From assembly GCF_001904615.1 (NCBI RefSeq), contig NZ_MRBY01000038.1, positions 1 to 42,071 on the forward strand: DNA of 42,071 bases, in the 5' to 3' direction. The stretch is from [Limnothrix rosea] IAM M-220 (GTDB lineage: Bacteria > Cyanobacteriota > Cyanobacteriia > Cyanobacteriales > MRBY01). Below, piece after piece: positions 1 through 42,071 of the stretch. Position 1 is the stretch's first letter, and each line of letters opens with the position of its first letter. Both the position numbers and the translations under genes were made by a program. The notes below the pieces were generated by a model that saw only the letters and a list, made by a program, of their open reading frames with translations, was not told where the DNA came from and did not search any database.

Positions 1-137
1 CTGGGTTAGTAATGGAACCATCGTTTCAACGACATTGCTTTTACTACTTCAGCATACTCATTCCCGGAGAGCCAAAAATTAGTCGCTTTGGGATTAAATT
101 CGAAAGTTAAAATAGGGCTATAGACCACTAACTTCAC

Positions 138-551
138 ATGGGAACATCACTGGATATGGACCTGGGCGATCGCCAAAACCAAGAATTACACAAACCGCCT
201 AGTCCCCTCGCGACAAAGTTAATGCGAGCGATCATTATTAGCCGTTGGTCAATGGTTGTAGGCCTTTGGCTCACCTGTGGAACCTATGCCGCATGGGCTT
301 TACGAGCAGAATTTGTATTGTGGCGCGATCATTTAACCTGGGCAAGTTTACGCTACGGTTTAGCTTACAATCCCCTCGCAGCTTTGGCGTTAGTGCTATG
401 TGTTGCCTATACCTGCGCCGTCAGTGTATGGCATAGTCAAAAACTCTTACAAGGTTGGTCGGCACGCGAGCTATATCGCCTCGAAAAACAAGCCACCAAA
501 ATTTCCCAGAATCCTCGCCATTGGCTATGGCAAGTGCTCAAAAAAATTTAG
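138..551 (+). CDS. Small two-pass membrane protein, unknown function
   Basis: This 137-residue protein is not one I recognise. The N-terminal 35 residues are polar. Two hydrophobic stretches follow, at about residues 33-55 and 78-97, and the C-terminal tail is basic and amphipathic, with Arg, Lys and Trp. That suggests an inner-membrane or thylakoid protein with both ends on the same side. The ATG at 138 is the first start after an in-frame stop and gives normal composition; one HIP1 site lies near the start of the gene. No partner gene lies on the same strand: a MITE-like element follows, then a convergent kinase. It reads as a real gene by length and composition, but no function can be proposed. 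Confidence 0.6.
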   Translation: MGTSLDMDLGDRQNQELHKPPSPLATKLMRAIIISRWSMVVGLWLTCGTYAAWALRAEFVLWRDHLTWASLRYGLAYNPLAALALVLCVAYTCAVSVWHSQKLLQGWSARELYRLEKQATKISQNPRHWLWQVLKKI

Positions 552-618
552 TTCGGTTTAGCTTGAGCTATCGAAAAAAAGCGTAGTGCCAAGCATTGAG
601 GCCATTGTCATTACCATA

Positions 619-813
619 ACCTGAGTTCGGTTTAAGGAAGGTTCAGCATGACGATGCAGCGAAGGGGAGAGTGAGTGAGGGGGGATTTTTTATGCCCACA
701 AACAACCATAGGTATCAAAACATGTAAATTTCGATTAATTCTCCATTTCTCCCTCTCTCTGTATCTCCCGTTTCTTGGAGACATTCAGGCTAGTACTTAA
801 CCCGAACTGACTT
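619..813. repeat. Family A MITE-like element, copy A1
   Basis: The left end reads ACCTGAGTTCGG and the right end is the imperfect inverse (CCCGAACTGA then CTT). The interior is purine-rich on the left and CTCC-rich on the right, as in the copies at 6367 and 39272. The flanks TACCATA (612-618) and TGCCATA (814-820) look like a 7-bp target duplication with one change. There is no coding capacity, so movement would need a transposase in trans. Confidence 0.65.
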
Positions 814-1221
814 TGCCATAATGTTCTTTGCTGACTGTCTAGTCGGTGTGTTCTTGGTAACGTAATAAAGCTTTGGTTGTTTTATCGCCTATTGATTGAC
901 TGTTTTGAACCTCAGGGGATGACAAGGAGATGTGAGGACTCGGAGACTCGGAGACACAGGGAATATTGATATTATTCTCACAGCATTTTTGTCCAAACTT
1001 ATGAGCTGAGGAGATCTCCCCACCACCTTCGCTGCTGTCCACTGTGCCACCATGACACACTCTTTTAACCCGAACTCAGGTTACTTTAAAGCTCATAGCG
1101 CCTCTTCGGTTCGTCAGCTACATCACAAAATTCACAAAAAACTCAGTTTTTTCAGAAAAATCTGCATAAGATACGGCCAATCACACGATGAATCAGTAGA
1201 AGCATTCAATGGTCGCAAATT
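814..1221. repeat. Spacer with a second, decayed family A end
   Basis: This stretch carries no convincing gene. At 1069-1081 it contains CCCGAACTCAGGT, a perfect inverse of the left end of the element at 619. Between 905 and 1060 it has the alternating GGAGAC/GGAGAT text typical of these elements. It is probably the remains of another family A copy, or the true right end of a larger composite spanning 619-1081. The rest, up to the small reading frame at 1222, shows nothing recognisable. Confidence 0.4.
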
Positions 1222-1377
1222 ATGAATCTTAAGCATGATCTATTTTGGTTTTTAGCGGTTCTCCTATTTTTCTCATCAGCTCTCATTGCCCAACGACAGC
1301 AAATTACAGGTTCTTACTTCGCTAATGGTTGTTCCTCTCCCCTTGATGCCAAAGGGCACATGAGCTCGTTATTTTAG
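1222..1377 (+). CDS. Possible 51-residue secreted or membrane peptide
   Basis: A 51-residue frame starts at ATG 1222 and stops at TAG 1375-1377. It has a short N-terminus with Lys and His, then one strongly hydrophobic segment (about residues 7-23), then a polar tail with one Cys. This is the layout of a signal peptide or single-span small protein. No clear Shine-Dalgarno is visible. It converges on the kinase gene, whose stop lies 8 bases further on. It may be a chance frame; the hydrophobic N-terminus is the only positive evidence. Confidence 0.25.
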   Translation: MNLKHDLFWFLAVLLFFSSALIAQRQQITGSYFANGCSSPLDAKGHMSSLF

Positions 1378-1385
1378 TTTCACTT

Positions 1386-2987
1386 TCAACTTAGACAATC
1401 AATCGCAGATTTTGTTTTTACTGTGGTTGATTGTTGTCCATTGAATAATGTTTGCAAGCAGACTCCCGTAGGGTGATCGTTAATGAGTTCCAGTGAATCC
1501 AATAGGTGTTTTTGAGCTTCATCGACTTGACCTGTCTGGTGATAAAGAGCTGCTAGATTGCGTAAAGCCGCGGCTTTTGTTTTAGTGTGGCTACTGCAGT
1601 TTAATCCTTGAGTTAAATAGGTTGCGCCCTCTGTGAGCTTGCCTTGCTGCAAAAATAGATGACCTAAGTCTGTGGCAGCTAAACAGGACACATCATTTTG
1701 AGGATTGCCAAGGACGATCGCCGTTTGATACTTTTCGATGGCCGCCTCATCATGGGCGAGGGCTTCTAATGACCGAGCCATACCGTGGGTTGCAAGGGCA
1801 TTATAATCTTCGTTATTTTTGCGTTTCAGCAGCGAAAAAAATCGTAAAGCTCTTTCATAATCTTTGGCACGATAGGCTTCTGCGGCGGTATCCCTAAGTT
1901 TAGAGGGCGATCGCCACATCATATGCGCCCGAAAACCGAGGGGAATCATTAGAGCAAATCCACAGGCGATCGCCATATTTTTTTTTAGATGACGTTGATG
2001 GAGACTCAACCAAGCTCGTACCGGGTGGGCATCAATGATCTTTAATAGACGACTCATTTCATCCCGGAGAGCCGCGGCACTTTTCAGGCGTTGATGGGGT
2101 TGCGGTTGCGTTAAGCGCAAAAGTAATTGCCGTAACGCTTTCTGGGGAACCAGTTCTTGCCAGTTTAGGGTGTCATAATCTTCAGCAGCGGGGTGAATAC
2201 CCGTCATCAAGTGCATGATGGTACGACCAGCGGCAAACAAATCGGATTTAAAGGTATATTTTCCGGCACATTGTTCTGGGGCGGCATAACCAGCGGACAC
2301 GATCCTCGTCATGGCGCGATCGCCGGCAACCTTCTCGACGTAGGTGGGTGTACTGCGCCGTGCTGTGCCAAAATCGATTAAAACCAGTTCACCGTAAGGA
2401 AATCCAGCTTTTTCCCGCACGACAAGGTTCGCGGGTTTAATATCGCGATGAATAATATTATGGCGATGGATGGTGAAGAGAAGCTGCGCCAACTGACGCA
2501 ACCAGTCGATCGCCTGAGCTGTCGAAATGAGGCCTTGTTGAATAACATGATCTAGGGATTGCCCCGCGATTTTTTCCATGAGGAGGCAATGCAAATCACG
2601 GTGACGGGGCTGGCCATGGGCACTAGACAGCGGAACCTGAAAATAAGGCTGCGCCTGAACACGCGGTACAGCATAACCCCGCAACTGTTGTAATAGTTCG
2701 CCTTCCTGTTGGAACAGTCGCGCGGCGATCGCCCCAGTATTCGGCCGTAAAATCTTAATTAGCTGCGGATAATCTGACCCAGAAAACCCTAAACTTTCAA
2801 CAGCAAAAATTTCACTATTTGTTCCTTCCTCCATAAAGCCATAGAGCGGTTCGCGCAGCAAGAGATTATGGGGCTGCACAACCAAAGGTGTCCCACATGC
2901 CCGACAGTCTTTTTGCTGAAAACCAAAATAATTTTGTCGATCAGAACAATTGGGGTTAATACAGTAACAAGGCGTGCCACTGGTCAT
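1386..2987 (-). CDS. Ser/Thr protein kinase with zinc ribbon, TM segment and TPRs
   Basis: This is a Hanks-type protein kinase of the cyanobacterial zinc-ribbon class. Counting from a GTG at 3002, Cys12, 14, 19, 33 and 36 form the N-terminal zinc ribbon. The kinase domain follows with the ATP-binding Lys83 (LIKIL), the catalytic loop HRDIKPAN at 185-192, DFG at 210-212 and APE at 241-243. A hydrophobic segment near 343-357 should anchor it in the membrane, and TPR-like helices fill the last 170 residues. I place the start at the ATG at 2987, because a GGAGGAG Shine-Dalgarno sits just before it; the GTG at 3002 has none. The STAND ATPase gene lies 66 bases upstream on the same strand, so the two are probably co-transcribed. 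The substrate is unknown. Confidence 0.92.
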   Translation of the reverse strand: MTSGTPCYCINPNCSDRQNYFGFQQKDCRACGTPLVVQPHNLLLREPLYGFMEEGTNSEIFAVESLGFSGSDYPQLIKILRPNTGAIAARLFQQEGELLQQLRGYAVPRVQAQPYFQVPLSSAHGQPRHRDLHCLLMEKIAGQSLDHVIQQGLISTAQAIDWLRQLAQLLFTIHRHNIIHRDIKPANLVVREKAGFPYGELVLIDFGTARRSTPTYVEKVAGDRAMTRIVSAGYAAPEQCAGKYTFKSDLFAAGRTIMHLMTGIHPAAEDYDTLNWQELVPQKALRQLLLRLTQPQPHQRLKSAAALRDEMSRLLKIIDAHPVRAWLSLHQRHLKKNMAIACGFALMIPLGFRAHMMWRSPSKLRDTAAEAYRAKDYERALRFFSLLKRKNNEDYNALATHGMARSLEALAHDEAAIEKYQTAIVLGNPQNDVSCLAATDLGHLFLQQGKLTEGATYLTQGLNCSSHTKTKAAALRNLAALYHQTGQVDEAQKHLLDSLELINDHPTGVCLQTLFNGQQSTTVKTKSAIDCLS

Positions 2988-3053
2988 CGGAGGCTCCTCC
3001 ACATCACGAGGAAATCAAGGTGAGACAGGATTTTTTTAATTATGACAACTACA

Positions 3054-4721
3054 TTATTGTTGTTCTATCAAGCATTCGGCGGCTTCGTAAAGCGCCATGA
3101 CATTAGATGCACCGTGAAATTGACACAACTCAGGATTTTTCTGTGTTGCTAATTTTAATTGCTCTAGGTGAGCCCGCAGGCGATCGCAACTGCCACTTTC
3201 TTTGCGTAAACCTTTCAGAATCGCGAGCACCACTGGGGCGATGGATTCACGGTTTAAAACCATAGCCTGATGCATCACTAATCGATAGTCCCCTAATAAT
3301 TTCAATTGCGTCGGGTCATAACCAGCGGCGATCGCCGCCCCCAGTTCCCCACAACACCCCTGCACAAACTCCTGCATTAAATACCGATGGATCGAAGGCT
3401 GCAACATTAAAACAGGCAACTCAGCACTCGCACTTTTATCCAATAAAAACCGTCGCTCCAGAGAACGGGTCACATCCCAAACCTCCGTCGAGAATGTCAC
3501 CTCATTCACAAAAGAGTCCTGTAGCTGCGGCAGAGTGATCGGCTTCCCCCAAAGCATTAGCCAGTTCAAGATTTGCCGTTCCAAATCCGTCACAGGGTCA
3601 GTCAACTGACGCAAAATATCCCGTAGAGTGTCCCCACCAATAATCGTATTTTGCTGATTGAAAGCTTGAATAGAACCGCCATGCCATTCCCGAATATCGT
3701 TACAGAGCAATCTTAATTTCAGAGGATTTCCCTTATAGGTACGCACAAAATCCAGCCATAGCGCCGGGTCCTGTAACCCATATTCCCGCAAAATCTTTTT
3801 AGCAGCCTCATGGTTTAGCTCTGGAACACGCACACTCGCCACCAGATCTTCTTCTGCACTGAGACATTCCATGGACGGAGCAATCTCATGGGTAAGCACC
3901 AAAACTTGACCAGCTAAGGGATAACGCGCCAACTGCCCTAACAGTTCTTGATATTTTGCATATTGCGATTGGTAAGTGCCCGATAGCTCCCCCTCGGCAA
4001 ATAATAGCTCCCACTGATCAAAGACCAACACCACAGGGTGCTCTTGTAGGTACTGGCAAAGGGAGGCGATCGCCCCATCTACCGTTATGGGAAACGGCCA
4101 GAAACTGCGAATAAATTCGATACTGTCTGCAAAGGATTGCTGTTCGCCCAAATTACACCAAACCACAGGCAAGGACACAAGCTCAGTCAAAAGATGGCTC
4201 ACCAACGATGTTTTACCAACGCCCCCCGCCCCATAGACGAACGTTAGACTATGGTAATTTTCTTTGAGAAGATGCTTTAAAGTCGCTAGGGTAGAATCGT
4301 GATTGTAAATTGGGTTAGTGACAGCAGGCAAGGGAAGACTACTGGCATATAGCCTTGGAGCTTCGGGTGTATCGCCAATCTTTTGTTTCTCACTATCGTC
4401 ATCATCTAAGCTCACCAAGATTTCTACGGCCGCGACCTCCGAGCGCTCACTGGGCGTAAGCTGGGCATACCGCTCCTTTAAGACCAACTGTAGGCGACGA
4501 ATCCCCACCCGCTGCCCGCAACAGTCACCGAGAGTTTTCCATAGGTTCGGCGCAACAACACGACCAATATAGTTCGGGGAAAAACCCAGTATCTCCATCT
4601 CATTGAGCCTTTTCCCTTGTAATGCTTCCACCAAAATGGTCTGGTCTAATACCCTTAGGGGCGGCTTTCCAGCCTGCTGACAGAGCCAAACACAAAGCTT
4701 AAGGTAAAGACTATTGGTCAT
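3054..4721 (-). CDS. STAND (NB-ARC-type) ATPase with vMAP-like N-terminal domain
   Basis: This 555-residue protein reads as a signal-transducing STAND NTPase. The N-terminal 100 residues resemble the helix-turn-helix-like vMAP domain of cyanobacterial NB-ARC proteins (GKRLNEMEILGFSP, then NLWKTLGD). The P-loop is YGAGGVGKTS near residue 165, and a Walker B strand VVLVFDQWELL lies about 70 residues later. The remainder is helical, with a winged-helix-like stretch after the NTPase core. There is no TPR or WD repeat sensor of the usual length, so the sensing part is short or supplied by a partner. The gene lies just upstream of the kinase at 1386-2987 on the same strand. Regulation of a kinase, or a role in defence, are both plausible but unproven. 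Confidence 0.8.
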   Translation of the reverse strand: MTNSLYLKLCVWLCQQAGKPPLRVLDQTILVEALQGKRLNEMEILGFSPNYIGRVVAPNLWKTLGDCCGQRVGIRRLQLVLKERYAQLTPSERSEVAAVEILVSLDDDDSEKQKIGDTPEAPRLYASSLPLPAVTNPIYNHDSTLATLKHLLKENYHSLTFVYGAGGVGKTSLVSHLLTELVSLPVVWCNLGEQQSFADSIEFIRSFWPFPITVDGAIASLCQYLQEHPVVLVFDQWELLFAEGELSGTYQSQYAKYQELLGQLARYPLAGQVLVLTHEIAPSMECLSAEEDLVASVRVPELNHEAAKKILREYGLQDPALWLDFVRTYKGNPLKLRLLCNDIREWHGGSIQAFNQQNTIIGGDTLRDILRQLTDPVTDLERQILNWLMLWGKPITLPQLQDSFVNEVTFSTEVWDVTRSLERRFLLDKSASAELPVLMLQPSIHRYLMQEFVQGCCGELGAAIAAGYDPTQLKLLGDYRLVMHQAMVLNRESIAPVVLAILKGLRKESGSCDRLRAHLEQLKLATQKNPELCQFHGASNVMALYEAAECLIEQQ

Positions 4722-4967
4722 GACAAAAATTCAAATATAGATGGGTGAGCGACATGGATTTGTGGCAATGGCAAAAGATACGAATCAACACTAAGCGCCC
4801 TAATAAGCAGTTTATCGAGATTCCCTGATGGGTTCTAGCCTTCAGATGAAAGTTATGAACTATATGAGTTTTAGGGGTGAGTATAGGGCGTGATTCAACG
4901 CAATTTAGCAATAGGTAAAATAGATAAATGCCTTTTTTGCTTGGGGTCCGAATCACCGGAAAAGGCC

Positions 4968-5060
4968 ATGGCGGCGATCGCCACAGTGCCCATTACATAT
5001 ATCGTCATCATGGGCAGAACTTATGCAGATCGGGCTGCGTTCTTTGGCAAAATCTTTTAG
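4968..5060 (+). CDS. Possible 30-residue peptide upstream of FTR1
   Basis: A 30-residue frame (MAAIATVPITYIVIMG at the start) lies in the gap before the iron permease, on the same strand, ending 33 bases before it. It has one short hydrophobic stretch and a basic tail. It could be a leader or small membrane peptide, or chance. It contains a HIP1 site, which weakens any codon-bias argument. Confidence 0.15.
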   Translation: MAAIATVPITYIVIMGRTYADRAAFFGKIF

Positions 5061-5093
5061 GATCAAACCCTGTGATCTTGCCGGTGAAAATTG

Positions 5094-6005
5094 ATGGATA
5101 TTAGTGCAGCCTTACCAACTTTTTTTATTACGTTGCGGGAAGGATTTGAAGCGGCTTTAGTAGTGGGCATTGTTTTAGCTTGCCTCTACAAAGCAGAAGA
5201 ATCCCAGCTCAAAACTTGGGTTTATGGCGGTGTGGCGGCGGGAGTGGCAGCCAGTGTTTTAGTGGGTTGGGGTTTGTGGGGGATTTTGTCTGGGGTCTCG
5301 GCGGGTGATAGTCCCTATACACCTGTGTTTAAGCAGATCCTCGAAGGGAGCTTTGGCATTGTGGCGATCGCCATGTTGAGCTGGATGTTAATTTGGATGA
5401 CCCGCCAAGCAAAATCCCTCAAATCCGAAGTAGAGGGCGCAATTCAAGCGGCACTTGCGGAAACCGAAACCGCTGGCTGGGCAGTCTTTTGGCTCATTTT
5501 TATCGCAGTGCTACGGGAGGGCTTCGAAACCGTTGTATTTATCGTGGCGCAATTCCAATCGGGTTGGCTCATGCCCAGTCTTGGTGCAGTCGGTGGTTTA
5601 TCAGTAGCGATGTTCATGGGAGTCGCCTTATTTGCCCTCGGCATCCGCATTAATATCCGCGCCTTTTTTCAAATTATGGGCGTGTTTCTGCTGCTCATTA
5701 TTGCCGGATTAGTGGTGGGAGTCCTAAAGCATGTGGATGTGGGTTTAGCGGCTTTTGCCCAGATTCAACCGCAGTACCAAGCCCTCTGTATTTCCCCTGC
5801 GCCATCCTGTGTCTTAGGGATGCAAGTGTGGGATTGGTCAGAGCTTCTACCCGATAAACAATTTCCCGGTATCGTCCTCAAAACCCTGTTTGGCTACCGT
5901 CAAACCCTTTATCTCGCCCAGGCGATCGCCTATCTTTTATTTCTCGTTTCAGTCGGCGCTGTTTATCTCAATAGCCTTGGTTTATTTACCAAACAAAAAT
6001 CTTAG
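5094..6005 (+). CDS. FTR1-family high-affinity iron permease
   Basis: This is a seven-helix-type membrane protein of the FTR1/EfeU iron permease family, which moves iron across the cytoplasmic membrane. Two copies of the diagnostic REGFE motif are visible, at residues 15-19 and 141-145, each inside a hydrophobic helix. Several further helices follow up to about residue 298. A TTG at 5091 directly precedes ATG 5094; the ATG is the more likely start. It stands alone: no EfeO/EfeB-like periplasmic partner or multicopper oxidase is next to it. No Fur box was identified with confidence in the upstream 130 bases. Family assignment is firm; the exact metal and any partner are inferred. Confidence 0.93.
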   Translation: MDISAALPTFFITLREGFEAALVVGIVLACLYKAEESQLKTWVYGGVAAGVAASVLVGWGLWGILSGVSAGDSPYTPVFKQILEGSFGIVAIAMLSWMLIWMTRQAKSLKSEVEGAIQAALAETETAGWAVFWLIFIAVLREGFETVVFIVAQFQSGWLMPSLGAVGGLSVAMFMGVALFALGIRINIRAFFQIMGVFLLLIIAGLVVGVLKHVDVGLAAFAQIQPQYQALCISPAPSCVLGMQVWDWSELLPDKQFPGIVLKTLFGYRQTLYLAQAIAYLLFLVSVGAVYLNSLGLFTKQKS

Positions 6006-6131
6006 AGTGAACAATTCAAAAAATTTTGAATTTAATTAAATCATAGTTACAACATAATCTGCCGCAAAAAGTCCATTGTAATATCAAGGACAGTACGGCT
6101 TTTCACTTCGTTCATATCGAGCAAAACAACT

Positions 6132-6362
6132 ATGGTCAAGTTTAATAAGCTAGAAAAAAAAGGCATTGACAAAGGAGTACGCCGGGCTTTACTGAACCAA
6201 ATTCGCCACGGACTAGATATCAAATTTCCCAAAGATGCAACAATATTGTTTACCGAAATTCAACGGGTTGCCAGTCTCCACGCCTTACAAACTGTTGAAG
6301 CCAGCATCTATAACGCCAAAACCCCAGCAGCACTACGTTCGATCTATCAAAACTATCTCTAA
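6132..6362 (+). CDS. Small basic protein, unknown function
   Basis: A 76-residue, Lys/Arg-rich, mostly helical protein that I do not recognise. It has no membrane segment and no Cys. The TAA stop at 6360-6362 coincides with the start of the 7-bp target duplication of the MITE at 6367, so the element landed exactly at the end of the gene without altering the protein. It lies 126 bases after the iron permease on the same strand, but nothing else links them. Composition and length favour a real small gene. Confidence 0.5.
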   Translation: MVKFNKLEKKGIDKGVRRALLNQIRHGLDIKFPKDATILFTEIQRVASLHALQTVEASIYNAKTPAALRSIYQNYL

Positions 6363-6366
6363 TGGA

Positions 6367-6582
6367 ACCGGAGTTCGGTTTAAGCATGGTCTGGAATGAC
6401 GACGCGGCGAAAGGGAGGGCGAGGGATGGGGCGATTTTTCATTCAAACAATTCTAGATTCTAGGTGTCAGAAAACACAGACCTTCGTAGGTTCTCCGTGT
6501 CTCCCCTTCTCCGTGTCTCCCCCTATCCCAATGTCCCCGTGTCTTCAAGGCATTCAGATCATTCCTTAACCCGAACTGAGGT
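6367..6582. mobile_element. Family A MITE, copy A2 (216 bp, intact)
   Basis: The element starts ACCGGAGTTCGG and ends CCGAACTGAGGT, an imperfect inverted pair. It is flanked by perfect 7-bp direct repeats TAATGGA at 6360-6366 and 6583-6589, which is direct evidence of transposition. The interior has GGGAGGGCGAGGG on the left and repeated CTCCGTGTCTCCCC on the right, able to form a long hairpin. It contains no gene. The copy nested at 39272-39487 has exactly the same length. Confidence 0.85.
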
Positions 6583-6720
6583 TAATGGATATTTCTAATT
6601 TGAATTTTCTCGCTTAAATTTCCTAACTTGAATTTCCTAATTTGAATTTGCTAATTTAAATTTTCCGATGCAAATCTTTTGATATCCAAAAACATTTATT
6701 TAGGGTAAAGCCCCGCTGCG

Positions 6721-8256
6721 ATGAGTCTGCTCAAGAATATCCATGGTCTGAAAACATTTATCAGTTCGTTCCACCCGATTATCGTCATCGAAACGGTCGA
6801 AGAAGAACGCGTTTTAGACTTGATCAAAGCAGTGACGGAAGAGCTACAAATGCCTCTGTTTGAATGGACAACCAATCTTGGTTTAGCTGCAACGCCCGGC
6901 ACAAAATATGCCCCCCGCACCAATGAATATGCCCGCCCATCGGTTAACCAAGCTGTCCCCTTTGACAATACAGTGGAAGCCCTCGATGCCCTGAAATATA
7001 TTCGGGGCATGGAACGGGCTGGGATTTTTTGGCTGAAGGATTTTGCCACTTATCTCGACGATCCGAAGGTATTACGGGAGCTGCGAGATCTCGCAAATGC
7101 CTATGGTCTAATGAATTCGGCCTTTGTGCTGACTGGAGAGTCGGTCACCCTCCCGAAAAGTATTGCCCACGATGCGGTGTATTTTGAGTTGGGTTTGCCG
7201 GATGAGGACGAACTTTATCAAACTTTGTCGGAGGTGATGCGCGAGCTGAAACATCGGTATCGCCTCAAAATTAATTTACGGGGGGAAGATCTGAATGATT
7301 TTGTCCATGCTCTCTCTGGGATGACCCTCAAGCAGGCTCGGCAGGCGATCGCCTACGCAGCGTTAATTGACGGGGAGCTCAACCGCGAAGACATCCTCAA
7401 AGTAATTCACCGCAAGGCACAGATCCTCAAAGAAGAATCATTATTGGAACTCTATGCCGCTGAGGAAAATAAAGCGATACTCGGTGGCTTTGGGGGGTTA
7501 AAACGGTGGCTCAGTCAGGCAAAAGCTGGCTTTAGTGCGGCGGCACGGGAAGTAAATTTACCCTCACCGAAGGGCATTTTAATCGTAGGAGTACAGGGTT
7601 GTGGCAAATCCCTCGCAGCAAAAACCATCGCCCAACAGTGGCATTTACCGTTACTGAAGCTGGATGCAGGGCGACTTTACAACAAATATGTAGGGGAGTC
7701 GGAAAAGAATTTTCGACAGGCGATCAAACTGGCAGAATCCATGGCTCCAACGGTGTTGTGGATTGATGAAATCGAAAAAAGTTTTGGCGGCGGCAGTGAT
7801 GGCGATGGTGGCTTAAGTTTGCGGTTATTTGGGTCATTTTTAACGTGGCTTCAGGAAAAATCCCAAGAGGTTTTTGTGGTGGCCACGGCGAATGATCTGT
7901 TGCAGTTACCGCCGGAATTGTTGCGTAAGGGGCGTTTTGACGAGATCTTTTTTGTGGATTTACCGAATGCTCAGGAGCGGGCTGCCATTTTTACTATTCA
8001 CCTAAAACGTCATCGCCAAGATATCAAAAGTTTTAATCTAAAAGCGCTCGTTACGGCTGCTCAGGGTTTTAGTGGTGCAGAGATTGAGCAGGTCATTATT
8101 GCGGGACTTTATCAATCGCTTTACGAACAAAAAGTGCTGGCGACAGGCAGTCTCATTCAGCAAATCAAAAATACGGTTCCCCTCTCGGTGTCACGGAAAG
8201 AAGATGTGGAAAAATTGCGGGCGATCGCCTCGGAGCGATTTGTGTCGGCGCGGTAA
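6721..8256 (+). CDS. ycf46: Ycf46-like AAA+ ATPase
   Basis: This 511-residue protein has the layout of cyanobacterial and algal Ycf46. A divergent N-terminal half of about 260 residues is followed by one AAA+ module. The Walker A is GVQGCGKS at 290-297 and the Walker B is VLWIDEIE about 50 residues later. A pore-loop-like segment KYVGESEKN and an Arg finger region (LLRKGRFDE) follow, then a helical lid. The family is linked to carbon-limitation responses in cyanobacteria, but its substrate is not established. The gene is 9 bases upstream of rsmD on the same strand, suggesting co-transcription. The start at ATG 6721 gives a typical N-terminus for the family. Confidence 0.92.
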
Positions 8257-8265
8257 AATTCCACC

Positions 8266-8808
8266 ATGCGTATTTACGGAAATCGACAAATAAAAACCCT
8301 TGCAGGGGAGCAAACCCGTCCCACTTTAGCGAAGGTGCGGGAGGCTATTTTTAATATTTGGCAGGGTCAAGTGCAGGGCTGTGTGTGGCTGGATCTTTGT
8401 GCGGGTTCTGGGTCGATGGGGGCAGAAGCTTTATGTCGTGGGGCAATGAAAGCAGTTGGCATTGAGAAAAATCCCCGTGGCTGCCGCATTATTAATGAAA
8501 ATTGGCAGAAAGTGACCAAGGAACATCAGTCTTTTCAAGTGCTCAAAGGCGATGTCTTGAAACGTATGGAAGCTCTGGGGGGCGATCGCTTTGATCTGAT
8601 TTATTTTGATCCGCCCTACGCCGCAAAATTTTACGATGCTGTTCTCGAAAAAGTTATTGCTCTAGATTTACTCAATCCCGACGGAGAAATGGCTGTGGAG
8701 TATGACCCCAAGCTCTGGCAACCCATTGAGTTAGAAGGTCTCAAAAAAATCAAAGATAAACATTATGGCAAGTCGGCGATCGCCTTCTACTGTCGTACTA
8801 ATCTTTGA
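8266..8808 (+). CDS. rsmD: 16S rRNA (guanine-N2)-methyltransferase RsmD
   Basis: RsmD transfers a methyl group from S-adenosylmethionine to N2 of G966 (E. coli numbering) of 16S rRNA in the small subunit. The SAM-binding motif LDLCAGSGSMG lies near residue 42 and the catalytic DPPY motif is at 115-118. The N-terminal RPTLAKVREAIFNI is also a family signature. At 180 residues the length is normal. It follows ycf46 closely, and its 3' end overlaps the 3' end of the convergent Uma2 gene by 11 bases. Confidence 0.94.
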   Translation: MRIYGNRQIKTLAGEQTRPTLAKVREAIFNIWQGQVQGCVWLDLCAGSGSMGAEALCRGAMKAVGIEKNPRGCRIINENWQKVTKEHQSFQVLKGDVLKRMEALGGDRFDLIYFDPPYAAKFYDAVLEKVIALDLLNPDGEMAVEYDPKLWQPIELEGLKKIKDKHYGKSAIAFYCRTNL

Positions 8809-9448
8809 TTTTCTCTTTCAAAAACGCTTGAAAGTTTTGCATCGCCGCCGTTTCATCTTCCATTGCCTCAGCGAGAAAATTATATAAATCTTCTTTTTGA
8901 ATAATTGGAAATAGTGGACTTATTTCACGCTCTTGGTACTCACCATTTTGGAGAGTGAATATGCGTAAGGTTGCGCCGTCATAACGCCAAAATTCCGGCA
9001 CACCCATTGTTGCGTAAAGCTTATTTTTGTTGACATCCGTATTGGTGATATCTACCTCTACAATTAGATCTGGTGGTGAATCTCTATCAAAATCAACATT
9101 GCGCCCAGTAACTTTAGGCTGATTTTGAATGTAATATGCACAGTCTGGTTCCGCACCTTTTTTTATATCCTGACGATTCATGGTCGTTGAACCCATCGTT
9201 TTCATTTTCAATCCCATCTCAAGGACAAGCAGTCGAATGAACAGTTCAATTAGACGTAGGGCAAATTCATGATCTTCTAAAGGCACGGTGATTTCTAGAG
9301 TTCCATCGCTAAATGAGAGACGAGAATGACGGTCTTGGGGAAGCGCATTAAAAATTTGGAGATAGTCATCCCAACTGAGGCCATGAAACGCGACCCGTTT
9401 CTCTCCCACTGGCTTTGGGATATCTACTTTGACTGGTGTTGCGACCAT
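8798..9448 (-). CDS. Uma2-family (DUF820) putative endonuclease, copy 1
   Basis: This 216-residue protein belongs to the Uma2 family, a restriction-endonuclease-like fold greatly expanded in cyanobacteria. Visible signatures are the EPDCAYYI segment, the PPDLIVEVD strand (acidic active-site residues of the PD-(D/E)XK type) and GVPEFWRYD. It is a close paralogue of the gene at 19422-20060; by eye about two thirds of residues match across the full length. The biological role of this family is not settled. It converges on rsmD, with 3' ends overlapping by 11 bases. Confidence 0.85.
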   Translation of the reverse strand: MVATPVKVDIPKPVGEKRVAFHGLSWDDYLQIFNALPQDRHSRLSFSDGTLEITVPLEDHEFALRLIELFIRLLVLEMGLKMKTMGSTTMNRQDIKKGAEPDCAYYIQNQPKVTGRNVDFDRDSPPDLIVEVDITNTDVNKNKLYATMGVPEFWRYDGATLRIFTLQNGEYQEREISPLFPIIQKEDLYNFLAEAMEDETAAMQNFQAFLKEKIKD

Positions 9449-9566
9449 TGTGTTTTATCTCAACGACAAACGCTACATTCATTCTACTGAAGTAAATTAA
9501 GAGGAAGGGCGATCGCCTTTTACCAGTTATCAAAAGGTTCAAAATAGAGGATTGAGACAGTCGCTA

Positions 9567-10313
9567 ATGAAATGGATTGATGGTTGGTATCCAGTAATTC
9601 TCGACCGAGGACTTTTACCTCACGTGCCGCAATTAGTCGAACATCGCAATGGTGAATTTTGTGTTGCGTTAGATCTAGAACCGAGCTTTGTTGCAGAGGC
9701 TTGTCAGCATGGCTATATGCCCATGGGAGAAATAGCCCAAGGCAGACCAATTTTATTAATTAAATCCCATCAAAAGCGGTGTATTTTAGATTTTGAGAAT
9801 TTACATATTTCTCGCAAACTTAAGCGTTATGCCCGCACGCTAACTTTTTACGTTAATCGAGATTTTTCTGAGTGTCTACGACGGATAAAAATTCACTACC
9901 ATCCTGATACTTGGCTAATTAAACCGTTATGCGATGCTCTCATAGCTCTGCATCAAAATCCAATGTCTGGAGTCTCATTTCACTCTATTGAAATTTACGA
10001 TGGCGATAATGTTGTTGCGGGAGAAATTGGTTATACAACAGGTGCTATTTACTCAAGTTTGGCGGGGTTTCATACTCAAAATGGTTCCGGTTCTGTGCAG
10101 CTTGCACTCTTAGGAAAAATCTTAGATGAAAGTGGTTTTGCCTTTTGGGATCTGGGGATGCCGATACCTTATAAAGAATCTTTAGGGGCAAATATTATTA
10201 ACCGGGATATGTTTCTAAAACGCTGGAAAATCAATGGCGATCGCCCTACCCCTGAGTGGTCAGCTTTAATATTAGATACTGCTGAAATTCTTCAAAGGCT
10301 CAGATGCAACTAA
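9567..10313 (+). CDS. Divergent leucyl/phenylalanyl-tRNA-protein transferase-like protein
   Basis: This roughly 248-residue protein resembles Aat, which adds Leu or Phe from aminoacyl-tRNA to N-termini of proteins for N-degron degradation. Aat-like features are the YMPMGEI segment, KSHQKRCILDF, HYHPDTWLI, the ALLGKILDESGF segment and SLGANIINRDMFL. The usual WWSP segment and the GESMFS-like motif before the ALL helix are missing or replaced (SLAGFH). The family fold is therefore likely, but substrate use may differ. I prefer ATG 9567; a TTG at 9552 would add five residues. The gene is divergent from the Uma2 gene, and ends 31 bases before the convergent hydrolase gene. Confidence 0.72.
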   Translation: MKWIDGWYPVILDRGLLPHVPQLVEHRNGEFCVALDLEPSFVAEACQHGYMPMGEIAQGRPILLIKSHQKRCILDFENLHISRKLKRYARTLTFYVNRDFSECLRRIKIHYHPDTWLIKPLCDALIALHQNPMSGVSFHSIEIYDGDNVVAGEIGYTTGAIYSSLAGFHTQNGSGSVQLALLGKILDESGFAFWDLGMPIPYKESLGANIINRDMFLKRWKINGDRPTPEWSALILDTAEILQRLRCN

Positions 10314-10344
10314 GAGTCATAGGCGATCGCCTCTCCAACTCTCC

Positions 10345-11466
10345 TTAATTGATCGCTAAAACTGACATGACATATTCTCCTTGATTGGCGGATTCACTAA
10401 TGGCATGATCCCAGACAATGCCGTCTATCATTGAGTTTATGGTGAGTACTTCTGGCATTTTTCCCTGACGATTAAAACTAAGAATTTCATAGAGTTTTTC
10501 GCCTGTTTTAACCGGACTGCCAAGGGGGAGGCGATCGCCGACCATGCCGCCGACGGTAGCGCGGTAGCGGGTGATATTTTTGCTAGATAAACATTTCGTT
10601 TGGCTGGGCTGGGGTGTTTCAGTAGAGAGGATGCCCCGGTGAGCGAGATAATTTTTAATTCCGGCTAAGCCTCGCGCGATAGATTCCGGGCACATTTTCA
10701 TGCCACTACCGAGTTCTAAAGTGAAGCCATCTATGGGTAAACGCAGCTCTCGCCCGGCTTTGGTAAAGGCTTTTTCTAGCTCAATCCACGGCCAAAGAAA
10801 TGCTTCATCAAAGGCATAGTCGCCGCCTTGTTCGAGCAGAATAGCGTAGTCAAATCCCAACCATCCGGCCTCGGTTTCACGGTTCGGGAAATAGTAAGTA
10901 AAGTCGAGACCGTCATTGCTAGAGCTGTGGATATCAATGAGATAGTCGGCATCGAGACAGAGGCTTTGCAATTTGCTGCGAAAGAGTTCTGGTACAGATA
11001 CACCGCAGGGACGTTCTTGTTTTGCTAATTCCTGTTTAAACGCGGCTAAAATTTGCCCACGGTAGGCTTGGGCGATCGCCCCTTCACTACTCTCAAAATG
11101 CTGTTGGACAAAGTGGGTTAACGCTGCTTTTGTTGGCTCATATTCCCAAAAAATCCGATTCCAATCTTCGCCGCTGTAGGCATGAAACCCGCCCGTGGCA
11201 TAGAAATGACCCCGTTGGTTGGTGGCGAGGGGATTACAGGTGGGTACAATCCAGATTTCTCCGGCGATCGCCTCCTGTGGCACATCACTCAAATATTCGA
11301 TTAACCGATGCACGACGGCATTACCAACAATTTCACAGCCGTGGAGATTCGCCTGAATATAGACTTTTTTACCCGAATTTTGCCCCCGAAATTTATACAC
11401 TTGAATGGCAAGGCGATCGCCCGATGCAAGTTGAAACAGATCGATAGGTTCAATAATGGGAGTCAT
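10345..11466 (-). CDS. Succinylglutamate desuccinylase/aspartoacylase-family zinc hydrolase
   Basis: This is a 373-residue M14-like zinc metalloenzyme of the AstE/aspartoacylase group. Zinc ligands are visible as H42 and E45 in NLHGCE and H180 in LIDIHSSS; the likely catalytic Glu is E251 in LELGSG. The C-terminal 90 residues look like the small beta-rich domain of the family. The substrate is not evident: the group includes acyl-amino-acid hydrolases and carboxypeptidases. The start at 11466 gives MTPIIEPI, with a normal lead-in to the first domain. No functional partner lies next to it. Confidence 0.88.
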   Translation of the reverse strand: MTPIIEPIDLFQLASGDRLAIQVYKFRGQNSGKKVYIQANLHGCEIVGNAVVHRLIEYLSDVPQEAIAGEIWIVPTCNPLATNQRGHFYATGGFHAYSGEDWNRIFWEYEPTKAALTHFVQQHFESSEGAIAQAYRGQILAAFKQELAKQERPCGVSVPELFRSKLQSLCLDADYLIDIHSSSNDGLDFTYYFPNRETEAGWLGFDYAILLEQGGDYAFDEAFLWPWIELEKAFTKAGRELRLPIDGFTLELGSGMKMCPESIARGLAGIKNYLAHRGILSTETPQPSQTKCLSSKNITRYRATVGGMVGDRLPLGSPVKTGEKLYEILSFNRQGKMPEVLTINSMIDGIVWDHAISESANQGEYVMSVLAIN

Positions 11467-11602
11467 GGAGTGTCAGCGTTTCGGATAAATACAACGAAAA
11501 ATCACCCATCAAGCTTATAACAAGGCAACCGTTTTACGGTTCAAAATAGCTATGATCACAACCTAATGCCAATGTATCAATGCAAATTTACGCCGCTGCC
11601 CT

Positions 11603-12073
11603 ATGACTGCTGATTCTCCCTTTACCGCTGCCGAACGTATCGCCTCCCTAAAAGCTGCCGTTATTGGCGGAATATCTGCGGGATTTATCAGCTTCATGAT
11701 CTTGATTTTGCGCCGCGTTTTTGTGTTTGGGTTTGAGGGTTTGTCGTTAACCTTGACCTCAAGCATGGCCACTTTAACGCTGTGCGTAAATACTGTAATT
11801 GTCGGGTTTTCTGGTGCATTATTCGCCTTGGTCTACCGCTATGCCATTCGCCAAGACAAAAATCCTCAACTTAATGCTGGCGTTGTCTTTGCGTTTACTT
11901 TGGTGCGAGGTTTAGCCCTCGTGGATGCCGGGTCGGCGATCGCCCAGAATTTTGTACCCTTTTTCCTTGCCTGTGGTGAAAGTTTGATCATTTTTGGCTT
12001 GACGGCATTGCTCCTGAGCTTCCTGTTGCAACGGCAGTGGCTCACCTATTTCGGACAGAGCATTAATCCTTAG
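11603..12073 (+). CDS. Conserved-looking four-helix membrane protein
   Basis: A 156-residue protein with four hydrophobic segments at about 18-38, 47-75, 90-107 and 120-142, separated by short polar loops. The Gly- and Ala-rich first helix and the YRYAIRQDKNPQL loop are reminiscent of uncharacterised cyanobacterial membrane proteins. I cannot assign a function. It converges on the NACHT gene, with stop codons only three bases apart, and is divergent from the zinc hydrolase gene upstream. Confidence 0.7.
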   Translation: MTADSPFTAAERIASLKAAVIGGISAGFISFMILILRRVFVFGFEGLSLTLTSSMATLTLCVNTVIVGFSGALFALVYRYAIRQDKNPQLNAGVVFAFTLVRGLALVDAGSAIAQNFVPFFLACGESLIIFGLTALLLSFLLQRQWLTYFGQSINP

Positions 12074-12076
12074 ACA

Positions 12077-14917
12077 CTAATTTTTCAGATGCCAGAGGTG
12101 TAAAAACTTGTCGTAATCTAGCTCCTTCGACCATTCCCACAGCAGTTTGTAGCAGGCTCTTTGGCCGGGGGCAGGGGTTTTAGGATTGAGGTAAATGTCG
12201 CGTATTGGGGGCAAGATTTCCGGTAATTGACTTGTTGCCACCAAGTTATCTAGGGTTTCAACGATGAGCTTTAAAGTGGCTTTACGCCGGGCGATCGCCA
12301 AACCTTCGATCAGACTCGGAATAATGATGGGGTGAGGTGGGTCATAATTTGAAAGTTTTACAATTAGAGAAATACGTTTATGGAGGGGCAAATCCGCCTC
12401 TAATTTTCTTAGGATTGTTTCAGTTGCAAATTGTAATTCTTTAGGGGATTTTTGTTTGATTTTGCGGGATTTTGCCCTAGGGGATTTCGCTTTAGTAATT
12501 GTTGGTTTTACATGGGTTTCAACCGCCGTATTTTGGGGCGCAATTAGGGCTAAAGTATCGAGAATATTACCGCGTTGGTGTGTATCAGTAGCTTTTTCGA
12601 GGAGCCTTTCAAGGGTTTGCACGGCAAGGGGATGATTGGGCTGCAATCTTCCCAATCGTAACGCCGCTTTACGCAGAATACTAATGTTTGATTCTGTTTT
12701 GAGCAGGTGCGTCAATGTTTGCAAAACCGTTTCATTATTCGGCTCGATTAATCCCAAACTCCGACAGAGATTTAGTTTTACCGATACATCAATATCTTTT
12801 TGCAATAATTTCTCTAGGGTGGCGATCGCCTTTTTATTAGCAGGATCGTGATTTTTGCCGAGGCTATGGGCAGCAAGCCATTGATCAAAGGGATTTTCGG
12901 TTTGGTCTAAAAAAGTTTCGAGGGCAGGAACCGTCAGTTGGCGATCGCTGCGGGATAGGGCAATACCTGCTTGCTCGACGATGGGAGTGGGTAATATGGG
13001 GGCATTTTGCGGAGTTTCAAAACGCCATTGTACTAATGTTTGAATAACAGCTTTTGCCCTAGAAAAATCAGAAAATTCGGCTAATCCTTTACCCACCAAA
13101 CAAATCGCTTTAAGGTCATAAAATCCGCCACAGGCATCTTGCCAAGTCCATAATATTTCTAAAAAATCTTCTTTTTCTGCCGTTGCAATATCCTCTCGCC
13201 CTAACCACAACAAAATGATTTCTTGCCAGCTATAGTCAAAAATTGGACGGTATATTTTTCCGTTAATATCGAGCTGAATAAAATCCTGCCATTGGGCGAT
13301 CGCCGTTGCAGCAAAATACTCTTGAAAGGTTTGGTGATAGAACCCGTAAATTTTTTCCCCCGTTGTTTCAGAGTGACCCACCACATCAAGCCAACCTAAC
13401 TGCAATGCAAGAGTCAACAAATCAGGATTAATTCGATCAAAGCATTGTTCAATTTCCCGCTGCCGAAACCGAAACCGTTGGGGATAATCTTGCATCCCTT
13501 GTAACGCTAATTGGGCTAAGGCTTGATTGAGATTTTTTTGTTGAATACGAGTCGTCGGAAAAGCATCTTGTTTCCACTCATAAAAAGCCGTTACAAATTG
13601 CCGATATAAAATTGCCTTAGTTGTCGGTAATTTACCTTGGGTAAGCTGCCATATTCGACACAATAGCGTTAAATATAAAGGATGGGCAACCACCGAATGA
13701 ATGCGATGATTGACTGCGCGATATAGTTCTTCTAAAAGGCGATCGCCCAGTGGTAGATTGTGTTGAAACCATTGCCGAACAAAGCATGAAATTTGGTTAT
13801 TATCAGCCCCAAAACTTTGGCAACGATAACTTTCAAAATAGGCAAGGGCATTTTTTCCTGAGTGCCACACCGTATTACGACAGGTCAAAACAATATGGGC
13901 ATTACCGAGCCAACCCTGACATTCCCGCTCTAAATTTGCCGCTGCCCGACTCGAAGTATCACCCATTTCATCGAGGGCATCTAATAATAACCAAACACGA
14001 CCTTGTGCAATTAATCCCACAAATTCGTGGAGTATTTCTGGCTCGATAATAAACTGTTTTAAAACCTTTCTAAGCCAAGTGGTTGTTAAATAATCCTCTA
14101 GCGATCGCCCCTCTAGATCCGCTAAAGAAATCCACACAGGCAAGCAAATTTCAGTGTCGCTGAGATGCAATGCCAATTGCTGTAAAAAAGTCGTTTTTCC
14201 TGTTCCCGGCTCACCAATAATTGCGAATCTTTGGGGTTCCGTAGACCCTCGGTAATTCTCAACAAATGATTGTGGTGTATAGCTAATAAATTCAATTTCT
14301 TCTTCAGCATTACTATCAGAAAAACTATTTTTCACCACACCTAAAGGCACATACAAATCCCCCAGATCAAACTCCATGCCATCACCCGCAGTCAGGGGAT
14401 TACTGGTAAGACGAGTATTCAGTCCATCTCGACAAATTCTGTACCAATTGCGGCGATCGCCCTTTTTTTCTACACCAGAGATTAACGTTTTTTCGGGAGC
14501 CACACCACCAGAACGCCGACTTTCCCAAACCCGCTCAAAACACCCTAAATTGTACTCACGATCCCAGCGATCGCCCCAAAAGGTTAGCGTAAAATGCCAA
14601 TTTTCCGAGCCGCGCGTAATGGTGCGATTGTCCTCAAGAATTTCGAGAAAATTAGTGAAATGCTTGAGCGCCGTTTTAATTTGCGGCAAAGTTAACGGTA
14701 TGTCCGGTGTAGCCAATCGCGATAACGTTTGCAGATAGCGTAATTTCGTTCGTACGACTAATCGCTCGGAAGATTGCCATTGCGTTTCGATTTGGCTCCG
14801 CAGCCGATCAATTTGCTCTTCATCCGCATCAAGGGAATCATTGGCAAAATCCAGCAGGGCAAATAATAACGACCGAGATCGCCCTTTGGGAATAGCTCCA
14901 TAACTTTGCTTCGGCAT
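12077..14917 (-). CDS. NACHT ATPase with HEAT-repeat C-terminus
   Basis: This 946-residue STAND ATPase has three parts. Residues 1-200 form an N-terminal domain seen in cyanobacterial NACHT proteins (FTNFLEILEDNRT, GSENWHFTL, then DLYVPLG just before the ATPase). The NACHT module has Walker A GEPGTGKT at 235-242 and Walker B VWLLLDALDEM near 308-318. Residues from about 640 to the end are alpha-helical HEAT-like repeats, the likely sensor. Bacterial NACHT proteins are known to include antiphage defence members; whether this one acts in defence is inference. It is a single-gene unit lying head-to-head with brnT, 100 bases apart, so the two promoters share one spacer. Confidence 0.85.
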   Translation of the reverse strand: MPKQSYGAIPKGRSRSLLFALLDFANDSLDADEEQIDRLRSQIETQWQSSERLVVRTKLRYLQTLSRLATPDIPLTLPQIKTALKHFTNFLEILEDNRTITRGSENWHFTLTFWGDRWDREYNLGCFERVWESRRSGGVAPEKTLISGVEKKGDRRNWYRICRDGLNTRLTSNPLTAGDGMEFDLGDLYVPLGVVKNSFSDSNAEEEIEFISYTPQSFVENYRGSTEPQRFAIIGEPGTGKTTFLQQLALHLSDTEICLPVWISLADLEGRSLEDYLTTTWLRKVLKQFIIEPEILHEFVGLIAQGRVWLLLDALDEMGDTSSRAAANLERECQGWLGNAHIVLTCRNTVWHSGKNALAYFESYRCQSFGADNNQISCFVRQWFQHNLPLGDRLLEELYRAVNHRIHSVVAHPLYLTLLCRIWQLTQGKLPTTKAILYRQFVTAFYEWKQDAFPTTRIQQKNLNQALAQLALQGMQDYPQRFRFRQREIEQCFDRINPDLLTLALQLGWLDVVGHSETTGEKIYGFYHQTFQEYFAATAIAQWQDFIQLDINGKIYRPIFDYSWQEIILLWLGREDIATAEKEDFLEILWTWQDACGGFYDLKAICLVGKGLAEFSDFSRAKAVIQTLVQWRFETPQNAPILPTPIVEQAGIALSRSDRQLTVPALETFLDQTENPFDQWLAAHSLGKNHDPANKKAIATLEKLLQKDIDVSVKLNLCRSLGLIEPNNETVLQTLTHLLKTESNISILRKAALRLGRLQPNHPLAVQTLERLLEKATDTHQRGNILDTLALIAPQNTAVETHVKPTITKAKSPRAKSRKIKQKSPKELQFATETILRKLEADLPLHKRISLIVKLSNYDPPHPIIIPSLIEGLAIARRKATLKLIVETLDNLVATSQLPEILPPIRDIYLNPKTPAPGQRACYKLLWEWSKELDYDKFLHLWHLKN

Positions 14918-15017
14918 ACTCTCAAGTTTCCCACAAAGTTAGGGAGAATTCTAAAATTCAATAGCGTCATAAAATTATGAGCAGGCTAAAATATAGGGGG
15001 TCATAAAGAAATCACGG

Positions 15018-15290
15018 ATGCCTAACAATCAAAGTTTTGAGTTTGATGAAAACAAAAGCCAGACTAACAAACAAAAACACGGTCTAGATTTCATCGAAGC
15101 TCAAGTACTCTGGGATGATAATGAATTAATTCAAATTAGGGGGACAAGCGACAATGAACCGCGATTTTTGGTTATTGGCAAGATCAAAGATAAATATTGG
15201 ACAGCCGTAATTACTTACCGATTAGATAATATTAGAATTATTTCTGTACGTCGTTCCCGCATTAATGAGATGAGATGGTATGAAAGCTGA
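15018..15290 (+). CDS. brnT: BrnT-family toxin
   Basis: This 90-residue protein matches the BrnT ribonuclease toxin family: FEFDENKSQTNKQKHGLDF at the N-terminus, then FIEAQVLWDD, FLVIGKI and the C-terminal IISVRRSRINE. BrnT has a RelE-like fold and cleaves RNA; its activity is blocked by BrnA. The conserved HG(I/L)DF and RxS/ARR-like segments are both present, so it is probably intact. The antitoxin gene begins 11 bases before its stop. The spacer before it is shared with the NACHT gene in the other direction. Confidence 0.88.
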   Translation: MPNNQSFEFDENKSQTNKQKHGLDFIEAQVLWDDNELIQIRGTSDNEPRFLVIGKIKDKYWTAVITYRLDNIRIISVRRSRINEMRWYES

Positions 15291-15504
15291 AGAGTTTGAT
15301 GCAAAATTTGAAGCTGGTGAGGATATGACGGAGTTTTTGGATTTCTCAACAGCTAGACGACCGAATAGAGAAAAGAAAAAAGTAGAATTGAATTTACCTG
15401 TTTGGATCATTCGAAAGTTAGAGAGTGAAGCGGAAAAAGAAGGGATTTCTATGCAAGTTTATTTAGAAAATTATTTAGCTCAACAGTTAATGACTATTGT
15501 ATAA
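15280..15504 (+). CDS. brnA: BrnA-like / CopG-type antitoxin
   Basis: This 74-residue protein overlaps the end of brnT by 11 bases, the usual BrnT-BrnA order. The N-terminal half is acidic and flexible (EEFDAKFEAGEDM). The C-terminal half has a ribbon-helix-helix look: a beta strand KKVELNLPVWII, then helices through EKEGISMQVYLENYL. Antitoxins of this family bind their own operator, so the shared spacer at 14918-15017 may hold that site; none was identified by eye. Confidence 0.82.
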   Translation: MKAEEFDAKFEAGEDMTEFLDFSTARRPNREKKKVELNLPVWIIRKLESEAEKEGISMQVYLENYLAQQLMTIV

Positions 15505-15654
15505 ATTTGGGTCGGAAAGTTTTTGATAGGCGATCGCCCTTCTCACATCACCCTACCGAGCCTAACTTTTTCTTAACCATTACAAGAATTCTAGATAAGC
15601 GTAAATCCGTAAATGCTACTTTGTTGAGGGGTCAAAGAAAATCAGGAGATTGTG

Positions 15655-16269
15655 GTGTCAGACTGTGGTTGCGCAATAGAAGCGAGAAATGCAAAAGAAC
15701 GTCAAACACTGCTGATTGTCCTTGGGATTAATGCCTTCATGTTTGTCTTCGAGCTGATACTCGGTCTCGTCGCCGAATCTACAGGTTTAATTGCCGATTC
15801 CTTAGACATGTTGGCTGACGCTTGCGTGTATTCCATCAGCCTCTACGCTATCGGCAGAAGCAATATTCTTAAACGCCGAGCAGCGAAATTTAGCGGTATT
15901 GTGCAGTCAGTCCTTGCCTTTTTTGTGATCTTTGAAGCGATTCGACGGTTTATCTTTGGTAGCGAACCTTTAAGCCTATGGATAATTGCCGTGGGTTGTC
16001 TGGCTCTCATTGCCAACTCTATTTGTCTCACCCTCATTTCTAAACACAAAAACGGCGAAGTGCATATGCGAGCATCGGCAATCTTTTCAGCGAATGATGT
16101 CATTGCCAATATCGGTGTAATTCTGTCGGGTGTTCTCGTGTTGCTATTGGACAGTCGCTACCCAGACTTGATCATTGGTCTAATTATTGCGGCGATCGTA
16201 TTTCGCGGTGGTCTAAAAATTATTCAAGAAGCGCAAAAATCAAACTCTACATATAGCGAATCTAGCTAG
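15655..16269 (+). CDS. Cation diffusion facilitator (CDF) family transporter
   Basis: This is a compact CDF transporter of about 204 residues with six hydrophobic segments. The metal-site helices carry ADSLDMLADA (helix 2) and SANDVIANIG (helix 5), the family's paired Asp positions. It lacks the long C-terminal cytosolic domain of YiiP-type members. An N-terminal CGC motif is present and may bind metal. Two GTG codons, at 15652 and 15655, can start it. I choose 15655 because the AGGAG at 15644-15648 is then six bases away rather than three. Metal specificity cannot be read from the sequence. Confidence 0.85.
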   Translation: MSDCGCAIEARNAKERQTLLIVLGINAFMFVFELILGLVAESTGLIADSLDMLADACVYSISLYAIGRSNILKRRAAKFSGIVQSVLAFFVIFEAIRRFIFGSEPLSLWIIAVGCLALIANSICLTLISKHKNGEVHMRASAIFSANDVIANIGVILSGVLVLLLDSRYPDLIIGLIIAAIVFRGGLKIIQEAQKSNSTYSESS

Positions 16270-16474
16270 ATGAATCTATGGTTTCATTCGTTTTTGCTTG
16301 ATGGATATTTACGGTTTCTATAGTGTAATTAGACTAAGTTCATAGACTAAGTTTAGTTTGTTTGATGGTAATCTCCCCCAAATCTCTACAAAGTTAGGGG
16401 GAGACCGCAACTCAAATCATTACCCTCATTTCAAATTGCTTATATAGAAAGAGTTTTCGGCGATCGCCCCACGA
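16270..16474. other. Spacer with a C/G-rich inverted repeat
   Basis: There is no gene here. At 16372-16404 an 8-bp perfect stem (TCTCCCCC with GGGGGAGA) closes a 17-nt loop; it has no T-run after it, so it is not a clear terminator. A short direct repeat (GACTAAGTT) occurs at 16331 and 16344. Confidence 0.5.
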
Positions 16475-16560
16475 TTGGAATAGGGGTAAATAGTGCCCGT
16501 AAATTAAAGACATCGAACGGGACGAGAATTGGAGGTTCGATTCCTCCTCTACTACACCCA
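16475..16560 (+). ncRNA. Orphan tRNA-like T-arm element
   Basis: A perfect T-arm (GGAGG, loop TTCGATT, CCTCC at 16532-16548) is followed by TCTACTACACCCA. Upstream, CCCGT (16496-16500) can pair with ACGGG (16517-16521). No proper D-arm is present, and the only acceptor pairing is weak (TAGT with ACTA, plus GGG with CCC). The Ro-binding-like motif of the next two RNAs is absent. It may be a decayed or divergent third member of the RNA cluster, or a tRNA or tmRNA-tail remnant. Confidence 0.3.
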
Positions 16561-16563
16561 CAA

Positions 16564-16640
16564 CAGATATCAGACATCAGATTTCAGATATCAAGTAACC
16601 AATTCCTGATACCTGATCACTGTTCACTGATACCTGTCCA
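16564..16640. repeat. Heptamer repeat block, left of the first Y RNA
   Basis: The block is built from 7-nt units related to CTGATAC and CTGTTCA, with variants of ATCAGAC at its left side. The orientation is mostly opposite to the block at 16769, so the two can pair across the RNA gene between them. Confidence 0.7.
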
Positions 16641-16641
16641 A

Positions 16642-16768
16642 GAGCGGATAGTTTAATGGCAAAACACCAACACTTCCTTTGTTCACAACTTACCTGAAAA
16701 GGTCGAAGAATCTAAGGTTATCGCCTTCAACGCGGGAGATGGGGGTTCGAATCCCCTTCCGTTCACCA
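16642..16768 (+). ncRNA. tRNA-mimicking Y RNA (YrlA-like), first copy
   Basis: This 127-nt RNA gene has a complete tRNA frame. The acceptor GAGCGGA (16642-16648) pairs fully with TCCGTTC (16758-16764), followed by A and an encoded CCA. The D-arm is GTTT/AAAC around AATGGCA. The T-arm is GGGGG/CCCCT with loop TTCGAAT. The anticodon arm is replaced by about 70 nt. That insert contains the hairpin ACCT-GAAA-AGGT (16692-16703), then CGAAGAAT, enclosed by CCTT/AAGG. GGTCGAAG resembles the Ro-binding strand of animal Y RNAs (GGUCCGAAG). A 7-nt loop CTTCAAC on a CGC/GCG stem follows at 16722-16734 and resembles a real anticodon arm. Bacterial Y RNAs with tRNA domains are an established class lying near Ro60 genes. 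Processing by RNase P/Z and tRNA-type modification are likely but inferred. Confidence 0.85.
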
Positions 16769-16859
16769 AATTCAGTTATCAGTTAACAGTTATCAGTTAA
16801 CAGTTATCAGTTATCAGTTAACAGTCATCAAAATCCTACTGGTCACTAATACCTGATAA
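16769..16859. repeat. Heptamer repeat block between the two Y RNAs
   Basis: Units alternate CAGTTAT and CAGTTAA from about 16774 to 16826, then decay into CTGGTCACTAATACCTGATAA. The left part is in the reverse orientation to the block at 16564 and the tail resembles the complement. Copy number is likely unstable by slippage. Confidence 0.75.
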
Positions 16860-16977
16860 GGGCGGGTAGCTCAGTTGGTAGAGCAGTAATTACCTTTCCT
16901 TAATTTATTTACTCACCTGCAAAGGTCGAAGAATTAAGGGTTACCGGACGGGAGTTCAAGTCTCCCCCCGTCCACCA
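16860..16977 (+). ncRNA. tRNA-mimicking Y RNA (YrlA-like), second copy
   Basis: This 118-nt RNA gene again has a perfect tRNA frame. The acceptor GGGCGGG pairs with CCCGTCC (one G-U), then A and CCA. The D-arm is GCTC/GAGC with loop AGTTGGTA, which is the canonical tRNA sequence. The T-arm is GGGAG/CTCCC with loop TTCAAGT. In place of the anticodon arm, CCTTAATT (16898-16905) pairs with AATTAAGG (16932-16939) and encloses ACCT-GCAA-AGGT (16915-16926), followed by CGAAG. The outer GTAA/TTAC pairing joins this to the tRNA core. ACCTTT (16892-16897) could alternatively pair with AAAGGT (16921-16926), so two folds compete. There is no usable anticodon, so it is not a decoding tRNA. It ends 142 bases before the Ro gene. 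Confidence 0.88.
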
Positions 16978-17097
16978 AATTTAGAGACATCAGACATCAG
17001 ATTACAAATATCCAATCAGTTCACCTCTGATACCCGATACCTGTTCACTGATAACTGTTCACTGATAACTGTTCACTGATACCTGTTCACTGATTTA
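16978..17097. repeat. Heptamer repeat block before the Ro gene
   Basis: It begins with ATCAGAC units, then runs CTGATAC, CTGTTCA and CTGATAA several times up to 17092. This is the complement orientation of the CAGTTAT/CAGTTAA block at 16769, so the second Y RNA sits inside a long imperfect inverted repeat. Confidence 0.75.
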
Positions 17098-17114
17098 TCC
17101 CGCAAGGGACGGAG
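17098..17114 (+). promoter_or_regulatory. GCAA-capped hairpin and Shine-Dalgarno of the Ro gene
   Basis: TCCC-GCAA-GGGA (17098-17109) forms a short GNRA-capped hairpin. GGAG at 17111-17114 lies five bases before ATG 17120, which fixes the start. The hairpin abuts the ribosome site and could influence translation; that is inference. Confidence 0.4.
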
Positions 17115-17119
17115 TTGTT

Positions 17120-18718
17120 ATGTCATATAAATTTTTCACTTCCCGCAAGCAAACCCCTCAGTCTCAGCCGATCGCCGGACGAAAAGCTGAAATGGTGAAA
17201 GGTCGTTCTGGTGGTTATCATTTTGACCCTGGTATGTGGACAATGTTAAAGCGTTGTTTGCTGATCGGTACTGCCCAAAGCACTTTCTATGCCGATAAGC
17301 ACGAATTGACAGGCGAATTTACCCAAGTTGTAAATCAATGTGTGGCAGCAGATCCTGCTCGCGTTGCCAAGGAAATTGCCTATGCCAGTGATGGTCACGC
17401 GATCAATAACAGTGCACCTATCTACGCATTAACGCTCTTATCTATGGGTGATTCCCCTGATGCAAAGCGTGCTTTCATCGAGATTTTCCCTAAGGTAATT
17501 CGTACTGGTAGTCATTTTTATGAGTGGTTGAGTTACTCGAAGGCCTTGCGTGGTTTCGGTAAAGTGGTACGCGAATGCGGTACGGCTTGGTTGAGTAACA
17601 CCAATGTGAAAGCCCTTGCGTATCAATTGCTGAAATACCAACAGCGTCATGGTTTCACGAATCGCGATGTGTTGCGTTTATTTCACGTGAAGCCTGCCAC
17701 CGTCGAGCATCAAGCCCTCTATAACTGGGTGGTGAAAGGTTGGGATGTTTTGCCAAAAGAAGCTCCCGCAAAATCCCTAGAGCAAATCTGGTGGTATGAG
17801 TGGCTGAAGCGTAATCCTAGCCAAACCAAAGTGGCGATCGCCGCAGGTCGTTTAACCCATGAAATGGTTGCACCTATTGGTGAAATGGATGAAGGTGCAT
17901 GGAAACTCTTGATGCAGGATATGCCGATTGGGGCGTTATTGCGTAACCTTGGTTCCCTGACTGAAATCGGTGTGCTGCGCGCTCACTACAACAAACAGTT
18001 GAAGTATGTGGCTTCTGTATTGAATGACAGAAATCGCCTCCGTAAGGGTCGCATCCATCCTATCGATGTGCTGAAGGCGTTAAAAACCTATCAATCTGGC
18101 GGTAAGTTGGGTCGCAGTAAGAAAACATGGAATGTCATTCCGCGCATTGTGGACATTCTTGAAAAAGCTCTTGAGATGTCCTTCGAGACAATTCCTGCTA
18201 CAGGCAAAACCTTTTTACACGCGGTGGATGTATCTGGCTCTATGTCCTATTACAACGTGAGTTCAGTGAATTTGACCTGTGCTGAAATTGCGACAGTAAT
18301 GGCATTGGTGAGCGCAAAAGCAGAAAAGAACTATGCGATTCGTGGTTTCTCTACTTCCTTCAAGGATTTAGGTATCATGGCTTCCGATAGCTTCCAATCT
18401 GCGATGGAGAAAACCACCAATCAAAATTTTGGTGGAACAGATGCCTCCTGTGCCTACAAGTGGGCGATTAAGCATAAATTTTGGGCAGATGTGATTTGCT
18501 TCTGGACGGACTGCGAATCTTGGGCGGGAACTCAGCCAAGCCAAGCTTTGGAGAAATATCGCCGCAAGGTAAACCCCGATGTGAAAGCGGTTTATGTGAC
18601 GCTAGCTCCCTACAAATTAAGTTTGGTAGATCCCAAAGATCCTAATTCTTGGGATTTGGGTGGCTTCGATCCTTCCATGCCTCGCATCATTCAGGCGATC
18701 GCCAACGGTGATCTTTAA
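17120..18718 (+). CDS. rsr: Ro60/Rsr RNA-binding ring protein (TROVE plus vWA)
   Basis: This 532-residue protein is a full-length bacterial Ro60 orthologue, close in size to known family members. Residues 10-350 form the TROVE domain, a HEAT-like ring that binds single-stranded ends of misfolded RNA inside the hole and Y RNA outside. The C-terminal vWA domain has an intact metal (MIDAS) site: DVSGS with D370, S372 and S374, T440 in GGTDAS, and D464 in FWTDCES. In Deinococcus, Y RNA links Ro60 to polynucleotide phosphorylase for structured RNA decay. The two tRNA-like Y RNA genes lie directly upstream on the same strand. A UUCG terminator follows 14 bases after the stop. The last 43 codons and this terminator recur downstream in altered copies. 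Confidence 0.95.
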   Translation: MSYKFFTSRKQTPQSQPIAGRKAEMVKGRSGGYHFDPGMWTMLKRCLLIGTAQSTFYADKHELTGEFTQVVNQCVAADPARVAKEIAYASDGHAINNSAPIYALTLLSMGDSPDAKRAFIEIFPKVIRTGSHFYEWLSYSKALRGFGKVVRECGTAWLSNTNVKALAYQLLKYQQRHGFTNRDVLRLFHVKPATVEHQALYNWVVKGWDVLPKEAPAKSLEQIWWYEWLKRNPSQTKVAIAAGRLTHEMVAPIGEMDEGAWKLLMQDMPIGALLRNLGSLTEIGVLRAHYNKQLKYVASVLNDRNRLRKGRIHPIDVLKALKTYQSGGKLGRSKKTWNVIPRIVDILEKALEMSFETIPATGKTFLHAVDVSGSMSYYNVSSVNLTCAEIATVMALVSAKAEKNYAIRGFSTSFKDLGIMASDSFQSAMEKTTNQNFGGTDASCAYKWAIKHKFWADVICFWTDCESWAGTQPSQALEKYRRKVNPDVKAVYVTLAPYKLSLVDPKDPNSWDLGGFDPSMPRIIQAIANGDL

Positions 18719-18732
18719 AACTCAACTTCAAT

Positions 18733-18756
18733 GCAGATATCCTTCGGGGTATCTGC
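18733..18756 (+). terminator. Rho-independent terminator of the Ro gene
   Basis: A 10-bp stem beginning GCAGATAT is closed by a C-TTCG-G loop and followed by TTTTCTTT. It directly follows the Ro stop codon, and the same hairpin recurs at 20148 and 20553. Confidence 0.88.
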
Positions 18757-18855
18757 TTTTCTTTGGAGAAGCTAATCGGCGATCTCGACTCAATTTAGTT
18801 TTTTTGAACTACACTAGATGTGGTGTGATAATCAAATTTCCAACTCAGTTAAATA

Positions 18856-19395
18856 ATGAATAGCAATACGGCAAAAGCTCTTTTTAGCAAAATTCCTGTG
18901 AGGTCTCTCTCTCCAGATGCTTATATTGATGCTTACATGATATCTAGCGGAGAGAAGCGAATTGGGATTGAAACTGTTGGTTTGATTTTAGACCAGTCAG
19001 AAGAGTTTTTCTTCGAGCAAAAAACGGCTCAAAAAATAGCCCATCTCAAAAAACAAAATAAATTTGATGGTCGCTTTATTTGGGTTCAAGTAGACGATGG
19101 CGAGAATATCCTCAGCATTGCCAAGACAATTAGCATTCGTGACTTTACAAAGCTAATTCTTTGTGAGGCTGTTGAGAATAAAAATGTAAAAGCTATTATG
19201 TTGCTTGGTGCTTTTGCTGAAACTGGTCTGGAAAAAGTCGTGAATGATGCTTTTGATGGTCACGATTTTAGCTACTTCAACAAAAAGGCAGGTCACTATC
19301 TTGGCTGGACTGCAGAAGAATGGAACGAATCAGTCAGATACAATCGTGAAGAGTTAAAAGCTTTATATCCTTGGGGAATGCCTGCCAATTTATAA
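18856..19395 (+). CDS. Hypothetical cytosolic protein, 179 residues
   Basis: I do not recognise this protein. It is soluble, with alternating beta and alpha character (GRFIWVQVDDGENIL, AIMLLGAFAET) and a C-terminal aromatic patch (YLGWTAEEWNESV). There is no signal peptide and no repeat. The A/T-rich codon use differs from the Ro gene and resembles that of the xisH/xisI pair, which suggests later acquisition. It lies between the Ro terminator and a Uma2 gene, within the interval bracketed by copies of the Ro 3' end. Confidence 0.6.
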   Translation: MNSNTAKALFSKIPVRSLSPDAYIDAYMISSGEKRIGIETVGLILDQSEEFFFEQKTAQKIAHLKKQNKFDGRFIWVQVDDGENILSIAKTISIRDFTKLILCEAVENKNVKAIMLLGAFAETGLEKVVNDAFDGHDFSYFNKKAGHYLGWTAEEWNESVRYNREELKALYPWGMPANL

Positions 19396-19421
19396 ACAGA
19401 CTTTAGGAAAAAACTGAATAC

Positions 19422-20060
19422 TTATTTCCGTAAAAAGTTACGTAAATTTTGTTCTGCTTGAATTTCATCTTGTTGAGCTTCAGCGAGAAAGTGATATAAA
19501 TCTTCTTTTTGGATAGTGGGAAAAGTCGGGCTGATTTCACATTCTTGATATTTCTCTTCTACTAGCTGGTAAATACTTAAAATTTCTCCGTTGTAGCGCC
19601 AAAACTCAGGAACACCCATCGCTGCGTAGAGCTGATTCTTATCGATATCGGTATTAGTAATATCTACTTCAACAACTAAATCTGGTGGTGGATCTTTTTC
19701 AAAATCGACATTTCGCCCAGCAACTTTGGGTTGATTTTGAATGTAATATGCACAATCTGGTTCAGAGCCTTTTTGTAAATCTTCCCGATTCATAGTGGTT
19801 GAACCCATTGTTTTCATCTTCATACCCAGTTCAAAGACAAGAATGAGGATAAATCGTTCGATAAGGCGCAGGGCAAACTCGTGATCTTCTAAAGGCATTG
19901 TGATTTCTAAGTTTGTGCCATCGAAAGTAAGACGGGAATTGCGGCGTTGAGGTAAAGCATTAAAAATTTTGAGGTAATCAGCCCAGCTCAATCCGTTGAA
20001 GATAACGCGCTGTTCTCCAAGTGGTCGGTACGCTTTTGGTTTGACTGGACTTGCAACCAT
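19422..20060 (-). CDS. Uma2-family (DUF820) putative endonuclease, copy 2
   Basis: At 212 residues this is a close paralogue of the gene at 8798-9448. The same blocks are present, including MGSTTMNR, EPDCAYYIQNQPKV and PPDLVVEVD, the last with the acidic residues expected for the nuclease-like core. Differences cluster at both ends. It is convergent with the hypothetical gene upstream, and a fragment of the Ro 3' end with its terminator lies just beyond its start. It probably entered or was duplicated as part of the rearrangement downstream of the Ro gene. Function of the family is unsettled. Confidence 0.85.
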   Translation of the reverse strand: MVASPVKPKAYRPLGEQRVIFNGLSWADYLKIFNALPQRRNSRLTFDGTNLEITMPLEDHEFALRLIERFILILVFELGMKMKTMGSTTMNREDLQKGSEPDCAYYIQNQPKVAGRNVDFEKDPPPDLVVEVDITNTDIDKNQLYAAMGVPEFWRYNGEILSIYQLVEEKYQECEISPTFPTIQKEDLYHFLAEAQQDEIQAEQNLRNFLRK

Positions 20061-20108
20061 TACTTTTCACGCAAGGATAAAGGCTATCTCCATGATAACG
20101 ATAGCTCG

Positions 20109-20171
20109 GCGATCGCCAACGGTGATCTCTAAAAACTCAACTTCAATGTAGATATCCTTCGGGGTATCTGT
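20109..20171 (+). repeat. Second copy of the Ro 3' end and its terminator
   Basis: From the HIP1 site at 20109 the sequence follows the Ro gene tail (the last few codons and the stop region) and then the terminator stem, with TTCG loop, at 20148-20171. Two stem positions are now G-U pairs, so the hairpin still forms and is followed by TTTTTCTT. Homology to the Ro tail begins exactly at the HIP1 palindrome. No coding function remains. Confidence 0.8.
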
Positions 20172-20231
20172 TTTTCTTGGAGTCTTATTTAAAATAGGAG
20201 AGTGTATCCTGCCAGATCATTCCTCAAAGCA

Positions 20232-20532
20232 ATGGCAAAAGATTTAAGATTTATTCCATGACCTCGTAAAAAAAGCCTTAGAGAAAGATGGCTGGACAAT
20301 TACTGATGATCCTCTTGCCGTGAAAGCTGGAGGGGTCGAGTTTTTTATCGACTTGGGGATTGAGAGATTGGTTGGTGCAGAACGAAATGGCGAGAGGATA
20401 GCGGTTTATGTGACGCTAGCTCCTTATCAATTAAGTTTGGTCGATCCTAAAGATCCTCATTCTTGGGATTTGGGTGGCTTCGATCCTTCCATGCCTAAAA
20501 TCATTCAGGCGATCGCCAACGGTGACCTTTAA
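20232..20532 (+). pseudogene. Broken xisH fused to the 3' end of the Ro gene
   Basis: From ATG 20232 the sequence matches the N-terminal third of the intact xisH at 20635 (DGWTITDDPL, AERNGE). A tandem 7-bp duplication (AAGATTT twice, 20239-20252) shifts the frame and gives a stop after nine codons. At about 20401 it switches in frame to the Ro C-terminus (YVTLAPYQLSLVDPKD to the final GDL). The switch occurs at a short shared stretch, AGCGGTT versus AGCAGTT in xisH. A 70-residue frame from 20320 remains open but has no obvious start signal. The Ro part has several silent and a few amino-acid changes relative to the real gene. Confidence 0.85.
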
Positions 20533-20552
20533 AAACAAAAACTAGACTTAAT

Positions 20553-20576
20553 GCAGATATCTTTCGGGGTATCTGT
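20553..20576 (+). terminator. Third copy of the Ro-type UUCG terminator
   Basis: The same stem as at 18733, with one C-to-T change near the loop, is followed by an eight-T run. It closes the chimeric xisH/Ro remnant and precedes the intact xisH by 60 bases. Confidence 0.85.
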
Positions 20577-20634
20577 TTTTTTCGATCTCCTTTAAAATGA
20601 GGGAGTAAATCTCGCCAACTCATCACACAAAATA

Positions 20635-21048
20635 ATGGCAAAAGATTTATTTCATGATCTCGTTAAAAAAGCCCTAGAAAATGATGGCTGGACAATCACC
20701 GATGATCCTTTAATGGTTAAAGTTGGAGATACTCAGCTATATGTTGATTTAGGCTTAGAAAAATTAGTTTCAGCAGAACGTAATGGCGAAAAAATAGCAG
20801 TTGAAATTAAAAGCTTTCTAAATCCTTCTGCAATGGCTGATTTTCATTTAGCTCTAGGTCAATATGTCAATTATCGCTTCGCTCTTGAAAAATCAGAAGA
20901 AAACCGAAAACTATATCTTGCTGTTCCCGATATAGCCTATGAAAAGTTTTTCAAAAAAGAATTTATAAAAATGGTTATTGAGCAGCACAATCTAAACCTT
21001 ATTGTTTACAGTACTGATGAGGAGGAAATTTTGAAATGGATAGGCTAG
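20635..21048 (+). CDS. xisH: XisH-family protein (fdxN-element excision factor-like)
   Basis: This 137-residue protein is XisH, first described with XisF and XisI as a control factor for excision of the fdxN element in heterocyst formers. It is now found widely in cyanobacteria without that element. The visible core is DGWTITDDP at the N-terminus, LYVDLGLEKL, and AVEIKSF, whose E-x-K fits the PD-(D/E)XK nuclease-like fold. It overlaps xisI by 13 bases, so the two are translationally coupled. There is no recombinase (XisF) in the window, so a role in excision here is doubtful. A broken second copy lies just upstream. Confidence 0.92.
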   Translation: MAKDLFHDLVKKALENDGWTITDDPLMVKVGDTQLYVDLGLEKLVSAERNGEKIAVEIKSFLNPSAMADFHLALGQYVNYRFALEKSEENRKLYLAVPDIAYEKFFKKEFIKMVIEQHNLNLIVYSTDEEEILKWIG

Positions 21049-21371
21049 ATTTATACCGTCAAATTATCAAAGATATTCTCACTGAGTACTCTCAATATAA
21101 GCCGTCCAATGGAGAGATTGAAGTCCAACTTTGGCTTGATGAAGAACGAGATCATTACCAGATTTTAGGAGTGGGCTGGGATGGCAAAAAACGGGTTTAT
21201 GGTTGCTCCGTTCATTTCGATATTAAAGACGGTAAAATTTGGTTGCAAGAAAATAATACTGAAATAGATTTTGCACAAGAACTTGTGGATAAAGGTGTTC
21301 CAAAAGAAGATATTGTCATCGGTTTTCATACACCACTATTTCGGCAATATTCTGGATACGCTCTGTGTTGA
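21036..21371 (+). CDS. xisI: XisI-family protein
   Basis: XisI is the usual partner of XisH. This 111-residue copy has the family's core: a helical N-terminus (LYRQIIKDILTEY), the beta strand EVQLWLDEERDHYQIL, GWDGKKRVYG, and the C-terminal VPKEDIVIGFHTP. It looks intact and starts inside the last codons of xisH. Biochemical function is not established. A two-component toxin-antitoxin-like behaviour is possible given the compact overlapping layout, but it is not shown by the sequence. Confidence 0.92.
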   Translation: MDRLDLYRQIIKDILTEYSQYKPSNGEIEVQLWLDEERDHYQILGVGWDGKKRVYGCSVHFDIKDGKIWLQENNTEIDFAQELVDKGVPKEDIVIGFHTPLFRQYSGYALC

Positions 21372-21426
21372 GGAGAGGGGCGATCGCCCTGAGTGACATT
21401 AAAAATATTCCATAGCAAAGACTCTT

Positions 21427-21651
21427 ATGACTACAACCCTTTCAATTCCTGATGAATTAGCAGAAAAAGCAAACGTTTTAGCCAAAACTCTAGGAGTATC
21501 TTTGGATGAACTCTCTGTGATGGCACTAGAGGCATTACTGAAAAAATATGAACGCTCTTCTGATGCTGATTTAGATTTTGAGCAAAAAATGGCGATCGCC
21601 CAACGCGGTATCCGCAAGTATCAAGAGGCATTAATCGAGTTGGCGAAATGA
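21427..21651 (+). CDS. Phd/CopG-like antitoxin of the Doc pair
   Basis: This 74-residue protein begins with a beta strand (TTTLSIPDEL) followed by two helices (AEKANVLAKTL, SLDELSVMALEAL), the outline of a ribbon-helix-helix DNA-binding domain. A flexible C-terminal tail follows that would cover the toxin. Its stop overlaps the ATG of the Doc gene by four bases (ATGA). It would be expected to repress its own promoter. The preceding 55 bases contain a HIP1 site but no operator I can point to. Confidence 0.75.
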   Translation: MTTTLSIPDELAEKANVLAKTLGVSLDELSVMALEALLKKYERSSDADLDFEQKMAIAQRGIRKYQEALIELAK

Positions 21652-22055
21652 AGGAACCCGTTTGGCTCAATGCCGCAGATATTTATGGCATTCACAAAGA
21701 GATTATTTCTGTTTCCGGTGGAAAATCAGGCATTCTCGATGTTGGCTTGATTGCTTCGAGTTTAAATAAAGCAAAAAATGTTTTTTACTACTCAGATGAT
21801 TCAGATATTTTTGAGCTAGCTGCGGTTTATGGCTATGGCTTCGTGAAAAATCACTGTTTCATAGAAGGAAATATACAAGTTGGCCTCATCGCTGTGTACA
21901 CATTTCTAGTGATCAATGGCTATGAATTAAATGCAATTAATGATGATGTTATAAAAGTTTTTTCTGAACTTGCTGCTAGTCAAGACTCCCAAACAACAGA
22001 GATTGAAAAACTATCACAATGGTTAAAGAGCAATACTCAATCCACTCAAATTTAG
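21648..22055 (+). CDS. Doc-like (Fic-fold) toxin with degenerate active site
   Basis: This 135-residue protein has the Doc fold: the entry strand VWLNAADIYGIHKEI, the GIRD-like segment SGILDVGLIAS, and a Fic helix. Active Doc and Fic enzymes have H-x-F-x-(D/E)-G-N-K-R. Here H69, F71, E73, G74 and N75 are kept, but K and R are replaced by Ile76 and Gln77. Each change is one base away from a canonical codon (AAA to ATA, CGA to CAA). Loss of the Arg should abolish or alter phosphotransfer. It may therefore be an inactivated toxin retained with its antitoxin, or a variant activity. Confidence 0.82.
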   Translation: MKEPVWLNAADIYGIHKEIISVSGGKSGILDVGLIASSLNKAKNVFYYSDDSDIFELAAVYGYGFVKNHCFIEGNIQVGLIAVYTFLVINGYELNAINDDVIKVFSELAASQDSQTTEIEKLSQWLKSNTQSTQI

Positions 22056-22234
22056 GAAGTAGGCGATCGCCTTTCTACTCTTTGAAAATGTTATGGGGAT
22101 TTTTGTTGGGGAAGTTGTTTATGTAAATATTTCAATTCCTTCTAAAAAAATTGGGTTAATTAGTTTTTAGAGGCGATCGCCTCTCTGATTACGTTTCGTC
22201 CTAAAATACTCACAATCAAATCGAGAATTGTGGC

Positions 22235-22735
22235 GTGCTGATTTCCGGAAATTTACCTTTATCTAAGCCCTGCCCCTGCGGTAGCGGAGATCTATTAAGT
22301 CAATGTTGTGGCGTTTATCTCCAAGGACAATTGGCCGCCCCCACGGCTGAAAAATTAATGCGATCACGGTACACAGCCTATTGCCTTAAAAATATCGATT
22401 ATCTTTTTAACACCGAGCATCCAAACCGCCGCGAACCCAATAGCCGAAAATTAATTACCGCGACAGCCAATAATGTCAAATGGATAGGGTTGACTGTTGT
22501 TAGTACAGCAGCAGGACAAGCAAAAAATGACACCGGAGTAGTTGAATTTGTTGCCGTTTATCAAGAAGGTCATCAGGTTGCCCAACTCCATGAGCGATCG
22601 CAATTCATTAAAGAAAACGGCAAATGGTTTTACACTGAAGGCGAAATGTTATCGCCGATTCAACCGAAAAAGAACGAACCCTGCTGGTGTCATAGTGGCA
22701 AAAAGTTTAAGCAATGCCATGGCAAAAAACGTTAG
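22235..22735 (+). CDS. YchJ-family SEC-C motif protein
   Basis: This 166-residue protein is a YchJ/UPF0225-type protein. A zinc-binding SEC-C-like motif lies at the N-terminus (CPCGSGDLLSQCC) and another at the C-terminus (CWCHSGKKFKQCH). They flank a middle NTF2-like domain with the signature AEKLMRSRYTAY. The start is a GTG at 22235; the region upstream has a stop and no better start. The molecular function is unknown. The 180 bases before it hold only two HIP1 sites and A/T-rich sequence. Confidence 0.9.
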   Translation: MLISGNLPLSKPCPCGSGDLLSQCCGVYLQGQLAAPTAEKLMRSRYTAYCLKNIDYLFNTEHPNRREPNSRKLITATANNVKWIGLTVVSTAAGQAKNDTGVVEFVAVYQEGHQVAQLHERSQFIKENGKWFYTEGEMLSPIQPKKNEPCWCHSGKKFKQCHGKKR

Positions 22736-22889
22736 AGATATGGCGTAGGCGATCGCCCCATTAGAGAGGAAAAATATCCCTAAAGCTAACAATTAATCCG
22801 GTATTTACGAGAATCGGCGGTCACTTTACCTATCATTCTCCGCAATAATAGTGTTAAACAGGTCAAATTGACGGAGTTTCCTAACGAGC

Positions 22890-25800
22890 ATGAGAAACTT
22901 GGAGCCTAGAGTAAATCAACTCAAGATTCAAAACGAGCTCCTTGCTCAAATTGCCAAGGGAGAACCCTTAGCGGATATCCTAAAAAAATTAGTTAACGCC
23001 ATCGAAGCCACCCTCGATCAAACCATCTGCTCCGTCGTCCTACTACAACAGCCCAGCAATAAGCTCCGCCACAGTTCAGCGCCTCACCTACCAGAAGCTT
23101 ACAAAGACTACTACAAAACAATTGATCACGACCCCCTCCAAGACAATGCATCTCCTTGCACCAGAGCAATTTTAAGGTGCAAACGGGTCATTCTCCCGGA
23201 TATTGCGGCTTCTTCCCTCACTTCAGACTATAAAAATATCGCCACGGGCAATGGCCTATATGCTTGTTGGTCAATGCCAATCTTAGGTAGTCATAATCAT
23301 GTTTTAGGGGCTTTCGCTCTCTACTACAAAACACGGCGATCGCCCCAAGACCATGAAATAGAAATCGTCACTCAACTCACTAACCTTGCCGTCATTGCCA
23401 TCGAGCGCCACCACCTAGAAGAGCAACAGCGCCAGAGAGAAGCACAATTTTTAAAAATACAACAGGTCGCCCATATCGGTAACTGGAATTTCGATGTACC
23501 GACTCAAACTGTTACCTGGTCACCGGAAATGTTCCGTATATACGGCTTAACCGGGCAAACCACTGCGCCGTCCTATGCAGAATTTCTCCAAATGCTCCCA
23601 GAGGAAACCAGCCAAAATCTACAACAGTTTGTCAGCCGCGCCTTAACCACAGGGGAACCTTACACGATTGAATACAGTTTTGTGCGACCCGATGGCAGCA
23701 TCAGTCACCATGAATGTCGGGGGGAAGTTGAGTACAACCATCAAGGTCAAGTCCAGCGTTTAATCGGCACCGCCCTAGACATTACAGAGCGACGCAACTC
23801 TGAGCTGGCGCTACAAAATTTGGTCGCGGGTACGGCCATGACTGGCCAAGATTTTTTTTCGGCATTAGTACAAAACATTGCTGAGGCTTTAGGTGTTGCC
23901 CATGCCATTGTCACGGAAAAAGTTGGCGATACGCTCACAACCTTGGCATTTTGGGCAGATGGTCAGTTAATGCCCACCTATAAATATGCCCTCGCCCATA
24001 CGCCCTGTGAGCATGTTTTTCGACAGCGAGAATTTTTTTGTAATCAGAATGTCCAGCAGTATTTTCCCCTTGATGGGGATTTAGTCAAACTTGAGGCAGA
24101 AAGTTATCTCGGTATTGCTTTGGTGAATAGGCAGGATCAAGAAATTGGTCATCTTTATATTCTCCATAAACAGACGATCGCCAATCCAGGCTGGGCGAAA
24201 CAAGTACTACAAGTTTTTGCCGCCCGCGCCGCCACAGAGTTAGAGCGACAACAGGCCGAAAGTACCATCAAACAACAGTTAGCAGCCATGGAAGCAGCCG
24301 TTGATGGGATCAGTCTTTTAAGGGATGGCATTTATGTCTATGCCAATCAAGCTCATCTTTCTTTATTTGGCTATGACAACGCCGACGAGTTAATGGGTCA
24401 ATCTTGGCGGGATCTCCATTCCCCAGCAGAAGTAGAGCGCATGGAAACAGAGGTATTACCACACTTGGCACGGGAACAGGCTTGGCAAGGGGAGGCGATC
24501 GCCACCCGCAAAGACGGTTCAACCTTTACAGGCGAAATTTCTTGGACAATGACAGACGAAGGCTTACAGATCCAAGTTTATCGAGATGTGAGTGAGCGCA
24601 AACAAGCCGAAAATGCCCTACAAAACCTGATCCGTGGGACTGCCGCCAGCACTGGAGAAGACTTTTTCCCCGCCTTGACCCGCCACATTGCGACGGCTCT
24701 CGATGTCTCCTATGCCATTGTTTCTGAGTACACAGACGAAAAACTAAAAACCTTAGCATTTTGGGCGAATGGCGAATTACAACCGAATCTTATCTACAAT
24801 CCAGTACACACCCCTTGCGAACTGACCTTACAGCGCGGGCAATTCTACTGTGAACATTCCGTTCAACAACGCTTTCCGAAAGATCACGATTTGGTCGCCA
24901 TGGGAGCCGATAGCTATTTAGGCATTGCCCTAAAAGACTCCAATGGTGAGTCAATCGGAGATCTCTGTATTTTGCATCAGGATAAAATTCTAGCGCCCCA
25001 CCGAGCAGAGCAAATTTTGCAGGTCTTTGCCGCCCGTGCCTCAGTGGAAGTCGAACGTCTACGAGCCAATGCCGCAAACAAAAGACAACTCGAAGCTATC
25101 GAAGCAGCGATTGATGGCATTAGTATTCTCCAGAATGGTCAATATCTCTACGTCAATCAAGCTTACCTAGAGTTATTTGGCTATGCCGACGCAGCAGAAC
25201 TAATTGGTAAAAGTTGGCGCTCCCTCTACTCTACGGAGGAAATGGCCCGGCTTGAAACACAGGTCATACCGATGCTCCAAAAGAAACGAGCGTGGCAAGG
25301 GGAGGCGATCGCCACCCGCAAAGACGGTTCAACCTTTGCCCAGGGACTATCTCTCACCCTCACTGACGATAATTTATTAATTTCAGTGTGCCGCGACATC
25401 AGCGAACTAAAACAAGCCCAAGCCTTAATTACCCACAATGCCCTCCATGATCCCCTCACCAAATTACCCAACCGCACGCTGCTATTAGAACGATTAGCCT
25501 TAGCCATTCAGCGCGCCCAACGCCTTAACAAATACAACTATGCTGTACTTTTCCTCGATCTAGACCGCTTTAAAGTCATCAATGACAGCTTAGGTCATAC
25601 AGTCGGGGATCAACTCTTGGTGGCGATCGCCAAAAAATTAAAGACCCACCTCCGCAAAACAGACCTCGTTGCCCGTTTAGGCGGCGACGAATTCCTCATC
25701 CTATTAGAAGATTTTCACCATATCGACGATGTTATCCATATTGTCGAGCGCATGTTAGCAGATTGTCAGACACCCTTAACCATTAACGAACATAAAATTT

Positions 25801-26757
25801 TTTACAGGCATGAGTATCGGCATCGCCCTAGGCAACCAAGACTACAAACAAGCCGGCGAACTCATTCGAGATGCAGATATTGCCATGTATCGAGCCAAAA
25901 GCCAAGCCAACAATTCCTACAAATTTTTCGATACCGAAATGCACGCCCAGGCACTCAGACGCTTAACCATAGAAGCAGATTTGCGCCAAGCCATTAACCA
26001 ACAAGAATTCATGGTTTATTACCAACCGATTATGGATATGTCCCGCAATCAACTTGTCGGATTTGAAGCCCTAGTCCGTTGGCACCATCCCCATCGAGGG
26101 TTAATTTCGCCCCAAGAATTTATCCCGATCGCCGAAGAAATTGGCTTTATTGTCGACCTTGACCGCTGGGTTTTAGAACAAGCATGTCAGCAAATTAAAT
26201 ATTGGCGACAAACCTTTCCTTGTGCCGCCGCCCTCAAAGTCGGTGTCAATTTATCAGCCCAGGATTTACGAACAACAACCTTACTTCAAGATGTAGATAA
26301 TATCTTACAAAAAACAAAACTACCCGGTTGTGCCCTTACGTTAGAAATTACAGAAAGTATGTTGGTGACAGATATTGACCAAACCATTCATTTACTCACT
26401 CAACTGGCCGCAAGGGACATTCAAATTAGCATCGACGACTTTGGCACAGGCTACTCATCTTTAAATTATCTCCATCGTTTCCCGGTAAATAATCTCAAAA
26501 TCGATCAATCTTTTGTGAGTCAAATGCAATCGGAAAATCGGAACTACAGAGTAGTTGAAACAATTATTACTCTTAGTAATCAACTGGGATTAACCACCGT
26601 TGCAGAAGGAATTGAGACAGAAGATCAACTAGCATATTTACAACAATTAGGCTGCCAACTCGGACAAGGTTATCTATTTTCTAGACCTTTACCCGCCAAA
26701 GATATTGAAGCTCTATTTTTTCAGACTAGTACTTTTACCGACTGTCAAGCTTCCTAA
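22890..26757 (+). CDS. GAF/PAS-GGDEF-EAL cyclic-di-GMP protein, frameshifted
   Basis: This is a giant two-domain c-di-GMP protein interrupted by a frameshift. The order is GAF (about 10-170) and PAS (180-300), then a duplicated unit of GAF-like plus PAS (305-570 and 575-835). GGDEF follows, with the GGDEF motif at 931-935, and then EAL with FEALVRWHHP. The first frame runs to 25997 but leaves the GGDEF sense frame at a T6 run (25798-25803). The continuation MSIGIALGNQD is in another frame, up to 26757. Removing one T gives one frame of 1288 residues. GGDEF synthesises and EAL degrades c-di-GMP; both key motifs are present. The shift could be a real mutation, slippage or a sequencing error. 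As written, the protein would lose the last part of GGDEF and all of EAL. Confidence 0.88.
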
Positions 26758-26905
26758 AATCAAACTTTTAAAGCAGCAATGAAAAATGTTTGCGATGAAT
26801 ACTGACTTGCAGCAGTCAAACTGAATCATTCACAGGAAATAGAAAAAGGCGATCGCCCTCCACTGGCTAGTTATAATCAAAGCAACCACAGAGACGATAT
26901 GTTCT

Positions 26906-27454
26906 ATGACTCTGGCAACCTACAAATGGACAATAGCCAACTACCATCAAGCGATTGATGCGGGGTTATTCACAGATGAATCGGTTGAACTGTTACGGGG
27001 AAATTTAGTTGTTATGGCACCGGAGCGAGAACTCCATGCTTATTACACTCGCAGTATTGGCCACTATTTACAAAGTTTGTTGGGCGATCGCGCTTTAGTG
27101 AGTGAAGCTCATCCGGTTACATTGCCGAATAACTCTGAGCCAGAACCAGACATTGCAGTAGTTCAACCTTTAGGACGAGAATATTTAGAGCACCATCCCT
27201 ATCCAGAAAATATTTTTTGGTTAATTGAATGTTCCCAGACAACGCTTACAAAAGACTTAACCGAAAAGAAAGACATCTATGCAGAAGCTGGCATTCAAGA
27301 ATATTGGGTCATTAATTTACAAAATCACCAATTAATTGTTTTCAAAGACTTACAAAATGGCATTTACAAAATAGAAAAATCTTTTGTAGAAGGCACAATT
27401 TCTCCAATTGCTTTTCCTAATATTCAAGTATCAGTACATCAGTTGCTCAATTAG
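26906..27454 (+). CDS. Uma2-family (DUF820) putative endonuclease, copy 3
   Basis: This 182-residue Uma2 protein is of a different subtype from the two paralogues at 8798 and 19422. It has the classic ELLRGNLVVMAPE, the acidic EPEPDIAVVQP, and the strand IFWLIECSQTTLTKDLTEK with E and K of the nuclease-like core. GIQEYWVIN follows. It appears intact. It stands alone between the c-di-GMP gene and a toxin-antitoxin pair. Its role is unknown. Confidence 0.88.
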   Translation: MTLATYKWTIANYHQAIDAGLFTDESVELLRGNLVVMAPERELHAYYTRSIGHYLQSLLGDRALVSEAHPVTLPNNSEPEPDIAVVQPLGREYLEHHPYPENIFWLIECSQTTLTKDLTEKKDIYAEAGIQEYWVINLQNHQLIVFKDLQNGIYKIEKSFVEGTISPIAFPNIQVSVHQLLN

Positions 27455-27544
27455 AGGCGATCGCCCCACTCTTTCCATGAGATTAACGAGCTCTCATAAC
27501 TGATCCAATGAATTACCATGAGTATAGTATTTCCTTGAACTGCA

Positions 27545-27754
27545 ATGACCCTAAAAGAGCGATTAATTCAAGAAATTGAGCAAGCTTCGGAGGAATCTTT
27601 GGAGCAATTTTTTCAATTGTGGCAACAAAACCAAAAAGCTCAAAGTTCGTTATCTACATTCTTCCAAACTTCACCTTTGGCGGTATATTGTGCTGAACAG
27701 GAGCTAGATATTAGTCGGGATAAATCTGGTTACGGCGATCGTTTCGAGCTATGA
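27545..27754 (+). CDS. Putative antitoxin of the VapC pair
   Basis: A 69-residue acidic protein with an N-terminal helix rich in Glu and Leu (LKERLIQEIEQAS) and a C-terminal region, through CAEQELDISRDKSGY, that would contact the toxin. It does not match a DNA-binding fold that I can name. The call rests on position: it overlaps the VapC start by four bases (ATGA), the standard arrangement. Confidence 0.65.
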   Translation: MTLKERLIQEIEQASEESLEQFFQLWQQNQKAQSSLSTFFQTSPLAVYCAEQELDISRDKSGYGDRFEL

Positions 27755-28173
27755 GCTATCTCCTTGATACTTGTATCATTTCTGAACTTATATCCAAACA
27801 GCCGAATCAAGGCGTTGTGACTTGGATTGATACTCAGCTAGAGTCAGAACTGTATTTGAGTGTTATAACCTTTGGTGAAATTACGAAGGGTATCCATAAA
27901 TTACCACCGTCTGCTCGCCGCGATGACCTTACAATCTGGTTAAATTAGTCTTTACCCCAACGTTTTGCCAATAGGATTTTAGAGATTGACCGTTTAACCA
28001 TGTTGTATTGGGGAGAACTCATTGCCAAATTAGAAAAAGAAGGGCGGAGGCTACCTGTGATAGATTCGCTAATTGCAGCGGTTTGTCTTCAACATTCTTT
28101 AACCCTTGTCACCCGTAATGAAAAGGATTTTCTCGGTACTGCTGTCTCGATTTTAAATCCTTGGACATTGTAG
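27751..28173 (+). pseudogene. VapC-type PIN-domain toxin with internal stop codon
   Basis: The reading frame encodes a PIN-domain ribonuclease of about 140 residues. The first part has LLDTCIISE with the first catalytic Asp and FGEITKG with the conserved Glu. An in-frame TAG at 27946-27948 ends it after 65 residues. The same frame then continues for 75 codons with DSLIAA (third acidic residue) and TRNEKDF (fourth), ending with NPWTL at 28173. No frameshift is needed; one nonsense change explains it. The toxin is probably inactive while the antitoxin gene is intact. Confidence 0.88.
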
Positions 28174-28218
28174 ATTTACCAGATCGCCGCCCATTCTCTC
28201 CATGAGATCTACAAGCTC

Positions 28219-28301
28219 CGTAGAATGTGTTAGCGAAGCGTAACGCATTGATAGCCCATAACATAAAAAAGGCGCGTTACATTTCATTAACGCACCCTAC
28301 A
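28219..28301. repeat. Hairpin repeat C, copy 1
   Basis: The two ends are about 31-nt imperfect inverted repeats (GTAGAATGTGTTAGCG at the left; AACGCACCCTACA at the right), so the whole unit can fold into one long hairpin. The copy at 34436 is nearly identical in both arms, while the loop differs. The preceding 30 bases (CTCCATGAGATCTAC) also match the flank of the second copy. Confidence 0.75.
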
Positions 28302-28320
28302 AAATCTCGACTTATAAAGT

Positions 28321-28605
28321 TTAAGTTTTTTCGATCAAATACTGGGCTTTTGCTCGTATCCATGGTTCTGTTTTCTTGCTTTCTATAATTATTTTTAAAG
28401 CATCCATAGCAAAATTCTTGTCAATGATTTGGCGAGCCCTAGAAACTCTAGTTCTTGATCCATTTTCTGTATATCCTTCAATTTTCATCAAGGCTTCTAC
28501 CAAATCTTGGTTACTTTTTGAAAGATCACTGAATGCTTCAAAATATTTGACAAAGCATCCCATCCCCATTGACTGAATGCTTTTAGTTAGTTGGTCATCA
28601 TTCAT
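28321..28605 (-). CDS. Small helical protein, unknown function
   Basis: This 94-residue protein is soluble and alpha-helical with no membrane segment. The text DLSKSNQDLVEALMKIEGYTENG followed by SRTRVSRARQIID hints at a regulatory or immunity-like small protein, but I recognise no family. It lies between hairpin repeat C and the family B element, in the accessory block that also holds the SNF2-type helicase and MntA/HepT. Confidence 0.5.
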   Translation of the reverse strand: MNDDQLTKSIQSMGMGCFVKYFEAFSDLSKSNQDLVEALMKIEGYTENGSRTRVSRARQIIDKNFAMDALKIIIESKKTEPWIRAKAQYLIEKT

Positions 28606-28685
28606 CAGATTAGTCTCATTTATTTGTCAACATCAATGGCGATTATCGCAGAAGAAATCTGTGTGAAATTCTTTATGTACTCTTA

Positions 28686-28877
28686 ACGTGAGTTTTGCTT
28701 AAGCATGCTCGGAAGTACGACGCGGTGAATGGGAGAGCGAGAGATCGGGAGATGTTTCTATGCAAACAATCCTCGCTTTCAAAAAATGCAAATTTTCGTT
28801 GCTTCCCCGTGTCTCTCCCTCTCCATGTCTCCTTTTCTGTAAAGAATTTTGGCTACATTCTTATCCATAACTGACGT
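28686..28877. mobile_element. Family B MITE, copy B1 (192 bp)
   Basis: The ends ACGTGAGTTTTG and CATAACTGACGT are imperfect inverted repeats. Perfect 8-bp direct repeats TACTCTTA flank it at 28678-28685 and 28878-28885. There is no coding capacity. It is in inverted orientation to copy B2 at 33520 and lies just beyond the 3' end of the SNF2 gene. Confidence 0.85.
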
Positions 28878-28911
28878 TACTCTTATTGACGATCGCCGTC
28901 CTATTTTCCTT

Positions 28912-31900
28912 TTAGACATCACGTAATAAACCAATTAATTCATCGGTGGACATCTTGCCGCCAGCATCGGTTCCTTCAAGGAGACTATCGGCTAAATCTC
29001 GCTTGTATTTATGTAGTGCCACAATTTTTTCTTCGATGGTATTTTTTGCAACGAGTCGATAAATGGTGACGGGACGTTGTTGTCCCATGCGGTGGGCGCG
29101 ATCGCTGGCCTGATCTTCCACGGCCGGATTCCACCACGGATCCATATGAATCACATAATCTGCGGCAGTTAAATTTAAGCCTGTTCCGCCTGCTTTGAGG
29201 CTAATAAGAAACACATCCCCTTCTCCTGCTTGGAAGGCATCTACCGCCTGTTTACGTTTTTTCTGGGGAGTACTGCCATCGAGATATTGGTAATGAATCT
29301 TTTTCTCGTCGAGGTATTCCCGCAGGATCGTCAGATGATCCACAAATTGACTAAAGACTAATGCCTTATGGTTATTGCTGAGGAGTTCCTCTAGGGTTTC
29401 GCCAAATAACGTCAGTTTGGAACCCGTCAAATTAGTATCTGGCATTACGAGACGGGGACTACAACACATCCGCCGCAATCGCATAATTTCCGCCAATACC
29501 TGCAAATGTTTTGCTCCTGCTTGGGCATCACTGTCTGTTAATTTATTCACCGCTTCCCGCCGGAGGGCTTCATACATCGCCATTTCGTCTTGGTTGAGAT
29601 CCACGGACAAAGTGATTTCAGTGCGGGAGGGCAGCTCTGTTAAAACTTGGGTTTTGGTGCGCCGCAAAATAAAGGGTCTAAGTAATCGTTGCAACCGTTG
29701 TTTGGTGGCTTTGTCATGGTTCGCTTCGATGGCATTGGCAAAGCGTTCGTTAAAACTTTGTTGGGAACCGAGTAAACCGGGATTGATAAATCGGAATAGA
29801 TTCCATAATTCGCCCAGATGGTTTTCGATGGGTGTGCCAGTGGTAATAATTTTAAAATCGCCTTGCAGTTTCATCGCTGCTTTAGAGCGTTTTGTTGCGC
29901 CATTTTTTATCGCTTGGGCTTCGTCGAAGATAATGGTTTGCCACTTCACTTCCGCCAACATTTTCGCCACATCGTCCTGTTGCAACAAGCCATAGCTACA
30001 AACCACCAAATCAAAGGGCTGCACATTGTCTAACACTGCTTGGCGATCGCCGCCCCCGAAGGCAATAGGTTTTAGGGTGGGGGCAAAGGTTTCCGCTTCC
30101 GAGAGCCAATTCATACAAACGGAAGTGGGGGCAATGACCAAACTCGCTCCCTTGGGGGCACGGGCAAGGATGGCAGTTAAGCCTTGGAGGGTTTTACCGA
30201 GACCCATATCATCGGCGAGACAGGCTCCCATACCCCAGTGGGCCAGACGCATTAACCATTGAAAACCTTCCACTTGGTAATCCCGCAATTCCGCTTGGAG
30301 GGTAGAGGGCACTTCTGCTTTCGCGTCACCGAGGGAACGGATTTTTTTGATGTGCTTTTGCCAGTGGCGATCGCCGTCCAGTTGGATTTCATCGGTAAAG
30401 TCCTCAAGGGCAAAGGCGGCAAGGGGATGGATGCGCGTGGTTTTCCCTTGGCTGTCTGAGAAAGCCCGTAGATCATCGAGGCGACGGCGAAATTCTTCCG
30501 TAAGAGCCAGAAATTTTCCTTCATCTAGTTGAATAAAGCGCCCCGGTGTTTTTTCCAGTAATTGCAACAGATGCTGCATATCGATTATCTGATTTTCCCC
30601 TAGTTTTAGTTCTCCTTCCATGGCGAACCAGTCTTTTTGCTGACTGATGCGCGCCTGAAAATTTCCCGCACTAGCGTAATGGGTAATGCGGAATTTTTCT
30701 CCCTGTGGCCACTGCACAATGAGGCGATCGCCCATTTGATGGAGTTGTGCTAAAAGCTCTAAACAAGTTTCCGGATCTTCGATAAGAAATTCTCCTGCCT
30801 CCCGTGTCGCATCGAGCAAAATTGGACATTCCTGCAAAATATCAAACGCCAAGCCAGCCTCTTCCTCAAAATCCCGCCGCGTTTGTAATCGCTCCCCCGC
30901 AACCTCCGCCACGACTAACTCGCCACCTTTTCCCGGATGATAGTAGGGGCCTTCCTCCCCAAAGGGACACACCAAAATCGCAGCTTTTAAACCCTCATTG
31001 AGGGGCAACAAATGCACATGGGGCGTGCTCTGGGCTTCCACTTCTCGCGCATCGATATTGCCGCCACCGATATCCGACTGGATGGTCAATAAATTTGCGA
31101 TCCCATTAATTGCTTCGAGTACTTGCTCCTTGGCGCTGACGGGCACAGTAAGTTGATTTTTAGTCCCTAAAATTGACGCAATTTTTTGATGTTCCGGCGT
31201 AATTTCATAGGCCCGCAGTCGCGTCGGTGTTTCTCGGTAGACCAAAATTTCACTATCTTCGAGATCTAGGTCAAGGGCAGGATCGAGGGAGAGAGCTAGT
31301 TGCTGCTCAGAAATTTCGGCAATACGCAGTTGCACTTCCCCTTTTTTGATTTCCACCCGCACCTTGGGATTATCTAGGAGGTAAACATGGGGATGTTCTA
31401 CCAAATCTAAGATGGCGCTGCGATTCCATTTGTAGCGAATATCGGAACCATAACCGTTGTACATCCGATAGCTATGGAGGTGGCGACAAATGCGGCGATC
31501 CTGTTCGGTAAAGTAATCAAAACTCTCTAATTCCTCATCTAAACGGCGGGTGGCGATCGCCCGTCCTTTACTCCATTGACCATTGGCTTTGCGTTTCTGT
31601 TCACGCACTTCAAGATCAAACCAACGCGGAGAAACTTCCAGTAGCCAAATCAATCGCTTATCTGCCGTTTGCTGATGACCCGCTCCTTTACCTCCTAAAT
31701 TTGCCAGCGCCGTTAAACTCAGTTCCCAAGTTTCTTTCGTTTCTAAAAAATTTTGCCAGCTTTGCCATTTATCTCCTCGTAGTTTTTCCGCTTGCTTACG
31801 GTAGATAGCAGCAATATCTGGGACGAACTCTTTATTGAGCTCCACAAGGAGATCCATCGCAACGGATGCAACCCAGTTATAGCCGTTTCTACTCGCCCGT

Positions 31901-33150
31901 TTTTCAATGTCTTTGAGAACAGTAGTGAGTTGATTTTTCTTTTGTTTTAATCCTTGGCGATCGCCGTGAATGAGACAAAAAGCCAGTAGCAAATTTTGGA
32001 GAGGATAATCACCGATGTCTACTTCAATAGTGGCGATCGCCTGTCGAGAAGCAAGATCAGCCTGTTGTAACCGCGTTAGATGAAACAATCCCCAGTAAGC
32101 CAACTGCAACCAATGAAATCGCCCCTGCATTAATTCACTAATTTGAGCCGCTTGCTTTAACGATTTCGCCGAACCCTGTTGCAATAGCGCCAACACAAAA
32201 AATACGCCCGGCGCACCCACAAAAAAGACATCCTTACGCCGCCCTAGTCGCTTTTTGAGCAATTTTAGAGACTCATTGTAATAATCAACGCTTTCATCTA
32301 TTTTTCCAGTAATAAAACAAAGCCAACCCTGCAACATCACCTGCATATCAAAAGGATTGAGGGTTTGGGTCAAGAGAACTTTCGCGTCATCCAAACGTCC
32401 CCGCAGCAGATATTGCTCGATCAGGACAAGCTTTGAAAAATCAAGGGCATCATCATCCAGCCGCACTAATCTTTCTAACTCTTCTAGCTCTTGAGAACAA
32501 TCCTCTAAATTTGCCACCGACCAACTCACTACCTCGATCAGAAACAGCTCAGAAACACTCGGTGCGATCTCTTTTAATAAATCCGGCGTTTCCCAATGTC
32601 GCTCAATTACTCCAATTACCTCACGTAAACTGCTTGGTTCAAGCTTATTAAAGCTGAATTGTTTAGGATTGTTGTATTCGGTAATGTAGCGATTCAACAG
32701 CTCCCCATCATTTTGATACAACGCAATCCGGACAGCCCGCAGTAAGTCATCAAAATCCCGAAAAAAGACTTTTTGATTTTTCTCGTCTGATTTGAGATTA
32801 AAGACTTTAGTAATTGCTTCGGCGATCGCCCCAAACTCCCCTTTTTCCCATAACCTCACCGCGATATCTTCTGCAATCAGCGGATTACACCGAGAGCCTT
32901 TGCCGCGCTCTCCCACCATTAACTGCTTTGCTTGGAGCCTCTTCACATAGGGAGCTAGATTACTCTCACTAAAAGTCACCCCAGCCTCTGTCTTGATCCC
33001 TAGCTTTTTTAGACAGTTCACAATATTAGTGCGGTTGGTGAGACTGTAGATTACTGCCATCACATTGGTGATCTGTTGCTCTAGCTGTGAACATTGCCCA
33101 TAGCGCGACAGAAGGACTTCTTTGTTAGCAGATTTTGAAGAGGATGACAT
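28912..33150 (-). CDS. SNF2/DEAD-type helicase, 1412 residues
   Basis: This is a very large SNF2-family ATPase. The helicase core occupies the last 450 residues: motif I DDMGLGKTLQ near residue 980-990, motif II DEAQ near 1074, motif VI QASDRAHRMGQQRPV near 1350. The middle region (about 550-900) resembles the SNF2-associated domain of bacterial members. The first 500 residues are helical, possibly repeat-like (YNESLKLLKKRLGR), and start with a winged-helix-like segment (CSQLEQQITNVMAVIYSLTN). Bacterial SNF2 proteins of this class occur both as housekeeping RapA/HepA-like factors and in defence islands. The accessory surroundings favour the second, but this is inference. Confidence 0.9.
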   Translation of the reverse strand: MSSSSKSANKEVLLSRYGQCSQLEQQITNVMAVIYSLTNRTNIVNCLKKLGIKTEAGVTFSESNLAPYVKRLQAKQLMVGERGKGSRCNPLIAEDIAVRLWEKGEFGAIAEAITKVFNLKSDEKNQKVFFRDFDDLLRAVRIALYQNDGELLNRYITEYNNPKQFSFNKLEPSSLREVIGVIERHWETPDLLKEIAPSVSELFLIEVVSWSVANLEDCSQELEELERLVRLDDDALDFSKLVLIEQYLLRGRLDDAKVLLTQTLNPFDMQVMLQGWLCFITGKIDESVDYYNESLKLLKKRLGRRKDVFFVGAPGVFFVLALLQQGSAKSLKQAAQISELMQGRFHWLQLAYWGLFHLTRLQQADLASRQAIATIEVDIGDYPLQNLLLAFCLIHGDRQGLKQKKNQLTTVLKDIEKRASRNGYNWVASVAMDLLVELNKEFVPDIAAIYRKQAEKLRGDKWQSWQNFLETKETWELSLTALANLGGKGAGHQQTADKRLIWLLEVSPRWFDLEVREQKRKANGQWSKGRAIATRRLDEELESFDYFTEQDRRICRHLHSYRMYNGYGSDIRYKWNRSAILDLVEHPHVYLLDNPKVRVEIKKGEVQLRIAEISEQQLALSLDPALDLDLEDSEILVYRETPTRLRAYEITPEHQKIASILGTKNQLTVPVSAKEQVLEAINGIANLLTIQSDIGGGNIDAREVEAQSTPHVHLLPLNEGLKAAILVCPFGEEGPYYHPGKGGELVVAEVAGERLQTRRDFEEEAGLAFDILQECPILLDATREAGEFLIEDPETCLELLAQLHQMGDRLIVQWPQGEKFRITHYASAGNFQARISQQKDWFAMEGELKLGENQIIDMQHLLQLLEKTPGRFIQLDEGKFLALTEEFRRRLDDLRAFSDSQGKTTRIHPLAAFALEDFTDEIQLDGDRHWQKHIKKIRSLGDAKAEVPSTLQAELRDYQVEGFQWLMRLAHWGMGACLADDMGLGKTLQGLTAILARAPKGASLVIAPTSVCMNWLSEAETFAPTLKPIAFGGGDRQAVLDNVQPFDLVVCSYGLLQQDDVAKMLAEVKWQTIIFDEAQAIKNGATKRSKAAMKLQGDFKIITTGTPIENHLGELWNLFRFINPGLLGSQQSFNERFANAIEANHDKATKQRLQRLLRPFILRRTKTQVLTELPSRTEITLSVDLNQDEMAMYEALRREAVNKLTDSDAQAGAKHLQVLAEIMRLRRMCCSPRLVMPDTNLTGSKLTLFGETLEELLSNNHKALVFSQFVDHLTILREYLDEKKIHYQYLDGSTPQKKRKQAVDAFQAGEGDVFLISLKAGGTGLNLTAADYVIHMDPWWNPAVEDQASDRAHRMGQQRPVTIYRLVAKNTIEEKIVALHKYKRDLADSLLEGTDAGGKMSTDELIGLLRDV

Positions 33151-33362
33151 AAAGCAATCAATGGATGGTAGATGATTTCCACAGCGATGCTCTAATTATG
33201 ACAACGGAAGTAAGAAGCTCAGAAATAATTATTTATTTTTTAAACACCAGAGAGTTCGTCCACGGGAATTTAGTCTAAGGGGCGATCGCCCCTGTCTTTC
33301 TCCATCAAGTTCACTGGATGCCAAAATAGAAGCACAACGATATTCCGTCGCAAAATCTAATC

Positions 33363-33449
33363 ATGCAATCATCCCTACTGTACGAACAAGATATTTTGCT
33401 TTGGGTTGAAGATACTGTCTCAAAATTAAAAGCAAAAGATTTTGGCTAA
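33363..33449 (+). pseudogene. DUF29-family N-terminal remnant
   Basis: A 28-residue frame begins MQSSLLYEQDILLWVED and stops after KAKDFG. This is the characteristic N-terminus of DUF29 proteins, which are normally about 140-150 residues long. Nothing of the remaining domain follows; instead a HIP1-containing spacer and the family B element come next. It is a truncated relic. Confidence 0.72.
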
Positions 33450-33519
33450 ATTCTGAAGAGTAAAAGAAGGGGCGATCGCCTCTCATAATCTCCCTAAATA
33501 CGCCAGTGAATTTAATCAA

Positions 33520-33714
33520 ACGTCAGTTATGGATAAGCATGTAGCCAAAATTCTCTAGAGAAAAAGAGACACGCAGAGGGAAAGACACGGGGAAGGAACA
33601 AAAATTTGCATTTTTTGAAAGCTAGTAGGATTGGTTACATAGCAACATCTCCCTATCCCTCGCTCTCCCATGCACCGCGTCCTATTTCCGAGCATGCTTA
33701 AGCAAAACTCACAT
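33520..33714. mobile_element. Family B MITE, copy B2 (195 bp)
   Basis: The element runs from ACGTCAGTTATGG to AAAACTCACAT. It is flanked by 7-bp direct repeats TAATCAA at 33513-33519 and 33715-33721. It is inverted relative to B1. The interior ends of B3 match it closely, which shows where A3 inserted. Confidence 0.85.
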
Positions 33715-33745
33715 TAATCAAGGCTAAAATGTCTTAGCTCTCACA

Positions 33746-34066
33746 GTGAATGACACAATGACAGAAGCGAATGTATTGAAACGAGATTTTGTGTTGAATA
33801 CCTTGGTGCAGCGTTTAGATAGTATTCAGCAAATGGGAGTTAAACATTTAGCTTTGTTTGGTTCTGTTGCGCGTGATGAAGCAGATACGGAAAGTGATTT
33901 AGATTTTTTGGTGGAGTTTGAAGCAGAGTTGACCTTCGACCTCTATATGGATTTAAAGTTTTTTCTAGAGAATCTATTTCAACGAAAGGTTGATTTAGTT
34001 ATTAAAGAAGACCTGAAACCTCAACTTAAAGACTCTATTCTTCAGCAGGCTATTTATGTCGCGTAG
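33746..34066 (+). CDS. mntA: MntA-type nucleotidyltransferase antitoxin
   Basis: This 106-residue protein is a minimal nucleotidyltransferase. The active-site signature GS-x10-D-x-D is complete (LFGSVARDE ... SDLDFLVEF), and a third Asp lies in RKVDLVI. MntA-type antitoxins neutralise the neighbouring HepT by adding AMP groups to a Tyr near its active site. It overlaps the hepT start by 11 bases. The family B element ends 31 bases before it, so its promoter region has been altered or supplied by the insertion. Confidence 0.9.
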   Translation: MNDTMTEANVLKRDFVLNTLVQRLDSIQQMGVKHLALFGSVARDEADTESDLDFLVEFEAELTFDLYMDLKFFLENLFQRKVDLVIKEDLKPQLKDSILQQAIYVA

Positions 34067-34400
34067 TCTTTCGCTTTATCTCACGGATATTCTGACCAGC
34101 ATCGCAAAAATTCAAAGTTATGCTGAGGGATTGAGCTATGAAGAGTTATGTGATGATGAACGCACTCTAGATGCAATTGCCCACAATTTACAGATTATTG
34201 GTGAAGCCACAAAACAAATACCTGACTCAATCCGTACAAAATATCCAGAAATTGAATGGCAGAAGATTGCGGGGTTGAGGGACATCATTGCTCACACTTA
34301 TTTCAAAGTGAATCCTAAAATTATCTGGAGTATTATCCAAACTAAATTAGCGCCCCTCCAAAACTGTGTTCTGAGAATAAGTGAGCAAGAAATATTTTAA
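34056..34400 (+). CDS. hepT: HepT-type ribonuclease toxin
   Basis: This 114-residue all-helical protein carries the HEPN motif R-x4-H with the modified Tyr: RDIIAHTYF. That is the RNase active site and the MntA AMPylation target together. The upstream helix IGEATKQIPDSI is also a family hallmark. It appears intact, with its antitoxin directly upstream. Hairpin repeat C follows 35 bases after its stop. Confidence 0.92.
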   Translation: MSRSLSLYLTDILTSIAKIQSYAEGLSYEELCDDERTLDAIAHNLQIIGEATKQIPDSIRTKYPEIEWQKIAGLRDIIAHTYFKVNPKIIWSIIQTKLAPLQNCVLRISEQEIF

Positions 34401-34435
34401 AATCGCCCCATCTTTCCCTACGAAATCTACAGCTC

Positions 34436-34515
34436 TGTAGAATGTGTTAGCGAAGCGTAACGCATCAACATCCAACAGACAAAAGGTGCGTTACATTTCA
34501 TTAACGCACCCTACA
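34436..34515. repeat. Hairpin repeat C, copy 2
   Basis: This 80-bp unit matches the copy at 28219 in both arms and in the 25-30 bases before the left arm. It begins TGTAGAATGTGTTAG and ends ACGCACCCTACA. It is in the same orientation as copy 1, so the pair brackets the 6-kb accessory block. Confidence 0.75.
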
Positions 34516-34534
34516 AAAACTAACTTACTAATCA

Positions 34535-35380
34535 CTAAGGATTGAGCCAGTCACGATCTGGACGGGTAATTAAACGTGCATCCATATAAGCCATATCCAT
34601 CGTGAGAACCGTTTTGATTCGGTAAATATTGCCTGATGTATCCTTCTCGGCAACAAGAGCTAAATCTGCCTCTTGATCATTTGTGATATTCAGCGGTAGT
34701 AAGAGTTGAATTTGATTTCGATACCAGTGGGGAATTGCCAGTTTATAGTTCCGAATAATTTTTTCTTTGAGCAATTCGATAGATCCTTGTATTGCCGAAA
34801 TTGCTAAAGTTTGATTATCTCTAAGAACTTCAGGTAATCTATCTTTATTATCATTAAATAAGTGATCGTAATTGACTTCAATCTTGCAATTAGTATCAAA
34901 AACAAGTGAAGATGCATCTTCAATGTATGTAGCAATTGGGGGTAGTGGTCGAAAGTCAGTTAATCGATCAGAATATGAGTCAAAAAATCCGAAGTGTGTC
35001 CAATCAGGTTGATCTCGCTGTTGAGCTTTTTTGTTACGAAAAAACGTTGCAAAAATATCTTTTTCGTTTGGTGTCTGAATTCCAGTGTTGAAACAAGCAC
35101 GGTCACCATCTTCAGAATATACAATTTTATTTTGATCTTGAAGTCTCAAAAAAGTGTGATTTAAATAACCAATTAATATTGGGAATTGCTGATTAGCTCG
35201 TCGAAACTCTGCACGTTGAAAATTCCAATTCTCCTCTTTTGCGAGTGAAGCCAGCTTTTCGTAGGGAGCTTCCCACGTTTCTCCATCGCGACCGTCATAG
35301 CCAAAATGAGCAAAAATTGTATCGTTGGGCTGCTCTTTATAACGGCGCATTAAGCTTGAATATTTTTTTGCTTGATTCAT
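34535..35380 (-). CDS. DUF3825-family protein
   Basis: This 281-residue protein matches the DUF3825 pattern in my memory: GYDGRDGETWEAPYEKLA, ACFNTGIQTPNEKDIF, IPHWY and the very conserved C-terminus MDMAYMDARLITRPD. The family's biochemistry is not established to my knowledge; RNA-related roles have been suggested by gene context. The gene is a single unit reading away from alaS. About 250 bases separate the two starts, and that spacer holds a short HIP1-linked repeat near 35540-35585. Confidence 0.75.
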   Translation of the reverse strand: MNQAKKYSSLMRRYKEQPNDTIFAHFGYDGRDGETWEAPYEKLASLAKEENWNFQRAEFRRANQQFPILIGYLNHTFLRLQDQNKIVYSEDGDRACFNTGIQTPNEKDIFATFFRNKKAQQRDQPDWTHFGFFDSYSDRLTDFRPLPPIATYIEDASSLVFDTNCKIEVNYDHLFNDNKDRLPEVLRDNQTLAISAIQGSIELLKEKIIRNYKLAIPHWYRNQIQLLLPLNITNDQEADLALVAEKDTSGNIYRIKTVLTMDMAYMDARLITRPDRDWLNP

Positions 35381-35630
35381 GATTGTTGAAAGTATTTGAT
35401 TAACATACCAAGGTTTATTTTTGTTTTAGCTTTATATTGATGACTCTCTTCAGTACCCCATAACTTAGTCATTCGCCGATAGATAGTATTTGATGAGTTA
35501 CTGTAACTTTAGCCATTAAGCATCATATACAACATCTTAGCGATCGCCACCCTTCCTTCTCCATAAGTTCTACGGAATGTCACAATAGATGCAGTAAAGT
35601 TTGTAAAGCGAAAATTTTCTCTGTAAACCC

Positions 35631-38264
35631 ATGTCTAGTGTGCCTCCTGTCCTGAGCGGAAGTGAAATCCGGTCGAAATTTCTCAACTTCTTCCATGAGC
35701 GGCAACACCCTATTCTTCCTAGTGCCTCCCTTGTGCCGGAAGATCCAACGGTGCTGTTAACGATCGCCGGCATGTTGCCTTTTAAGCCGATTTTCCTCGG
35801 ACAGCAGGAACCACCCGCCCCCCGCGCTACAACATCCCAGAAATGTATCCGCACCAATGACATCGAGAATGTGGGTCGCACCGCCCGCCACCATACATTC
35901 TTTGAAATGTTGGGGAATTTTAGTTTTGGGGACTATTTCAAAAAACAGGCGATCGCCTGGGCATGGGAACTCTCGACAGAGATTTATAAGCTTGACCCGA
36001 AAAATATTGTGGTTAGTGTCTTTCGGGAGGATGATGAGGCATTCGATATTTGGCGCGATGAAATCGGCGTAAATCCGAAGCGCATTATCCGCATGGGTGA
36101 AGCAGATAATTTCTGGAAATCCGGCGTGACTGGCCCCTGTGGCCCCTGCTCTGAGCTGTATTACGACTTTAAGCCGGAGCTGGGTGATGAGGATATTGAT
36201 CTCGAAGATGATGATCGGTTTATCGAGTATTACAATCTCGTCTTCATGCAATACAACCGCGATGCCGAAGGCAATTTAACGCCCCTCGCGAAACAAAATA
36301 TTGATACGGGCATGGGTCTGGAGCGGATGGCACAAATCCTCCAGCGTGTCCCAAACAATTACGAAACTGACCTGATTTTTCCGATTATTGAAACGGCAGC
36401 AAAAATTGCAGGGATTGAGTACAAAACCTCTGACGAGAAAACAAAGGTTTCCCTCAAAGTGATTGGTGATCATGTTCGGTCAGTGGTGCAGATGATTGCG
36501 GATGGTATTACCGCTTCTAATACAGATCGTGGCTATATTTTGCGTCGTCTCATTCGTCGAGTGGTGCGTCATGGTCGTTTGATTGGCATCGATGGGCAGT
36601 TCATTAATCAAGTGGCTGAAACGGCAATTCAAATGCTGGAAGCGCCCTACCCCGAAACCCGCCAGCGGGAAAGCTTTATTAAGCAAGAACTGGAGCGGGA
36701 GGAAAATAACTTCCTCAAGACCTTGGCGCGGGGCGAAAAGCTACTGGCGGAAATCATTGCGAAAGGCGATCGCCAAATCTCTGGTGTTGATGCATTCACC
36801 TTGTTTGATACCTACGGTTTTCCGCTGGAGTTGACCCAAGAAATTGCGGAAGAGCAAGGCCTAACGGTTGATGTAGAAGGTTATGCCGTAGAGATGACCA
36901 AGCAGCAAGAGCGTGCTAAAGCTGCCCACAAAACCATTGACCTCACGGTTCAGGGCAGTATTGATGCCCTTGCGGAAACTATTCATCCCACTGAATTTTT
37001 GGGTTATACAAACCTGCAATCCCAAGTCAAAATTGAGGCTTTGTTGGTGAATGGTGAATCTGTGGAAACGGCAGAGGTGGGTTCTGAAGTGCAGCTTATT
37101 TGTAATCAAACGCCTTTCTACGCAGAATCTGGTGGTCAAATTGGCGATCGCGGCTATTTTTCGGGAGACAATCTTGTTGTTCGCATCAATGATGTGCAAA
37201 AAGAATCGGGCTTTTTTGTCCACTACGGCAAAATTGAGCGCGGTACTCTAACGATTGGCGATACTGTAAACGCAACCATTGATCGGGCTTGCCGTCGTCG
37301 TGCTCAGGCGAATCACACCGCAACGCATTTATTGCAGGCAGCTCTCAAAAATCTTGTCGACGACTCTATTTCCCAAGCGGGTTCGCTCGTAGATTTTGAC
37401 CGTTTGCGTTTTGATTTTAATTGTCCCCGGGCAATTACTGCCGACGAGCTCGTGCAAATCGAAGACCAAATTAATACATGGATTTCCGAAGCCCATGATG
37501 CTCAAGTGGAAACCATGGCGATCGCCGATGCGAAGGCCAAAGGTGCAGTGGCCATGTTCGGCGAAAAATATGGCGCAGAAGTTCGCGTTGTAGATTTCCC
37601 CGGCGTTTCCATGGAGCTGTGTGGCGGCACTCACGTGAACAATACCGCTGAAATTGGTCTCTTTAAGATTGTCTCTGAAACGGGTATCTCTTCTGGTATC
37701 CGCAGAATTGAGGCGATCGCCGGCGCATCGGTATTAGATTACCTCAAGGTACGTGATCGAGTGGTTAAGACCCTCAGCGATAAATTTAAAGTGCAGCCCG
37801 AAGAAATCACCGAGCGTGTCGATAATATTCAGGCAGAATTGCGCGGTGTCCAAAAGGAATTAGAAAAAGCGAAAGCTGAACTGGCGATCGCCAAATCCGA
37901 AGCCTTGGTTAGTCAAGCAGAAACCGTTGGTAAGTTCAAAGTACTCGTTGAAAATATGGGTAACCTTGATGCCAAAGCCCTACAAACGGCAGCAGAACGT
38001 CTCCAACAAAAACTCGGTGATGCAGCGGTAGTTTTGGCTTCGACTCCGGCAGAAGGAAAAGTTTCTCTGGTCGCTGCCTTTAGCGAAAGCATCTTCAAAG
38101 GCAAGAAACTCCAAGCGGGTAAATTTATCGGCGGCATTGCTAAACTTTGTGGCGGTGGTGGCGGTGGTCGTCCCAACCTTGCCCAAGCAGGGGGACGCGA
38201 TGCCAGCAAACTACCGGAAGCTCTCACAACCGCAAAACAGCAACTGATCGAAACACTCAGTTAG
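35631..38264 (+). CDS. alaS: Alanyl-tRNA synthetase
   Basis: This 877-residue class II synthetase charges tRNA-Ala. Motif 1 is visible in EIRSKFLNFF then ASLVPEDPTVLLTIAGM, and the C-terminal part of the catalytic domain has GRTARHHTFFEMLG. The editing domain has the zinc ligands HTATH near residue 565 and CGGTH near 664. The C-terminal oligomerisation/tRNA-binding domain ends in GGGGGGRPNLAQAGG. Length and all domains are normal. Start ATG 35631 gives MSSVPPVLSGSEIRSKF, typical for cyanobacteria. Confidence 0.98.
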   Translation: MSSVPPVLSGSEIRSKFLNFFHERQHPILPSASLVPEDPTVLLTIAGMLPFKPIFLGQQEPPAPRATTSQKCIRTNDIENVGRTARHHTFFEMLGNFSFGDYFKKQAIAWAWELSTEIYKLDPKNIVVSVFREDDEAFDIWRDEIGVNPKRIIRMGEADNFWKSGVTGPCGPCSELYYDFKPELGDEDIDLEDDDRFIEYYNLVFMQYNRDAEGNLTPLAKQNIDTGMGLERMAQILQRVPNNYETDLIFPIIETAAKIAGIEYKTSDEKTKVSLKVIGDHVRSVVQMIADGITASNTDRGYILRRLIRRVVRHGRLIGIDGQFINQVAETAIQMLEAPYPETRQRESFIKQELEREENNFLKTLARGEKLLAEIIAKGDRQISGVDAFTLFDTYGFPLELTQEIAEEQGLTVDVEGYAVEMTKQQERAKAAHKTIDLTVQGSIDALAETIHPTEFLGYTNLQSQVKIEALLVNGESVETAEVGSEVQLICNQTPFYAESGGQIGDRGYFSGDNLVVRINDVQKESGFFVHYGKIERGTLTIGDTVNATIDRACRRRAQANHTATHLLQAALKNLVDDSISQAGSLVDFDRLRFDFNCPRAITADELVQIEDQINTWISEAHDAQVETMAIADAKAKGAVAMFGEKYGAEVRVVDFPGVSMELCGGTHVNNTAEIGLFKIVSETGISSGIRRIEAIAGASVLDYLKVRDRVVKTLSDKFKVQPEEITERVDNIQAELRGVQKELEKAKAELAIAKSEALVSQAETVGKFKVLVENMGNLDAKALQTAAERLQQKLGDAAVVLASTPAEGKVSLVAAFSESIFKGKKLQAGKFIGGIAKLCGGGGGGRPNLAQAGGRDASKLPEALTTAKQQLIETLS

Positions 38265-38345
38265 ACAAACATAAGCTAAAACAAAAGGGTGGGGGACACA
38301 TCAGACCTCACCTTTTTTATTGCGACAAAAGCTTTCATACTGCCA

Positions 38346-39074
38346 ATGCCTAAAGCAGAATCCCGCATTGCTCTCCTAATTGATGCGGACAATGCTCCCG
38401 CTTCAAAAATCGACGTTATCCTTGCTGAAGTTGCAAAGTATGGGGTGGCCAATATTCGGCGCGCCTATGGTAATTGGAAAAATCCGAGCATCAGACCTTG
38501 GGAAGAATGTTTACATGACTATGCGATTCAGCCCATCCAGCAGTTTGATTACACGAAGGGCAAAAATGCCACAGATGCGGCGCTCATTATTGACGCGATG
38601 GATTTGCTTTATACGCAGAATTTAGACGCTTTTGCCATCATCTCTAGCGACTGTGACTTTACGCCCTTGGTAATGCGCATTTTGACCAATGGTTTAAAGG
38701 TTTATGGCTTTGGCGAAAAGAAAACGCCCTCGCCTTTTGTCTCGGCTTGTTCGACTTTTTTGTATCTCGAAAATCTTAATCAACCCAACGAAGAAGACTC
38801 TCAAAATAAGACCCGCCAACCGAAATCTGGTCACGCTTTAAAACAAGATACAAAGTTAATGAATTTATTGCGCGGGGCGATCGCCAATACCCAAGACGAA
38901 GACGGCTGGGCAAAACTCGGTTTAGTGGGCGGCCACATCAAAAACCAAGCATCCTTTGATGCCCGTAACTATGGCTATGACAAACTCAGTAGTTTATTTG
39001 AGGCGATCGATCTCTTTGAAGTGAAACGGAATCAAAATGTTATTTCTGTCCGCCGTAAAGATAAAAAAGGGTAA
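38346..39074 (+). CDS. NYN-domain nuclease with OST-HTH/LOTUS domain
   Basis: This 242-residue protein has a PIN-like NYN domain in the first 150 residues: IALLIDADN (D13, D15), KGKNATDAALIIDAMD and ISSDCDFTPLV carry the acidic metal-binding residues. The last 70 residues are an OST-HTH/LOTUS-type RNA-binding domain (GWAKLGLVGGHIKNQASFD). The family is associated with RNA cleavage. I use ATG 38346; a GTG at 38289 would add 19 residues, but the family usually starts a few residues before the IALLIDADN strand. It lies 82 bases after alaS on the same strand and may be read through from it. Confidence 0.88.
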   Translation: MPKAESRIALLIDADNAPASKIDVILAEVAKYGVANIRRAYGNWKNPSIRPWEECLHDYAIQPIQQFDYTKGKNATDAALIIDAMDLLYTQNLDAFAIISSDCDFTPLVMRILTNGLKVYGFGEKKTPSPFVSACSTFLYLENLNQPNEEDSQNKTRQPKSGHALKQDTKLMNLLRGAIANTQDEDGWAKLGLVGGHIKNQASFDARNYGYDKLSSLFEAIDLFEVKRNQNVISVRRKDKKG

Positions 39075-39163
39075 AGACTACAGGCGATCGCCTCCCGCCA
39101 TTAAACTAGCCTCATCAAAATCGGTTCCATCAGCAACATTAAGTCAGTTTGAGTCAGTACCCA
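39075..39163. other. Spacer after the NYN gene
   Basis: A HIP1 site lies at 39084-39091. Nothing else is recognisable before the family B element. Confidence 0.4.
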
Positions 39164-39579
39164 ACGTCAGTTATGGATAAGCATGTAGCCAAAATTCCTT
39201 AGAGAAAAGTAGACACGGAGAGGGAAAGACACGGAGAAGCAACGAAAATTTGCATTTTTTGAAAGCTAGTAATGTCAGTTCGGGTTAAAGATTGAGCATG
39301 CATACCTTAGAAAAAGGGAGATACGGAGATACGGAGACACGGGGAATGAGAGACGCGGGGAGGGTGTAAAACATTCAAACTTGTATTTTTTTGACCGCTG
39401 CAATTGTTTGAATGAAAAATCGCCCCATCTCTCGCTCTCCCTTTCGCTGTGTCGTCATTCCAGACCCTTCTTAAACCAAACTCAGGTTAGTAGGATTGTT
39501 TGCATAGAAACATCTCTCGCTCTCTCGCTCTCCCATTCACCGCGTCGTACTTCCGAGTATGCTGAAGCAAAACTCACGT
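39164..39579. mobile_element. Family B MITE, copy B3, interrupted by A3
   Basis: The left part (39164-39271) and right part (39488-39579) together match the 195-bp copy B2, with ends ACGTCAGTTATGG and AACTCACGT. The flanks TACCCA and TACCTA may be a decayed target duplication. The right end touches the stop codon of the small gene at 39583. Confidence 0.82.
39272..39487. mobile_element. Family A MITE, copy A3, nested in B3
   Basis: The element is exactly 216 bp, like A2, from ATGTCAGTTCGGG to CCAAACTCAGGT. TAGTA on the left and TAGTAGG on the right are the duplicated target; the uninterrupted copy B2 has a single TAGTAGG at this point. Confidence 0.85.
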
Positions 39580-39582
39580 TAC

Positions 39583-39813
39583 CTAATTTCTCTGCTCCAG
39601 CTCTTCCACAGCTTTCTCAGTACGCTCATGGGGATCATCAAACCTTTCAGATGGCAAAACCCCAATAATCACAGAGTTAATCGCAGACTTTGTATTTTTG
39701 CTGGCACTCTTTAGAGGTTCTGGCAGAAAAATATCACCCACAAGAACAAACATAATGGCCAAGAAAACCACTAATTTAATCGTGTTGTCTGTACTCAGAA
39801 ATTTAATACGCAT
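39583..39813 (-). CDS. Small single-span membrane protein, unknown function
   Basis: This 76-residue protein has one clear membrane helix (about residues 12-30, LVVFLAIMFVLVGDIF) and an acidic C-terminus (HERTEKAVEELEQ). The ATG at 39813 is preceded by a purine-rich stretch (AAGGAATAAG), a plausible ribosome site. I do not recognise the family. The stop codon TAG (39583-39585) lies four bases from the end of MITE B3, so the element may have set the position of the stop. Confidence 0.6.
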   Translation of the reverse strand: MRIKFLSTDNTIKLVVFLAIMFVLVGDIFLPEPLKSASKNTKSAINSVIIGVLPSERFDDPHERTEKAVEELEQRN

Positions 39814-40168
39814 TTTTCTTATTCCTTAAGAGAAAACCCAGATAATATCGTGACGCACTGAATACTTTTACCTCATCTCTATTTTGCCTGCTTTACCAAG
39901 AAATGACCCCTCATTTCTGCCGATAAATCAACGATCATGATGAAGTATTGATGAAAATTATGTGATAGGTGTCTTTATCTAGAAAATTTATCCATGACCA
40001 GAAGCCTAGTCATTTTTGTCTGAAAATTCACCACAAAAAGATCGGGCGATCGCCCCCTCATCCAGCCATATCACACCACCACTTATCACAATTTATTGAC
40101 AAGCCCTGAGCGAAACGAAGAATATATCAGAAGACTGCCGCAAAACGAAACCATATTTTCCAAGCACC
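39814..40168. promoter_or_regulatory. Divergent promoter region, nothing specific seen
   Basis: These 355 bases separate two divergent genes and must hold both promoters. A HIP1 site lies near 40045. I find no convincing operator, riboswitch or terminator. Confidence 0.4.
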
Positions 40169-41269
40169 ATGACCAAACCATTTCACTATTTATGCGCCGT
40201 TGCGCTGGCGATCGCCCTCTGTTTCAGTAGCCCCCAAAACACCTGGGCACTACCGGGTCAAACCTTTACCATTGCAGCCCTTGCCCAAGGAGACGCAATC
40301 ACAGACCCAGAAGCAATATTGCGCTACGCCTTGCCCGTCGACAACAAGCAAATTCGCCGTCTGCAAGACAGCATGGAATTCATCAACAAAGATCTCCGTG
40401 CTAAACGTTGGGGACCCATCTCCTCCGCAGCAAAAAAAGCAAGCCGTGTACTCACCGTCGGGAAAGATACAATCCTCGCCGACGTAGTTACCGACTTCCG
40501 CCCCGAAGCAGAAGCACTCCTCACCGAAATTGAGCAAGACATTGAAGTCATTCGCGAAGCCGTCAAAGAAAAAGACCGCGAAACAATCTGGGCAAAGCGT
40601 CGTAAAATCCTGAACGATGTCGGCATCATCGAAGAAAACATGATTGCCGAATATCCCATCACCATTCCCGCCGAATACGACAACCTCCCCCGCTTACTCG
40701 GTCGCGCCACCGTCGAAATGGAAACAACCCAAGGCAATCTCACCATTGTGCTTGACGGCTACAATGCCCCCATTAACGCCGGCAACTTTGCCGATCTCGT
40801 CCAACGCGGCTTCTACGACGGTCTACCCTTTACCCGTGCCGAAGACCTCTACATCCTCCAAACAGGCGATCCCGTCGGCCCCGAAGTCGGCTTTATCGAT
40901 CCCAAAACTAACGAATATCGCGCCATCCCCATGGAGATCATGCAAACTGGCGACACCGAAGCAACCTATGGTTTTACCCTCGAAGATCTAGGCATCTATC
41001 TCCCCGAAATCAATCTTCCCTTTAATGCCTACGGTGCATTAGCACTAGCTCGCCCCACAGAAGACGTTAATGGCGGTTCTTCCCAGGTCTTTTTCTTTAA
41101 GTTCGATACAGAGCTGTCCCCTCCCGGCTTTAACTTAATGGATGGTCGTTACTCCGTATTTGGCTACACCACAGAAGGGAAAGACGTTCTTGAAGCACTC
41201 ACAAAACAGGACAAAATCATCTCCGCAAAAATCGTGAAAGGCGCTGATAAACTCGTTGTCCCTAGCTAA
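40169..41269 (+). CDS. Cyclophilin-type peptidyl-prolyl isomerase, lumenal (TLP40-like)
   Basis: This 366-residue protein catalyses cis-trans isomerisation of proline bonds. A signal peptide (hydrophobic 8-20, likely cleavage after TWA27) sends it to the thylakoid lumen or periplasm. Residues 40-170 are a helical N-terminal domain (TLP40/TLP38-like, with KRWGPISSAAKKASRVL). The cyclophilin domain follows from about 185 (VEMETTQGNLTIVLDGYNAP) to the end, including GNFADLVQRGFYDGL and SVFGYTTEGKDVL. The usual active-site Arg/Phe/Gln pattern is altered in this subgroup, so catalytic activity may be low. The plant homologue regulates a thylakoid phosphatase; that is known for the family, not shown here. 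Confidence 0.9.
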   Translation: MTKPFHYLCAVALAIALCFSSPQNTWALPGQTFTIAALAQGDAITDPEAILRYALPVDNKQIRRLQDSMEFINKDLRAKRWGPISSAAKKASRVLTVGKDTILADVVTDFRPEAEALLTEIEQDIEVIREAVKEKDRETIWAKRRKILNDVGIIEENMIAEYPITIPAEYDNLPRLLGRATVEMETTQGNLTIVLDGYNAPINAGNFADLVQRGFYDGLPFTRAEDLYILQTGDPVGPEVGFIDPKTNEYRAIPMEIMQTGDTEATYGFTLEDLGIYLPEINLPFNAYGALALARPTEDVNGGSSQVFFFKFDTELSPPGFNLMDGRYSVFGYTTEGKDVLEALTKQDKIISAKIVKGADKLVVPS

Positions 41270-41590
41270 AGAACTCAGAGCAAACAGAGCAACACTCAGG
41301 GTCATCCCTCAGTTTTAGGTATCATTTCTCCCGTGCTCAACGGAGCTATGGTTCTTGCGCATAAATTCTAAAGTCATCCATTTCCTTCCTTGGAGAAGGG
41401 ATTTCTATAGATTTCGCAACTTACGGACAACTGACTCCTACCAAGGAAGCATCAGTTCTTATTCGAAAGGGATATATAGTCTTTTTCGTTGAGTTCAAGA
41501 CATTCGCTCCCCCTAAATCCCCCTTGAAAAAGGGGACTTGTATTTTTAGTTGTTTCATAGTTGTTTTGAAATGACTCTACAAAACCCAAA
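41270..41590. other. Spacer with a C/G-rich hairpin
   Basis: There is no gene. A stretch at 41507-41535 (CCCCCTAAATCC, then CCCCCTTGAAAAAGGGG) forms a hairpin (41519-41535) of a type common in cyanobacterial spacers. The rest shows nothing recognisable. Confidence 0.45.
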
Positions 41591-41620
41591 AGCCCCTGAA
41601 CGAATGATCGCGCAGGGGCT
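41591..41620. terminator. Bidirectional Rho-independent terminator
   Basis: AGCCCCTG (41591-41598) pairs with CAGGGGCT (41613-41620) and is followed by five T residues on the plus strand; the minus strand also runs into TTTTGGGTTTT. It serves the convergent cyclophilin and DUF5684-type genes. Confidence 0.85.
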
Positions 41621-41699
41621 TTTTTATGGGGTTAACTTCAAGAGTTTATTTGAAGCCAATTTAGTGAACCCCAGTTTAAGTGGGGTCTTTCTAGTCTTT

Positions 41700-42014
41700 C
41701 TAATAATTACCGTCTGTCAGCGTACCTCGGTAACGGGCATCACCAAAGCCCAGCACCGGATAAAAAATGTAGGGTAACAATAGTAACCCAAAGCCATAAC
41801 CGAGGCCTTTCCCGAATTTATCTGCTAGCCAGAATGGTAGCAATACGATCATGACAATATTGACAATGGGCACAATAAAGAGCACCAGCCACCATGCGGG
41901 CTTTTCGACGATTTGCAGCATGACGTACACATTGTAAATAGGTATCAAAGCAGCCCAGCCGGGTTTACCGGCTTTAGTGAATATCTGCCATAGGCTGGCG
42001 ATAACGGCGATCAC
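41700..42014 (-). CDS. DUF5684-type small membrane protein
   Basis: This 104-residue protein has three membrane helices and the signature KAGKPGWAALIPIYN, followed by KPAWWLVLFIVPIVN and the FGKGLGYGFGLLLLP segment. It belongs to a family often mislabelled as signal peptidase I, but it has no Ser/Lys catalytic pair. Function is unknown. The start is GTG 42014, with GGAG six bases before it; an in-frame stop lies seven codons upstream, with no ATG between. Confidence 0.82.
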   Translation of the reverse strand: MIAVIASLWQIFTKAGKPGWAALIPIYNVYVMLQIVEKPAWWLVLFIVPIVNIVMIVLLPFWLADKFGKGLGYGFGLLLLPYIFYPVLGFGDARYRGTLTDGNY

Positions 42015-42071
42015 TAGGCTCTCCGGGATTGACTATGCAGCGTTGGTAGGAAAATGCCAACAAATGAGACA

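Follow-up and report, generated by a model that had tools for sequence, protein, structure and literature searches.

A probable recombination-prone boundary at the 3′ end of a cyanobacterial Ro gene, with HIP1 at one of its joins

How did the 3′ end of a Ro gene, together with its UUCG hairpin terminator, come to stand at three places in the genome of Limnothrix rosea IAM M-220, with other genes in between, and did the palindrome at which one of the copies begins serve as the point of recombination? That palindrome, HIP1, is short and repeated thousands of times in such cyanobacterial genomes, and the idea that DNA is cut and rejoined at it is an old one. A statement in Elhai (2015) has it that little is known about HIP1, with some indication of site-specific recombination. 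The window analysed here is the whole of a 42,071-nucleotide stretch of this genome, in which HIP1 occurs once per 593 nt; the features of its Ro locus are listed in Table 1. In our view the Ro 3′ end is probably a recombination-prone boundary, at which a join between two HIP1 sites would have been followed by homologous swaps between modules (a Ro tail with its terminator), the third copy being added by illegitimate joining.

Table 1. Features of the Ro locus, in positions of the window
Feature	Position	Strand	Evidence
Ro (TROVE/vWA_Ro60) gene, 532 aa	17120..18718	+	Pfam vWA_Ro60 7e-36, TROVE 9e-17
HIP1 (GGCGATCGCC) within Ro tail	18694..18703	.	sequence and HIP1 list
UUCG hairpin terminator, copy 1	18733..18756	+	fold, z -6.8
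HIP1-like GGCGATCTCG 3′ of terminator 1; end of similarity to flank of module G004b	18778..18787	.	flanks compared by eye
Hypothetical gene, 179 aa	18856..19395	+	
Uma2 family gene	19422..20060	-	Pfam Uma2 2e-19
Copy 2: Ro tail and terminator, first letter at HIP1 start (HIP1 20108-20117)	20108..20182	+	
Hairpin terminator, copy 2	20149..20170	+	
xisH remnant, ATG at 20232, frameshifted, truncated at copy 3 junction	20232..20402	+	
Copy 3: about 46 C-terminal Ro codons and terminator; left join at AGC[G/A]GTT microhomology	20397..20580	+	
Hairpin terminator, copy 3	20553..20576	+	
xisH, intact	20635..21048	+	Pfam XisH 7e-57
xisI, intact	21036..21371	+	Pfam XisI 2e-45

The three sites of tail and terminator are real (the second hairpin starts at 20149, where the original prediction had 20148), and copy 2 does begin exactly at HIP1, as had been claimed: it is 93% identical to 18694-18768, with the first G of GGCGATCGCC as its left edge, and the modules of copies 1 and 2 are 95% identical. 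Copy 3 (20397-20534 plus the hairpin) is 92% identical to the final 138 nt of the Ro region and retains about 46 codons of Ro, copy 2 only 8. In their own genome the copies were matched at E 9e-61 and 2e-24, with no further extra copy found, 40 of 294 first-look candidates having been scored. The hairpins of copies 1, 2 and 3 fold at -16.1, -10.5 and -11.1 kcal/mol, and for each of them none of 200 shuffles folds as well. For the hairpin, 98% of cells are paired; since compensatory change is not above that of shuffles, this shows conservation of the hairpin rather than selection on it. The predicted hairpins of all copies probably still stop transcription on the plus strand.

The hypothetical gene and the Uma2 gene said to be bracketed by the copies are both present, the former with homologues in 15 of 290 other genomes of the order (maximum identity 48%) and in none of five congeners, but a frameshifted, truncated xisH between copies 2 and 3 had been overlooked. 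An intact xisH and xisI lie 3′ of copy 3, and the two xisH copies of the window are only 74% identical. It is inside the xisH remnant that copy 3 has its left end, at about 7 nt of microhomology that is not HIP1. The tail of copy 3 is 91.9% identical to that of copy 1, which is the same distance as separates copy 1 from the Ro tail of another species (G005a), and for this reason copy 3 looks, from the sequences compared, more like a foreign allele that was merged in than like a recent duplication. ‘Triplication’, the earlier description of the locus, is therefore right about three tails and terminators and too simple about their origin.

If copy 2 arose by an exchange between two HIP1 sites, HIP1 should be seen on the side of the joined gene as well as in Ro. 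The window's Uma2 gene has GGCGATCGCC at -57 from its ATG. In the three full-length homologues closest to it, two of them from other genomes and one 10 kb away within the window, HIP1 is at -69, -70 and -69; upstream flanks were read for these three among 30 other Uma2 matches, a fourth, partial one (60%) being aligned only. In the two spacer comparisons made, one of 2000 shuffles was as good as the alignment of the window with a homologue (L107), and none as good as that between the two others (L108 and L112). These positions and spacer matches make HIP1 a part of the Uma2 unit as well as of Ro. Beyond HIP1, 71 of 2000 shuffles equalled the score of the window against L107, the sole comparison made, so that the outer flanks are not cleanly unrelated. 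In a second species, another Uma2 gene is followed, about 18 nt past its stop, by a HIP1 with one letter changed, and there module G005b is joined; six of nine homologues of that gene have an exact HIP1 7-22 nt past the stop (two of the six, from sister genomes, are alike), and the other three, the closest one (88%) included, have none near it. HIP1 on both parental sides of a join is thus seen for copy 2 and for the G005 cargo; for the 290-aa gene beside module G004b no homologue was found among the 290 other genomes searched.

Extra modules, flanked by different genes, are also present in G004 and G005, the two nearest Ro relatives, whose Ro tails have HIP1 as that of the window does. Module G004b starts exactly at HIP1 next to a gene other than the window's, the starts of G005b and G004c fall on degraded words resembling HIP1, and the left flanks differ among all modules compared. 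HIP1 is not the sole joining point, since the start of module G004d precedes it by about 10 nt and that of copy 3 by about 110 nt; a junction exactly at GCGATCGC/GGCGATCGCC is found in copy 2 and G004b, and not in copy 3 or G004d. The four module starts at or near HIP1 may represent fewer than four events. An exact HIP1 lies within 30 nt 3′ of the hairpin in four of ten modules, with a chance of about 0.001 if these were independent, which their shared descent contradicts. Across species, modules G004c and G005a are 93% identical, and copy 3 and G005b 83%. HIP1 in the Ro tail (final 45 nt) and repeated tails coincide in the same three of 49 Ro loci, namely the window, G005 and one of 47 relatives' loci (50 less L064, L068 and L070, which have no 3′ end; four of the 47 have less than 3 kb downstream), although as close kin these three may reflect a single event. 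In G004, GCGATCGC also occurs in the tail of a second Ro gene, whose short contig holds no extra module. Taken together, a HIP1 by HIP1 exchange is the best reading of copy 2, and the proposal that recombination took place at HIP1 has good support there, from the exact edge, from HIP1 in all three Uma2 homologues and from the relative's module; it does not extend to copy 3.

In two congeners, with the window's copy 2 left out, HIP1 coincides with three of 58 local repeat edges and with one of 322 interior windows (P 0.012), a suggestive result. An edge at HIP1 was found in 4 of 29 repeat pairs at 75% identity and 30-400 nt (direct only), and in 3 of 29 at 80% and 30-1000 nt (both strands). Among 264 repeat edges from 46 further cyanobacterial Ro loci, none is at HIP1, whose density there is half as high. 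At the genome scale, the excess of HIP1 at synteny-block edges between two congeners (8 of 214, 2.6 expected) is indistinguishable from that of 26 AT-rich control words (6 of 214, 1.9 expected). Of 50 one-sided indels between two congeners, two, of 688 and 5738 bp, are bounded by HIP1 on either side and resemble HIP1-promoted excision; four of the six indels with repeats of at least 8 nt at both edges are without HIP1. An initial 400 kb had given 21 one-sided indels of at least 50 bp, and an earlier 1.2-Mb alignment chain, which covered only 0.69 Mb because of inversions, is superseded by the set of 50.

These control words and HIP1-free indels, together with the microhomology at copy 3, are what one would expect if Ro 3′ regions of other strains had been imported by homology-facilitated illegitimate recombination, with HIP1 as one short match among many. 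We consider this unlikely: across three species, two modules begin right at HIP1 and two more at a degraded form of it, and the borders of the cargo carry HIP1 as well. A simple duplication of the Ro tail region in tandem, with later gene insertion and decay and a coincidental HIP1 edge, would suit direct repeats in a row and the close identity of the first two modules, but it is also doubtful: an edge within 2 nt of HIP1 has a chance near 1% (assuming an independence that shared descent breaks), G004b begins exactly at HIP1 by another gene, HIP1 lies at the join in the cargo homologues, the tail of another species is as near to copy 1 as copy 3 is, and the xisH copies have diverged to 74% identity. 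That the terminator was brought in by a mobile element or an integrase-dependent cassette is very improbable. In favour of it, each relative has different cargo between repeated flanks, a DDE_3 endonuclease gene stands between the two G005 modules, and the second of these is closely followed by a weak InsA-like match that falls short of Pfam's cut-off. Against it, there is no recombinase among the 22 window proteins scanned (three without Pfam match), the left ends of the modules vary, and the known element that would have overturned the earlier idea was found neither in plasmids (matches only to four Ro genes), phages (none) and viral contigs (none to the exact pattern) nor in six genomes, which hold no strong module match away from Ro. 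All strong model matches in these genomes (for each, 150 first-look candidates were scored) belong to the ten modules used to build the model and stand at Ro genes. The model's three best weak matches elsewhere (L090, L095 and L096; E 5.8e-4 to 0.011) proved by eye to be HIP1 or a hairpin and not a module.

On the recombination-prone boundary that we prefer, a HIP1 upstream of the Uma2 gene would first have exchanged with the HIP1 in the Ro tail, at the junction now seen, leaving a module of HIP1, tail and terminator adjoining new cargo. The 60-180 nt of homology in tail and terminator could then have allowed homologous recombination to swap genes between modules among strains, and it is this swapping that would explain the different gene set in each species. 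Finally, a segment of another strain with Ro tail, terminator and xisHI would have been joined illegitimately into the resident xisH, at the observed microhomology. A dedicated recombinase would be unnecessary, as generic short-homology recombination, favoured by the abundance of HIP1, could suffice. It is tempting, if improbable, to see more in it: HIP1 pairs as preferred exchange sites, perhaps enzyme- and methylation-dependent, by which Uma2 genes with HIP1 borders, xisHI and other accessory genes are pasted in after a gene end with a terminator, to form an integrase-free cassette array whose repeat unit is the HIP1-to-HIP1 terminator module.

Integron cassette arrays hold varied genes between repeated hairpin-bearing sites and vary between strains. 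The Ro locus likewise has different genes between hairpin-bearing repeats from strain to strain, but what is repeated is a gene tail with its terminator, the 22 window proteins scanned include no integrase, and the modules start at HIP1, 10 nt or 110 nt upstream of it, where an integron would have the same recombination site at the end of each cassette. A closer precedent is the HIP1-linked plasmid recombination of Synechococcus sp. PCC 7002 (Akiyama 1998, as cited in PMC4390886), a strain that belongs to Picosynechococcus, as by its genus name does our comparison genome PCC 7117. With HIP1-linked recombination already cited there, our locus varies a known idea at the level of the genome; the palindrome is the same, but plasmids are concerned there, and here a genomic locus with accessory genes and non-HIP1 joins, read from sequence alone. 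HIP1-promoted excision (Robinson 1997, as cited in PMC4390886) similarly has HIP1 as a direct repeat at rearrangement edges, like the two congener indels, whereas the Ro locus is a join that gained sequence and no clean excision. In S. elongatus PCC 7942, as described in PMC9239245, HIP1-bearing porin genes mark a 188.6-kb inversion; HIP1 is again near a chromosomal rearrangement, but ahead of the breakpoint, and the outcome is an inversion rather than a repeated module. The function of HIP1 is unsettled despite its strong over-representation in many cyanobacterial genomes, and a natural locus with a HIP1 join on both parental sides, and with different outcomes in three related genomes, is a concrete and easily amplified test case near PCC 7002.

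The tail of the Ro gene and its UUCG hairpin terminator are, as originally predicted, present three times in the window (copies 1 to 3, see table), and for each of the three hairpins an equal or better folding was obtained in 0 of 200 shuffles. The predicted bracketing of a hypothetical gene and a Uma2 gene is also borne out: copies 1 and 2 flank a 179-aa gene that has no Pfam match and, on the opposite strand, a Uma2 gene. The interval between copies 2 and 3 holds a frameshifted and truncated xisH, and xisH and xisI, both intact, are found downstream of copy 3. No further copy was seen in this genome among the 40 of 294 first-look candidates scored.

Features of the Ro locus, its surroundings and compared loci
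Feature	Position	Remarks
BrnT-type toxin gene (Pfam) and short frame after it	15018-15504	
At least two tRNA-like elements	16640-16980	immediately 5' of Ro, heptad repeats between
Rfam tRNA match	16701-16765	25 bits (under cut-off)
Rfam tRNA match	16860-16974	49 bits
Ro gene	17120-18718	
Hairpin 1	18733-18756	cUUCGg and T-rich run, just after Ro
Copy 2	20108-20182	Ro's final 25 nt and hairpin
Copy 3	20397-20580	about final 136 nt of Ro and hairpin
Fic/DOC family gene and 74-aa frame ahead of it	21427-22055	no Pfam match for the frame
Two overlapping frames	22890-25997, 25810-26757	together 22890-26757
Homologue, within the window, of the Uma2 gene after Ro	8801-9448	
L019 (G046, other genus)	1312-1785	157-aa frame with decayed Ro
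L074 (G004)	1-4187	second Ro, diverged (82%), cut off by contig end
L156	16725-17502	688-bp insertion vs sister genome, HIP1-bearing direct repeats at both edges
L165	226-5975	5738-bp insertion vs sister genome, HIP1-bearing direct repeats at both edges

HIP1, whose density in the window is one per 593 nt, had been proposed as the recombination point. This is well supported for copy 2, whose exact start, like that of module G004b in the relative G004, is GGCGATCGCC, but does not hold for copy 3, where xisH passes into Ro at a stretch of about 7 nt, AGC[G/A]GTT, that contains no HIP1. Degraded forms stand at the starts of G005b (relative G005) and G004c, and two modules start upstream of HIP1, G004d by about 10 nt and copy 3 by about 110 nt; the left flanks are unlike one another. 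The window's Uma2 gene carries GGCGATCGCC at -57 from its ATG, and its three closest full-length homologues (in G004, in G003 and in the window itself) at -69, -70 and -69, the spacer from HIP1 to ATG being alignable in both pairs compared. Next to G005b, a different Uma2 gene has exact HIP1 7-22 nt past the stop in 6 of 9 homologues (L267-L278, L266), the other three, closest one included, having none there. HIP1 was thus probably present at both sides of these joins, and it may be a common border of Uma2 genes. On the right, the window resembles the G004b flank for about 25-29 nt past terminator 1 and then diverges, the likeness stopping at a second HIP1 in G004 and at a HIP1-like word in the window; 4 of 10 modules have exact HIP1 within 30 nt past their hairpin.

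Ro was matched in 15 of 59 relatives searched. The match in G046, of the tail region only, was rejected as a module, being a decayed Ro that keeps its last 61 residues (57% identity) behind what looks like an internal deletion. The two closest relatives, G004 and G005, both have extra modules: G005 one, adjoining the Uma2 gene just mentioned, and G004 three, adjoining a 290-aa gene, a 70-aa frame and a cold-shock gene. Within the flanks covered, the coding tail is repeated in one (G004) of the 47 relatives' Ro loci retaining the 3' end, the remainder having non-coding repeats only; with the window and G005 counted in, this makes 3 of 49. HIP1 within Ro's last 45 nt is likewise confined to G004 among the 47, and found in the window and G005, both traits being absent from the other 46. 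HIP1 in the tail and a repeated tail therefore coincide in three of three cases, but all three are closely related. The tail of G004's second Ro contains GCGATCGC, and the 4.2-kb contig that carries this gene showed no extra module; the gene has a hairpin of its own, with an xisH fragment about 3 kb downstream. In PCC 7002 and PCC 8807 plasmids, the next gene listed after Ro is one for siderophore transport. A covariance model built on ten modules and run on six genomes (150 first-look candidates scored in each) returned its ten sources and no other strong match.

Around the locus, DNA resembling the tRNA-like region occurs upstream of Ro in four relatives; ARAGORN found no tRNA in that region, whose elements we take to be possibly Y-RNA-like Ro partners. 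The short frame after the BrnT-type gene may be an antitoxin, the Fic/DOC gene and its 74-aa neighbour are a possible toxin-antitoxin pair, and the two overlapping frames, judged only from translation and the frame list, look like a single sensor gene broken by frameshift.

A wider role of HIP1 as a joining point in this group is suggestive only. Between two congeneric chromosomes (1.2 Mb each, about 90% identical), 6 of 50 one-sided indels have direct repeats of at least 8 nt at both edges, two of these six with HIP1. Of 58 edges of local repeats of at least 80% identity, 3 lie at HIP1, compared with 1 of 322 interior windows (P 0.012), and a looser set has it in 4 of 29 pairs; at 46 other cyanobacterial Ro loci, where its density is half, it was found at none of 264 repeat edges. 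Shared HIP1 marks 8 of 214 synteny-block edges (2.6 expected, P 0.005), the same ratio as for 26 AT-rich control words (6 of 214, 1.9 expected). Elhai 2015 (PMC4390886) cites evidence linking HIP1 to illegitimate recombination and, in PCC 7002, to site-specific recombination, and describes a link to homologous recombination as without evidence; PMC9239245 cites recombination of plasmids at HIP1 and an inversion close to it. Titles and abstract openings searched, few subscription papers among them, described no HIP1-bounded terminator modules or Ro tail array.

As to their history, copies 1 and 2 are 95% identical, G004c is nearest to G005a (93%), and copy 3 is nearest to G005b (83%), with which it has an insertion in common. 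The tail of copy 3 shares 91.9% identity with copy 1 and 91.2% with the Ro of G004, which is the between-species range; among its changed residues, Q and K match the Ro of other species, and a third (H) is unseen among the other aligned Ro. Exchange between strains, or modules predating the species, is likelier than three recent duplicates.
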